Source of the DNA: Persicaria tinctoria
Taxonomy: Eukaryota; Streptophyta; Magnoliopsida; Caryophyllales; Polygonaceae
DNA: 64,000 bases
Reading direction: 5' to 3'
Assembly: GCA_037127255.1 (NCBI GenBank)
Contig: JBANSL010000004.1
Coordinates: 14,887,967 to 14,951,966 of the forward strand
In this document: positions 1-64,000 of the stretch, one piece after another
How the letters are laid out: every line of letters starts with the position of its first letter
Position numbering within the stretch: the first letter of the stretch is position 1
Notes under the pieces: generated by a model
Database searches by the model: none
Told to the model about the DNA's origin: nothing
What the model saw: only the letters and a program-made list of their open reading frames with translations
Made by a program: the position numbers and the translations under genes

Positions 1-43
1 CAAGACGGAAATAAGAGCATAATGAAGATATAAAGATGTGTTG

Positions 44-54
44 TCTCCCCCTTC
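44..54 (-). promoter_or_regulatory. Probable polypurine tract of the minus-strand copia
   Basis: On the minus strand the bases read GAAGGGGGAGA, just downstream of the RNase H stop codon. This is where a copia polypurine tract, the plus-strand DNA primer, is expected. The 3' LTR would then occupy the first 40 or so bases and continue off the window. Confidence 0.5.
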
Positions 55-1685
55 AAGTTGGGCTTGAGGGAAAACCAATAAGACCCAACTTGAGACCCAA
101 CTTGAGAGATAGAAAGATGTGTTGTTTTTCACCAAGAGGTTTTGTAAGAACGTTTGCAATCTGTATGCCAATCCTGACATGCCGAGGAAGAACAAAACCT
201 TCTTGCAATTTCTCTCTTACATAATGATAGTCAATCTTGAGGTGCTTTGTCCTGTCATGAAACACTGGGTTCTCAGCAACGTGGATGATAGATTTGTTGT
301 CACAATATAGAGGAACATGCAATGGCACAGACAATTTCAACCTTTACATAACTCCTCAACCCATATCAACTCACTTGTAGCGGTGGACATGCTCCTATAC
401 TCGGCCTTTGCTGATGATTTAGAAACAGTTACTTGTTTCTTTGTTTTCCAAGACACTAGTGAATGCCCAAAGAATACACAGTAGCCTGCTAGGGACCTTG
501 CACTAAATTGATACGTTCCCTAATCAGCATCACAAAATGCAGTTAAGCTTACAACAGAGTGTTTAGAATAAGCTAGGCCAACTGATATGGTCTCTTTCAA
601 GTACCTCACAACATGAAGGGTATCATCATAATGTGGTTGTCTATAGGCTCAACCATGAACTGACTGAGATGTTGCACAACATATGAGATATCTGGCCTAG
701 AAAGATTTAGAAATATCAATCTTCCTACGAGCCTCCTGTATTTCTCTGGATCACTCACAATAGCACCTAAATTAGTTGATATGGTCTCTTTCAGGCCTCT
801 TGCTAGAGGAAATAGAGTTGTTTACATTCAGTCATCTTGCAATCTTCTACAGTATCAAGGATGTATTTTCTCTGATGTAATAGTGTGCCATTTTTATAAT
901 GGAGAATATCTAATCCCAGAAAATACCTTGCTTTTGGAAGGTCTTTGATGGTAAATGCCTAAAGCAAAGAGTATTTAGTATGTTGTATCACAGATTCATC
1001 ATCTCCTCTGATCAACAGATCATCTACATACACCAATGCTACAACAATGCTTGATGGCACATACTTAACAAATAAGGAATAGGCTTCACGAGATTGAACA
1101 AAGCCCAAATTCATCAAGAACTAGCAAAGCTTAGAGTTCCATTACCTAGATGGTTGTTTCAATCCATAGATTGATCTCTTGAGCTTACAAACTTTGCCAG
1201 GTTTCTATATGGGATATCCCTCAAGGGGATCCATGTATACTTCCTCTTCCAATTTTCCATGCAAGAAAGCATTATTCACATCAAGTTGCTACAATGACAA
1301 ATTCTTAACAGTTGCAACAACAATGAGAATTCTCACTGTGGCAAACTTAGCCACTCGCGAGAATGTGTGTTTATAATCTTTTTCCTTAATCTGATTATAA
1401 CCCTTTACAACTAATCTTGCCTTATATCTTTTTATTGTTCCATCATGCCTATATTAGATCTTGTAGACCCATTTACTACCAATTGCTTTCATTCCACATG
1501 GAATGTCAATTATTTCCCATGTACCATTTCTCTCTAAAGCCTGCAATTCAGTTTCCATAGCATCTACCTAGTGAGGACTCTGAACTGCCTGCTTATAAGT
1601 GTAAGGCTCAGGCTCAGCAACCATACAAGCAAAGGAATGAACAATACTTGGATCAGATCGGAGATCGTCTCCTAAGCATTCAACT
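53..1685 (-). pseudogene. copia reverse transcriptase and RNase H (degenerate)
   Basis: Six-frame reading of the minus strand gives a broken copia RT followed by RNase H. The catalytic YVDD box is still present at about 1022-1034, in the context ALVYVDDLL. The C-terminal RNase H part (340-53) is an open stretch of 95 codons containing DNKSIIHVAENP and FHDRTKHLKIDYHYVREK, typical of the copia RNase H tail, then ANVLTKPL. Between about 350 and 1680 the frame is broken by many stops. The RT start is separated from integrase by the LINE insertion at 1705-2607. In an active element this polyprotein part would make cDNA and remove the RNA strand. Confidence 0.85.
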
Positions 1686-1704
1686 AAAAATGACTTAGAA
1701 ATGG

Positions 1705-2408
1705 TGGATTCTTGGGTTCACCATCGATACTTAGAAGTGGTGGATGCTTCGGAATGGACTGTCCATCAAAGGGATTCTCCATTGATAAAGGGGATCTTAG
1801 GTGCTCGTGACAAGGTCAAGGCTCTTGAGAGCGAAGACCAAGGTGTGGGAGATCTATTTGAATCATGGAGCATTGATGGGAAACCCAGCGTTGCTTGTAT
1901 TTATGATGCACTCCGTGAGAAGGAGCCGACGGTTGCTTGGGCTAACGAAGTTTGGGTGCGCCACAATACGCCGAAACACATGTTCATCTTATGGTTGGCG
2001 GTGCTTGATAGACTCTCCACTTTCGACATGCTATTCTTCATGGATGTCGACCATTCGTGCAGATTTTGCGACGAGGAACTGGAGACCCTTGATCATGTGA
2101 TATTTGCGTGCCCTTACTCTATGAGCATCTGGAGTGCTGTACGTGATAGATTTGGAATCTCCTCGGCAATCCACACCACGTTAGATGCTGTCCAGTGGTT
2201 GAAAGCTTCCGTCAAAGGACAAGATGCCCGTGCTCAAGCCAAGCGCTTTGCCGTTTCATCATCGGTCTACTTTCTTTGGCAAGCGAGGAACTCCAAGGTG
2301 TTTGATGACAATCATATGCCTCCAGAGGTGGTCTCAAGGCTGATCATTACCCATGTCTTTCGATTATTGCATGAGAGATTTCCATTGAGCATTGTGGAAA
2401 AAATTTAG
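1705..2408 (+). pseudogene. LINE ORF2 C-terminus with zf-RVT domain
   Basis: An open frame of about 234 codons. The middle matches the zinc-binding domain found after the RT of plant LINEs (zf-RVT type): WVRHNTPKHMFILWLAV, then RLSTFDMLFF, then CRFCDEELETLDHVIFACP with the Cys-x2-Cys and His...Cys ligands, then a Trp-rich tail (YFLWQARNSKVFDD). The frame opens with ATG only because the target duplication ends in ATGG, so that ATG is not a LINE start codon. There is no endonuclease or RT core, and the fragment cannot be functional alone. Confidence 0.88.
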
Positions 2409-2607
2409 GGGCTGTTTGTATGTTTGTTTGCGTGACTGATCATTATTGGTCTCTTGTATTGCCAAGGGGGTCTATGTACTTGCCTGGAATACACTTGATA
2501 GCTTTTTCATACGATATTAGACCGATTGTACACGCCCTTTAGGGCTTATTTACATATATTTACATACCCTACCCCCGATGATGGGGGGTGGTTCAGCAAA
2601 AAAAAAA
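1705..2607 (+). mobile_element. 5'-truncated LINE (non-LTR retrotransposon) insertion
   Basis: The fragment holds the C-terminal end of a LINE polyprotein, then a short 3' UTR and a run of A at 2598-2607. The 14 bases TGACTTAGAAATGG, preceded by a run of A, occur directly before it (1691-1704) and directly after the poly-A (2608-2621). That is a target-site duplication, as made by target-primed reverse transcription. The insertion splits the RT and integrase parts of the minus-strand copia. About 0.9 kb remains, so most of the LINE was lost through 5' truncation. Confidence 0.93.
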
Positions 2608-2621
2608 TGACTTAGAAATGG

Positions 2622-3924
2622 AATTTCTTTGTCTGCCATTTGAATAAACAAAATCATTCAACCTTCTAGGCAAAACACGCTCTCTAGTTGATCTTCTCAA
2701 AGGTGGGAAAACATTCATATCCTGCAATAACTCAGGTGACATATGAGTAGTGTAGACATCAGATGCCAAAGAATATGCCATCTGTGAAGGCAAGGACTGT
2801 TTACTAGAGTCTGATTGTACTAGCTCAGCTATATGAGGTGGCTTAGAGCTAAATGCAGGCACTATATGAATCACAAAATCATCTTCTGAAGTAAGATTAA
2901 TCAGAGGAAGAGGCAAAATATCATGAACATTCACTTGTTTGTCAATAGCCTCATCATTCTTGAAAGGAAACCCACTTTCCTTACAGATAACATCTCTACT
3001 AGTAAAGACAATATTTGAATCAAGATCCCACAGTTTGTACCATTTATGGCCAAAAGGATAGCCCAAGAGGACACACCTCCTAGCTTTAGCCTTCATTTTG
3101 TTTTTATCTGAATAAGCAACTAGAGCATAACATAAGCTACCAATTACTCTCAATTCATCATAAGTAGTAGGTTTATCAAACAACCTTTCATGAGGAGACT
3201 TCTAATTTAGTATCTCAGTGGGTATCTTGTTGATCAAATGAGTAGCTGCCAACAAACACTCTCCCCAAAACTTGCATGAATTGTTAGACACCTTGCTATC
3301 TGCAACAAGTGTTTATTCTTTCTCTCCACTCTACCATTCTGCTGTGGAGTATAAGGAATTGATCACTGATGGATAATTAATTCCCTTAGATGCAAATAAT
3401 TCAATGCACTGTCCCTGCACAAATTCAGTGCCATTATCTGGCCTAATGGCCTTTACTAAACAATAAAATTGATTTCCCAAAGAATTGAGAAAATCTTTGA
3501 TCATTTGCAACACCTGCAACTTACTTTTCAACAGGAAGGTCCAAGTGACCCTTGTACAATCATCAAGGATAGTAAGAAAGTAAGAATAGCCATTGCAAGT
3601 GACAGATTTATAAGGACCCCAAAAGTCCATATGCATTAACTCATAAGGCTTAGCTACAATATTTAAACTTCTCTGAAAAGGAAGTCTATGATGTTTTGAC
3701 AATGAACAAGATTCACAATGGAACTCATCCAATTTAGTGGAACTAAACATTCTTAAATGTCTTAACTTAGAGACAGAGCAATGACCAAGTTTAGCATGAA
3801 CAGTTTGCAAATCAACACTAGCTTTATTACAACTCTTCATTCTCCACTGCTCTGTGTCACTTGTAGTTGGTGACTCTGAAAAGATCTTGTATAGACCATG
3901 CTTTCTGACTCCTGACAACATCAC
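2622..3924 (-). pseudogene. copia GAG-pre-integrase and integrase (degenerate)
   Basis: Reading down the minus strand, the first segment (3924-3331) begins in the GAG-pre-integrase region. It has the zinc-binding HHCC part (HAKLGHCSVSKL, then CESCSLSKHHRLPF), and the first two catalytic Asp residues are visible in LMHMDFWGP and AIRPDNGTEF. The frame stops at about 3331 and shifts. The C-terminal part (3183-2622) contains GSLCYALVAYSDKNKMKAK and LLGYPFGHKWYKLWDL, the usual copia post-integrase segment. A stop and frameshift between these pieces, and the LINE inserted just beyond, make it non-functional. Confidence 0.87.
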
Positions 3925-4358
3925 CTTCTTAGACCCAAGGTCCTGGAAAATATGTGCTTAAAATCAGGAACTAGCAAAACATCACTCAAAGTGATGTGAT
4001 CTGTCAATTGCAACATTTCCATCTTAGTAACTGTTTTGATAGAGCCATCTCGCAATCTAATATGGACATGCCCATTTAATTTTCTTCTATTGAACAATAC
4101 ATGAGAATCAACAACCATATGTTATGTGGCTCCAGTATCAATTATCCATTCAATTGGCATAGTTCCCTGTGACAGTGTTTGCATATGTAGGAGAAATCAT
4201 ACCTGCAAAGTTTGCAAAGGATCCAGTACTCTCTCTGCTTGATTTCTTCCTCTCATCCTTTTGAACGCTTCTTGGTAAATTGCATTTACCATGACATAAT
4301 CAGCATTACCTTCTCCTACATCATCATCTAAGGGACTACCTTGCACTTGATTGCCCAT
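3925..4358 (-). pseudogene. copia aspartic protease region (degenerate)
   Basis: The minus strand encodes WIIDTGAT, a stop, then HMVVDSHVLF at about 4165-4085. This is the copia protease active site with an in-frame stop right after it. The downstream open stretch (4118-3921) continues through DVLLVPDF, the usual protease to GAG-pre-integrase link. The upstream part (about 4358-4180) reads into the gag-protease linker and is interrupted on its other side by the solo LTR. Confidence 0.8.
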
Positions 4359-5494
4359 TGATAAACGGTATCAAAATAAACGGTTTTGGTAAACAGTTTT
4401 AGTCGCGTAAACCGTATCAAAATAAATTCAAACTTACCTAACTAATGTAGTGTGATAAGTACGAGTCGATCCCGTAGAGAATCAAGTATTCCTAAGTAAT
4501 GTATATTTACCAATTAAGAGAAAATGGATGGTTTTTGTGATTGAAGTAAAGAAAAGAAACTATAAACAAGTTAGTAGAGATAACAATTGAGAAAATAGTT
4601 CCATCTATAAATATCCACTTTAGTTTGGTTGATTGATCATCGATTCTTCTTCAAGTTCTCTTTTCATCCTATTATTGTTCCTGTCCTTATCTTGTGTAAA
4701 TTACTAGTCCTACGAGTCCTAGTAACCCTTACTAATTAGATAACCCTAACACGGTCAAGATTCAACCTAATAGTCCTACGAGTCCTAAAAAGTCATGATT
4801 GCTACTATGGATTAAGGTTCGCTACGAGGAATCTACAAAATCCTAGCAATAATCTCAACTAGTTGCACGGACTAGAAGAAATCAATAATATTTGCAAAAG
4901 AAATACGAATCAATAGGAATAGAACAAGGATATAAATCTCACAACTTTATCAAACCAAAGCTTCAATCCATAGACGAAACGGGAGAGTTTAGATCCCCAT
5001 GAAAATAAGACAAAACATAATAAAGGTTTAGGGTTAGAATTGAGTCGGCCGCCTTCGGTTCACACGGCTCCTCCTTCCCACCGTATGAAGAATGTATATA
5101 TAGTATGCTAAACTCCATCTATCTAATATCTATCTATCCTAATTTATTATAATATTTATCTAATTTATCTAACTAGCCTAATTCCTAAAGAATAACAGCA
5201 AAACTCTAAAAGTAACACTTGCGAGCCGTATGAACCCTTCCGCCTCCTTCCGTATCAATTCATCAGCCCATCTAGTTGATCCATAATTTGAGCAAGCATG
5301 CAACTCTCCCCCGACTTTATATAATTTGTCCAACACAATTTATTCCGAATTCGCTCCAAAATATCTGAAATCAATAAAATACGGGTGTATATTCCGAAAA
5401 CTAAATAATAACAAATAAGCTATAAAACGTGTAAACATGCTCTAAATTAATATGCAAATCTATACTAAAAACATGACTAAAATAAACCCTATCA
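4359..5494 (-). repeat. Solo LTR of the element-A family, minus orientation
   Basis: The reverse complement starts TGATAGGGTTTATTTTAG and ends TTTATCA. It aligns by eye along most of its length with the LTRs of element A (12264-22641 and 47337-48567), including the mid-LTR stretch on gene-poor AT-rich sequence. No internal element sequence is attached, so it is a solo LTR, the usual product of LTR-LTR recombination. Its 3' end differs from A: an extra short duplication around ATAAACGGTATCAAAATAAA replaces the last bases. No perfect 5-bp flanking duplication is visible (CCCAT on one side, ATCCT on the other). It interrupts the copia gag-protease junction. Confidence 0.8.
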
Positions 5495-6001
5495 ATCCTG
5501 TTGTGTAAGTTGTGCCTTTACTAGAAACACCATTCTTCTCCTTTTCTTTGAGCTCCTTAAACCAATCAGGGATTCCATGGAGCTTGAAACACTGCTCTAC
5601 CATGTGTCCTTTCATAACATAATGAGAACACTTAGAATTGGCGTTTATCCTTTTCATCTCTTACCAATCTTTCCATTCTCCATTAACTGGTTTTCTCCCC
5701 CCTCCAGAGGGCTTATACTGATAAGATCCTCCACCTTTATTAGCAGCCATAGCACTCGAATCAGTGCTAATACCTTAAGAAACAGAAGTGCCCTTTGAGG
5801 CCTCATTACCCCTTTCTACCTGCTGCATGATGTAATAGGCCTTGTTGATGCTAGGCAAAGGATCAGTAGCTAGAATAGAGTTTCTTGCAGCATCATAACC
5901 ATCATTCAAGCTAACTAAAAATTGCATGAGCCTGTTTCTAGACTCAATCTCAGTAATCTTCTTTTTCAAATCACAAGTGCAAGTAGCAATTAACGCGATC
6001 A
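5495..6001 (-). pseudogene. copia gag with CCHC zinc knuckle, N-terminus missing
   Basis: The right-hand part (6001-5775) reads CTCDLKKKITEIE, then RLMQFLVSLNDGYDAARN and DPLPSINKAYYIMQQVER, characteristic of copia gag (UBN2 / gag_3 type). The left part (5657-5495) carries a zinc-knuckle-like CSHYVMKGHMVEQC, in which the first two cysteines are not properly spaced. An active gag would form the virus-like particle and bind RNA. The frame is broken between the two parts, the first 100 or so residues are absent, and the solo LTR removes the continuity with protease. Confidence 0.82.
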
Positions 6002-7219
6002 TGGAATTTCACCTATACTTATTACCTCATCATGACGACAAAATGTCCTAAAATACCTGCAAGCCTTAGCCGAGAGGGGTGATGATCAGATTATACACTT
6101 ATTAGTCCAAGCGATGAGGGTGGTACGTTTGGCTCGCAATGATTTAAACCGTTCAGTCGTCATCTTTAAAGGAAGTAAGGCGATCAAAGACCTTAAGAGC
6201 TCAACTTCGGGGGTTTTAGGTCAGAGAGATGATCAAAGCTCTTCTACTTCTCTCTTGAATCGGATCCTCTTATTTGGGTTTGGAGGGGAGTATTTATAGG
6301 GAGGCCAAGCGAACAGCTTGTTGGCGACCTCGTGGTTTAACACGGGACACATGTAACGCATGCCCTCGCGCTAGGGAACTAGGCAATACACGTGGCACTG
6401 TTAGCGGAGAGGTGCTTGACCCAGCGAGCTGCTTGCTAGGGTCTTGAAGAGCCACGAGGTATTGATGGGACCTATCTTGTCCCCCACGCAGGCTTATGCA
6501 AAGATCCTTGTCACGAGGCGATGATGATTCTTGGGGATTGGGTTTAGCCAGGGTTTGACCGAGTACTCTACTCGCGATGAATGGGGTTGGGTTTAGCCAG
6601 GGTTTGACCGAGTACTCTACTCGTAATGAATCCTGTAGCGGGACCAGATGCCTTTTGCGTTGGGTGGCCTATTTATGACGTTGTACCCTTGTTAATTAAT
6701 AGGCCTATTTTCTATGGCATCATCATATCTCGTCGTAACCGGATCGCGAGTGTTATGTCGTTCGCGATTAGGTTTCGACAAGCACGATGCTTCCCACCAA
6801 AAACGATGGCTCATTGGATGGGCCTAGATTGGTCCTAACATGTTTTTGGCCCATTTGAGGAGGTGACCCCACAGAGACCTATAACTGAGGTTTTCGTCTT
6901 AGTCTCTTCATTTCACATTTCTGAACACAGAAAAGAGGGAGAGAGAGAGAATCTAAGGGTTTTTTCTGCTCCTAGAGAAACGAGACCGGAGTTAGGTGGT
7001 GGTTTATTCTTTAGTCTTCCAAGCTCGCCGTCGTTTCTCTTCCACTCTTCTCAAGTAAGTGTTCTATGATCTTTCTTATGCGCAGTCCAATTTCTAGTTT
7101 TGCCTTCGTTTTTGAGCTTTATAGGGTAGAGGAAAAAACCCTTGGTAGTGGAACCGCCCTCCTCTAATGAGGGGCATGTCGGTTATGGGGCTGAGACTGG
7201 GGTGCACCCTGGTGTCTCA
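6002..7219 (-). repeat. Possible 3' LTR of the Tat element
   Basis: This is a weak call. The plus strand begins TG at 6002, just where the copia gag ends, and reads CA at 7218-7219. A pyrimidine run (TTCCCTCTTTTCTTCTTC) follows at 7220, which would be the polypurine tract on the minus strand. No second copy of this LTR lies in the window, so the ends cannot be confirmed. The interval holds a plus-strand TATA-like TATTTATAGGG near 6288 and a 49-bp duplication near 6538. Confidence 0.3.
6538..6630. repeat. Two-copy 49-bp direct repeat
   Basis: The run TTGGGTTTAGCCAGGGTTTG followed by ACCGAGTACTCTACTCG occurs at 6538 and again at 6587, nearly identical. It lies within the putative LTR or promoter region upstream of the plus-strand antisense gene. 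Confidence 0.85.
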
Positions 7220-7824
7220 TTCCCTCTTTTCTTCTTCGTTCTTTTGGTTATAGTCAATTTTCATGGGGAAAATCTAAGTATCCGGTGATAGTGCAACGGT
7301 GTTAGGGCGTGGTAGTGCTATTCTTGGGATTTTCGGGGACTTTCCGATGGTGGTGGGTGGATGAGACTTTTCGCCTCCCCCTTTTATGTTTTCCCAGAAG
7401 TGATTTCTCGAAAATTGAGAAATTTTATGAAGGAGACGAAAAGGCGTCTCTTAACCGTCGATTTTCATGGGGAAAATCTAAGTTATCCGGTGATAGTGTG
7501 ACGGTGTTGGGGCGTGGTAGTGTTGTTCTTGATATTTTCGGGGACTTTCCGACGGTGGTGGGTGGATGAGACTTTTCGCCTCCCCCTTTTATGTTTTCCC
7601 AGAAGTGATTTCTCATAAATCGAGAAATTTTACGAAGGAGACGAAAAGACGTCTCTTAACCGTCATCCTTCGATGGGGGAATGTCTTTTCAAAGCCCTCT
7701 TGAGAGGCGCGTGAGGCGCAAACATGAACCTAGGAAGGGGTTTTTTGGCGCCAAATTTATTTAATTGCGATGTTGAAAAGGTCATTTCCTCTTGTTGATT
7801 TTTTCTTTTTTGCGTCTTTTCCAG
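7055..7824 (+). other. Possible 5' UTR intron of the plus-strand gene
   Basis: The sequence TCTCAA/GTAAGTG at 7055 is a strong plant splice donor. CTTTTCCAG ending at 7824 is a matching acceptor after a T-rich tract, 28 bp upstream of the ATG at 7852. An upstream GA-rich, leader-like stretch (about 6880-7054) precedes it. Together they look like the first exon and leader intron of the gene starting at 7852. No transcript evidence is available. Confidence 0.45.
7257..7664. repeat. Tandem duplication, 2 x 204 bp
   Basis: ATTTTCATGGGGAAAATCTA begins both units (7257 and 7461), and the units stay alike through GACTTTTCGCCTCCCCC to CTCTTAACCGTC. The duplication sits inside the putative leader intron. 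Its two halves differ at scattered positions, so it is not recent. Confidence 0.9.
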
Positions 7825-7851
7825 GGGCTTTTCTTCTTGTCATAGCTTAAG

Positions 7852-10223
7852 ATGTCGAACGAGAGTAATAGCCAGAATTGGAGTGTGGGTTATGAGCATG
7901 AGGAGGTTAGCTCCTCGTGAACAAGAACAAGAACTCTAGTATATGTTGATTCGGAATCTATAACGAGTCCTGCTCCTCTCTCACAAAGTAAAAAATCGCG
8001 CGAAGTGAAGAGAAAGAAAGTTAACCCTGTAGCCGATCAGAGCGCGAAAAGACAGAAAATGGCTGGATCCATCAAGCGCCCCTTGACGAGGGATAATCCT
8101 AAGTATTTTCATACTTCGGAGTCCATTAATGAACTGAGGAAAGGCGAGTCATCTCGCGTACCCAAAGAGAGCAAGAAATCCATTCACGTGGTTCTAGGTG
8201 ATTTTGCTTCGCTTCCCTATAAACAATAAGAGGTAGATAATTGTAGCTTCTGCGAAGGCTATGCTCTTGTTGCCCCTCCTCTTTTCCCAAAGATTTTCAC
8301 GGAACGCGTAGCTCCAACCGTAACTAAAACACTGGGAGATGAATCAATTCTCGATGTTAAGCACTTGGAGGAGGTATCTAAGCTTTATCCGTGGCTGGAT
8401 GGGATAGAAATAGGCTTGGCTATCAGGAATGGGGGATGCTTGAACGCGTACAAAGATCACGTCGTTGTCCACCTGGGAAGTTTGCTTCAGGGGTTCCCCC
8501 TACCTCTCCCCAGCTTTATTCAGAATTTTTGGCACGTATAAAACAATGCCCGACCCATCTTGCTTTTAACGTGTGCATGTACCTTGCGGTCTATATCATG
8601 CGGTGTGCCGCTATCAAGCAGACACCGTCGTTGGACCAACTCTTTTCCATTCTTCTTTGAGACGTAGCGAGGGACTGGTGTCCGCTTTCCTATCTGGGAA
8701 AATAGTTGAGAGGTTGTCTAGAAACTCGGGATGGAGAAAGAAATGGTTCCTTGTTTGTGATTCAACAAAGACCTTTTTTAACTTTGTGACCCGACCCGAC
8801 AAGTATATTGCGATGGAAAGATGGAAAGACAAAAAATATTGCGATGGAAAGATGGAGAGTTGCGTTTTGGGAGGGGGTCGCGTGTCGACACGGAGTTACA
8901 GAAAAGGCGTTTTAAGCTTTTCTGGGTCGGTGTCTGGAGATGGCCGGGCTCATTCTTCCGCACCGTCTGGGTCGGTGTCTAGGCGTTTTAAGCTTTCTAG
9001 TATTTTGATCACGATTTTCTCTGATTAACCTTTGTCCCAATTCCTTTGTAGATATGTTGGTTGATAAGGAGAAAATTTCCACTTTGGCAAAGAAGAAAAG
9101 TGCAGCTAGGGGCACAGCCAGGCCTTCTCCTGTCACTACTCCGCAAGTGGGTGACGGTCAACAGATTGCATACCGTGTCCCCCCTCTCGCGACAAAGCTC
9201 TCAAAAGGGAAAGCGCCTATCGAAGATCGAGAGAGCGTATCATCAAAGGATACCCTTGGCTCAACGTGGGCGAAAAAGGCAGAGGGAGGGAGAAGGGAAC
9301 ACCAGGCTTTTAAGCGCCCAGCCAATCACCTCATCATGGATTTCCATGACTGCATGCAGGCAACCTGGGTTTGATCCGATTGATGTCAAGAAATTAGAGA
9401 TCCTTGGAAAGACATGCCCGGCTGAACGGGAGTATCTTCATCATCTAACGGATAAAGAATTGTTGTATCAGGGTAAAAAAACCAGAGGTTGGGTAACCTC
9501 TTTCGCGACTTATTTTTTTCTACTTATCTAATGTTGTATGCATGTTCACCGTTCTCCGCATATTGTCGTATGGTAACCTACAATGGTCCGAGGTGGCTGG
9601 GCGTTTAAGGAACTACGATGACAAGGTGAGGGAGTTAAGGGAAATGAACAAGACTCTGAAGACGAAGGTGAATAAATTAAGGGATGCGGAGCTTCAGGAG
9701 GTTACCATCAACAGTTTGAAAGAGACCTTAGGGGAAATCCCAGAGAGAAGTGGAGATAGTGAAGAGTGAGCTGGACGTGTCGCGAGTCAAAATCTCGAAA
9801 ATCTAAGAAATAGGGTATGAGCGCGACCTGGAGACTACTCGTTTGAACAGTCGAATTAGAGAGCTCGAGATTGATTTGGAAATGGCCCGTGAAGAGCTTA
9901 TTGGTGTGAGAGGAAAACTGGAGCGTCTTACTTCCGGTGAGGATGTCATTCTTACCAAGAATACTCTTCGGGAGTTCATGTTAAGTGATGAGGGCCAAGG
10001 GTGGTTGGCCAGTTTTATGGCGGGGGATGGTCGAGGTTGGTTGGGTCGTTACCTCGAGACAGATGGGCAGGACGTCCTTTACGACAAGGTGACCGATTCT
10101 TTTATTGAAGGAGTGGATGGTGGGATTGCCCAGAGCGTCAACACTTTTGCTCATCTTGGGGATGCTGTGAGGATGTTTCCTCCCAGTTACGACAATGAGG
10201 ATTTGAAACTCAATGATCCTTAA
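7852..10223 (+). pseudogene. Antisense gene of the Tat element: 'putative gypsy type transposon'-like protein with coiled coil
   Basis: The start is taken at 7852 (MSNESNSQNW), after a probable leader intron. The frame is broken several times (a stop at 7918, a stop at 8227, frameshifts near 8540 and 8660), but the pieces belong together. They are a basic N-terminus (RKKVNPVADQSAKRQ), then FPLPLPSFIQNF, FNVCMYLAVYIMRCA and RNSGWRKKWFLV (8718-8753). These resemble the plant family known as putative gypsy type transposon (Transposase_28). A heptad-rich coiled coil follows (9590-9769, 9843-9950), then EGQGWLASFMAGDGRGWLGR and VLYDKVTDSF, which I have seen associated with the same proteins. Function is unknown. 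It lies opposite to pol and downstream of it, where Tat elements often carry antisense ORFs. Confidence 0.66.
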
Positions 10224-10884
10224 CATGACCTGCCTCCTCCACTCAATGCTCCAATCGATGATGATGCAACCCTCGATCCTTCTTCTGTTGGTGAGAACAC
10301 CCCGAGCCTGCTCGCGACAACAACAACAATCCTCCGGTCAATGCGTAACAAACTGTCTCTCCACTCTTTATCAAATCAAGTCATCTTTGTATTGGGAAGT
10401 AAGTCGAAAACATTTCTACCCATGGTGAGAGCTTTATGCTCTGCTGCGGTTCATACTTTATTTTTTTGGATGGAAAACATTTTGGCCAATGACAAGCGGT
10501 GTCTTGTCGTGGTGTTTTGATTTTTTGTGAATATTTCATTTTTAGCTATAATGTATTTTCGTTTATGCTCTTTGTTTTTCTTAAGAGTTTAATCTGTTAT
10601 TATCACTGTTATCGTTAATACTCTTGTTTGAAGGGTAAGTTCGCGATGCCCTTATCCATCTCCTGTCATTGAGCGTTTTATGAAATGAATCGTGAGATGA
10701 AAAAAAGTAGGGTTCGCGAATGCATTATATGTTATGCTAGTGGCAAACTTACAAAGCTGTCATTTATTAGCGATGAAATATAGTAGAGATTGATTTGCGT
10801 CTTCGATCTATAGTTATATTCCTTCGTAACACAGGTAGTCGGGCAAGACGCCTCTGTTTTCTTCTGGGCCTGGTTGCTCTATTG
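10224..10884. other. Gene-less AT-rich stretch
   Basis: After the antisense gene there is about 660 bp of AT-rich sequence with no open frame of note and no obvious repeat. It probably includes the 3' UTR of the preceding gene. Confidence 0.6.
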
Positions 10885-11163
10885 TTATATTGAAGTGAGT
10901 TTCTCCTTGTATTCGAAAGTAAGGCGGCTCCCTATTCTGAGGTTGTTAGCGCTTGCGAAAGATCTCCAGATTTCTGAAAGAGAGAACCAGTCCCCTTCGT
11001 CTCTTTCGACTAGTACAACGAATTCTTGGTTCGAGGGAGAGCATAGAATGATTTGGTCTAATATTTCATCTCCGAATTCTACAAAGATGTATGGTAAGGG
11101 GAGTTTGTGTAGTTGGCTTCCCCTAAGGATTATCCTGATGAATTTAGGATTTGGGAAAAACAT
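10885..11163 (-). pseudogene. B3-like DNA-binding domain, sense strand of the Tat element, no intron
   Basis: The 92 codons align by eye with the four other B3-like segments of this window: KFIRIILRGSQLHKL, then LPLPYIFVEFGDEI, then FVVLVERDEGDWFSL, IWRSFASANNLRIGSRL and FEYKE. The pattern (start strand, L-P-x-x-F, beta strands, a GW-x-x-F-like box, L-x-x-G, F-E-Y) is that of a plant B3 domain, the fold used by ARF, RAV and REM factors. Here the GW box reads IW. The stretch between HKL and PLPY is continuous, whereas plus-strand copies have an intron-like gap there. Only the domain core is open, so it is probably a relic. Confidence 0.6.
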
Positions 11164-11604
11164 AGTATTTATGATGAAGGTTGGTGGAGAGATTTCTCCT
11201 GGAGAGAGATTTCGCCTGAAGCCATGTCAAAACTTGGCATTATGCTTTAAGTAATTTCATTTATGCGTTACCTGATCTCAGTGTTGTCTTTATTTATACT
11301 AGTTCTGCGCATTATGGATACGGATGTTGTTCCACAGAGTTATCTTTGAATTGTTCTGACGCAGGGAGGTGCGTGTCATTAGCTAGTTTTTCGTGCTGCT
11401 CGGTGTATCGATTTTGCTTGTAGCTTTCCTTGCCGCTTAGAAGAAGGTTGCACTTATCAGGCGTTATTTGTTGTGTTATTTGGTATTTGTTGACCTCGTG
11501 GTGAACTTGGATGGCTTGCGGTGCCTTTTGTTGCTTTTCCCTATAGAGATTAGTATAAAAAGCTAAGAAAAATCCGAGGTTGTTATTGTAGTTCATCTTT
11601 GACA
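11164..11604. other. Spacer between B3-like segments
   Basis: No supported gene. A plus-strand stretch around 11140-11250 reads YDEGWWRDFSWREISPEAMS, which may be another decayed domain copy, but it is too short to assign. Confidence 0.4.
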
Positions 11605-12050
11605 ATGACGTCCACGCCGCCAGTTGATATTCCAGGTGTAACTGTTCCTCGTGTTAGGGGTTTTACCCGGGATATTGTTGTGGAAAGGCATTTATATAGT
11701 CTGGTAATTTTTATTATGTGATTTATTTCCTAATAAGAGATTCGAGCTCTGCTAATGTGTTTGTTGCCATCGCAACCTTTGTCATACGTGTACCGTGATT
11801 ATGGTGATGAAGTACTTGGCCATGTGCACTTATGGACACGAGCCGATGAGGAATTCGTGGTGAGGGTCGAGCCCCTAGGACCTAATCACTATTGGTTTAC
11901 TTCAGGGTGGCGCAAGTTTGTTGTTTCAAATGAACTCCGAATTGGGACACGCCTGGTCTTTGAGTATGACGAACACTCTTGTTTTGATGTGGTTCCTATG
12001 AATCACGGTCCTGATCAAAATGGTGATTTGGATTTTTACAGTCGGTGTTG
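11605..12050 (+). CDS. B3-like domain protein with one small intron (antisense strand of the Tat element)
   Basis: Exon 1 would run from ATG at 11605 to CTG at 11703 (33 codons, ending RDIVVERHLYSL). It is followed by GTAATT and about 45-50 bp of T-rich sequence. Exon 2 carries the B3 core: LPSQPLSYVYRDYGDEVLGH, FVVRVEPLGPNHYWF, SGWRKFVVSNELRIGTRL and FEYDEHSCFDVV, stop at 12048. The GW-x-x-F box is intact and no internal stop is present, so this is the best preserved B3-like copy here. The acceptor is uncertain (CGAG at 11743-11746 is one option). Whether it is expressed or only an element passenger cannot be told from sequence. Confidence 0.55.
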
Positions 12051-12263
12051 AATTTTATGTTTTTGCAACATTTTGTGCGGTTATATCGTCACCTTTGTCG
12101 GATGGTTTTGTCTGGTGTACAATAAATAAACCAACTTGTTGACGCGACGCTGATTTTTTGAATTTGTTGTGACAAATGTATCATTGGAGTTTAGTAGTTT
12201 AGCTATTATTCTCGTTTGTTGCGAAGGGTGGTTATTAAAGACGATCTCCAGTGTTTCGTTAGT

Positions 12264-13016
12264 TGATAGGGTCTATTTTAGTCGTGTTTTAAGAATAGAT
12301 TTGCATATTAATTTAGAGCATTTTATATATTTTATAGGTTATTCTGTATTATTTAGTTTTCGGAGTCTACACTAGTATTTTTATATATTTCAGGTATCAT
12401 TAAGCTGGATCGTATGAATTTGGAGGTTGATCCTAAATTGTGGGATTATTTTGCAAATTAAAAGGCAAGAAGGGCTGACTCGGATCGTACATGTGCTGAT
12501 TGTGTACCTTATGCAGAGATGCGGCTCCGGTTGGCAACGGCTTGTGTGCCTTACAAGTTTGACCATATATTTAGAATTAGATAAAATTAGTTAGATATTA
12601 ATATTATATATCGATATATCTATACTATGATAGATTAGGATAGGTTTTATATTTATATATACATTCATAAGGAGGCCGAACATAAGGAGGTCGACTACTG
12701 TTTCCCACCATTAACCCTAATTATGTTTTGTCTTATTTTTATGGAGATCTAAACACTTCCGTTTCATCTACGATTTGAAGCTTTATTTGGATTGATTGTG
12801 AGTTTCTAATTATTGTTCCTTATTTCCTATATTGAATGTTTAGACTTCTTTGTACTTGAATGTTTGATTGTTTTATTCTATCTCGACTGATCAACTTGGT
12901 AGAATCAATTCAATTGCTAGGGTTTTGTAGATTCCTGATTGTGAACCTTAACCCAAGTGGCAAACTTATCCCTTTAGGGCTGATTGAACTAATTGGATGG
13001 GTAGGAAGTTGGATGT
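12264..13016 (+). repeat. 5' LTR of element A, first part
   Basis: It matches 47337 to about 48115 along its length, including TATTTTAGTCGTGTTTTAAG near the start and the CTTTAGGGCTGATTGAACTA segment near the break. The break at 13016 is exactly where the copia inserted, and GATGT (13012-13016) is repeated on the far side at 22191. Confidence 0.93.
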
Positions 13017-14081
13017 TGATAACTCCACTCTCTTGATGAAAATCGAAAATGGTCTCAAAGGCTTTGACACATAGCTTGTGTCAAAGGTCTTGAAGCTGTA
13101 TTGATGAAATTCAAAACCTGTATTTTATGTTATTATTATCTTATATTATTTATGTATGGTTTCAGAATATTATTATACATATTTTATACTAACCATACAA
13201 CAAGAATTTCGAAGATATCTCCTTCCTTAAGCTAAAAGACGTGAAGATCAAATCTGGTGGATTGTGGCTTCGCAATTTCCCGGAATAGAAGATTGCGAAG
13301 ATCCTTCCTTGGCCATGATCTCTAATAGCCATTGGGTGAAGATTCTTCCTTCAATTGGCACTGATTTGTTCAAGTATAAAAGGAGATGAAGAAGAGCGAG
13401 AGGACGGACGTACACTTACGAATATCAACGCTCTACATTGCACACTCAACCCTCAGTTTACGATCTCTCTTCAGCGTGTTCTCTCTGTTTGTTCTTAAGA
13501 GTCTTATATTTTGTTTCAAAGCATTTGAGAGTTACACAGTGATCTTATAGGATATATTCTGAGAGAGTGTTATACTCGAGAGTTTGTAACTCAGGAAGTG
13601 GACACTAGGCGATTGATTCACTAAGTGTAAGAGGATTGTACTAGATAGCTGAGAGAGGTGGGGCTCTTCTAGATTGGTCTAGGACTCCAAGGGAACGCGA
13701 GTTGACTAGATTGCAATTGTATATGAGAGAGGCTTCTTGGTGAGCTATTAGGATCCTAAGTCTTGTGAATCAATAAAGCCGGTTGAATCCTAGGGTTCTG
13801 GAAGAACCCTAGGCGGGGACGTAGGCCAAGTTCGTGTCGAACCTCGTTAACAATTCGATGCGTCCTTTACTTATTGTTTTTCCATATTTTCGCACTTGTT
13901 TCGAATTGAATAACTCTTTTGTGATTCAGGTTTTTCAAGAGGAAAGAATTACGTCTAATCTCAAAGGGTTTTGCAAGCGTTTCAAAAGTCTTGAGATTAT
14001 CTACGAAAAGTTGGCATACTCTATTCAACCCCCCTTATAGAGTATCTTTATATTACTTTGTTATACTTTATCGAACCTTCA
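13017..14081 (+). repeat. 5' LTR of the SIRE-like copia
   Basis: 1065 bp, starting TGATAACTCC and ending CGAACCTTCA. The 3' LTR (21120-22190) starts TGTTAACTCC and is 1071 bp. The pair differs at a few percent of positions by eye, indicating an insertion clearly older than C1. Confidence 0.93.
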
Positions 14082-14083
14082 AT

Positions 14084-14095
14084 TGGTATCAGAGC
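14084..14095 (+). promoter_or_regulatory. Primer-binding site, tRNA-iMet complement
   Basis: TGGTATCAGAGC lies two bases after the 5' LTR end. This is the standard plant copia primer site, complementary to the 3' end of initiator methionine tRNA. Confidence 0.95.
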
Positions 14096-14132
14096 TTTAC
14101 TCACTGCTTTTGATCTAACAATCTTGTGAGTT

Positions 14133-15605
14133 TTGATCATCTCTGGTGAAGCAAGCGGAGGATTTGCACAAGGGAGGTCTATCTTTAGACCACCACTCTT
14201 TGTAGGAAACAACTTCGTCCACTGGAGGTCCTGGATGAAAATGTTCATTATAGATCAAGATCTGGAACTTTGGAACATTATAGAGAATGGTCCAAAGATC
14301 CCCGTGAAAGACGGACCTAATGGAAGCAAAGTCGTGAAGACTGAGGCCGAATACATCCAAGCGGATCTTGAGCTCGTTTCCAAAAACTATAAGGCCATTA
14401 TCTTACTATATTGTGGTCTTAATACTGATGAGTTTAATCGTATTTCATCTTGTAGGTCAGCTAAAGAGATTTGGGATAAGCTGGTTGTCACCTACGAAGG
14501 AACCAGTCAAGTGAAGGACACTAAGATCAGTATCTTCCTTCGAAAGTATGAACTTTTCAAAAAGAAGCTTGATGAGTCCATTAAGGCCATGTTCACACAG
14601 TTCACGGAAATCACGAACAACCTTGACTCTCTCGGCAAGACTTTTGAGAATGTTGAGAAAGTGAGGAAGATATTGAGGTGCCTCCCAAAGGACAAATGAG
14701 GCCCTAAAGTAACATCCATAGAAGAAGCCCAAAATTTCACCACTCTACCCCTTGATGACTTGCTTGGGAAGTTGACCACACATGAGATGATTCTCAATGA
14801 AGACGATGGAGAAATCGCAACAAGCACAAAGAACTTGGCACTCAAGTTTAAGAAGGATGAGCCCAAAGATGTGTCTGATTCTGAAGATGAGGATGATGAT
14901 GAGGATGATCCCTTTGATCTCATTACAAGGGGTCTTTCTCGAATCCTCAAGATGAAGAAGCAATTCAACAACAAAGATGGATCAAAGTCTTCTAAATTTC
15001 GAGGTAAGTCTCAATACAAAAAATATGACAAGAAGACTAAACCTTTGTCTTGTTTTGAATGTGGTGAAACAGACCATCTGGTGAAAGATTGCCCTCAAAA
15101 GACAAAGAGCCAGTTCAAGAAAGGTGATCAATGGAAAAAGAAAGCCATGGTGGCAACTTGGAGTGATTCTAACAAAGACTCTGATGATGAGAAGGCCAAT
15201 ATCTGTCTCATGGCCTCATGAGATGAATCCCACGATGAGCAACTCGAGGTAACTGTAAGAGAGCTTATGACAAGTCCAAAAGAGGTACTATCGGAATTCC
15301 TTTCTAATATGATTGCCAATGAAGAGGAACTTATTGCTCAAACCAACACTCTTATTAAGAAAACTGTGGACTAGGAAAGAACTATTGAGGAACTGTGTAT
15401 GAGAGTCAAAAGTCTTGAAACCTCTTATTCAGGTCTTGACATTAAAGTCAAGGCTCTTGACTCAGAGAAATCTGAACTCATGCAAGATCTCTCGTCTCTA
15501 AGAAATGAACATCATGACTTAGAGAACGAGAAGATCTCTCTGAATAAGAAGATTCAAGACCAACAGACAACCCTCATAAGTTTTAACAAGTCCAAAGTCC
15601 CTTGA
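14133..15605 (+). pseudogene. SIRE-like copia gag with zinc knuckle and coiled-coil tail
   Basis: The frame runs from ATG at 14133 with an in-frame TGA at 14697-14699 (after CLPKDK), continues in the same frame to 15221, and then shows further stops. It contains FRPPLFVGNNFVHWRSWMK (gag N-terminus), VTYEGTSQVKDTKI and the CCHC knuckle CFECGETDHLVKDC (about 15052-15093). An acidic run and a heptad-rich region (15399-15600, ESEK/LENEK-type repeats) follow. Gag would build the particle and bind the genomic RNA. The solo LTR at 15685 cuts the reading frame before the second knuckle. Confidence 0.88.
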
Positions 15606-15684
15606 TATGATGTTGAGTGAGCAACAAAGTTCTCTAAACAAAAGTGGTATTGGTTACAATCCAAAGTTTTTAAAGAAGCAGCAC

Positions 15685-17100
15685 TGATAGCATGCATTTA
15701 GGTAGGCATAATAGGTTGCATTTAGCTTAGTTAAGATGCATTTCATGGATGGATTAAGTACAATTTGCATATTTGCTCTCTATGTTAGTGGAGTCGGAAT
15801 CTACACACTTTTATTGATTATTTCAGGTAATCGTGGATCCGATGATGAGACAGGAGTTGTTAACGCATTAGATGAGAATGTCTAGTTGATCGGAGAAGCT
15901 TACATGAAGATCTCAAGAGGTCCTGAGAAGAAGAAGCGGACCTAAACGAAGAACAAGCCTGCAGAAGTTGTCGCCAGACATGCTGAGCTTGTTTTGCACT
16001 TTTTGGAGGCCACTATTGTCCGATTGACTATTATTACCATCCGTTGGAAAGCTCTTTCAGATAACTACAACTTTTCTGTTGACAAGAAGAGCAAATTCGA
16101 AACATATTTTCCCTGAAAGACAATATGCGGCGGCCGCCGCCAGGGCCGCTCCAGCGGGCAGAAGGGAGCGGCACATGCTGCGGCCGCAGCATATATGCTG
16201 CACCCTCAGCATTGGTCGTCAGCGCTTTTGCACGTCGTTTTGATTATTAAAAAAACCTAGAACCTATTACTTTGTTTGGTGGCCGACTTTTGATGATTTA
16301 AAAGGCCAAGTTTTATGTTATTTTCATAACTTCTATTTTATTCTTTCATCAGACACTTTAGAGATTTTGAGCGATGTCTTCAATGAGGAACAAACTCATC
16401 TATTCTTCCTGCAATTTGAAGCTTTATTCGGATTGATTGTGAGTTTCTAATTCTCGTTCCTTGTTTCCTGTATTTGAATGCTTCAACTTCTTTGTGCTTG
16501 ATTGTTTATTGATTTGTTCTATCTTGTCTGGCCAACTTGTTAGATCAATTCAATTGCTAAGGTTTTGTAGATTCCTGGTTGTGAACCTTAACCTAAGTGG
16601 CAAACTTGTTCCTTTAGGGCTGGTTGAACTAATTGAATGAGTAGGAAGTTGAAAGTGTTGTTAAATCCCTCTTTAGGGACTGCAAATACCTTGGCTAATA
16701 TCTGAACTTAAAGCTATTAATTGGGTTAAATCCTTCTTTAGGGACTGTTCGATTGATAAGGGTTGCTAGGACTGGTTGGACTAGTAACTGTATTAGGTCG
16801 GGACAGGGGCATTCATAGGAAACTTAATAGGACGAGAAGAAGTTACAAGGATCGCTTCAATTAAATAAAGTGGAAAATTGTAAGTAGAATTGATTCTCCT
16901 AATTGTCTAAATTACAATCATTTACTCTTGCTTTCTTTACTTCGCTTTGATAAAAGGCGAAACTTTCACACACAAAAACCCCCCAAACTGGTTACTTTGA
17001 TTGACACTTGAATCAAACTTGAATTATAACTTTCCCTGTGGATCGACCTCTTGCTTATTGCTATACTAGTTATAGGTTTGAGATTTACTTTGGCGGATCA
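15685..17100 (+). repeat. Solo LTR (TGAT...ATCA) of another gypsy-like family, inside copia gag
   Basis: It begins TGATAGCATGCATTTAGG and ends GGCGGATCA. The second half (about 16430-17090) resembles the solo LTR at 49924-51134 and, more weakly, LTR A: the same ATTGCTAAGGTTTTGTAGATT and CCTTTAGGGCTGGTTGAACT blocks occur. A GC-rich block at 16128-16205 stands out from the AT-rich rest and includes the palindrome ATGCTGCGGCCGCAGCAT (16175-16192). Flanks are AGCAC and ACGAC, so no perfect duplication is visible. Copia gag resumes at 17101. Confidence 0.75.
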
Positions 17101-18314
17101 ACGACAGGTTTTCCCTCCGTCAAGCACATTACCACTTTTGTAAAGGAAAAAGGAAGCATGACATCTCATATATGTCACCATTGTGCAAGAAAGGGACATG
17201 TAAGAGAGACCTGCCCCTATAGAAGAAAGGATCCTCATATTATTCGCAATACATTTCCTGTTCACTTGAGAAAAGAACGGATAACGCAAGTTTGGGTCCC
17301 CAAAGGCACTATTTTACCAAATTTGGTTTATCCCAATAAAGGATCTAAATTTGCTCACTTGTCTAGCCACAAAGGTTGATTTTTGTTTTGTAGGAGATCA
17401 CCAAGGTGAAAGAGCAAAAATGGATTATTGATAGTGGATGCTCGAGACATATGAGTGCGAAGAGTTCTCTCTTTCATGATCTAAAGAAGCAATCCACTAG
17501 AACAATCACTCTTGGTGACAAAGGAAAGTGTGATATCGTTGGTATTGGTAGTGTTGGGAGTGATCCTAACCATAATATTAAAAATGGTTATCTTGTTAAT
17601 GGTTTGAAGTATAATTTTCGTAGTGTTTTTCAACTATGTGATAGTGGTAATGATGTTCGATTTAACAAGAAAAGATGTCTAGTGCGCAGAGAAGATACAT
17701 GTGAAGTAGTTCTAACTGCATATCGTTATAACAACATCTATGTTGTGAATGTTGAGCAAGTGGCACAAGGAAGCTTAAACTGTCTAAAGGCTTTGACGGA
17801 CGATCCAAAGCTCTGGCACAGGAGACTCGGTCATGTGAGCCCACATACACTACAGAAGCTTGTGTCCAAAGGGCTTGTAAGAGGACTACCTGAGATGGAC
17901 TTCAAAGGTATTGATATGTGCAAAGCATGCACACGAGGTAAACAAACACGTAGCTCTTTCAAACCCAAAAAGGTTGTAAGTTCTTCTATAGCCCTTGAAC
18001 TTTTACATATGGATTTATGTGGTCCTATGCGAGTCAAATCTCTCAATGGTAAAAAGTACATGCTTATTGTTGTTGATGATTTTTCTAGATATACTTGGGT
18101 TGCATTTTTAAAAGAAAAACCAGAGGCCTTATTTGAGTTTTCAAAACTTTGTAAGGAGTTGCAAACTTTAAGAAACGAGCCCATAGTGTCAATTCGAAGT
18201 GATCATGGTAGGGAGTTTGATCAACTTCTGTTTGATTTGTTTTGTGCTAAATATGGCATCTCCCATAATTTTTCTGCTCCTAGGACACCTCAACAAAATG
18301 GGGCTGTGGAATGA
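17101..18314 (+). pseudogene. SIRE-like copia second zinc knuckle, protease and integrase N-half
   Basis: After the solo LTR the polyprotein resumes with CHHCARKGHVRETC (a second CCHC knuckle, about 17178-17219). A stop at 17377 follows, then protease WIIDSGCSRHM (about 17421), the GAG-pre-integrase HHCC region (HRRLGHVSPHTLQ ... CKACTRGKQTRSSF) and the integrase core. The catalytic Asp residues sit in LLHMDLCGP and IRSDHGREF, and the Glu follows in NGAVE, just before an in-frame TGA at 18312-18314. Apart from that stop the domain is well preserved. Confidence 0.9.
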
Positions 18315-18998
18315 AAGAACCGCACCCTAGAGGACATGGCCAGGACTATGCTTTTAGAAAATGCATTACCTTAAACCTATTGGGCTGAAGCTGTTAACAC
18401 AACTAACTATATTTTGAATCGTTCTCTTATTCGTTCCATCTTAAAAAAATCTGCTTATGAACTTTTCAAAGGCCGCAAACCACTTATATCTTATTTTAAA
18501 CCTTTTGGATGTACTTGTTTTGTTCATAACAATGGAAAAGATAACCTTGGGAAATTTGATGCGCGTACTGATGAAGATATATTTCTTGCTTACTCCACAA
18601 GTAGCAAAGCTTATAGAATCTTCAACAAAAGGACTAAGTTAGTTGAGGAAAGTATACATGTTATATTTGATGAATGCAATGGCGGTTCTTTGAGTAAAAG
18701 TGTTGCAGATATAGATCTTATCATCCATACACAGAACGAGGAAGGTGATGATGTTGCTATCAAGAACACAGAGAAGAGGAACATGCAGGATCAGATTCTC
18801 AACACTTAAGAATTGACCCAAGGTGTTGAAGCTTCGTCCAATGCCCATGGTGACCAATCCAAAAGTGTTGAAACGTCAGAAACTGCTGTAACTGAACCTA
18901 ATAGATCCACAGAGTCAGATGTACTACAAATCAATCCTGCTGGTGTGACCAATCAAGGAGCTGAGACTAGCAAACGAAAATTCAAATACTCCTCATAA
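18315..18998 (+). pseudogene. SIRE-like copia integrase C-terminal part and linker to RT
   Basis: Continues in the same frame as the protease-integrase segment: KNRTLEDMARTMLLENALP, a stop at 18369, then YWAEAVNTTNYILN and FGCTCFVHNNGKDNLGKFD, the usual integrase tail. An acidic, low-complexity linker (18700-18990) with stops at 18807 and 18996 leads to RT. Confidence 0.85.
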
Positions 18999-19016
18999 CA
19001 CTCATTAAAGGATATC

Positions 19017-20599
19017 ATGTCTAACCCTACATCTAGTGTTCAAACTCGCTCTAAACTTAAAGATCTTTGTGCTTTTCACGCGTTTGTTTCTCTTATAGAA
19101 CCAAAGAAGGTAGATGAGGCCCTTCAAGAGCCAGACTGGATCATTGCCATACAAAGTGAGCTTAAAGAATTTGAAAGAAACAAAGTCTGGACCTTGAAGC
19201 CTAGGCCAAAGTATCAATCAGTCATTGACATACGTTGGGTATTTCGGAACAAGCTAGATGAGAATGGTAAGATCGTGAGGAACAAAGCAAGGCTTGTTGC
19301 TCAAGGCTACAATCAAGAGGAAGGTATTGAATACGAGGAGACTTTTGCTCCCGTAGCCAGGCTTGAAGCCATTCGCATATTATTAGCATTTGCATCTTTT
19401 ATGAGCATAAAGCTCTATCAAATGAATGTCAAGTGTGCTTTTCTTAATGGTTTCTTAGAGGAAGAAGTCTGCGTAGCTCAACCCCTAGGTTTTGAAAGGT
19501 CAGAATTTCCTAATCATGTTTACAAACTAGACAAAGCCCTATATGGTTTGAAACAAGCCCCAAGAGCTTGGTACGAGCGCTTGTCAAAATATCTTTTAGA
19601 AAATTATTTGAAAAGGGGGTTGATCGACAAGACTCTTTTTATCAAGACCAAAGGAAAGGACATTTTGGTTATTCAAATATATGTTGATGATATACTGTTT
19701 GGAGCTACTAACACATCTTTGTGCAAGGAATTTTCTGACTTCATGTGTAGTGAATTTGAGATGAGCTTGATGGGTGAACTCAACTTCTTTTTGGGATTAC
19801 AAGTTCATCAATCCAAGAAAGGGATCTTTGTCAACCAAATAAAGTACACTAAGGATCTCTTGAAGAAGTTCAATATGGATCAATCCAAAGCAGCCAAGTC
19901 ACCCATGAGCTCAACCTTATCTCTAGATCAAGACAAGACTGGGAAGAGTGTCAATCAAAAGGAGTATCAAGGGATAATTGGATCTTTATTATATCTTACG
20001 GCTAGTAGACCTGACATCATGTTTAGTGTTTGCATGTGTGCTAGGTTTCAAGTTGACCCTAAAGAATCTCACCTCGTGGATGTGAAGAGGATCTTTCAAT
20101 ATCTCAATGGCACTAAGGAGCTTGGCTTATGGTACCCAAAGCAAAGAGATTTTACACTAATCGGGTATTCTGATGTAGATTTTGCAGGCTATAAGGTGGA
20201 TAGGAAGAGCACGTTGGGATGTTGCCAATTCTTAGGAGCATCCTTGACCAGTTGGCACTCAAAGAAACAAAACTCAGAGCTGGAGCATGTTGCTCCCAAA
20301 TCCTTTGGATAGCTCAACAAATGAGAGATCTTGGCATTAACGTGAAAGGCATTCCCATTAAGTGCGACAATACAAGTGCCATCTCCATTACAAAGAATCA
20401 TGTTCAGCATTCAAGGACCAAACATATTGATGTAAGACATCATTTCATTAGAGACCACGTCGAAAAAGGTGATGTGTCCATATCCTTTATTTCAACTGAT
20501 TGTCAATGGGCTGACATTTTTACTAAGCCTTTGCCAGAGGACGGGTTCACCTTCATTAGACGTGAGATCGAAATGCTTAATAGGGATGCACTTTCGTAG
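19017..20599 (+). pseudogene. SIRE-like copia reverse transcriptase and RNase H
   Basis: From about 19110 the frame reads as a near-complete copia RT: EPDWIIAIQSELKEFERNK, IRWVFRNKLDENG, ARLVAQGYNQEEGIEYEETF, LYGLKQAPRAWYERLSKYLL and the catalytic IYVDDILFGATN (about 19678-19713). RNase H starts at DVDFAGYKVDRKST (20174). A deletion and frameshift at about 20280 removes the middle of RNase H, and the domain resumes in another frame with QILWIAQQMRDLGI, DNTSAISITKN and DIFTKPLPEDGF, stop at 20597. RT itself has no stop codon, but the element lacks a functional polyprotein. Confidence 0.9.
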
Positions 20600-21107
20600 G
20601 GGGAGCTTTCCCTTTACGAAAGAAAATATCTACTCAGTGTCAAGACCCTTGAACCTCATTTCAAAGGTTGTGAACTGAACAGTAGAGCACATATAACGGA
20701 TCTCATATTTGGTTGGTATCTTTTTAGATATTTGATCAAATATTTTTTTTTAAAAAAAAGGAATTTTAAATATCTTTACTTTTTTGTTACCATTTCGGGA
20801 AAATCCTTTTTATTGCATGTTATCCGATTATATTTTTATTTGTGGAAATTTTTTAAATCGGATAAACATATCTTTCCTTAATCGTTAAGATTCGAAACGG
20901 CTCTTGGTTTTAGACGTGACTTTAAAACTGCTTTGAACTAGGGTCTTGGAAGACCTTATTTTGCCTTATTTTGTTGGATGCCTTTATAATAGGTTTTAAA
21001 CTTATATGATCCAACATTTGTCTAACCCATGCAGGTACTTAGTCCGATTTTGCCTTTGATATATCTGCTTGACTAAGTTACAGGGATGCACAGGTTTTGT
21101 CTTTCAT
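20600..21107. other. copia 3' untranslated region
   Basis: About 500 bp between the RNase H stop and the polypurine tract. AT-rich, with no ORF above background and no env-like or antisense gene. Confidence 0.75.
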
Positions 21108-21118
21108 CAAGGGGGAGA
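21108..21118 (+). promoter_or_regulatory. Polypurine tract of the SIRE-like copia
   Basis: CAAGGGGGAGA directly precedes the 3' LTR start (TGTTAACTCC at 21120). It primes plus-strand DNA synthesis. Confidence 0.9.
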
Positions 21119-21119
21119 T

Positions 21120-22190
21120 TGTTAACTCCACTCCCCTGATGAAAATCGGAAATGGTCTCAAAGGCTTTGACACATAGCTTGTGTCAAAGGTCTTGAAGCT
21201 ACAACTATATTGATGAAATTCAAAACCTGTATTTTATGTTATTATTATCTTATATTATTTATGTATGGTTTCTGAATATTATTATACACATTTTATACTA
21301 ACCATACAACAAGAATTTCGAAGATATCTCCTTCCTTAAGCTAAAAGACGTGAAGATCGAATCTAGTGGATTGTGGCTTCGCAGTTTTCCGGAATAGAAG
21401 ATTACGAAGATCCTTCCTTGGCCATGATCTCTAATAGACGTTGGGTGAAGATTCTTCCTTCAATTGGCACCGATTTGTTCAAGTATAAAAGGAGATGAAG
21501 AAGAGAGAGAGGATGGACGTACACTTACGAATATCAACGCTCTACATTGCACACTCAGCCCTCAGTTTACGATCTCTCTTCAGGGTGTTCTCTCTGCTTG
21601 TTTTTAAGAGTCTTATATTTTGTTTCAAAGCATTTGAGAGTTACACAGTGATCTTACAGGATATATTATGAGAGAGTGTTATACTCGAGAGTTTGTAACT
21701 CAGGAAGTGGACACTAGGCGATTGATTCACTAAGTGTAAGAGTATTGTACTAGATAGCTGAGCGAGGTGGGGCTCTTCTAGATTGGTCTAGGACTTCAGG
21801 GGAACGTGAGTTGACTAGATTGCAATTGTATAGGAGAGAGGCTTCTCGGTGAGCTATTAGGATCCTAAGTCTTGTGAATCAATAAAGCCGGTTGAATCCT
21901 AGGGTTGTGGAAGAACCCTAGGCGGGGACATAGGCCAAGTTCGTGCCGAACCTCGTTAACAATTCGTTGCGTTCTTTACTTATTGCTTTACCATATTTCC
22001 GCACTTGTTTCGAATTGTGTAACTCTTTTGTGATTCAGGTTTTTCAAGAGGAAAGAATTACGTCTAATCTCAAAGGGTTTTGCAAGCGTTTCAAAAGTCT
22101 TGAGATTATCTGCGAAAAATTGGCATACACTATTCAACCCCCCTTCTAGAGTATCATTATATTACTTTGTTATACTTTATCGAACCTTCA
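21120..22190 (+). repeat. 3' LTR of the SIRE-like copia
   Basis: 1071 bp, paired with 13017-14081. It ends CGAACCTTCA at 22190 and is followed by the target duplication GATGT (22191-22195). Confidence 0.93.
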
Positions 22191-22195
22191 GATGT

Positions 22196-22641
22196 GTTGT
22201 AAATCCCTCTTTAGGGACTGCAAATACCTTGGTTAATCTCTGAACTTAAAGCTATAGATTGGATTAAACCCTTCTTTAGGAACTGTTCGATTGATAAGGG
22301 TTTCTAGGACTGATTGGACTAGTAACTATATTAGGCATTCATAGGAAACCTAAAAGGACTAGAAGAAGTTACAAGGATCGTTTCACCCAAATAAAGTTGA
22401 AATTTGTAGATGAAACTATCTTATTAATCGTTATCCCTATCAATTTGTTTATATTTTATTTTATTTTCTTTCTTATTTTCACCACCCAAGAACCCCCGTT
22501 TCATACTAATTGGTAAATAAACTTTTTAACTTAGGATTAACTTGATTCTCTGTGGGATCGACTCGTTCTAACCACACTATATTAGTTAGGTAGGTTCGAA
22601 TTTATTTTGATACGGTTTAAGCGACTAAAAATCGTCCATCA
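22196..22641 (+). repeat. 5' LTR of element A, second part
   Basis: Continues LTR A after the copia insertion. Both this part and 48116-48567 of the 3' LTR read through CTGATTGGACTAGTAACTAT and TCTGTGGGATCGACTCGTTC to CCATCA. It is directly followed by the primer site. Confidence 0.92.
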
Positions 22642-22644
22642 AAT

Positions 22645-22662
22645 TGGGGCCGTTGCCGGGGA
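22645..22662 (+). promoter_or_regulatory. Primer-binding site of element A, tRNA-Asp type
   Basis: TGGGGCCGTTGCCGGGGA. Plant tRNA-Asp(GUC) ends in the complement of TGGCGCCGTTGCCGGGGA, so one mismatch (G for C) is present here. Confidence 0.85.
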
Positions 22663-22798
22663 ATCAAGTTTATTTCTTTATTTTGTGTGTTTGCCGATTA
22701 TTGTATATAACTAATTTTGTTGTGAGCCTATCTTACGGTTCATAACACCCGTGCTACTAACTGTTTTTGTTCGTGTGTCTAGGTGTGTGCCTCTAAAG

Positions 22799-23323
22799 AT
22801 GACTCATGGGTTATTTTGTGATTTTTGCGGAGTTTCTAATCATATATTTAAAGATTGTCCGGTGTTTAGGGTTCCGATCGGAAAGGTTAAGAAAGTACAT
22901 CAATTGTGCAAAACTCAACATTCTCGTGAGCTGGATTTCATACATGAGATTACTAAATTAGAGCTCCAAATCGGACAATTCGAACCTTCATGTCTGGTTC
23001 CGCAAACATCACAAGAATCGTCTATGCTGCCCCTTATGGAAGAACACTTTGCTGCAATGGAGTCCCAACTTACAATGATCGAAATTGATTTCAATGACGA
23101 GATGAGGCGGATCCAAGTGGCTCAACAAATTACAATTCCAATCATTTTAGAGATTTTCCCTATGCAGACGGTGGTGGTTGTCAGTGACGACTGCGCTATC
23201 ATTGCTTTTGACGAGGAGATCTTAGAAGATTGGTTAGATGAGCAAGATGAGGAAACTTTCACAGAGAGGATTTTGTTGTTTGAATTTAATGAGGGTGCAA
23301 ACGGACAAAGAATTGGGAATTGA
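22799..23323 (+). CDS. Element A ORF with CCHC zinc knuckle, gag-like, function not recognised
   Basis: I chose ATG at 22799 (MTHGLFCDFCG), which follows a possible splice acceptor, though an earlier in-frame ATG exists at 22751. The N-terminus has CDFCGVSNHIFKDC, a Cys-x2-Cys-x4-His-x4-Cys knuckle as in retroelement nucleocapsid. The rest (175 codons in all) is acidic and probably helical, ending near EEILEDWLDEQDEE. It does not match a gag capsid domain that I recognise. The last codons lie at the junction with duplicated C1 sequence (23318 onward), so the natural C-terminus may be lost. An RNA-binding role is inferred from the knuckle only. Confidence 0.55.
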   Translation: MTHGLFCDFCGVSNHIFKDCPVFRVPIGKVKKVHQLCKTQHSRELDFIHEITKLELQIGQFEPSCLVPQTSQESSMLPLMEEHFAAMESQLTMIEIDFNDEMRRIQVAQQITIPIILEIFPMQTVVVVSDDCAIIAFDEEILEDWLDEQDEETFTERILLFEFNEGANGQRIGN

Positions 23324-23339
23324 TTGCAGGGTTGTCACG

Positions 23340-23592
23340 TATTAAAGTCTTCTTGATTATCAATGCATTGTCACGTATGAATTGTTTTTACATAACCCTC
23401 CTCTTGTGAGTAGATGTTGCTTTTACATATTTGCACATGCATGAATCTGTGACACTAGTACCTTTTCGAGGATGGTAATTGATTGCAGGGTTATATAAAC
23501 AATGAATCTAATATGTTGAGAGTTTGAATTCTTCCCCCGAATGACAATTAAAAGTATTGCTTGAAGACAAGCAAGCTTAAGTATGGGGTGTT
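23340..23592 (+). repeat. Extra copy of the C1 internal 3' end, left of the C1 5' LTR
   Basis: These 253 bp match 27609-27861, the end of C1's internal region, with about two differences. The match includes the tract AAGTATGGGGTGTT at the right end. So the order here is internal-end, LTR, internal, LTR. The left junction is scrambled: AATTGATTGCAGGGTT (23318-23333) and GTCACGTAT (23334-23342) both recur in the normal C1 sequence further along. Confidence 0.9.
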
Positions 23593-23978
23593 TGTTGTGA
23601 GCCTAATTAGCCATGTTTTACATTATCTTTTATATCGATTTCTGCATGTATTTCATGCATTTGGGCTTGAATGATACAAAATATGTGTAGTTTATGCTTA
23701 GTTGTTATATATGGAGGTCTACACAAGTTTTTGTCATTATTCGCAGAAATCGGACGCATTTTGGAGCTTAATGGAAAGTCATGGAGAAGCCAAGAATGGT
23801 GCAGCTGGAGAGAAGGCCAATTTCCGGTTTACATCGTTCTGAATCAGGCTGTGATGTCTTCATGAGAGTTGTAGCCCTCGGAAAGAGCTTTCCAACGCAT
23901 GGTCATATGCGTCAATCCGACAACCGAGGCAGCGGGAAAGTGCGTTTTACGAACAGAGCTGGAAGCTGAGAAAAGAAC

Positions 23979-24107
23979 TCGACGTCGACAAGAGTTGTCG
24001 ACATCGACAAGTATCCAAAACTCGACATGAGCACTGGAAGACGAAGTCGAGTTGACTGAACTCAAAACCAAAATGTTGTCGATGTCGAGGAAAGTTGTCG
24101 ACATCGA
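23979..24107. promoter_or_regulatory. TCGANNTCGA pairs in U3 of C1 (two units)
   Basis: TCGACGTCGA at 23979 and TCGACATCGA at 23998 (19 bp apart), then TCGATGTCGA at 24079 and TCGACATCGA at 24098 (19 bp apart). The two units are 100 bp apart. A regulatory role is inferred from position and conservation across subfamilies. No binding protein is known to me. Confidence 0.6.
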
Positions 24108-24370
24108 GAAGACATGTCGAGCATTCCAGAAGCCGAGATCGAGGAGAAGTCCGAAGAGAAAGGAGATTACTTGCAAGCCAAGATTCGACGAATTCTATCC
24201 GAATCTATCAAGATCTATCAAGACCAAAGAAGATGTCCACATATTAGATATAGTTCTAGTCTATCTATTTTATTTAAATACACTATGTTATTTATTTATC
24301 ATTTAGTTTTAGATATAGTTTTAGATAAAGATAGATATCTTCTACCCTTGATTAGCAAGGATTAGAAGCC

Positions 24371-24377
24371 TATAAAT
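24371..24377 (+). promoter_or_regulatory. TATA box of the C1 5' LTR
   Basis: TATAAAT in the context GAAGCCTATAAATAAGGCCC. The same context recurs in all full LTRs of this superfamily. The transcript would start about 30 bp downstream, near TTTTCATTCATTCC. Confidence 0.75.
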
Positions 24378-25482
24378 AAGGCCCTAGGGGCTGACTTTTC
24401 ATTCATTCCAAGTTACACACAATTAGTTAGTTCCATTCAGAGCAATTTAGGAGTTTAAGGTTTTTAAGGTTTTGGCTTTCTGCGAAAGTTGATTGCCAGG
24501 ATTGTAAAGGCTTTGAATATAGTTTTAATGCAAGTTTCTTTCATGAATTCAATGTCTGTTATTGCGATGAGGCGTGAGTAGTCCACCCACTTCTGGGGCT
24601 GGGGTGAGCCCGACGGTGGCCATGTGAGGCGATGCGGTAAAGGTCAGATCTTTTGTGCGATTCATCTTCTATCCCTTTGAGCATGATTCTTTTGCGAGAG
24701 TTGAAGGTGATCCTTCTTTGTATTATTGAAGCGAAAGTGATCTTAATGCAACTTGGATTAATTTATGAAAAGGGTTAGTAACAATTAGGGTTTATGCGAA
24801 AGCCTCTATATTCCTATTTGTTAATAACGAAAGTTATTTAGATGGAAAGCATGATCTTTTATGCCTTTATGTGTTACTTTGCATGGTTACTGTTGTGGTG
24901 TTGAAACCCTAGCTTTGGAAGTCTTTAGTTTATTGATTTATTTGATCAAAAATCGTTTCCGTGTTCGAAAAGCATTTGCACTTTTAAATTTCTGTTTTCA
25001 TCGATTTCAAAGAGCCTTGTCGAGGTCGAACACTGTTGTCGACGTCGAGAAGATTAATCGAGATCGAGTTCTTTCTGTGTTGTCGATTTGCTGTTTGTGT
25101 CGAGTACTTGTCGATATCGATAAGACTTCTGTGTCGACAAGACTCGGTCGAGTTCTTCTGTCGAGTACTCTGCTGTTGTCGACGTGCTTTATCGAGTACC
25201 TCTGCTTTGCTTGCTTTTGCTTGTTTGCTTCTGTCTTTGCTTTTATTTTAGCTGCCCTTGCCGGGATTATTTGTTTCTGCTTCTGTGTTTGTTTTTGTGT
25301 TTTTCTGCTGCTGCTGTGAGAATCTGATAGCTACCTGAGAACTACTGACGTGCTTCCTCGTGGATTCGATCCTGACTTTCTCTTACTACAACGGGAGGAG
25401 TCTTGTAATTATTTGCTGAGACAGGGGAGTCGTTCTAAACCATATTCTATTCTATACTTGACTTACTCCTGCAACAACAAAT

Positions 25483-25500
25483 TGGTGCCGTTGCCGGGGA
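25483..25500 (+). promoter_or_regulatory. Primer-binding site of C1, tRNA-Asp type
   Basis: TGGTGCCGTTGCCGGGGA directly after the 5' LTR, one mismatch from the tRNA-Asp complement. Confidence 0.88.
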
Positions 25501-25564
25501 AGCAATCATTCGCGCCTTAGGTAGTTAGATCTCATGTTTTCTTTCAGTTTTCTTCTATAGGTAT

Positions 25565-26356
25565 ATGCAGGGCACCTTCGAGTATTTCGAAAGGGAAAGA
25601 GCGAGACAGTATGCAAAAGAATTGGAATTTTTGAGATGGCTATACATCGTTGATGAGGAGGCATGGTTTGAGGGTGTACGTGCATTTAGGAAGCTCCGAG
25701 ATTCGTCAAAATCACCGCCAGAAGCCCCAGTCCTGCTAGAAGGAGAATCTGAACCTGAGGTCGACCTTGACCAACACCTAGTCGACGTCGACCCATCTCC
25801 AATCGATATCGATCTATCTCTAGTCGATACCCAAGTATGTCCTTCCGCTATCTCAATTCCAACTTTGCCCCCTGTCTTTGATAAACCATTTGAAGAACCT
25901 CTAGAGGAAGAAGAGCCAGAAAAGAAGAAGTTGGACGTCGTTGCCCATGTTGTTTCAAAGTCACTTTTGCCTTATAAGGTGAAGGTTATCCCCGACGATT
26001 TTGAGCAACCGATGTTCATATTCAAGTATGGGGTCCTCGCAAAGTGGTATGAAGCTCCGCACGATGAGTTGGAAATATCTCTTCCCACTCCACCATTTTC
26101 CTGTGGTGGAGACGCGCAAACAAATCAACCAATGGAGCGGAAGAGCTATGATGATGAGGTATGCAAATATCCTTTATATATTCCTTTATGCATGCCAGCT
26201 GGAGCCCGGGAAGATGAATGGGTGGAACCATGGAGCGTCCACTCGGGGAGGTTTAAGCTTCTTCACATGATGCCCCCGGATGACATCCCACGCTTCCCAC
26301 CACCGGAGGAACCACCAGATCCATCTATACCTCCGGACAAAGATGAGCCAGGCTGA
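25565..26356 (+). CDS. C1 ORF, 263 codons, conserved with the ORF of element D, function unknown
   Basis: This is the only ORF of the element, intact from ATG at 25565 (MQGTFEYFER) to TGA at 26354. The N-terminal third is charged and probably helical (ERERARQYAKELEFL). A middle part rich in VDVD and IDID (about residues 75-90) is encoded by TCGANNTCGA-type DNA. From residue 140 on it is strongly conserved with the D protein: SLLPYKVKVIPDDFEQPMF, FKYGVLAKW, EAPHDELEISLPTP, DDEVC, EPWSVHSGRFKLLHMMPPDD, and a Pro-rich tail ending KDEPG. I see no gag, protease, RT or integrase motif, no transmembrane segment and no zinc knuckle. Because the N-termini diverge while the C-terminal half stays near identical, selection on the protein is plausible. 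Confidence 0.75.
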   Translation: MQGTFEYFERERARQYAKELEFLRWLYIVDEEAWFEGVRAFRKLRDSSKSPPEAPVLLEGESEPEVDLDQHLVDVDPSPIDIDLSLVDTQVCPSAISIPTLPPVFDKPFEEPLEEEEPEKKKLDVVAHVVSKSLLPYKVKVIPDDFEQPMFIFKYGVLAKWYEAPHDELEISLPTPPFSCGGDAQTNQPMERKSYDDEVCKYPLYIPLCMPAGAREDEWVEPWSVHSGRFKLLHMMPPDDIPRFPPPEEPPDPSIPPDKDEPG

Positions 26357-27847
26357 TGCTTAATGGAGAAGTCGGCCTAGTGACTATAAAATCTAGAGCT
26401 TGTACATAGACATTTATTTTTGGACTTTTGAGACTTTGTTGCTTTTGTTTGTTTTTTTTTTTTGGAACTTTTAGTTTTCTATTGTGGGTATATGTCTTCC
26501 ATACTTTTCAGGTCCATGGATAGAAGCAAGCTACATTCAGACTCGGCCCATGATCCTTTTATTCAAAATTGAGAGGCCCTGCACCTATGTCTAGTGAGTT
26601 CCTTTCCTTACCCTTGTTTTTATACAGTGAGGACACTGTAATGTTTAAGTATGGGGTGGGGGAAGGGCTTACTTTATGCATATTGATCATATTTGACATT
26701 TTTGTGCATATTTAGAGTTTATTTCTTTGAATTACTACATTGCTATTTTGGAATGCATTATTTATTTATGTACTTATGTGTATGTTTTCCAAAAGTTTGA
26801 GAAAAATGACCCCCATTGAAAATTTTGGTTAATGTCATGGAAGCTTATATTGAACTCGACGATGCAAAAATTGGATTCATTAGAGATATAGCATGAAATT
26901 GCCTAGTAAAGGGAAGTCACAATGAAGTGCATATTTTGATGAAAACCATGAAAGGAGGTAAAAATTTGAAGTTGCTTTTGACATGTTGCATGATAAGATG
27001 ATGGAGGACTTTATATTTCCATATAATGCTCATATGTTTATAATCCTAGTCTTACCTATGCTTATGCATCACAAAAGCCATAATATGCCTTATTTCAAAT
27101 ATTGCTCCACATGATCAAAATATTGCCATTCTTTACCTTATCCGGGGATTATGTTGAGAATGATGTTACATTATGGAGATTATCATATGGTGTTTGTGTT
27201 GTGATTATTATCATTATTGGAGTTTGGAAGGAAATTGTTTGAATATATGGAAAATTTAATGAGTGAAAGAAAATCCAATCACCTCAGGAGATAAAGGTAG
27301 ATTGACCCTGCTCTCTGATATAATAGTTTGGAGAGATGGGACACATTGTGAGGAGTCCGACGCACTAAGTATCCGGGGCCATTCATGACACCCATGTTTG
27401 CGACTCGCGAGAAGGCAGTGCTGAGGTCAGAGAGGTAAAAGCATTATTATTGAAAAAAGCAATATGAAAGGTGATGAATCAAAGGAAGAAAGGAATGTGG
27501 AATGAAACTCAAAGTTTGAAAGTAATCCATTTCCCCGGATTAAAAGCACCACATTGCCAGAAATTGCCCACCTTTAGCCTTTTACCAATCTACTCCTTCA
27601 TGAGCTTAAATTAAAGTCTTCTTGATTATCAATGCGTTGTCACGTATGAATTGTTTTTACATAACCCTCCTCTTGTGAGTAGATGTTGCTTTTACATATT
27701 TGCACATGCATGAATCTGTGACACTAGTACCTTTTCGAGGATGGTAATTGATTGCAGGGTTATATAAACAATGAATCTAATATGTTGAGAGTTTGAATTC
27801 TTCCTCCGAATGACAATTAAAAGTATTGCTTGAAGACAAGCAAGCTT
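26357..27847. other. Conserved 3' noncoding region of C1
   Basis: About 1.5 kb without ORFs, shared with C2 (36570-38043) and D (43893-45308). Conserved blocks include GTCGGCCTAG near the start, a purine-rich TATGGGGTGGGGGAAGGG (26650), ATGGGACACATTGTGAGGAG, and CATTCATGACACCCATGTTT followed by GACTCGCGAGAAGGCAGTGC. The conservation exceeds what an untranslated spacer needs, so RNA packaging, structure or priming roles are possible. Confidence 0.7.
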
Positions 27848-27861
27848 AAGTATGGGGTGTT
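27848..27861 (+). promoter_or_regulatory. Polypurine-like tract of C1
   Basis: AAGTATGGGGTGTT lies directly before the 3' LTR. The same string precedes the 3' LTRs of C2 (38044) and D (45309), and also precedes the C1 5' LTR because of the extra copy there. Confidence 0.7.
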
Positions 27862-29748
27862 TGTTGTGAGCCTAATTAGCCATGTTTTACATTATCTTTT
27901 ATATCGATTTCTGCATGCATTTCATGCATTTGGGCTTGAATGATACAAAATATGTGTAGTTTATGCTTAGTTGTTATATATGGAGGTCTACACAAGTTTT
28001 TGTCATTATTCGCAGAAATCGGACGCATTTTGGAGCTTAATGGAAAGTCATGGAGAAGCCAAGAATGGTGCAGCTGGAGAGAAGGCCAATTTCCGGTTTA
28101 CATCGTTCTGAATCAGGCTGTGATGTCTTCATGAGAGTTGTAGCCCTCGGAAAGAGCTTTCCAACGCATGGTCATATGCGTCAATCCGACAACCGAGGCA
28201 GCGGGAAAGTGCGTTTTACGAACAGAGCTGGAAGCTGAGAAAAGAACTCAACGTCGACAAGAGTTGTCGACATCGACAAGTATCCAAAACTCGACATGAG
28301 CACTGGAAGACGAAGTCGAGTTGACTGAACTCAAAACCAAAATGTTGTCGATGTCGAGGAAAGTTGTCGACATCGAGAAGACATGTCGAGCATTCCAGAA
28401 GCCGAGATCGAGGAGAAGTCCGAAGAGAAAGGAGATTACTTGCAAGCCAAGATTCGACGAATTCTATCCGAATCTATCAAGATCTATCAAGACCAAAGAA
28501 GATGTCCACACATTAGATATAGTTCTAGTCTATCTATTTTATTTAAATACACTATGTTATTTATTTATCATTTAGTTTTAGATATAGTTTTAGATAAAGA
28601 TAGATATCTTCTACCCTTGATTAGCAAGGATTAGAAGCCTATAAATAAGGCCCTAGGGGCTGACTTTTCATTCATTCCAAGTTACACACAATTAGTTAGT
28701 TCCATTCAGAGCAATTTAGGAGTTTAAGGTTTTTAAGGTTTTGGCTTTCTGCGAAAGTTGATTGCCAGGATTGTAAAGGCTTTGAATATAGTTTTAATGC
28801 AAGTTTCTTTCATGAATTCAATGTCTGTTATTGCGATGAGGCGTGAGTAGTCCACCCACTTCTGGGGCTGGGGTGAGCCCGACGGTGGCCATGTGAGGCG
28901 ATGCGGTAAAGGTCAGATCTTTTGTGCGATTCATCTTCTATCCCTATGAGCATGATTCTTTTGCGAGAGTTGAAGGTGATCCTTCTTTGTATTATTGAAG
29001 CGAAAGTGATCTTAATGCAACTTGGATTAATTTATGAAAAGGGTTAGTAACAATTAGGGTTTATGCGAAAGCCTCTATATTCCTATTTGTTAATAACGAA
29101 AGTTATTTAGATGGAAAGCATGATCTTTTATGCCTTTATGTGTTACTTTGCATGGTTACTGTTGTGGTGTTGAAACCCTAGCTTTGGAAGTCTTTAGTTT
29201 ATTGATTTATTTGATCAAAAATCGTTTCCGTGTTCGAAAAGCATTTGCACTTTTAAATTTCTGTTTTCATCGATTTCAAAGAGCCTTGTCGAGGTCGAAC
29301 ACTGTTGTCGACGTCGAGAAGATTAATCGAGATCGAGTTCTTTCTGTGTTGTCGATCTGCTGTTTGTGTCGAGTACTTGTCGATATCGATAAGACTTCTG
29401 TGTCGACAAGACTCGGTCGAGTTCTTCTGTCGAGTACTCTGCTGTTGTCGACGTGCTTTATCGAGTACCTCTGCTTTGCTTGCTTTTGCTTGTTTGCTTC
29501 TGTCTTTGCTTTTATTTTAGCTGCCCTTGCCGGGATTATTTGTTTCTGCTTCTGTGTTTGTTTCTGTGTTTTTCTGCTGCTGCTGTGAGAATCTGATAGC
29601 TACCTGAGAACTGCTGACGTGCTTCCTCGTGGATTCGATCCTGACTTTCTCTTACTACAACGGGAGGAGTCTTGTAATTATTTGCTGAGACAGGGGAGTC
29701 GTTCTAAACCATATTCTATTCTATACTTGACTTACTCCTGCAACAACA
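27862..29748 (+). repeat. 3' LTR of C1
   Basis: 1887 bp, the same length as the 5' LTR, with about seven substitutions. One of them changes a decamer from TCGACGTCGA to TCAACGTCGA (28248). TATA box at 28640-28646. Confidence 0.93.
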
Positions 29749-31757
29749 GAGCCATGCTTGCATATTTGATAAGTTGAAACGCTTTTTGTCTGCAATATTA
29801 TTTAGTTTCAGTTTATCAATGCATTATGCAGGTTTATGTGGTATATGTGCCCAAGAGTTTGAAAAGTTGTTGAGGGCTTTAACAATGTCTGAATCGATCT
29901 TAGAGAGAACCAATGTATGTTATTTATTTATTTATTTACTTTTAGATCGTAATTTTTTTTATCTTTAAAATTTTTCTTTACTTTACTTTTATTTTATTTT
30001 CTGGTTTTGTTTCATCCTTTATTTAAAAAAAAAACAAATCAGAAAAAAAATCACTTAAAAACATAAAGGGGAAAGCGGCTCTCTGTCTCCGATCTCGGCG
30101 CCGCCCTTCTCCTCCGATGCCGGTGTTCCCGCGTTGCAGTCGACACCCTAGCCTCTCGCCGCCGGCCGCCACTACCGCACCCTCCACCAGATCTTCCCTT
30201 TTCTCGCCCTCCTACCCATCAGCTTTCCCGACCATGACCGCTTGCAGCCACCAGCAATCACCATTCCAATACCTCTCCTCTTCGCTGGAACCTAGCCCAT
30301 CCTTTCGCCTGAAACCTAGCCGGCAACACCACCGCACCACTCACATATCCCCTTTTCCGTGCCTCCATCGTCGCATATTTCTCGCCATCGACATCACCGG
30401 CCTCCTTCGCCATCGCTCTTGTTGCTCCTTGTGCCTGCGATTCCTCTTGACCTAACTTTGATTCCTTGGACTTCAGTCTCGGCTGGTAAGTGTAGGTATG
30501 TTTCAATCCCCTACCTAGCTGTGCTTCTATGAAATTATTAGGAAAAACGTGCTTTGCCTATCTAGTTTTTTGTGGAATTCAGTCAACTTCTTGGTGGGAT
30601 CTAGTCATTGTTGTCCTTTTTGCCTCGGTTTGTTTGTTGATTTAGGCATTGTGATGTCATAAATCTGATATTGGGTTAGAGGCGAAATCGATAGTTGGTC
30701 ATTACTTGTCATGTTTCGCTGCATTATTGTGTCTCTATTCTGAATTTTGATGCAGTTGAATTGGATTTGATTTTTATAGAATTTGTTGATGTTTGCTGCT
30801 GATTTCTAAGTAGATGTTTTAATTTCATAGGGTTAGGTTGGTCTTGCTAATCTTATCAATTATCTGCTACCGAGCTCTACATGGCTGAATTTGTGCTTGA
30901 GGAACTAGGTGGATTGATTTTGGATTATATTTGATGATGATTGTAGCTGTGCTAAAATTTCAAACTTGATATCACTTTCTCTGTTGAATGTTCAATGGAC
31001 AACCCTTATTAATGGCTAGGTTGGTTGATCATGAGATCTGATTGGATCCATGTTTCTTCTGTTCTTGTGGTCTTATGCTCCTTTTGTCCATTTTAATTTT
31101 CATGAATTCAATTTGTAAAATTTGGATGGGCATAAGTCACAGGATTGCTTGTTTGATTTGTTGATCGTGTTCTTTTATTCTTGGATGTTATTTATGTTTG
31201 GATAGTTGGACTGCATTCGCTTGTTGTGTTGTCTTTGTTTTGTGTCTTGGCCATGCGTTTTGCAAAGAGATGCCCATATTTTTCCAGCTCCAAGAAGGTT
31301 CACGAGTGCCAATTACATCCAAGAGTTGCTAAAAGTTTCTACTAAACACCTAGGGCAGTAATTTCTACTTTTTTTTATCATGTTTTAAGGGTGTTAGTAC
31401 TTAGGAATAGTCACTTATCTTGCTGAATTTCATGCTTTTGATATTCCTTTGCTATTGAGTTGAATCTGCTGTTGATTACTATCTAGTTTTGCTTGTTTTT
31501 TGCCGTTGTGAGCTGCTAGCCTCATTCCTACGAGTTACTGCTGCCTTTTTCTGGTGGGATTTGTTCTTGAATTTCCACGAGGATGTCACCTATTTTCTTC
31601 CTTCTGCCAAATTTGAACTAAAAGCTTGTTCTGAGATGCCTGATTTCATTGTGAGTTTCCTCCACCTCTTTTATTTTTTTTATTTTCTTTACTTTGAGGA
31701 CAAAGTAAAATTTCAAGCATGGGGTGGGGAAGTTGTGTGTAGCTCTGGATTATATAT
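29749..31757 (+). other. Internal sequence of element A, with a possible captured gene fragment
   Basis: After C1 the sequence opens with a short coding-like stretch (CAQEFEKLLRALTMSESILE, about 29856-29915). At 30070-30480 lies a GC-rich segment (CTCGGCGCCGCCCTTCTCC and Pro/Ser-rich codons) ending at a donor-like CTGGTAAGTG, followed by about 1 kb of AT-rich, intron-like sequence. That resembles the 5' UTR, first exon and first intron of a plant gene. The 3' end (31690-31735) has TGAGGACAAAG and CATGGGGTGGGGAA, which resemble the post-coding purine motif of Athila elements. A host gene fragment carried in A is a possibility; the gene is not identified. Confidence 0.45.
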
Positions 31758-33237
31758 TGTTGTGAGCTGAATCTGCGCCAGTCCTACTCGAGATCGACTA
31801 GCCCTGGTCAAGATCGACGAGCGCCGTGTCCGAAGCCGCGTAACGCGGTTTTGCTGTCCTACACGGTTTGGGAATCCTTGGAGCTGAAGGAATCCGAGAT
31901 ATCCGAGATTCATCAAGTTCTATCCTTGGAAGAGAAGATCTATCAACAAGAAGACATCTTATCTATTATAGATTTATCTTTTCCTTTTAGATTTAATTCC
32001 TAAATTGCTTTTATTTATCTTTTAAAGTTTTAGATATAATTTTAAATATAGATAGATATATTCTATCCTTGATTAGCAAGGAATAGAAGGCTATAAATAA
32101 AGCCTTAGGGGCTAGTTTTTCATTCATTCAATTCCAGACATAATTCCATTCAAGTAAGTAGGAGTAGAGAGAGGAAGTTTGTGGCGAGCAAGGTGGAAAG
32201 GCGAAAGCGGATTTGTCTTATTGGTTGTAAGCTTTCTTTATTTAATTCAATGCAAGTTAGTTTCTTTTGTTATTTAACGTCTTTCTTGATGATGAAGAGT
32301 GAGTAGTCCACCCACTTCTGGGGCTGGGGTGAGCCCGACGGTGGCCATGTGAGGTGATGCGGTAAAGGTCAGATCTTTTTATGCAATTCGTCTTCTATCC
32401 CTATGAGCATGATTCTTTTGCGAGAGTTGAAGGTGATCCTTGTTTGTATTATTGAAGCGAAAGTTATCTTAATGCAACTTGGATTAATTATGTGAAAAGG
32501 GTTAGTAACAATTAGGGTTTATGCGAAAGCCTCTATATGCCTATTTGTTAGTAACGAAAGTTATTTTGATGGAAAGCATGATCTTTTATGCCTTTATGTA
32601 TTACTTTGCGTGGTTATCGTTGTGGCGTTGATACCCTGGCTTTGGAAGTTCTTTCATTAATTGATTTATTTCTGTCTAAATTCTGAATTCTGTGTTCGAA
32701 ATTGCAATTTACAACTTTCTGAGTTTTTGTCGATCTAGAGAAGAAGCTTGTCGAGATCGAGTACAGCCTTAGTCGATCTCGAGTAGGGTCTTGTCTGTAT
32801 CGAGTCGAGTTTCTGTTTCTGTTTTCGATTCTGCAATTTCTGTTTCTGCTACTTCTTGTCGATCTCGAGTTAGGTGTTGTCGAGATCGAGTTGCCCTTGT
32901 TGGGTTTGCTGTCTGCTGTGATTTCTGAGTTTCTGTTGTCCAGTTCTGTTGTAGATCTCGAGTTACTACTGGTCGAGATCGAGTTAGCTTCTGTCTTTGC
33001 TTTGTTCTTTGATTTCGTTTTTTATTTCTGTCTTTCTTTCTTTGTTCATTTCTTTCTGTCTTCTGTTTTCTTTTCTGTGAGATTTACAACTTCCTAGGAT
33101 CCGCTGACACGCTTCCTCGTGGATTCGATCCTGACTTTCTCTTACTGCATTGGAGGAGTCTTGTAATTATTTGCTGAGGCACAAATCTGGTTTGAGTTAT
33201 TTCATTATATTTCATACTCGATTTCCTCGTCACAACA
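31758..33237 (+). repeat. 5' LTR of C2, internally deleted
   Basis: Relative to the 3' LTR, about 680 bp are missing between GCTGAATCTGC (near 31774) and GCCAGTCCTAC. The junction shares a short GCC/GC microhomology. Only one of five U3 decamer units remains. TATA at 32092-32098. The rest matches the 3' LTR closely. Confidence 0.92.
32092..32098 (+). promoter_or_regulatory. TATA box of the C2 5' LTR
   Basis: TATAAAT in the context AAGGCTATAAATAAAGCC, 30-40 bp upstream of the ATTCATTCAATTCC start region. Confidence 0.75.
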
Positions 33238-33240
33238 AAT

Positions 33241-33257
33241 TGGCGTCGTTGCCGGGA
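33241..33257 (+). promoter_or_regulatory. Primer-binding site of C2, tRNA-Asp type
   Basis: TGGCGTCGTTGCCGGGA after the 5' LTR, with one mismatch (T for C) and one base fewer than the consensus. Confidence 0.85.
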
Positions 33258-33320
33258 AAGCTATCATTCGCGCCTTAGGTAGTCAGATCTCACTTTTTCT
33301 TTGAGCTACTTTACAGGTGT

Positions 33321-34570
33321 ATGTGCCGTTCTGGTCAACCACCTGAGTTTGACGGCTTAGACGAACCAGAGCGCCTTCTACACATCAGAGTTCAACTACA
33401 AAGAGAAATGGCAACCGCTGAAACACAGGAGCAGCTGATTGCAAGGCTTACAAGGGAATTGGCCGCTAAAAATGTTGATATCGCCACTTAGAAAGCAGCA
33501 AGGGAACAAGCGGAGGCTGAGCTTGCCCAATACCGGAACCACGACAGAGGATTATATGCACCCAACTCTCGTCGTGCCTGAATCAGCGATTCTTATCCCG
33601 GAAAACTCTTTTGAAATTTGCACTCAATTCCTTATAGAGCTTAAAAATAATGCCTTTTTTGGTAGATTTAATGAGTGTCATCTTGAACATATTACAAAAT
33701 TTTCTGACATGTGTCATACTCTTGCTGAAGGTACAACTTTGGAATATGTCAAGATGAAGGCTTTTCGTTGGTCTCTCGCTGGACCTGCACTGAAGTGGCT
33801 TGAAGGGCTGAAACCAAGGTCCCTCACAACATGGGCCCAAGTAGAGCAAGAGTTTCTGAACAAATTCTTCCCTCCTGCAAAGACAGCACTCCTCCGCCAG
33901 AAAATCACCGCTTTCAAACAAAATCCTAGGGAACCGCTGGCAAAGGCATGAGAACGCTACAAGGAACTGCTACGATCTTGCCCTACTCATGGACAGCCAC
34001 CCTACGTCATTCAGGAGATCTTCTTCAACTCTCTTGATCAAGTCACTAAGGACAGAATCAACCAGTATACTCGCTATGAGTATTTGACGATGCCACCAAT
34101 TGACGCATGGGGCGTGCTCGACAAGCTCACTAACTACGACAACAAGTATGGGTCTACTGCAAACTATGAAGAGAACCCATATGCCAGGCCAGCACCATCT
34201 ATGCCACTCTATGAGCCAGCAAACGAGATTGACCCAAATGTCAGGGAGCAGTTCTACAGAGACCAGAATCACAAGCTCCTTAAACAAGTCAAATACTTAT
34301 CTGTCAACCAGCCTTGCATAGAATGCGGATCACAGCGGCACACCACTACTAAGTGCCCACACAGAGCAAGTCAAGCTGGGAGAACACCACGAAGAGGTAG
34401 CTTATGTAGGGGGTCCCAATCGTTACATGGGGGACCAAAGGTTTCATCAACCACAATGGAACCAAGATGCCCCTAGGAACCCCCCGCCCTACAGAGCTCC
34501 AGGACATCCGGAAAGAGAACAGAAAAGGGATGATATACAAATAGTCTTGGAGGAAATACGGAGGAAACAC
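33321..34570 (+). pseudogene. Athila-like gag of C2 (broken)
   Basis: From ATG at 33321 (MCRSGQPPEF) a helical N-terminus runs to a stop near 33489. The capsid part lies in another frame (33560-33951): FGRFNECHLEHITKFSDMC, FRWSLAGPALKWLEGLKP, TTWAQVEQEFLNKFFPPAKT. It stops at a TGA (33949) where relatives have a Trp codon. After this come LLRSCPTHGQPPYVI and the zinc knuckle CIECGSQRHTTTKC (34315-34356). A shift near 34380 precedes the last part (VGGPNRYMGDQRF). Gag forms the particle and packages RNA. The multiple breaks indicate a dead copy. Confidence 0.85.
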
Positions 34571-34609
34571 TCATAAACTAAGCAATCCTTCAACTTCGTC
34601 TACACTCAG

Positions 34610-35711
34610 ATGCAAGGTGTCAACTCTAGGCTTGGGGAAATTGATATATGGCGAAAATCAGTTGATACACAGATTGGTCAGCTAGCAGCAGGAATCCCCA
34701 GACAGTCAGGTGCGCTCCCTGGATCTTCAGAACCAAATCCTAAGGGAAAGATTGGACACATCGCTGATGTAAAACTCAGAAGCGGCCATCAACTGCAAGA
34801 GCCAGAAGTTGGAAAGCAGCAAAATGAAGGAGAGTAGCAAGTCGACTAGAGCTTGGTCGATCTCGAGGAGGGCCTGCTTGATCTCTCTCGAGGAGAAAAT
34901 ACATAAACCATCGTCTGCACTGCACATCAACTCGACATCACCCAATCTGGTCGAGATCGACAAAGGTGTACTCGACATAGAGGACGGTCAGCCCGAGATC
35001 GAGAGAACTGCAGCACCTCCGACGTCTGTTCTGGCTCCAAATCAGAAAAAGAAGCCGCCTTTCCCCACAAAATCTCCAAAGGACCCGGCAGAAAAGAAAT
35101 TTCAGCGCTTCATCAAGATGCTTCAGAAACTCAATGTCACTATCCCCTTCACATAAGCTCTCAATGAAATGCCATCCTATGTCAAGTTCCTGAAGGAGAT
35201 TCTGAGCAAAAAGCGATCAATGGCTGAGATTACAAAGGAGTGCAGCCATTTGGACATATTGGAGAAGAGGCCAGATCCAGGTAAGTTTGCTATATCCATT
35301 GGATTTGGTCCATATAAAATTAATGCCTTATGTGATCTTGGAGCTAGTGTGAGCATAATGCCTTTAACAATTTGGTCCAAGATTAAGATAGGTGCCCTAG
35401 AGCCTGTGGATGCTAGACTTTACATGGCCAACTACACAGTGGTCATTCCAACAGGCATGGTGAACAATGTGCCAGTACAAGTAGGTAAATTCTTTGTCCC
35501 TGCTGATTTCCTAGTTGTTGATATGCAAGAAGATCCTGCTTCTCCAATTATTCTAGGAAGACCCTTCTTGGCGACGGTAGATGCCAACATAAGCGTAAGG
35601 AAAGGAGTACTCACCTTCAACATCAGCGATGAGGTAATTGAGTATTCATTTAATAAAACTGAAAGGCATACAGGTCCAATGGAAGAGGTAAAATCTATCT
35701 CAGCTGGCTAA
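34610..35711 (+). pseudogene. Athila-like protease region of C2
   Basis: The first piece (34610-34837) has TQIGQLAAGIPRQSG and a LRSG motif, the Athila gag-protease linker, then a TCGA-rich insert (34838-35000). The protease proper (35169-35711) opens MPSYVKFLKEILSKKRS and has the active-site region ALCDLGASVSIMP (about 35326-35364). FFVPADFLVVDM and IILGRPFLATVDANI follow. DLGA is the usual Athila form of the aspartic protease site, and the domain itself is uninterrupted. A TAA at 35154 separates it from the linker. Its normal role is cleavage of the polyprotein. Confidence 0.88.
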
Positions 35712-35879
35712 ATCACCTACGGGGAACCCAAGGTAAGAAATATGACCCCTAAGGAGCTGGAAAAGAGGGAGATGGAGGCCCAGGTGGAGGAGATCATGGC
35801 AATCTAAAAGGAGGACACAGAGAATCCAATAGACACAAACCAAGGTACGTCGTTATGGACTAACTAATTTTCGGATACC
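35712..35879 (+). other. Post-protease linker of C2, not open
   Basis: Stops at 35709, 35805 and 35865 break this short link (PKELEKREMEAQVEEIMAI). The same linker occurs twice in the right-end mosaic (62221-62340 and 63540-63660), where the second half is open. Confidence 0.6.
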
Positions 35880-36569
35880 TTGACAAAAACCAAGTATGGG
35901 GTCAAGATCGACCAAGACTCCTCGACATCGAAGACCCTAGTCGATCTCGACCAAAACCAGAAGCCCCCACCAGCACCAGCATCGTCGAGCAGCAACACTG
36001 AAGCGCTAGGCTCCTCGATCTCGAGTAGGGTACTCGGGATCGACCACCCCTCTGCTGCCTCGACTTCGCCTTCCTCGACGCTGACTCCACCAGACAGCAA
36101 AGACTACCCGAGATCGACCAAGCTTGTCGATGTCGACCACCACCTTGCTGGCCCAGCTCCTGCATCCTCGAGCAGCTCACCACCAGAAGCTGAAACCTCA
36201 TCGAGATCGAGTACCCCTACTCGAGATCGACCAAACACTGTGGTCCCCGATTCCGTCTCTGCGAAGGTAAGCCAAGGTATGGATATTTCTTCCCCTATTT
36301 CCATTAAAGATCTATCTATACATGGGAGAGGTTTGCCTTGGTATGTACGCTTATGTAGGATATCCAATGATGAGCCTAAGGAGTATGAAGTTGGAGACAA
36401 GCTCTATGTATCTAAATCAAAAGATCATTGGTTCCCTAACAAATTCAACAAGAAGAGGATGGGACCTTTTGTGGTGAACAAGATCCACTCTGGAGGATTA
36501 CAGCTGATGGACAAGAATGGAGTCTTATTTGAGGCCCAAGCTACATGGGCCCTGCAAATGCCACCTTGA
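35880..36569 (+). CDS. C2 ORF: TCGA-encoded linker joined to an integrase-C-terminus-like domain
   Basis: 229 codons, intact. Residues 1-130 are Ser/Pro/Asp-rich (VDLDQNQKPPPAPASSSS and VDVDHH) and are encoded by repeated TCGANNTCGA-type DNA with decamers about 19-20 bp apart (35902, 35922, 35941). Residues 160-229 resemble the C-terminal part of gypsy integrases: EYEVGDKLYVSKSKDHW, then FNKKRMGPFVVNKIHSGGL. In place of RT, RNase H and the integrase core there is only this linker. It may be a deletion product or a retained small protein. The fact that it stayed open while gag decayed is noteworthy. Confidence 0.6.
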   Translation: MTKTKYGVKIDQDSSTSKTLVDLDQNQKPPPAPASSSSNTEALGSSISSRVLGIDHPSAASTSPSSTLTPPDSKDYPRSTKLVDVDHHLAGPAPASSSSSPPEAETSSRSSTPTRDRPNTVVPDSVSAKVSQGMDISSPISIKDLSIHGRGLPWYVRLCRISNDEPKEYEVGDKLYVSKSKDHWFPNKFNKKRMGPFVVNKIHSGGLQLMDKNGVLFEAQATWALQMPP

Positions 36570-38043
36570 GTTAAATGGAAAGTCGGCCTAGCGACTATAA
36601 AATCTAGAGTTTGTACATAGACATTTATTTTTGGACATTGTTTTCTTTGTTTTTGGTTTTGAACACTTTTATTTTTTCTATTATGGGTATATGTCTTCTG
36701 CACTTTTCAGGTCCATGGATAGAAGCAAGCTATATTCAGACTCGGCCCAGGCATTTTCACTCGATATTTTTGAAGCCCCGCACACCTATCTAGTGAGTTT
36801 CTTTCTTTAACCTTGTTTTTATACAGTGAGGACACTGTAATATTTAAGTATGGGGTGGGGGAAGGGCTTACTTTATGCATATTTTCCATATTTGACATTA
36901 TGTGTGCATATTTTGAATTTATTTCTTTGAAATGCTTATACATGGCTATTTTGGAATTCTTTATTAATTTATGTGCTTATATGCATGATTTCCAAAATTT
37001 AGAAAAAATAACCCCCATTGAATTTTTTGATAAATGTCATGGAAGTTTAATATTGAACTCGACGATGCAAAATTGGATTCATTAGAGATATAGCATGAAA
37101 TTGCCTAGTAAAGGGAAGTCACAATGAAGTGCAATATTTTCTTGAAAACCATGAAAGGAGGTAAAATTTGAAGTTCCTTTTGACATGTTGCATGATAAAA
37201 GGATGGAGGACTTTATATTTCTATATAATGCTCACATCATTATAATCCTAGCCTTACCTATGCTTATGCAGCACAAAAGCCATAATATGCCTTATTTCAA
37301 ATATTGCTCCACATGATCTTAATATTTTCCATTCTTTACCTTATATCCGGGGATTATGTTGAGAATGATGTTACATTATGGAGATGTTATATGGTTGATG
37401 TGTTATATATCATTATTGGAGTTTGGTAGGAAATTGTTTCGAAAATATGGAAAATTTAATGAGTGAAAGAAAATCCAATCACCTCAGGAGATAAAGGTAG
37501 ATTGACCCTGCTCGCTGAGATAATAGTTTGTCGAGATGGGACACATGATGAGGAGTCCAAAGCACTAAGTATCCGGGGCCATTCATGACACCCATGTTTG
37601 CGACTCGCGAGAAGGCAGTGCTGAGGTTAGAGAGGTAAAAGCATTATTATTGATAAAAGCATTATGAAAGGTGATGAATCTTATGGAGAAAGAATGTGGT
37701 ATGAAATTCATTTTTGAAATACTCCATTTCCCCGGATCATTAGCACCACATTGCCAAAAATTGTCCACCTTTTAGCCTTTTACCAATCTACTCCTTATTT
37801 GAGCTTAAATTAAAGTCCTCTTGATTATTAATTCTTTGTTACTAATGAATGTTTTTGCATAACCCTCCTTTTGTGAGTAGATGTTGCTTTTATATTTGCA
37901 CATGCATGGATCTGTAACACTAGTACCTTTACGAGGATGGTAATTGATTGCAGGGTTATATGAGAATGAATCTAAGATGTTGAGAGTTTTGATTTCTTCC
38001 CCTGAATGACAAATAAAAGTATTGCTTGAGGACAAGCAAGCTT
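36570..38043. other. Conserved 3' noncoding region of C2
   Basis: Matches the C1 and D regions in order and content, including GTCGGCCTAG, TATGGGGTGGGGGAAGGG (36849), ATCCGGGGCCATTCATGACA and the CTCGCGAGAAGGCAGTGC block. No ORF of note. Confidence 0.72.
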
Positions 38044-38331
38044 AAGTATGGGGTGTTTGTTGTGAGCTGAATCTGCCATGTTTTACGGTAACTTTCATAT
38101 CGATTTCTGTATACATTTCATGCATTTGGGCTAAGATAGTACATAATCTATGTAGTTTATGTTTATTTGCCAAATTATAGAATCTACACCAGTTTCTGTT
38201 TAATTTTGCAGAATTCGAGGCAAATTACAGCAGTTCTAAAGAAGGTCGGAAAGGCTCGGAAATCAACTACAGAAGTCCAAAGGTCAAGATGCAGCGGAAC
38301 CAGTCAAATCAAGCTTGGAGCCCGAGTTTAC

Positions 38332-38803
38332 TCGATCTAGAGTAAAGTCTACTCGACCTCGACGACGGTGTCCGAGCACAGGCCTTGTCGACCAAGAGCA
38401 GTGTCGAGAGCTGGATCAACCCGACTCCGGAGACCCCACTCGATCTCGAGTACTACTTGTCGAGATCGACCACGCCTAGACACCATGTCCAGAGTCGAAA
38501 AGTTGAGACAAGTCGAGAAGCCGAAGACGAAGAGGCCGAGCCAACTCTACTCTATCTCGAGTACAGCTAGTCGAGATCGAGGACCACCAGCGCCCAGTCT
38601 GAAGCCATGCCGAGGAGGAGTCCTCGACATCACTAGCGAGCCATCCTCGGCCACACCCAACTCGATCTCGAGTTATCCTTGTCGAGATCGAGGAGGCAAG
38701 GAGCACCAGTCCGAGCCTTGTCGAGCAGAGCTACCCGACCAAGCCAGCCAGCCCAAGTCGACGCCAGTCCTACTCGAGATCGACTAGCCCTAGTCGAGAT
38801 CGA
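38332..38803. promoter_or_regulatory. Five TCGANNTCGA pairs in U3 of C2
   Basis: Pairs start at 38332/38353, 38440/38460, 38551/38571, 38662/38682 and 38774/38794. Spacing within pairs is 20-21 bp. Units are 108-112 bp apart. In most pairs the first site is TCGATCTCGA and the second TCGAGATCGA, so each pair is an inverted repeat. The DNA between sites varies far more than the sites. Confidence 0.65.
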
Positions 38804-39077
38804 CGAGCGCCGTGTCCAAAGCCGCGTAACGCGGTTTTGCTGTCCTACACGGTTTGGGAATCCTTGGAGCCAAAGGAATCCGAGATATCCGAGATTCATC
38901 AAGTTCTATCCTTGGAAGAGAAGATCTATCAATAAGAAGACATCTTACCTATTTTAGATTTATCTTTTCCTTTTAGATTTAATTCCTAAATTGCTTTTAT
39001 TTATCTTTTAAAGTTTTAGATATAATTTTAGATATAGATAGATATATTCTATCATTGATTAACAAGGAATAGAAGGC

Positions 39078-39084
39078 TATAAAT
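39078..39084 (+). promoter_or_regulatory. TATA box of the C2 3' LTR
   Basis: TATAAAT in GAAGGCTATAAATAAAGCC, conserved with the other LTRs. Confidence 0.72.
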
Positions 39085-39715
39085 AAAGCCTTAGGGGCTA
39101 GTTTTTCATTCATTCAATTCCAGACATAATTCCATTCAAGTAAGTAGGAGTAGAGAGAGGAAGTTTGTGGCGAGCAAGGTGGAAAGGCGAAAGCGGATTT
39201 GTCTTGTTGGTTGTAAGCTTTCTTTATTTAATTCAATGCAAGTTAGTTTCTTCTGTTATTTAATGTCTTTCTTGATGATGATGAGCGAGTAGTCCACCCA
39301 CTTCTGGGGCTGGGGTGAGCCCGACGGTGGCCATGTGAGGTGATGCGGTAAAGGTCAGATCTTTTTATGCAATTCGTCTTCTATCCCTATGAGCATGATT
39401 CTTTTGCGAGAGTTGAAGGCGATCCTTGTTTGTATTATTGAAGCGAAAGTTATCTTAATGCAACTTGGATTAATTATGTGAAAAGGGTTAGTAACAATTA
39501 GGGTTTATGCGAAAGCCTCTATATGCCTATTTGTTAGTAACGAAAGTTATTTTGATGGAAAGCATGATCTTTTATGCCTTTATGTATTACTTTGCATGGT
39601 TATCGTTGTGGCATTGATACCCTGACTTTGGAAGTTCTTTCATTAATTGATTTATTTATGTCTAAATTCTGAATTCTGTGTTGGAATTTGCAATTTACAA
39701 CTTTCTGAGTTTCTG

Positions 39716-39968
39716 TCGATCTAGAGGAGAAGCTTGTCGAGATCGAGTACAACCTTAGTCGATCTCGAGTAGGGTCTTGTCTGTATCGAGTTGAGTTTCT
39801 GTTTCTGTTTTCGATTATGCAATTTCTGTTTCTGCTACTTCTTGTCGATCTCGAGTTAGGTGTTGTCGAGATCGAGTTGCCCTTGATGGGTTTGCTGTCT
39901 GCTGTGATTTCTGAGTTTCTGTTGTCCAGTTCTGTTGTCGATCTCGAGTTACTACTGGTCGAGATCGA
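39716..39968. promoter_or_regulatory. TCGANNTCGA pairs in U5 of C2
   Basis: Sites start at 39716, 39737, 39759, 39845/39866 and 39938/39959, with 21-22 bp spacing and alternating TC and GA centres. This is downstream of the promoter, in sequence otherwise unrelated to the U3 units. Confidence 0.6.
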
Positions 39969-40197
39969 GTTAGCTTCTGTCTTTGCTTTGTTCTTTGCTT
40001 TCATTTGTTATTTCTGTCTTTCTTTCTTTGTTCCTTTATTTCTGTCTTCTGTTTGCTTTTCTGTAAGATTTACAGCTGCCTAGGATCCGCTGACACGCTT
40101 CCTCCTGGATTCGATCCTGACTTTCTCTTACTGCATTGGAGGAGTCTTGTAATTATTTGCTGGGGCACAAATATGGTTTGAGTTATTTCATTATATT

Positions 40198-40258
40198 TCA
40201 TACTCGATTTCCTCCTCACAACATATATATATATATGTTGTGAGGAGGAAATCGAGTA

Positions 40259-40261
<3 letters not shown>
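40198..40261. repeat. Perfect 64-bp palindrome at the C2 LTR end
   Basis: The LTR end (CATACTCGATTTCCTCCTCA then CAACA, 40199-40223) is followed by 12 bases of alternating TA and then its exact reverse complement (40236-40260). The spacer is itself self-complementary, so the whole is one uninterrupted inverted repeat. It would extrude as a cruciform or hairpin. Confidence 0.93.

Positions 40262-40342
<81 letters not shown>
40261..40342. repeat. (AT)n microsatellite
   Basis: About 80 bp of uninterrupted AT dinucleotides, ending in ATGTATGTATG. It joins the palindrome and, with the TATATAT at 31751-31757, marks the AT-repeat target of C2. Confidence 0.95.
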
Positions 40343-40353
<11 letters not shown>

Positions 40354-41028
40354 AGTTTCCGTTTTGTTTTTCAATTTTTGTTTAGTTTAGAGCAATTTAA
40401 ACCCCTGATGAAAAGCACTAGTAAATCCAGTTATCTATTTGATGTGATTTTTTATGTGCGTTGATATATGTTGGGTTGATGAGGGTAAGGAGAATAAAAT
40501 TCACTTACACCGCTCGGGGATGATAAAATTCACTCGAGTGAAAAGAATCATCAATAAACCAATATTCGAGGAGAATAAAATTCACTCAACACTATAAGAA
40601 TTGAGAAAAAAATACGGTTAGTAACCGATCTTGTTTGTGGAGAATAAAATTCACGCAAGGAGGAAGAAAAAGTGTTTAGAGAAACAAAGAAATAAAGAAA
40701 AAATAATGTGCTTTAATGAAACACCGAAATAGAAAAGGACTAGTAATCTATGGGTGTTGATGACGATTTTTAAGCGTGCTTCATGAATTTGATTGCTCAA
40801 TACATTCTGAATGCTAGCATCCCCTGAACCTAATCGGAGTTTAAAGAAATGAGTATTAAGGGTTTGGTGTGGGTCTCATAGTGTCATAATTATTTTGATC
40901 ATAACGTAATAAACACTCCCGTAGCCATGACACCTATACTGATGAGTGATCTTTCATAGAAATTTCTTTGAGTCTCTTGTCTTTCTTTTAGAGTCTGTCT
41001 TTGCTTTGTCTTTAGTTTGCTTGAGGAC
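40343..41028 (+). other. Internal 3' region of element A with a repeated motif
   Basis: No ORF of note. GGAGAATAAAATTCAC or close variants occur at 40489, 40518 (GGATGATAAAATTCAC), 40570 and 40639, at uneven spacing. The end TTTGCTTGAGGAC joins, across element D, to AAACAAAAGTCTAAGCATTG at 47310, just before the 3' LTR of A. Confidence 0.65.
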
Positions 41029-41392
41029 TGTTGTGAACCTAATTTGCCATGTTTTACACTTAATTTTATATCGATTTCTGCATGCATTTCATACATTTTT
41101 GTTAGAATAGTACAGAATCTGTGTAGTTTACACTTATTTGGAATATATGGAGGTCTACACAAGTTTTTGTTATATTTCGCAGAAATCGGACGCACTTTGG
41201 GCTAAGTATGGTGCAGCTGGAGAAAAAGCCATTTTTCACCATTCTTCATTCTGAATCAAGCTTTGATGTCTTCATGAGAGTTGTAGCCCTCGGAAAGAGC
41301 TTTCCAACGCATGGTCATATGCATCAATCCGACAAACGAGGACTCAGGAAAGTGCGTTTCAAGAACAGAGCAGAAAACTGAGAAAACTTTAC

Positions 41393-41843
41393 TCGAGATC
41401 GAGTACACTCTACTCGAGATCGGCCAAAAGTGCCTGGTCGAGGACGGAACTGATCGAGAAGCCGAAGACGAAGACAGACCGGGTTACACCCTACTCGAGA
41501 CCGAGTAGACCTACTCGAGATCGAGGAGCCCAGAAGCCGTGTCCGAGCATGTCGAGCAGAGTCACCCGAGAAGACCTAGTCGACAAGGCCAGTCTAGTCG
41601 AGATGGACAAGGGGTCCTCGATATCGACTAGACCCTTGAGCCAGAATCCGAGCCTGTCGAGCAGAGAAGCCCAGCCAGCCAAGTCGATGATCCACCCTAC
41701 TCGAGATCGAGGAGCTCTCCTCGAGATCGACGACGACCAGGATTCAAGTCCGAGTCTGTCGAGCACTAGCTAGCCGAGACGCCGAGCCACACCAGTCGAC
41801 TGACAATCCTACTCGAGATCGAGTAGACCTTTGTCGAGATCGA
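41393..41843. promoter_or_regulatory. Five TCGANNTCGA pairs in U3 of D (5' LTR)
   Basis: Pairs start at 41393/41414, 41495/41515, 41598/41618, 41701/41721 and 41813/41834. Spacing within pairs is 20-21 bp; units are 102-112 bp apart. Nearly all sites are TCGAGATCGA, with a few variants such as TCGAGACCGA and TCGATATCGA. Confidence 0.65.
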
Positions 41844-42103
41844 GGAGACTTCCAGAGACGCGTTACGCGGTTTGACGCAATTCTACTCGGTGTGGGATTA
41901 CTTGGGCTCGAAGTTTGCCGAATTCCATCCAATCTATCAAGATACATCATGGAAGGAGAAGATCTATCCACTTGAAGACAGTTTAGATATAATTCCCTAT
42001 TTAGATTTAATTCCTTTATTGTTTTTATTTATCATTAAGCTTTTAGATATAATTTTAGATATAGATAGAGATTTTTATCCTTGATTAGCAAGGATTAGAA
42101 GAC

Positions 42104-42110
42104 TATAAAT
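42104..42110 (+). promoter_or_regulatory. TATA box of the D 5' LTR
   Basis: TATAAAT in GAAGACTATAAATAAAGCCC. Confidence 0.75.
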
Positions 42111-42186
42111 AAAGCCCTAGGGGCTGATTTTCATTCATTCAAGCAAAGCCGTCTTAGGGCGCAAGGAGAGAGGAGAGAGGGAGGAG

Positions 42187-42190
<4 letters not shown>

Positions 42191-42237
<47 letters not shown>
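42191..42237. repeat. (AG)n microsatellite in the D 5' LTR
   Basis: About 47 bp of AG repeats downstream of the TATA box, so it would lie in the transcript leader. The 3' LTR copy (46511-46566) is longer. Confidence 0.95.
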
Positions 42238-42240
<3 letters not shown>

Positions 42241-42977
42241 GGAAGCGAGAGAGGAGAGAGAGGAGGAACGTTTGGAAGGTTTTGTAAGTTTTAGTTTATT
42301 TTATGTCAAAGTTAATTTCTTTCATCATGTTTGCTTTCTAATTTTTCTTCTTCTAGGGTTGGGGTGATCCCAACATAGATATGTTTGTTTGATTTATGAA
42401 TTCATGATTTTGTGTGTCTTTATTATCATCTACCTTTGTGCTTAATCCTTTGCGACAGTCGAGGACAATTCCTTATTTGCAATTATGAAGCGAAAGTGAA
42501 CTTATTATGATTTGGATAGTAATTAGGCTTTGCCTGCGAAAGTTAGTTGATCCTAATTAAGAAAAGGTAGTAACACTTAGGGTTTATGCGAAAGCCTCTA
42601 TATTCCTATTTGTTAATAACGAAAGTTATTTGATATAAAGCATGCATCTTTATGTGATTTATGATCTGCACATATGTTTATTGTTGTGGTGATTCCTAAC
42701 CTTGGAAGTTTGCATCTTTATTTATTTTATTTCATTATTTTTATCCTGCAAAGTTACCCGACACCGACCACCTCTTCTTCTATCATTCCCTCGACATCGA
42801 CCAACTCTTAGTCGACATCGACAACAACCTCCCCACCTTTTCCCGATATCCCTGAACTCCATAACACACTAAACCTAGAACCGCTGACTTCTCTCCTGAG
42901 GACGAACCTGACTCCCCTATACTATAGCGGGGGTCTTGACTACAAATTTATTTGGTCGAGAAACCCTCTCGTCAAAT

Positions 42978-42995
42978 TGGCGCCGTTGCCGGGGA
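42978..42995 (+). promoter_or_regulatory. Primer-binding site of D, tRNA-Asp
   Basis: TGGCGCCGTTGCCGGGGA, an exact complement of the 3' end of plant tRNA-Asp(GUC). Confidence 0.93.
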
Positions 42996-43163
42996 GATAT
43001 CAATCGCGCCTAGTTTAATTGTGTTTAAGGTTCAGAAAGGCCCATCCCTTTTTCTTACCCTTCACATACCCTACCACCACCTACCTCACCGGTACCAACT
43101 GGGTGCCAAGCTTTTACCACTAATTTGTGTTCTTGATTGTGATTTCAAAGCTTAGGTACAAAG

Positions 43164-43892
43164 ATGGAAGACTTTGTCGAAGGGAATCCTGCATGGGAAG
43201 AATGGTATCAAGATTTGAGACGGAGAAATAGGATCGCAGTGGAGGAGTCACGATTAAGGGAAATAGCTCGGTTGGAAGACGAAATCCGAAGGCTTGAGGC
43301 TTCCATTCAGTCTAAAGGACCATGCCCTCCTCTCGACGAGCCAATTGACCCACTCAATGTCGACAACCAGGTATGTCCTTCCTCGAATTTCATTCCTACT
43401 TTGCTACCTATTGTTGATGAATTATGTGAAGGATCCCACGGCGAAATAGCACTAGAAGAGAAGAAGTTGGACATTGTTGACCAGGGCATTCCAAGATCAC
43501 TTTTACCTTACAAGGTGAAGGCTATCCCCGATGATTTTGAGCAACCGATGTTCATATTCAAGTATGGGGTCCTAGCAAAGTGGCATGAAGCTCCGCATGA
43601 TGAGGTGGAAATATCTCTTCCCACTCCACTGTTTTGCTGTAGTGGAGACGCGCAACCAAGTCAACCTGTGAATTGGAAGAGGTATGATGATGAGGTATGT
43701 ATATTTTCTTTATATCTTCCTTTATGCATGCCAACTGGAGCACATGAAGATGGATGGGTGGAGCCATGGAGCGTCCACTCGGGGAGGTTTAAACTTCTTC
43801 ACATGATGCCCCCGGATGACATCCCACGCTTCCCACCACCGGAGGAACCACCAGATCCACCTATACCTCTGGACAAAGATGAACCAGGCTAA
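43164..43892 (+). CDS. D ORF, 242 codons, conserved with the C1 ORF, function unknown
   Basis: Intact from ATG at 43164 (MEDFVEGNPAWEEW) to TAA. Residues 25-52 form a charged helix, probably a coiled coil (REIARLEDEIRRLEASI). From residue 110 the protein follows the C1 protein closely: SLLPYKVKAIPDDFEQPMF, FKYGVLAKW, EAPHDEVEISLPTP, YDDEVC, EPWSVHSGRFKLLHMMPPDD, and a Pro-rich tail ending KDEPG. The N-terminal halves differ in length and sequence. No known domain was recognised. It is the only coding capacity of D. The two elements have different LTR subfamilies, so the ORF has been kept over the time the LTRs diverged. Confidence 0.77.
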   Translation: MEDFVEGNPAWEEWYQDLRRRNRIAVEESRLREIARLEDEIRRLEASIQSKGPCPPLDEPIDPLNVDNQVCPSSNFIPTLLPIVDELCEGSHGEIALEEKKLDIVDQGIPRSLLPYKVKAIPDDFEQPMFIFKYGVLAKWHEAPHDEVEISLPTPLFCCSGDAQPSQPVNWKRYDDEVCIFSLYLPLCMPTGAHEDGWVEPWSVHSGRFKLLHMMPPDDIPRFPPPEEPPDPPIPLDKDEPG

Positions 43893-45308
43893 TGCTTAAT
43901 GAAGAAGTCGGCCTAGCGACTATAAAATCTAGAGTTTGTAAATAGACATTTATTTTTGGGACTTTTGGACATTGTTGGTTTTGGTTGTCTTTGGTTTTGA
44001 ACATTTTTAGTTTTTCTATTATGGGTATATGTCTTCTGCACTTTTCAGGTCCATGGATAAGCTATATTCAGACTCGGCCCAGACGGTTCCTATTATTCAA
44101 AATTGAGAGGCCCTGCACACCTGTCTAGTGAGTTTCTTTCTTTACCCTTGTTTTTATACAGTGAGGCCACTATAATGTTTAAGTATGGGGTGGGGGAAGG
44201 GCTTACTTCATGCACATTTGACATTATTTGTGCAAATTTGAAATTCATTTCTTGAATTGCTTATACATGTTTTCCAAAGTTTATAAAAATGACCCCCATT
44301 GAAATTTTTGAATAATGTCATGGAAGCTTATATTGAACTCGACGATGCAAAATTGGATTCATTAGAGATATAGCATGAAATTGCCTAGTAAAAGGAAGTC
44401 ACAATGAAGTGCATTATTTTTATTGAAAACCATGAAAGGAGGTAAAATTTGAAGTTGCTTTTGACATGTTGCATGATAAGAGGATGGAGGACTTTATATT
44501 TCCATATAATGCTCAGTGTTATAATCCTAGCCTTACCTATGCTTATGCATCACAAAAAAGCCATAATATGTCTTATTTCAAATATTGCTCCACATGATCT
44601 AAATATTTGCCATTCTTTACCTTATTTCCTATCCGGGGATTATGTTGAGAATGATGTTACATTATGGAGATTGTTATATGGTTGTTGTGTTTATCATTAT
44701 TGGAGTTTGGAAGGAAATTGTTTGAATTATATGGAAAATTTAATGAGTGAAAGAAAATCCAATCATCTCAGGAGATAAAGGTAGATTGACCCTGCTCTCT
44801 AAGATAATAGTTTGGAGAGATGGGACACATTGTGAGGAGTCCAAAGCACTAAGTATCCGGGGCCATTCATGACACCCATGTTTTCGACTCGCGAGAAGGC
44901 AGTGCTGAGGTTAGAGAGGTAAAAGCATTATTATGAATAGAAGCAATATGAAAGGTGATGAATCTTATGGAGAAGGAATGTGGAAATTCAGTTTGGAAAT
45001 ACTCCATTTCCCCGGATCATTAGCACCACATTGCCAAAAATTGCCCACCTTTTAGCCTTTTACCAATCTACTCCTTAAACTCCTCTTGATTATTAATTTT
45101 TTGTCACTTATGAATGTTTTTGCATAGCCCGCCTTTTGTGAGTAGATGTTGCTCTTTAAATTGCACATGCATGGATCTGTGACATTAGTACCTTTTCAAG
45201 GATGGTAATTGACTGCTGGGTTATATGAGAATGAATCTAAAATGTTGAGAGTTTTGAATTCTTCGCCTGAATGACAATTAAAAGTATTGCTTGAGGACAA
45301 ACAAGCTT
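43893..45308. other. Conserved 3' noncoding region of D
   Basis: Parallel to C1 and C2: GTCGGCCTAGCGACTATAAA, TATGGGGTGGGGGAAGGG (44184), ATCCGGGGCCATTCATGACA, GACTCGCGAGAAGGCAGTGC. The polypurine-like AAGTATGGGGTGTT is at 45309-45322. Confidence 0.72.
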
Positions 45309-45322
45309 AAGTATGGGGTGTT

Positions 45323-46506
45323 TGTTGTGAACCTAATTTGCTATGTTTTACACTTAATTTTATATCGATTTCTGCATGCATTTCATACATTTGGGTTAGA
45401 ATAGTACAGAATCTGTGTAGTTTACACTTATTTGGAATATATGGAGGTCTACACAAGTTTTTGTTATACTTCGCAGAAATCGGACGCACTTTGGAGCTTA
45501 AAGGAAACTCATGGAGAGGCTAAGTATGGTGCAGCTGGAGAAAAAGCCATTTTTCACCATTCTTCATTCTGAATCAAGCTTTGATGTCTTCATGAGAATT
45601 GTAGCCCTCGGAAAGAGCTTTCCAACGCATGGTCATATGCATCAATCCGACGAACGAGGACTCGGGAAAGTGAGTTTCAAGAACAGAGCAGAAAACTGAG
45701 AAAACTTTACTCGAGATCGAGTACACTCTACTCGAGATCGACCAAAAGTGCCTGGTCGAGGACGGAACTGATCGAGAAGCCAAAGACGAAGACAGACCGG
45801 GTTACACCCCACTCGAGACCGAGTAGACCTACTCGAGATCGAGGAGCCCAGAAGCCGTGTCCGAGCATGTCGAGCAGAGTCACCCGAGAAGACCTAGTCG
45901 ACAAGGCTAGTCTAGTCGAGATGGACAAGGGGTCCTCGAGATCGACTAGACCCGTGAGCCAGAATCTAAGCCTGTCGAGCAGAGAAGCCCAGCCAGCCAA
46001 GTCGATGATCCACCCCTACTCGAGATCGAGGAGCTCTCCTCGAGATCGACGACGCCCAGGATTCAAGTCCGAGTCTGTCGAGCACTAGCTAGCCGAGACG
46101 CCGAGCCACACCAGTCGACCGACAATCCTACTCGAGATCGAGTAGACCTTTGTCGAGATCGAGGAGACTTCCAGAGACGCGTTACGCGGTTTGACGCAAT
46201 TCTACTCGGTGTGGGATTACTTGGGCTCGAAGTTTGCCGAATTCCATCCAATCTATCAAGATACATCATGAAAGGAGAAGATCTATCCACTTGAAGACAC
46301 TTTAGATATAATTCCCTATTTAGATTTAATTCCTTTATTGTTTTTATTTATCATTAAGCTTTTAGATATAATTTTAGATATAGATAGAGATTTTTATCCT
46401 TGATTAGCAAGGATTAGAAGACTATAAATAAAGCCCTAGGGGGCTGATTTTCATTCATTCAAGCAAAGCCGTCTTAGGGCGCAAGGAGAGAGGAGAGAGG
46501 GAGGAG

Positions 46507-46570
<64 letters not shown>

Positions 46571-47304
46571 GGAAGCGAGAGAGGAGAGAGAGGAGGAACG
46601 TTTGGAAGGTTTTGTAAGTTTTTGTTTATTTTATGTCAAAGTTAATTTCTTTCATCATGTTTGCTTTCTAATTTTTCTTCTTCTAGGGTTGGGGTGATCC
46701 TAACATAGATATGTTTGTTTGATTTATGAATTCATGATTTTGTGTGTCTTTATTATCATCTACCTATGTGCTTAATCCTTTGCGACAGTCGAGGACAATT
46801 CCTTATTTGCAATTATGAAGCGAAAGTGAACTTATTATGATTTGGATAGTAATTAGGCTTTGCCTGCGAAAGTTGGTTGATCCTAATTAAGAAAAGGTAG
46901 TAACACTTAGGGTTTATGCGAAAGCCTCTATATTCCTATTTGTTAATAACGAAAGTTATTTGATATAAAGCATGCATCTTTATGTGATTTATGATCTGCG
47001 CATATGTTTATTGTTGTGGTGATTCCTAACCTTGGAAATTTGCATCTTTATTTATTTTATTTCATTATTTTTATCCTACAAAGTTACCCGACACCGACCA
47101 CCTCTTCTTCTATCATTCCCTCGACATCGACCAAGTCTTAGTCGACATCGACAACAACCTCCCCACCTTTTCCCGATATCCCTGAACCCCATAACACACT
47201 AAACCTAGAACCGCTGACTTCTCTCCTGAGGACGAACCTGACTCCCCTATACTATAGCGGGGGTCTTGACTACAAATTTATTTGGTCGAGAAACCCTCTC
47301 GTCA
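45323..47304 (+). repeat. 3' LTR of D
   Basis: 1982 bp. TATA at 46423-46429 and AG repeat at 46511-46566. Followed by the target duplication AGGAC. Confidence 0.94.
45711..46162. promoter_or_regulatory. Five TCGANNTCGA pairs in U3 of D (3' LTR)
   Basis: Pairs start at 45711/45732, 45813/45833, 45916/45936, 46020/46040 and 46132/46153, matching the 5' LTR array. Confidence 0.65.
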
Positions 47305-47309
47305 AGGAC

Positions 47310-47336
47310 AAACAAAAGTCTAAGCATTGGGTAGTT
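47310..47336 (+). other. Last internal bases of element A before its 3' LTR
   Basis: AAACAAAAGTCTAAGCATTG then GGTAGTT. The purine-rich TAAGCATTGGG is the best polypurine-tract candidate of A. It aligns with the pre-LTR end of C1, C2 and D (CTTAAGTATGGGG), which suggests A and those elements are distantly related. Confidence 0.6.
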
Positions 47337-48567
47337 TGATAGGGTCTATTTTAGTCGTGTTTTAAGAATAGATTTGCATATTAATTTAGAGCATTTTTAT
47401 ATATTTTAGAGGTTATTCTGTATTATTTAGTTTTCGGAGTGTAAACTAGTATTTTTATATATTTCAGGTATATATCTTCAAGCTGGATCCTATGAATTTG
47501 TAGGTTGATCCTAAATTGTGGGATTATTTTGCAAATTAATTAAAAGGCTAGAAGGGCTAGCTCGGATCGTATATGGGCTGATTGTGTGCCTTATGCAGAG
47601 ATGCGGCTCCGGGTGGCAACGGCTTGCATCTCAACACTTCTTTTCAAGTTTGACCATATATTTAGAATTAGATAGAATTAGTTAGATATTAATATTATAT
47701 ATCGATATATCTATACTAGGATAGATAGATTAGGATAGGTTTTATATTTATATATACATTCATAAGGAGGCCGAACATAAGGAGGCCGACTACTGTTTCC
47801 CACCATTAACCCTAATTATGTTTTGTCTTATTTTTATGAAGATCTAAACTCTTCCGTTTCGTCTACGATTTGAAGCTTTATTTGGATTGATTGTGAGTTT
47901 CTAATTCTTGTTCCTTCTTTCCTATATTGAATGTTTCGACTTTTTTGTGCTTGAATGTTTGATTGTTTTATTCTATCTCGACGGATCAACTTGGTAGAAT
48001 CAATTCAATTGCTAGGGTTTTGTAGATTCCTGATTGTCAACCTTAACCCAAGTGGCAAACTTATCCCTTTAGGGCTGATTGAACTAATTGGATGTGTATG
48101 AAGTTGGATGTGTTGTTACATCTCTCTTTAGAGACTGCAAATACCATGGTTAATCTCTGAACTTAAAGCTATCGATTAGGTTAAATCCTTCTTTAGGGAA
48201 TGTTCGATTGATAAGGGTTTCTAGGACTGATTGGACTAGTAACTATCTTAGGTCGGGACAAGGGCATTCATAGGAAACCTAAAAGGACGAGAAGAAGTTA
48301 CAAGGATCGTTTCACCCAAATAAAGTGGAAATTTGTAGATGAAACTATCTTATTAATCGTTATCTCTATCAATTTGTTTATAGTTTATTTTATTTTCTTT
48401 CTTATTTTCACCACCAAAAAACCCCCGTTTGATACTAATTGGTAAATAAACTTAAATTAGGAATAAATTGATTCTCTGTGGGATCGACTCGTTCTTACCA
48501 CACTACATTAGTTAGGTAGGTTCGAATTTATTTTGATACGGTTTACGCAACTAAAAATCATCCATCA
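47337..48567 (+). repeat. 3' LTR of element A
   Basis: 1231 bp, starting TGATAGGG and ending CATCCATCA. It is followed by TTAGT, the target duplication matching 12259-12263. Confidence 0.94.
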
Positions 48568-49240
48568 TTAGTCACAAAGGAAATTGAAGTCGTTACTAGG
48601 TAATCTCTAGCGTATTCCATGCGAATGAGAGTCCTACCTAAGGCAATCTCCAGCGTCTTTGAGCGCTAAAGAGATTGAATTGAAAATTAGGTAATCTCCA
48701 GCATATGATACATGAAGGAGAGACAATCTCCAGCGTCCTTGGACGTTTAAGGGGATCGAATTGAGAATTGGGTAATCTTCAGCGTACTCTACTCAAAGGA
48801 GATACCTACTTAATAAACAATCTCCATCATCTTTGGACGTGAAGGACATCAGAGTGAGAATTAGGTAATCTCCAACGTACTCTACGCGAAGGAGAGACCT
48901 ACTTAATAAACAATCTCCAGCGTCCTCAGACGTTAAGGAGATCAAATTTGAGAATTAGGTAATCTCCAACGTACTCTACGTGAAGGAGAGACCTACTTAA
49001 TAGACAATCTCCAGCGTCCTCATACGTTAAGGAGATCAAATTTAAGAAATGGGAAATCTCCAGCGTACTCTACGGGAAAGAGAGACCGACTTAATAAACA
49101 ATCCCCAGCGCCTTTGGACGCGAAGGAGATCAAATAGAGAATTAGGTAATCTCCAGCATACTCTACGCGAAGGAGAGACCTACTTAATAAACAATCTCCA
49201 GAGTCCTCAGACGTTAAGGACTTATTTGTCAATATCATTG
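48568..49240. repeat. Tandem repeat, about 93-bp unit of two related halves (Tat element 3' region)
   Basis: About six to seven units. Each has AATCTCCAGCGTCCTCAGAC, then AGGAGATCAAA, then a second AATCTCCAACGTACTCTACG half, and ACCTACTTAATAAAC. Unit starts fall near 48725, 48820, 48911, 49004, 49099 and 49192. A related half-unit (GATCTCCAGTGTTTCGTTAGT) lies at 12243-12263, so element A inserted within this array. Such arrays are typical of the region between pol and 3' LTR in Tat elements. Confidence 0.9.
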
Positions 49241-49423
49241 TAAAGGGAACACTGGCAACATGAACCTAGGAAGGTTTTTTTTTTTGCTTGAACTACATTT
49301 GAGTGCATAAAATAAAGACACTGCTTATCGAACTACTGTTGAGACTTAGTGGAAGTCGTTTGATGCTAGTACGTCTTATCCATCATCATAAATCTCTTCC
49401 TCGATGTCATAGCTCTCCTTGTC

Positions 49424-49738
49424 TCAAAAATGGACTTCAAACCTTGCTTCGCCAAAGTGGGTGAAAACTATTGATGTTTCCAACTCAAGGTCGTGCGTCT
49501 CGACAAAGTCTCTCCACCCGCGCGCCACCTAGTGAGATCCGTAAGCGCCTCCTGTGATATGAACAGGGAAATCTTTTACGATGCGGATGGATAAAAGGAT
49601 TTTCTCAGGTACCTGGGGCTGAAAGTGTTCGCCAAAGCAGTACGGTAATATCATGCGTATGTATTGCTCGTCCCCTACTAGGTAGATATCGAAAACAATG
49701 AGATTGTTTGGATTTTGATCCATGGTATTAGTTGCCAC
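49424..49738 (-). pseudogene. B3-like domain, sense strand of the Tat element, one stop, no intron
   Basis: From ATG (49738) it reads FDIYLVGDEQYIRMILPYCF, then VPEKILLSIRIVKDFPVHI. A stop at about 49530 follows, then ARGWRDFVETHDLELETSIV and GEARFEVHF to the stop at 49424. This has the B3 layout with an intact GW-x-x-F box. The positions where plus-strand copies have an intron (between YIRM and ILPY) are continuous here. The single stop and otherwise long frame suggest moderate age. Confidence 0.62.
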
Positions 49739-49923
49739 GTCTCTTGTTTTGCAAGCGTTTGTTTTTTGTTGATGAGGTCGTGCCTTTCATATCTAGGAAA
49801 TGCCCTTTTATAGTGGCATAGGGAGGTTTGGTCCGAATATTCTTGTGATAAATGACTGTTTCCTGATTTGAAAGGCTCCAGTGGACTTGGTCGGGTTTTG
49901 AAGAGATTCTTGCCATGTGTAGT

Positions 49924-51134
49924 TGATAGAGCATATTTAGTGTTGCATAATAGATTGCATTTAGCATTATTTATGTGTGAATATTGCATTTATCTAGTTG
50001 AATTTGCATTTTCACTTGTTGAGTAGAAGAGGCGGAATCTACATGATTTTATGTTTTATTTCAGGAAAAGTAGATTGGTGGTGAATTAATATTGAAAGGA
50101 CGGAAACAAGTTGAAGAATACTTAGGAGCTGCTGGAGACGAAGAGGAAGCAGCTCGGAAGAATCGCAGGCCACCCTACGACATTGCTAGCCGCCCCGCGA
50201 CTCGAAGGAAGAAACGAGGAACTTCGCTGATCGCCGGCCGCCCCGCGGCCTGGCCTGGCCGCCCCGCGGCCCGTGCAGTAGCTGATCGTCAATTCCGGAT
50301 TTTACTTAGGGTTTTATTATGTTATTTTGGGCCGAATTTCTCTAGACTATTTTAAGGCTTTTCTAGTTATTTCGTTCATTCACCTTATGCACTTTACACC
50401 ATTGTTGAGAGCGCCGTTGAGCATGAGCAACTAAACTCTCGAGGTTTCGCCTACGATTTGGATCTTTGATTGTTGAATTGTGAGTTTCTTAATCTAGTTC
50501 TTATTCCTATTGCAATGTTTTGACTTCCTTGTGCTTAATTGCTTGAATGTGTTTTATTCTCTCTGGCCTGGCCGACTAGTTAGAGTAGATTCATTCAATT
50601 GCTAGGGTTTTGTAGATTCCTCGTAGCGAATCCTAACCCAAGTGGCAATCATATCCCTTTAGGACTCATAGGACTAATTGGATGTGTTGGAAGTTGAATA
50701 CATGTTGAATATCGACTCGTAGCTTGATATTATATGTACCTTGGCTAATTCATAATCTTAATGCTATCTCTAGGTTGAATCTTAACCGTGTTAGGGTTAT
50801 TTAGAGATAAGGGTTGCTAGGACTCGTAGGACTAGTAATTTACCTAAGATTTGGACAAGGACATTGATAGAAAAAGACAAGAACTAGAGGCTGAAACAAG
50901 GATCGAATTCATCAATCGAAGTGATAAATTGTAGGTGAACCTATTTCCCTCCACTGAATTATAAAATCAATTTACTTTGTTTGCTTGCTTCTGCTTTGCT
51001 AAAAGGCAGATCTTTTCACACTAAAAACTCCCCCTTTTCTCTCTTAGCAATTATAATTAGACTTGAATTTAATAGATTTCCCTGTAGATCGATCTCTTGC
51101 TTGCACGCTATACTAGTTAGTAAGTTTGAGTATT
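49924..51134 (+). repeat. Solo LTR in the Tat element (relative of the 15685 solo LTR)
   Basis: It starts TGATAGAGCATATTTAG. Blocks shared with 15685-17100 and with LTR A include ATTGCTAGGGTTTTGTAGAT and ATACTAGTTA near the end. The ten bases CATGTGTAGT occur directly before (49914-49923) and after (51135-51144), longer than the usual 5 bp. The right end lacks a clear ...CA, so the exact 3' end is uncertain. A GC-rich block at 50157-50275 repeats GCCGCCCCGCG three times. Short ORFs inside are incidental. Confidence 0.75.
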
Positions 51135-51144
51135 CATGTGTAGT

Positions 51145-51324
51145 CCATGCGGAATATCCTGGGAAATCTCGATTTCAGACTTCCCTCCTTGTTCAACGCA
51201 TGCAATAAATGCCTTTGTCGATTTTCAAGGTTTGCACAACTTTATTTCGTATAAAAAAAAGGGTTGTGTTTGTAGCAATTTTTTTTTATCTATTTGTTGT
51301 TTACTAATATTGCTTGGTAGAGAG
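51145..51324. other. Tat-element spacer before a B3-like gene
   Basis: About 180 bp of AT-rich sequence leading to the ATG at 51325. No feature recognised. Confidence 0.5.
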
Positions 51325-51660
51325 ATGGTGCCTCCCAACTCTGAGATGCAAGATTTTTACCGCTGTGTTGACGTAGAGGGAAGGCTTGTTGTGAGCTGAA
51401 TCTGCCATGTTTTACAGTTACTTTTATATCGTTTTCTGCATACATTTCATGCATTTGGGTTAGAATAGTACATAATCTATGTAGTTTATGTTTATTTTCC
51501 AAATTATGGAATCTACACCGGTTTCTGTTTAAATTCGCAGAATTCGAAGCAATTTACAGCAGTTCTGAGAAAGGTTGGAAAAGCTCGGAAATCAACTACA
51601 GAAGTCCAAAGTCAAAGAAGCAGCGGAACCAAGATGAATCAAGCTGGAGCCCAGAGTTAC

Positions 51661-52139
51661 TCGATATCGAGTTCTTTTACTCGATATCGACAAAGGTGTC
51701 CGAGCAGTGGTGATCGAGTAGGAGCTGATCGAGGAAGCTGAAGACGAAGGCAACCCAACTCCGGAGCTTTACTCGATATCGAGTAAGCTACTCGATATCG
51801 ACAAACACCCTGATGCCATACCCGGAGTCGAGGAGTTGTGCCAAGTCGAGAAGCCGAAGACCTGGAGACGCCGAGCACCAGTTACTCGATATTGAGTAAA
51901 CTACTCGATATCGACAAGATCAACAACGCCTGTCCGAGCCAGTGTCGGGGAAGGGTTACTCGACCAAGCCCAGCGACACAGAAGTCGACAGAGCTTACTC
52001 GATATCGATGAAAGTTGTCGATATCAAGGACCCCAGAACCACATGCCGAGTCAGATCGAGGACCTGCTACCCGACACCACCGAGCCAGCTGAAGTCGACG
52101 TCATTTTTACTCGATATCGAGTAGTTTAGTCGATGTCGA
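51661..52139. promoter_or_regulatory. Five TCGATATCGA pairs in U3 of the solo LTR
   Basis: Pairs start at 51661/51681, 51773/51792, 51886/51905, 51999/52018 and 52111/52130. Spacing within pairs is 19-20 bp. Units are 112-113 bp apart, which is strikingly regular. Eight of ten sites are TCGATATCGA or differ from it by one base. The DNA between sites is only loosely similar from unit to unit. Confidence 0.68.
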
Positions 52140-52411
52140 GGAGCGCTATCTGAAGCTGCGTTACAGGATTTGTTGTCCGTGTTGAGCTGGGATTTCTTGT
52201 AGCCGAAGGAATCCGATTTCTATCCACATCTATCAAGTTCTATCTATGGAGAGAAGATCTACCCAAACAAGAAGATATTTTGCTATTTTAGATATAATTT
52301 CCTTTCTGGATTTAATTCTTTTATTCCATTTATTTATCTTTATGCTTTTAGATAAAGAGATTTAGATATAGATATAGTTGTTCTTTAACTTGATTAGCGG
52401 GGTTTGAGCAC

Positions 52412-52418
52412 TATAAAT
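52412..52418 (+). promoter_or_regulatory. TATA box of the solo LTR
   Basis: TATAAAT in GAGCACTATAAATAAAGCC. Confidence 0.72.
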
Positions 52419-53722
52419 AAAGCCTTAGGGGCTGGTTTTTTATTCATTCAATTTTTCAGAGATACAAGTAGTTACACATAGAGAGAGAAGGAGAAGAGGT
52501 TGTAAGTTTGAGTTTATTAATGCAAGTTAGTTCTTTTTCATCAAAGATGTCTGCGATTGCGATGAAGAGCGAGTAGTCCACCCACTTCTAGGGTCGGGGT
52601 TAACCCGACGATGGCCATGTAAGGTAATGCGGTAAAAGTACAATCTTTTTATGCAATTCGTCTTTTATCCCTATGAGCATGATTCTTTTGCGAGAGTTGA
52701 AGGTGATCCTTGTTTGTATTATTGAAGCGAAAGTGATCTTAATGCAACTTGGGTTAATTATGTGAAAAGGGTAGTAACAATTAGGGTTTATGCGAAAGCC
52801 TCTATATTCTTATTTGTTAATAACGAAAGTTATTTGATGGAAAACATGATCTTTTATGCCTTTATGTGTTACTTTGCATGGTTATTGTTGTGGTGTTGAT
52901 ACCCTGGCTTTGGAAGTCTTTTAGTTTATTGATTTTATTCACCAAAATCTGAGTTTTGTGTTCGAAGTTTGCATTTTTACAGTTTATGTGTTGTCGATCT
53001 CGGGGAAGTTTTCGTCGATATCGAGTTGGCTTTACTCGATATCGAGGAAGGTTTTACTCGACACTGTGTTTGCTGATTTCTGTTTTTGTTGATCGACATA
53101 GTCTTAGTCGATATCGAGTTACTGTTGTCGATATCGACCAATTTCTGTGTTTGCTTTCTTTTCTGCTTTTTGTCTTCCTTTCTGTCTGTGAGATTTACAG
53201 CTACCTGAGATCCGCTGACACGTTCCTCGTGGATCGATCCTGACTTCCCGCTGCTGCATAGGGAGGGAGTCTTGTAATTATTTGCAAGGGATGAAATCTG
53301 GTTTGCTTTGATTTATTTATATTTAATTGCAAGTCTCAATTTCCTCCTACAACAAGGCTCCATCGCTTGGTAAGATATCCATGCTCGTTGTCCTTTATAT
53401 CTGTTTGGGTTTGAATTCTTATGAAGTAATGCTCTTTTCTTTGCAACCTCTCCCTTGTGCTTTTGAAAGGATGTATGGTCATGTTGTATCCGACCATGTT
53501 TGTTTAGTCTCCTCAACTGGTCAAAACTTTTGTGTTGGGGTTTCCAAGGATTGCTCAAATCGCTGGTGGTTGTCTGAAGGTTGGGGAAGATTTGCAACCA
53601 ATAATGATGTTCGACTTGGAGCATTGATGGTGTTTTTTCAGTACGTGGGAGGGCATCGCTTCAAGACTCTTGTTCTCGAGGATGATCAAGTAGGGCTTTA
53701 TGGTGTTGCGATGATGGTGTAA

Positions 53723-54117
53723 TCGGATAACTTCTTTTATGCCTTGCTTTTGTTAATCGTAATTACACAATTTGTTTTGTTTAATCGCGAGTGTTTATGT
53801 AATCATGTTTTTATTTAACAATTTTAAAATATGGCTTTGGTCCTCGCGTTCTATTTGTTTCTGACTCGGATGTGACCTTTCTTGATGTGACACGGGTGTT
53901 CTGGGTTGCAGAGATATGCTTTGAGATCTTGCCACTTGTTCGGCATGTAGGTGATTCTGAAAAGATTGCTTTGGACGGATGCGGATTCTACTCTATGACG
54001 TGATGATACAATATACGATTTGTTTTATTTGCCGATAAATACCAGATATGTTTAGATAAAGCATGGGCAATTGTCCTTGCATTTTGCTTCCGTTTTGGTA
54101 ATTCGAAGTGAGGAATT
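53723..54117. other. Spacer between two B3-like genes
   Basis: AT-rich with no supported gene. Part of it (about 53880-53990) could be a decayed coding remnant but matches nothing I recognise. Confidence 0.5.
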
Positions 54118-54504
54118 ATGAACTCTCCCCATCCTCGTCGTCGTGACTTTTTTCGTTCCATTGATTCTGAAGAGAAAAATGGAATATATGGTAGTTTTTT
54201 TACCCTTCCTTCGGAATTCTCGTTTTTCTTGGTTAAATTTTGCTTTGGTGTTTTGCAGCTTTTTCCTGAGTCTTTTGGCGCTGCGTATGGTCGTGAGGGA
54301 TTGACTCATGTTTGCTTGGTTTCTCCCAATGGGCGAGAATTTCGAGTGAGGTTGTTCCAAGATAGCCAGAACCATTACATCCTTACTAAAGGCTGAAATG
54401 TTTTTGCCGTGGATAGCGGCTTGCGTGTTGAGGGGTCTCTTATTATTTTCAAATATGAGGGGAGTATTCGCTTCACAATAATAGTTCTAGAGGCGAATGA
54501 GTGA
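54118..54504 (+). pseudogene. B3-like gene, antisense strand of the Tat element, one stop
   Basis: ATG at 54118 opens MNSPHPRRRDFFRSIDSEEK. A GTAGTT site near 54191 and TTTTGCAG at 54251-54258 bound a 68-bp T-rich, intron-like gap. After it come LFPESFGAAYGREGLTHVCL, FRVRLFQDSQNHYIL and NVFAVDSGLRVEGSLIIFKY, to the TGA at 54502. The GW box reads G-stop, because a TGG is replaced by TGA at 54394. Reading phase across the gap needs a one-base shift. A neighbour of the same family lies 400 bp upstream in the same direction. Confidence 0.6.
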
Positions 54505-54884
54505 GATCATGAGGTTGGGTTGAAATTTGGTTTTTTACTACTTCCTTGCTTACCATTCCCTTGTTTCTTGTGTGGACCCATTTATGTTAAACACTTATGT
54601 ACCTTGCTTTGGAGTTGTTTATAGTAATCGTGTCGCGTATATGCTTCGGGGTTCTGTTTGCATGTTGGTTTTAAGAAATGCGTGTTGGCGAACTTTCTTT
54701 TTGCCAAGCTTGCTAAATCTCGGATTAAAACAGTTTGCACAGCTTATCTCAGAGTGCCATATTCTTAATAACCATTTGATCGTGATTAATGGGAATTCAA
54801 AAATTATCATATCATGATAGAAAAAGTCATATTGTAAACAAGAAGGAATGAAGAAGAATATATCGCCTTCATTAGCTTTCCACA
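54505..54884. other. Spacer, no gene seen
   Basis: About 380 bp between the B3-like copy and the 59-bp repeats. It carries only short incidental ORFs. Confidence 0.5.
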
Positions 54885-55545
54885 TAATATGGAAGCTAGC
54901 TTGTTTATATATCCGTGTTTGAAAAGCATAATGATTGCTGAATTTATCCTCCTTGGAGGCTAGCTTGTTTGCACATCCGTGTTTGAAATACACGCGATTG
55001 CTAAATTAATTCTCCTTAGAGGCTTACTTGCACATCCGTGTTCGAAAAACACGCGATTGCTAAATTTATTCTCCTTGGAGGCTTACTTGCACATCCGTGT
55101 CTGAAAGACACGCGATTGCTAAATTTATTCTCCTTGGAGGCTTACTTGCACATTCGTGTTCGAATGACACGCGATTGGTAAATTTATTCTCTTTGGAGGC
55201 TTACTTGCACATCCGTCTTCGAAAGACACGCGATTGCTAAATTTATTCTCATTGGAGGCTTACTTGCACATCCGTGTTCGAAAGACATGCGATTGCTAAA
55301 TTTATTCTCCTTGGAGGCTTACTTGCACATCCGTGTTCGAAAGACACGCGATTGCTAAATTTATTCTCCTTGGAGGTTTACTTCCACATCCTTGTTCGAA
55401 AGACACGCGATTGCTAAATTTATTCTCCTTGGAGGCTTACTTGCACATACTTGTTTGAAAGACACGCGATTGCTAAATTTATTCTCCTTGGAGGCTTACT
55501 TGCACATCCGTGTTCGAAAGACACGCGATTGCTAAATTTATGTGT
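54885..55545. repeat. Tandem repeat, 59-bp unit, about 11 copies (Tat element 3' region)
   Basis: Unit: GGAGGCTTACTTGCACATCC, then GTGTTCGAAAGACACGCGAT, then TGCTAAATTTATTCTCCTT. Copies from about 55013 to 55540 are very alike; the first two or three are divergent. It begins just downstream of the integrase stop codon (reading the element direction) and is typical for Tat 3' regions, which seed plant satellite repeats. Confidence 0.95.
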
Positions 55546-55670
55546 ATCGACAATTATTGTTAGGTTTGAAACTTTCATTTATATGTATGAAGTGGTATAC
55601 CCAATTAGGAACCCTGGTGACTCCTATACATGGAAAATCTAAGTCACCAGGATTATAATATGCCTAACCT

Positions 55671-56842
55671 TTACGCAAAATAAGCCTTGAGATTTTTGGC
55701 TTTCCATGACTTTGCGAGGATCGCGCCTTCTGAATTTTGAAGTTTAAAGGAACCCCTGCCTACTTCTTTGTGGATGACGTACGGACCTTCCCATTTTGGT
55801 GCAAGTTTTCCCCCAACCGCTTCTTGTCGAAGGACCATGTCCCCTTTTTGTAATGGGCGTACGAAGACACGCTTGTTGTATCCTTCAGCTATTCGGCGTT
55901 GATATTCATTCGCTTTGAGGCAAGCGGTGTCCCTTCTTTCTTCGCGCAAGTGGAGTTCTAACTCAAGGGCTTCGTCATTGGTGTCTTTGCTAAAATCGAT
56001 AATTCTAGCTGAGGGAATTAGAAATTCCACTAGGATGATTGCATCAACTTCAAATGCCATTGCGAATGGCGTTTCTGTAGTGGGGCTCTTAGCTGAGGTT
56101 CTATACGACCACAACACCAGGGGCAAGATCTCATCCCATTCTCCCTTCGTTGTTCCTAACCTTTTCTTGCGGGTATTAAGAATTTAGCGATTCGTGGTTT
56201 CGGCTTGTCCATTGGATTGTAGGTAAGCTACTGACGAGAACCGGAAGTCGATGTGGAGGTCGGCGCAGACGTCATGAATTCCCTCGCAGTCAAACTAAGG
56301 AACATGATCAGTGATGATAGCTTGAGTGATCCCAAATCAGCAAACCATGTTCTTCTAGAGGAATTTGCGCACTTTTTCGGCCGTGATGGTGGCCATGGCT
56401 TCAACTTCAACCCACTTTGTGAAGTAATCAACTATCACAATGATGAAGCACAACTGGTTTGGTGTCGTTGGAAAAGGGCCCAAAATATCCATTCCCCACA
56501 TCGCGAATGGACATGGTGCGGATATGCACTTCAATGGATGAAAGGGGCGGTGATTGAGCGATGAATGCCACTGGCAAGGGTCACATATGTGAATAATCAT
56601 TTCAGCATCTGCTTTGAGGGAGGGCCAGTAGTAACCTAGACGTGTGATTTTAGACGCCACGACTCTGCACCCTTGGTGGTTGCCACAGAGGCCCGCGTGC
56701 AGCTCTCGGACGAGATCAAGGCCCTCTTGCTTCGAGACACAGAGGAGATCCGGGAGGTTAAAACCCCTTTTGTATAACCGGCTATCTCTGACTCGAAATC
56801 GGGCCGCTCTTCTTCTGATACTCTGGTTGTCTTATAATTCAC
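55671..56842 (-). pseudogene. Tat-type integrase
   Basis: Right to left: a zinc-binding part (about 56760-56590) with GYYWPSLKADAEMIIH and ICDPCQWHSS. The catalytic core follows with MWGMDILGPFP (first Asp, about 56480) and VDYFTKWVEVEAMATITAEK. The second Asp and Glu region (56350-56130) is broken by frameshifts. The C-terminal part (56126-55671) is open, with LWSYRTSAKSPTTETPFAMA, GDMVLRQEAV, KWEGPYVIHKEVGRGSFKL and a final KNLKAYFA. Integrase would insert the cDNA into the genome. Confidence 0.85.
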
Positions 56843-56941
56843 CTGTTAAGGCCCCTTTAGTTATGTACTCTAGGAGAGGTATTCGCAGTATCCGAGGTTG
56901 GATATTCCAAAGAATCCCTGGTGGATTCCTCGAGCATGCTT

Positions 56942-57300
56942 CTATTCAATTACCACGCGATCGCTCAACCCCAAGGGTAGGGTGGCCCCCTTTCTAGCTA
57001 AGGTATCGGCACGTTCATTTTGATCGCGAGGGATGGACGAAATGCAACACTTCCCGAAGGCGGCAGTGAGTGTTTGTACGCGTGCCAAATATTTAGACAG
57101 CATTCCCGTCTTTGCTTCGTATTCTTCTTTAACTTGTAGAGCGACCACCTCTGAATCCGTGAAAATCTAGACTTGTTGACGTTAATGACCCAATCCTCTC
57201 CTTCACGATCCTGAGAGTTCGTAAAGACAACTTCCACCACAAAGTCGGCAAATGCCTAGGCCATAAGGGATTTTCTGGGTTTGAAATGGACGTCAAATTC
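56942..57300 (-). pseudogene. Tat second (archaeal-type) RNase H
   Basis: The readable core is MVALQVKEEYEAKTGMLSKY, LARVQTLTAAFGKC, and IPRDQNERADTLARKGAT. Tat elements carry this second RNase H between the ordinary RNase H and integrase. Frameshifts around 57160 disturb the N-terminal part (the DREGEDWVINV piece on another frame). Confidence 0.78.
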
Positions 57301-57315
57301 AGAAACCTCCACTAC

Positions 57316-58759
57316 CTACTTAACCATTCTCCCTGAAAGAGATGGTGAGTGCAAGATCTGATAGAGGGGAAGGTCGGAAAGCACTTCAATGGTATGAGCC
57401 TGAAAATAAGACCTTAATCTCCATGCTGCAAAAACCACATAAAGAGCCATCTTCTCTATTGGGGTGTATCTGGATTCATCGGACTGTAAGACCCTACTGA
57501 CGAAATAGATAGGAAGCTTGGATTCTCTAGTGAGCACCGTGCTGATACTTGTGGACCCGACGGTGAGGTATAGCTGTAGAGTTTCATGCTCGGGTGGATA
57601 ATGAAGAGTGGGTAAGGTGGCCAGGTATTCCTTCATACTTTTGAAAGCTTTATACAAAATGGCAGTCCATTCAACTGGACCTTTCTTTTTTAGCTGCTCG
57701 AAGAAGGGCAAAGAGTGGTCAACTAATCGCGAACAAAATCTGCTTAAATAGTTGACCGATCCGTTCAATTTCTGAATTTCGTTCAGCGTCCTAGGAGGAG
57801 CCATGTCGAGGATGGTCTGTACTTTTGAAAGGTTCACGTCTATCCCGCTGTGGCTTATCATGAAACCCGGGAATTTTCCGGAATCTACTCCAAAAACACA
57901 CTTTTCTGGATTCAGGCAAACACGATTTCTCCTTAGAGTGTCGATGGCTTCATGTAGATCCTTGTAGTGGTCCTCCTTTGTAAGGCTTTTGATCATGATG
58001 CAATCGACGTAAACTGCACTGTTTCTTCCGATTTGTGATACAAACACTTTCTCTATCATTCGTTGAAAGGTGGCACCCGCGTTCTTGAGCCCAAACGTCC
58101 CCTGGTTATTGATGAAGGCAGTGCTTTTCTCATCCTGAGGGCTCATTTTGATTTGATTGTAGACGGAATAGGCATCTAGAAAACTTAGCATGGTGTGCCC
58201 TGATGTGGTGTCTACTAGCTCATCGATAGACGGCAAAGCGTGCCCTCCACTTGCCACTGCTCTTTCTAACCAGCACCGCATTTGATAACCAGGTTGAATC
58301 ATTGATCTCGCGAATGAATCCGGCTTGTAGAAGTTTGTGTACCTCTTGCTTTGCTGCTTCTAATTTTTCGGCGGCCATTTTCCTCTTTCTTTGGCACACA
58401 TGCTTTGCATCGCGATTGAGTCTCAAGGAATGCTCTGCAGTTTCTCGCGGGAGCCCTTTCAAGTCTTGCGGCGACCATGCAAAGACATCACGTGATTCTT
58501 TCAACATACTCTTGAGGCGCTCTAAAGCGGGACCTGTCAAACTGTGACCGTGGGATAGGGTTTCGGTCTTGTTTGGGAAGGGAAAGAAAGCGATCTTTTC
58601 CTCCACTATCTTGTCAGCTACTTTTTCGGGTTGAACTTCCAGCTCCACTTGTTGTTGTTCAGACGTGGCCTCTTGCTCATGCTCATCAGTTGTTTCTTCT
58701 TTTAAAGACCCTCGACCGCTTCCCTTAATCGCGAATATTCGGCTGTGGCCATTTTTCAA
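57316..58759 (-). pseudogene. Tat reverse transcriptase and first RNase H, catalytic site altered
   Basis: The segment 58759-58220 reads DVFAWSPQDLKGL, KMAAEKLEAAKQEVHKLL and AGFIREINDSTWLSNAVLV, the start of a Tat RT. After a frameshift near 58230, 58302-57316 continues with LPSIDELVDTTSGHTMLSFL, DAYSVYNQIKMSPQDE and FGLKNAGATFQRMIEKVF. The catalytic box is YVDC, not YVDD (about 58010). A few residues before GLKNAG are missing. RNase H follows (PIYFVSRVLQSDESRYTPIE). The lost Asp, the frameshift and the gap show it is inactive. Confidence 0.9.
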
Positions 58760-58849
58760 TGAGGATAAGTAAAAAATTCTACTTTTTGCATGTCCCCCTC
58801 ACGCTTCACCCACCTTTCCGTCGACACATGGGAATTTGACGCTAAAATG

Positions 58850-59140
58850 ATAGACGGAGCATGTTATTTGGAATTTGAATAGACTTACCCGACCCATGAT
58901 AGCGTTGTAGATGGATGGCATCCGAACCACTGTGAAAGAGACTAGTTTTTCCGAGTAGCGACGCAATGCGCTTTCAGCGATTCTGAGTTGCTCAAAGGCG
59001 TCTCAGTAAAGGACGTCCACAGATGAACGCGTGTCTATCATCACTCGCTTGACTGTTTTGGTTTCTATCTGCACATGGATGATCATAGGATCTGAGTGTG
59101 GCATCCTGAGGTCACGACCGTCCCGAGTTTCAGAAACAGA
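58850..59140 (-). pseudogene. Tat aspartic protease (inactive)
   Basis: The minus strand reads MPHSDPMIIHVQIETKTVKR, then VMIDTRSSVDVLY, a stop, DAFEQLRI, later MPSIYNAIMGRVSLF. Relatives have D-G/T-G-S-S at the active site; here it reads DTRSS, and a Trp codon after VLY has become a stop. Confidence 0.75.
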
Positions 59141-59935
59141 AAAACTCAGTACCCCGTGCACAGTGGATGCTTGTTTGACACTGGCTTCGTATGGGGGCAG
59201 CTGGCTTCTCTCTCATAGTTTTTTCTCTCCTGCTTACTGGTTCTAGATGTCGTGGGTCCCCCGTGATAGTGTTAATGCATTCGTCTAGAGAAAGATGTTT
59301 CCGGCGATCCTGGTTGGAGTGCTCACGTTGGTTGGACGAGGACCACGCTTCAGGGGCATTTCTGGCGTCCCTTGGGGGAGATCGATATCCTCCTCCCATG
59401 TTCCCATTTCTTCCTCCCCTATTCTAGAGGTAAGTTTCCCTGCCTCTTCCTCTAGTTTTATATTGGGGATTGTAGGGCCGGGGTGGAGCGTTAAGTGGTC
59501 TATATTACTGGGGATGAACCACAGAAGGATTGTGTTGTTGTGGCGTCGTGGCTGGATGAATGAGATATGTTGGTGGGGCGCAATCCCATATATAGGAGGT
59601 GAAACCTGGTCGGGATGAGCCATCATCACATTTGTTGGGGAACCTAGTGGACCTGGTCCCGTTCTTTGGTTCTATTGGACTTCTTGGACCTGAGGTTGTG
59701 GTGGGGCGACCGGGTATTGCCAGGGAGGATGACGGTTTTGTTGATTCCTGAAATTTTCTCTTCCTTGGCGCTTGTTAGGGACCATGTGGTAGGACGGTGG
59801 CCTGGATTCGACAGGTCGCGAGCTAGAGCTTGCAGCCTCCATGGCGTGGATTTGTTTGGTTATGAGCTCTCTCAGAACATCATAGTTTTTTGGCTCTTTT
59901 CGGAACAGACAGATCTTGAAGTCTCCCTCAGCCAG
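59141..59935 (-). pseudogene. Tat gag C-terminal part
   Basis: Starts inside gag (about 59935) with LRELITKQIHAMEAAS, then a Pro/Gln-rich region (PPWQYPVAPPQPQVQEVQ) and, towards protease, ECINTITGDPRHLEPVSRRE, the gag-protease junction typical of the group. Several stops are present. The capsid part is cut off by the LTR fragment beginning at 59936. Confidence 0.72.
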
Positions 59936-60467
59936 TTTTGTGAGCCTAATTTTCCATGTTTTATACTTACTTTTATATCGATTTCTGCATGCATTTCATA
60001 CATTTAGGTTAGAATAGTACAAAATCTATGTAGTTTATGCTTATTTGTCAAATTATGGAGTCTACGCTAGTTTCTGTTTAATTACGTAAAGCTTGAGGTC
60101 AACTACAGAAATTCCAAGGCCAAGGAGTAGCGGAACCAGGACAAATCGAGCAAAGGACGAGGAAAGAAGCACTCGACAAGTCTGGTCGATATCGACTAAA
60201 CTTGGTCGATATCGAGTAACTTCCAAGGCAAGAACTTCACGAAATAAAGCAGGAGCACTCGAGGAGCCCGAAGCTGGTCGACGTCAAGTAAATTACTCGA
60301 TTTCGAGTAAACCCAACGAGTCCGAATCTTGCTCGAGCTCGAGTGCAACCCCGGGAAAAGAATTCTACTCGACGTCGAGGAGTTTTGTCGACGTCGAGGA
60401 CATTCCAGAGCAGGCCGAGTCGAGTACGAGGAGAAATCTGAGTGATTGAAGTTACTTGCAAGCCAAG
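59936..60467 (+). repeat. LTR fragment of the C/D superfamily (U3 part), interrupted at 60467
   Basis: It starts TTTTGTGAGCCTAATTTTCC, the usual TGTTGTGAGCC start with its second base changed. It runs through three decamer units (60186/60206, 60278/60297, 60369/60388) to TTACTTGCAAGCCAAG. C1's LTR reads on into ATTCGACG at that point (24182), but here another LTR starts. The rest should reappear beyond the window. Confidence 0.85.
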
Positions 60468-62033
60468 TGATGTATATGTTTTATGCCATGTTTTTATATC
60501 CATTTTAGCTACTTATTCTATCCTTTTATATATTATGGGTTAGAATAGTACATAATCTATGTAGTTTATGCTTATTTGTCAAGTTATGCAGTCTACACTA
60601 GTTTCTGTTTAATTTCGCAGAAATTGGACGCACTTTGGAGCTTAAAGGAAACTCATGAAGAAGCTAAGGATGGTGCAGCCGGAAAAAAGCCCGCTTTTCG
60701 TCATTCATCATTCTGAATCAAGTTCTGATGCCTTCATAAGAGTTGTAGCCCTCGAAAAGAGCTTTCCAGCGCATATTCAGATGCGTCAATCGAACGAACG
60801 AGGACACAAGAAAGTGCGTTTCAGGACGGATCAGAATGCTGAGAACTGAAGAATGGTCGATATCGACCAGACTTGGTTGATATCGACCTAATTCTAGTCA
60901 AAATTTCTGGATCGACTCTACATTGCAAGAGGACACAAAGATAGGTCCATTTCGACCTATATTGGTCGATATCGACCACAATCAAGTCGAAATTCCTGCC
61001 AGAGCCGAAATCGAGTGAACAGAAGCTGAAGCCGAGCAGAACACTCGATATCGACCAACTTCCAGTGATGAGTACGAAGTCAATTTTGAGTCATATTCAG
61101 ATCCCGTGAGAAGATATTCCAAGAGAATATTCATTGCACATGAAGACTTAATATTTTATCTTTTCATTTATCTTAAGGGTGGAACATTTAATTACCCTAT
61201 AGGATTTATCTTGTTTACTAAATTAGATTTATTTCTTTCCAAGTAGTATTATATCTTTAGATAGACGATAGATATTCCTTACCTTGATTAGCAAGGATTA
61301 AGGCCTATAAATAAAGCCCATGGGGCTAGTTTTTCATTCATTTCAAGCTTGAAGGAGTTGGAGAGTGAGAGCAATTTGGCTTCGATCGGTTGTAAGCTTT
61401 GGTTTATTTTAATGCAATTAAGTTTACTTTTATTATTGATGTCTTTTCCTATGATGAAGAGCGAGTAGTCCACCTACTTCTAGGGTCGGGGTGAGCCCGA
61501 CGATAGCCATACGTGTTTGAGGTAAAGATTCGACCTTTATTTTGTTTTGATCATCCACTGCCTTTTATATGTTTATTACAAATTTAATAGAGATTGAGGT
61601 TAACCACTTGTATTATAAACATAAAATTGGTAGATACAATTAGGGTTTCTTGAAATAGTTCTCTAATTGTTGGAAAAAGCGAAAGCTTGATCCTTTGATA
61701 TGATTGCATGATTATTTCTCTTTGTCTTGCCTTATGCATGTTTGGTTATCGTTGTTGGAAACCCCGGTCTTGGAAGTTTCCTTTTACATTGTTTATTCCG
61801 AAATCTGCGAACTTTGGCTTTTATTTACGCATTGTTACCTAATCGATTTCGACCAACACTGGTCGATATCGACTTCTAGTACTCGATCCAGCAAAGATCG
61901 CTGCTTGTTTGTGTTTCTGTAGGTACAGGTCGAAATCGAGGAACTGGTCGATATCGAGCAACCAGATCGATATCGAGTGAACTGGTCTAAATCGACTGAC
62001 TCTATGCAGTTGCCAGAGATCGATTGACTGGTC
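60468..62033 (+). repeat. LTR fragment of a further subfamily (3' end missing)
   Basis: It starts TGATGTATATGTTTTATGCC and shares the superfamily body: AATCTATGTAGTTTATGC, decamer sites (60857/60877, 60966, 61045; TA centre), TATA at 61306-61312, and the GCGAGTAGTCCACC block. At about 62033 it passes straight into protease-coding sequence, so U5's end and the primer site are missing. Confidence 0.8.
61306..61312 (+). promoter_or_regulatory. TATA box of the 60468 LTR
   Basis: TATAAAT in AAGGCCTATAAATAAAGCCC. Confidence 0.7.
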
Positions 62034-62520
62034 TAATCATTCTAGGAAGGCCCTCCTTTGCGACGGTGGATGCCAACATAAGCGTAAGAAAGGGGGTGCT
62101 CACTTTCAACATCAGTGATGAGTTAATTGAGTATTCCTTTAATAAAACTGAAAGGCACACATGTCCCATGGAAGAAGTCAAGCAATATCAGCCAGGTACA
62201 TCACCTGCGGGGAGCCTAAGGTAAGAAATATGACTCCCGAGGAGCTGGAAAAGAGGGATATAGAAGCCTAGGTGGATGAGATCATGGCCATCCTGAACGA
62301 CGACACAGAGGACTTACTCGACATCGACCAAGGTAAGTCGACATCGACTAATTATTTCCCGGATGCCTTGCCAGGATTCAGGTATGGGGTCGAAGTCGGC
62401 CAGAGTTACTCGACGTCGACCAGAACTCAAGCCCACCACCGATTACAGCTTTTCGACGTCGACCAGTCCCATCCTTCCTCGACTCCGCCTTCCTCGACCA
62501 ACAGTCCACCAGACGAGAGA
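62034..62520 (+). pseudogene. Athila-like protease end plus TCGA-rich linker, first copy
   Basis: Reads IILGRPSFATVDANISVRKG, VLTFNISDELIEYSFNKTER and a stop after PAGSLR. In another frame MDEIMAILNDDTEDLLDIDQ (62272 on) follows, then a Ser/Thr-rich linker. It parallels C2 at 35550-36100. Decamers TCGACATCGA at 62318 and 62338 are 20 bp apart. At 62521 it joins LTR sequence. Confidence 0.75.
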
Positions 62521-63429
62521 GGTTGGAGAAAGCGAGAGTTGGATTTGGCTTTGATCGGTTGTAAGCTTTCTTTGAGTTTATTTAATGCAATTTAGTTCCT
62601 TTTTGTTATTGATGTGTTTATTCATGATGAAGAGCGAGTAGTCACCCAACTTCTAGGGTCAGGGTGAACCCGACGGTAGCCATGTAAAGTGATGCGGTAA
62701 AGGTACAATCTTTTGATGCGAATTCGTCTTCTATCCGATCCCTATGAGCATGATTCATTTGCGAAAGTTGAAGGTAATCCTTGTTTGTGTTATTGAAGCG
62801 AAAGTGATCTTAATTCAACTTGGATTAATTATGTGAAAAGGGTTAGTAACAATTAGGGTTTATGCGAAAGTCTCTATCTTCCTATTTGTTAACAACGAGA
62901 GTTGTTTGATGAAAAGCATGATCTTTTATGCCTTTATGTGTTATTTTACATTGTTATCATTGTGGTGTTGATACCCGGATCTTGGAAGTCTTTAGTTCAT
63001 TGATTTATTTTCCCAAAATTTCGTGTTTACATTTGTTTCCATTCGAAAAGGTGAGATTTTTAGTTTCTGTTTTTACTCGAGATCGACTAGGGCTTGTCGA
63101 CGTCGAGGAACGTTAGTCGAAGTCGAGGAGTTTTATCGAGATCGACCAGTTTGCTTTGGCTTTCGATTTCTGTTCGGTTTTTTTGCTTTCTGTTTTACTC
63201 GACAGAGTGGCCGAAGTCGAGTACCTAACTCGAAGTCGAGGACTCTTCTGGTCGAGATCGTGCTGCGTTTTGGGACTGAAAAGACGGGCACTGCCACGCT
63301 TCCTCGTGGATCAATCCTGACTGCCTTCTACTACAACGGGAGGAAGTCTTGTATTTATTTGCTAAAACAGGGAGTCAGATTGCTTTATATTTTATTTATA
63401 TTTCATACTTGACACATCCTCCTTCAACA
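62521..63429 (+). repeat. LTR piece from just after the TATA box to the LTR end
   Basis: Begins GGTTGGAGAAAGCGAGAG, which matches the region shortly after the transcription start in the 60468 LTR (GAGTTGGAGAGTGAGAG at 61348). It runs to CTTCAACA at 63429. There is no U3, no TATA box and no primer site after it. Decamers TCGAGATCGA, TCGACGTCGA and variants lie at 63077-63260. Confidence 0.8.
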
Positions 63430-63897
63430 AAAAATTGAGTATTTCTTTAATAAAACTGAAAGGCACACATGTCCCATGGAAGAGGTCAAGCAATATCAGC
63501 CATGTACTTCACCTGCGGGGAGCCTAAGATAAGAAATATGACTCCCGAGGAGCTGGAAAAGAGGGATATGGAAGCCTAGGTGGAGGAGATCATGGCCATC
63601 CTAAACGACGACACAGAGGACTTACTCGACATCGACCAAGGTAAGTCGACGTCGACTAATTATTTTTCGGATGCCTTGCCAAGATTTAAGTATGGGGTCG
63701 AAGTCGACCAGAGTTACTCGACGTCGAGTCCTCTAGTTGACGTCGACCAGAACTCAAGCCCACCACCGACTGCAGCTTCGTCGAGTAACCCACCCGAAGC
63801 CAAGATTTACTCGACGCCGACCAAGCTCCTCGACATCAACCAGTCCCATCCTTCCTCGACTCCGCCTTCCTCGACCAGCAGTCCACGAGACGATAGA
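63430..63897 (+). pseudogene. Athila-like protease end plus TCGA-rich linker, second copy
   Basis: Starts AAAATTGAGTATTTCTTTAA, equivalent to 62125 on. It contains the 110-codon frame 63580-63912 (MEEIMAILNDDTEDLLDID), then VDVDQNSSPPPTAASSSNPP. It is about 69 bp longer than the first copy in the linker. Confidence 0.78.
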
Positions 63898-64000
63898 GGT
63901 TGGAGAAAGTGAGAGCTGGATTTGGCTTTGATCTGTTGTAAGCTTTCTTTGAGTTTATTCAATGCAATTTAGTTCCTTTTTATTATTGATGTGTTTATTC
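63898..64000 (+). repeat. Start of the next LTR piece, cut by the window end
   Basis: GGTTGGAGAAAGTGAGAG at 63898 repeats the 62521 junction, so at least a third tandem unit begins here. Confidence 0.78.

Follow-up and report, generated by a model that had tools for sequence, protein, structure and literature searches.

VANDAL elements of Arabidopsis are DNA transposons that encode an anti-silencing protein, VANC, whose target is a 9-mer in their non-coding regions (PMC5735166). The motifs bound by VANC proteins are short and build up in tandem repeats, and co-evolution of the motifs with the protein has been proposed (PMC5735166, PMC10398659). The Arabidopsis LTR element ONSEN carries a palindromic LTR site, nTTCnnGAAn, for a sequence-specific protein (PMC3907296). 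The arrays described here share features with both systems, and are found in a superfamily of LTR retrotransposons.

The window, the whole 64-kb stretch of DNA that was analysed (C4:14887967-14951966; assembly size, 1.68 Gb), contains 103 TCGANNTCGA decamers, where shuffles predict 0.88. Genome-wide there are 617,165 of these decamers and 43,496 of a reversed control, counts that include related element copies (20,019 protease candidates) and so do not represent independent events. The decamer of the original prediction is thus real, but the site extends over 16 bp, not 10: it is the palindrome TnSTCGAnnTCGASnA. Among 50 distinct 20-bp pairs, the flanks of the left site are T in 88%, S in 94% and A in 92%. 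The full 16-bp form is present in 404,376 of the 617,165 decamers (66%), compared with 612 of 43,496 (1.4%) in the reversed control. The observation is confirmed, and is larger than first stated. The arrays and related features of the window are listed below, with position 1 as its first letter.

23979..25120, + strand: arrays in the first LTR of element A; centres mostly CG, CA and TG
25782..25812, + strand: pair within the open reading frame of element A (25529-26356)
28267..29389, + strand: arrays in the second LTR of element A
32751..32982, + strand: U5-side array in the 5' LTR of element C, with one extra site at 31788
33315..36569, + strand: fragmented coding region for gag and protease in element C, where no reverse transcriptase was seen
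34857..34960, + strand: two sites of element C in the spacer between gag and protease, placed by tblastn
35922..36230, + strand: coding array after the protease of element C; six sites in three frames
38332..38803, + strand: U3 array in the 3' LTR of element C; five two-site units with a spacing of 20-21 bp, in which TC followed by GA prevails at the centres
39737..39968, + strand: second array in the 3' LTR of element C, beyond the TATA box on the U5 side; three pairs (six sites) with a spacing of 21-22 bp
41029..42975, + strand: 5' LTR of element D, matching 45323-47305
41393..41843, + strand: U3 array in the 5' LTR of element D; five units, mostly GA centres
42791..42821, + strand: pair near the 3' end of the 5' LTR of element D; CA centres
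43164..43892, + strand: D-ORF, a 242-aa reading frame of element D; no Pfam match
45711..46162, + strand: U3 array in the 3' LTR of element D
47121..47151, + strand: pair near the 3' end of the 3' LTR of element D
51661..52139, + strand: U3 array in the solo LTR; five units, TA centres, last site TG
53015..53137, + strand: second array in the solo LTR; TA centres
60186..63727, + strand: fragments that belong to the same superfamily, with more site clusters

Just ahead of element A lies a 252-bp stretch that is 99% identical to part of its interior, so that its two LTRs may stem from separate insertions, a reservation for the CpG comparison below, which includes this element.

Each of the 15 unit starts originally named in C2, the D 5' LTR and the solo LTR marks two sites 19-21 bp apart with 0-1 mismatch per site. 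The same is true of the units of the D 3' LTR, which start at 45711, 45813, 45916, 46020 and 46132, and the unit period of 102-113 bp was reproduced. Two positional claims had to be revised. The arrays had been placed just upstream of the TATA box, but in the three LTRs measured they end 261-275 bp upstream of it (41843 to 42104, 38803 to 39078 and 52139 to 52412, read by eye). Nor are they restricted to U3, since others occur towards the 3' end of the LTR and within the gag-protease reading frame. Their U3 location upstream of the TATA box in these three LTRs, as for an ONSEN-type site, would suit a host transcription factor that uses the array as an ordinary enhancer, in the manner of HSF on ONSEN, and is exploited by elements that encode no factor themselves. 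Plant LTRs do recruit host factors, as ONSEN does through nTTCnnGAAn and HSFA2 (PMC3907296). An ONSEN-type site would be confined to the LTR, yet here arrays also occur in coding spacers, besides those near the LTR 3' end.

The paired arrangement recurs throughout the genome. Site pairs at 19-21 bp number 222,217 (about 74,000 per spacing; control, 72), of which 110,830 are exactly 20 bp apart (control, 4). All spacings from 24 to 34 bp together hold 3,838 pairs, or about 350 per spacing (control, 444), and a further 32,489 pairs are found at 37-43 bp (control, 567). At the loci examined, a partner stands 18-22 bp away from 315 of the 403 decamers. Among 71 partners with one mismatch, 26 differ by C>T or G>A, a share that gives no clear indication on methylation. 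Absence of the spacing from other copies of the family, which had been named as grounds for rejecting the prediction, is not what the genome contains. Distances between clusters are also periodic. After similar gaps had been collapsed (141 to 120), gaps of 31-140 bp gave a resultant of 0.45 at a period of 10.1-10.2 bp, a value reached by none of 2000 jittered sets. At distances of 130-300 bp the best fit is 9.2-9.3 bp (0.33), with 10.5 bp poorer (0.25), and over 60-400 bp a period of 9.4 bp (0.32) is marginally ahead of 10.3 bp (0.31). Helical phasing of clusters is therefore moderate and short-range, up to 140 bp.

The original proposal, in which proteins bind cooperatively along one DNA face, is well supported at the level of sequence by the palindrome, the two-turn spacing with a near-empty zone beyond it, the 10.1-10.2 bp gap period, the conservation of the fixed site letters but not of the centre, and the occurrence of the word in three reading frames; the 9.2-9.3 bp fit at 130-300 bp is the counterpoint. 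The decamer would be the core of a 16-bp palindromic site, T-n-S-TCGA-nn-TCGA-S-n-A, for a symmetric dimer on double-stranded DNA. Two dimers would be neighbours at a distance of about two helical turns, and as the next pairs tend towards whole-turn distances, the proteins may touch along one DNA face. That the array binds a protein of this kind is, on these grounds, very probable.

Selection might instead act on RNA, with each pair folding into a hairpin that serves packaging or dimerisation of the element transcript. Where the centres are not palindromic, pairs are indeed often inverted, converging (YC..GR) in 46,568 cases and diverging in 8,212, and the inner flanking S letters lean towards complementarity (75 of 118, p = 0.019). 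The letters on the outer flanks disfavour complementarity (34 of 125, p = 3e-7), a loop would need neither a 19-21 bp spacing nor a 10-bp period between clusters, and direct GA..GA pairs are retained in element D. We regard an RNA hairpin as improbable, and the double-stranded site as the better account of the pairs.

Conservation was measured in 49 pairs of U3 segments, 65-75% identical, whose alignments could be drawn together by the sites themselves. In these, the fixed site letters were kept in 82-84% of cases (T/A, 2336 of 2780; C/G, 2276 of 2780), the centre letters in 40% (562 of 1390) and the other letters in 46% (12708 of 27856). The TCGA of sites was intact in 855 of 1074 cases, compared with 5258 of 18760 for 109 4-mers tested outside sites. 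Divergence inside and outside the sites, whose equality would have spoken against the prediction, is thus very unequal. The near-fixed sites of the original description stand up to this comparison; the view that the linkers between them are unrelated does not, because mean linker identity is 43-49%, against 33-36% in shuffles, and the U3 units have the appearance of ancient tandem duplicates that have since diverged strongly. Linker identity above shuffles, a 93-bp unit in the coding arrays and pair-sized matches between LTR and internal arrays (see below) are what a decaying minisatellite, or copying of pair modules, could leave behind with no maintenance of the sites. A simple minisatellite would decay equally at all positions of the unit, as the prediction had argued, and this is not observed: the fixed letters far outlive both the linkers and the centre of the same decamer. 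Such copying would also have to produce a common period across cluster gaps of differing length. An origin of this kind, with nothing maintaining the sites, is very improbable.

We also compared CpG changes between the LTR pairs of six elements. CpG had changed in 8 of 126 cases in sites, 7 of 89 in TCGA outside sites and 44 of 267 in other CG. When the sites were set against every other CG, the outcome at first seemed to favour protein protection (p = 0.018, or 0.006 when stratified). CpG decay as a sign of such protection was nevertheless given up: TCGA outside sites behaves like the sites, and the comparison thus gives no clear sign of occupancy.

The arrays in coding sequence are independent of the reading frame. 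In nine open pieces, 68 coding sites fall into the three frames as 40, 24 and 4, and the decamer is read as V-x-V-x, S-x-S or R-x-R; where the sites of a pair are 19 or 20 bp apart, the frame switches within the pair. These arrays repeat in a regular unit of 93 bp. Enrichment of Ser TCG and Val GTC inside coding sites was discarded as evidence, being circular, because the codons were picked by the decamer. Purifying selection acts on the gag and protease parts (dS 0.26-1.4; dN/dS 0.06-0.17, the C-terminal figure of 0.17 resting on one comparison, L031 vs L033). Since the coding arrays lie in an open frame with these selected parts, selection on the protein for Val-Asp or Ser-Thr repeats could be invoked, with the LTR arrays as coincidence. 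It would have to account for one decamer in three frames and for its presence in LTRs, and its probability is close to nil. A test for a 6-7 residue spaced repeat, corresponding to one frame of the array, was positive in none of 14 gag-protease relatives that a protein search had found, but the same test was positive in only 5 of 8 gag-protease pieces of the superfamily itself and is therefore not fully sensitive.

The elements resemble a non-autonomous Athila-like element in having Ty3-type gag and protease, no pol and frames under purifying selection. They have no reverse transcriptase, and the Athila label of the superfamily is a putative one, based on general likeness and a primer-binding motif. 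In the elements read, Pfam matched gag above and protease below the curated cut-off and gave nothing for the D-ORF; no VANC-like DNA-binding protein was found in them. Of 20,019 protease candidates, 150 were scored, and none of these had a pol-sized open frame or one above 1172 aa; at the 150 places scored of 10,635 for the C-terminal part, none exceeded 1146 aa. The D-ORF was considered as the binder and set aside: it has no Pfam match and no solved relative, and its dN/dS between elements A and D is 0.46, a single value. By eye, a terminal stretch of a gag-protease relative (P0006) resembles part of the D-ORF. Given this similarity, the D-ORF may be a fragment of a gag-protease polyprotein.

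The central dinucleotide of the site varies between lineages, with three centre classes in one genome. In eight of nine elements the leading class is common to the LTR and internal arrays, with one tie; because the classes follow lineages, this agreement is partly descent. Best hits between the LTR and internal arrays of four elements contain matches of 17-53 bp, a length comparable to that of a single site, two sites or one pair. Copying of such modules could also spread a centre. Three coexisting classes, each leading in both LTR and internal arrays, would be unexpected for one fixed specificity, which weakens the case for a host factor; we consider that explanation possible, with the odds somewhat against it.

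The short motif forms dense arrays across the element, and between related families it shifts together across the element, as in VANC-type targets. A VANC-like anti-silencing protein could thus be encoded by a family element, bind the arrays and strip silencing marks from all members. The lineage-specific leading centre common to the arrays of one element is in keeping with this, as are the tandem-repeat accumulation of VANC motifs and their proposed co-evolution with the protein (PMC5735166, PMC10398659). At the 150 + 150 places scored there is neither an autonomous member nor an extra gene with a known DNA-binding domain; in addition, VANC21 is much weaker on motif-lacking coding-region probes (PMC5735166), yet here coding regions bear sites. 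We consider this explanation rather unlikely.

Our preferred reading is that a dimeric protein binds the arrays cooperatively as double-stranded DNA, and that the sites are maintained by selection on the elements and co-evolve with this protein; from the sequence evidence we would give this a probability of roughly 0.65. The sequence itself establishes the site, its spacing and short-range phasing, its conservation, its independence of reading frame and the shared centre; binding by a protein, the role of that protein as activator or anti-silencer, its coding source and co-evolution as the cause of the shared centre are inferences. The retrotransposon superfamily, non-autonomous and Athila-like, has such arrays in U3, towards the 3' end of the LTR and in protein spacers, and the sites would be retained because binding benefits the elements, most likely by opening chromatin and promoting transcription. 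On balance we favour a gain through activation or anti-silencing. When the binder's centre preference shifts in a lineage, the sites across its elements would follow. It is doubtful that the putative binder is encoded by the element family and not by the host. The most specific form of the reading, offered tentatively and as an unlikely whole, is that a family-encoded protein, perhaps from a scarce autonomous member, coats phased palindromes in promoter, LTR end and coding spacers against silencing, and that shifts in its centre specificity drove parallel site changes in each lineage.

Within the scope of our literature search, no title or abstract on arrays, anti-silencing or phasing among the papers listed describes this array, and the matches listed for the decamer strings look, by title, like chance strings in primers or sequence. 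As far as their accessible text goes, PMC5735166 has no word starting with "palindrom" or "spacing", PMC2410132 lacks "tandem" and mentions no site array, and neither PMC11656987 (plant LTR motifs) nor PMC12844716 (sunflower LTR methylation) has "TCGA" at the start of a word. The roughly 400,000 full 16-bp sites make up a very large set of predicted sites for one protein specificity. This cis code is plain enough for the protein to be fished for directly, and bears on how retrotransposons escape silencing in plants. Co-evolution of protein and DNA may have left a natural record in the co-variation of LTR and coding centres, and where arrays override the reading frame they represent unusual DNA-level selection within coding sequence.

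Among known systems, the gypsy insulator of Drosophila is an array of Su(Hw) binding sites inside a Ty3-type element. It is unlike the present arrays in its site, its single cluster and its animal host, and we know of no centre co-variation in it. ONSEN shares the palindromic LTR site for a sequence-specific protein (PMC3907296), but has an element in its LTR and a known host factor, whereas here many phased sites for a predicted factor extend over the whole element. Non-autonomous Athila elements of Arabidopsis are alike in having gag without pol and frames under purifying selection (PMC2410132). The nearest analogue is VANC anti-silencing of VANDAL transposons, with which the arrays share a short motif, dense arrays over a mobile element, an origin in tandem repeats and differences between related families (PMC5735166). 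In contrast to VANDAL, no encoded factor was found in the elements, which are LTR retrotransposons, and their site is a 16-bp palindrome with a strict two-turn spacing that extends into coding regions.

The decamer TCGANNTCGA occurs 103 times in the window, against 0.88 copies expected. The original prediction placed five units in each of three LTRs of one retrotransposon superfamily: the 3' LTR of element C (C2, from 38332), the 5' LTR of element D (from 41393) and a solo LTR (from 51661). All of these units are real, each with two sites 19-21 bp apart and at most one mismatch per site, and five more of the same build, spacing and mismatch limit were placed in the element D 3' LTR. Units recur every 102-113 bp, the range given in the prediction. 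The TATA box lies 261-275 bp downstream of the U3 array end (three LTRs measured, by eye); in both element D LTRs it is followed by a long GA microsatellite (42166-42262, 46486-46592). Further sites are as follows.

39737-39968, second array near LTR 3' end
42791-42821, second array near LTR 3' end
53015-53137, second array near LTR 3' end
34857-36230, further sites in element C, within its internal coding region

The decamer is absent from window bases 1-23978, where a Copia-type reverse transcriptase lies. Offset self-matches revealed two other tandem arrays, with units near 60 bp (54890-55541) and near 93 bp (48597-49220; without the decamer). An AT microsatellite flanked by an inverted repeat lies near the end of an element C LTR (40200-40345).

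Across the 1.68-Gb assembly, a plant's judging by content, where the window sits in contig C4, there are 617,165 decamers and 43,496 copies of the reversed word, our control. Decamer pairs number 222,217 at 19-21 bp (control, 72), 232,757 at 15-25 bp (284), 3,838 at 24-34 bp (444) and 32,489 at 37-43 bp (567), counts that represent related element copies and so no independent events. In the sampled loci, a partner lies 18-22 bp away for 315 of the 403 decamers, and a third site sits inside 23 of 31 pairs at 36-43 bp. Among 10-kb stretches at round coordinates on contigs C1-C7, 7/20 contain a decamer and 5/20 a pair. The letters flanking 50 distinct 20-bp pairs extend the consensus to a 16-bp palindrome, T-n-S-TCGA-nn-TCGA-S-n-A; this full form surrounds 404,376 decamers genome-wide (66%) vs 612 of the 43,496 reversed words (1.4%). 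Where the two variable middle letters (the centre) are the non-palindromic YC or GR, converging dyads (YC left, GR right) number 46,568 genome-wide and diverging ones 8,212; direct-orientation pairs are present too.

Conservation was scored in 136 pairwise alignments of 17 U3 segments, with gaps counted as loss.

Letters kept in U3 alignments, by identity class (pairs): fixed letters; centre; other array letters
50-65% (62): 2188/3124, 2175/3124; 571/1562; 12151/29879
65-75% (49): 2336/2780 (T, A), 2276/2780 (C, G); 562/1390; 12708/27856
75-85% (18): 1021/1192, 1003/1192; 356/596; 6828/11557
85-95% (4): 168/184, 164/184; 71/92; 1198/1624
95-100% (3): 143/144, 143/144; 70/72; 1483/1532

Flanked by fixed letters yet decaying at background level, the centre serves as an internal control. 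CG outside sites was kept in 2111/4108 cases at 65-75% identity. Because sites may pull alignments together, close pairs weigh more. Between sampled locus L029 and the second L030 LTR, 176/176 fixed, 36/44 centre and 548/763 other letters are kept; L007 against the second L018 LTR is a weaker case (112/136, 19/34 and 473/720). Over 33 alignments of 70-90% identity, TCGA was intact in 855/1074 cases within sites and 316/527 outside them (many being half-sites by eye), and 109 4-mers outside sites, TCGA included, each with at least 60 tests, in 5258/18760. A comparison aimed at protection from CpG decay, between the LTR pairs of six elements, found changes at 8/126 CpG within sites, at 7/89 where TCGA lies outside them and at 44/267 other CG, so that sites and remaining TCGA behave alike.

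Neighbouring sites in the sampled loci lie 18-22 bp and then 36-43 bp apart, with zero cases of 23-35 bp; longer distances cluster near 72-74, 84, 93, 104, 112, 123 and 132 bp. For inter-cluster gaps of 31-140 bp the resultant is 0.45 with a period of 10.1-10.2 bp, a value reached by 0/2000 jittered sets. Similar gaps were collapsed, reducing 141 to 120; because this step is crude, the formal p of 2.7e-11 is not literal. Some U3 units fit the phase poorly, for example the first of C2 (108 bp), and at 130-300 bp a period of 9.2-9.3 bp comes out on top (0.33, against 0.25 for 10.5 bp). The phasing effect is moderate in size. At short range it is better explained by one-face contact on double-stranded DNA than by a signal in RNA, and so speaks against an RNA hairpin formed by site pairs. 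We disfavour such a hairpin: the inner flanking letters do lean complementary (75/118), but the outer ones are anti-complementary (34/125 complementary).

Internally the elements encode gag and protease; in sampled locus L031 this reading frame is open for 1091 aa, and Pfam scores gag above and protease below cut-off. Both are under purifying selection (dN/dS 0.06-0.17, dS 0.26-1.4). In L031, arrays occupy two coding spacers, one before and one after protease. In nine open pieces, 68 coding sites fall 40/24/4 into three frames, read V-x-V-x, S-x-S and R-x-R, and the frame switches within pairs 19 or 20 bp apart. The target of selection in coding arrays therefore seems to be nucleic acid, not one peptide. 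L031 and G000:C1:1796393-1821483, in the same assembly, contain head-to-tail copies, ~6.67 kb each, of one gag-protease element; the protease search recovered the 1091-aa frame in four copies of this array.

At 96.7-99.6% identity, the window's matched LTR regions suggest that the elements were recently active. The elements look non-autonomous. A protease query gave 20,019 candidate places, and the 150 scored included no gag-pol-sized frame, the longest (1172 aa) being too short; a C-terminal query gave 10,635, with a longest frame of 1146 aa among 150 scored. In its place, element D has a 242-aa frame (D-ORF, 43164-43892), with 3,645 candidates and about 100 of 150 scored without stops (by eye). 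D-ORF has no Pfam match, and its best relatives are unnamed database proteins (50-92% identity); the C-terminal stretch of P0006, a database gag-protease relative, resembles part of it by eye. Element A may belong to a copy that is tandem or recombined, because its first LTR is preceded by 252 bp of its own internal sequence (23341-23592 vs 27610-27861, 99% identical).

The array looks specific to this superfamily lineage. A V-x-V-x repeat spaced by 6-7 residues occurs in 0/14 database gag-protease relatives, some from named plants, and in 2/5 D-ORF relatives, by a test of partial sensitivity (positive in 5/8 gag-protease pieces of the array-bearing superfamily) that covers one reading frame only. 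A distant gag-protease relative in the same genome (L020:2224-2976, 31% identity) lies in a 10-kb stretch lacking the decamer.

Centre letters divide the elements into classes: TA; YC/GR; and CA, TG or CG. The leading class is common to LTR and internal arrays in 8/9 elements, with a slim LTR lead in L031 (3/7) and a tie in element A (internal arrays 1 to 1). C2 and the solo LTR align at 76% and both retain five units, and all 10/10 centres differ (TC, CC or GA vs TA or TG). Centre classes track lineages, so descent accounts for part of the LTR-internal agreement. In four elements tested there is no long LTR-to-internal homology, and the best matches shown span 17-53 bp in both orientations; copying of a pair-sized module is a possible route for spreading a centre. 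The simplest reading of the co-variation is a shift in one putative trans-acting binder.

Most likely, judging from sequence, the arrays would be bound by a dimeric protein that recognises double-strand DNA and occupies the palindromes cooperatively, and its occupancy would benefit the elements through transcription or anti-silencing. The strongest evidence is the site, the spacing, the centre control and the reading frames. A host factor and a family-encoded factor are about equally likely as the putative binder.

In the literature searched, which mostly excludes subscription journals, no title or abstract found describes such an array. PMC2410132 describes non-autonomous elements for Athila in Arabidopsis, a likeness to the apparently non-autonomous elements here. 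The best analogue is VANC, whose motifs, according to PMC5735166 and PMC10398659, are short, arrayed through tandem repeats and proposed to co-evolve with the protein. We do not class the arrays as a VANC system because no VANC-type protein for them was found in this analysis. Mobile elements with arrayed binding sites for proteins are a known kind; what is unusual here is the size, phasing, extent and co-variation.
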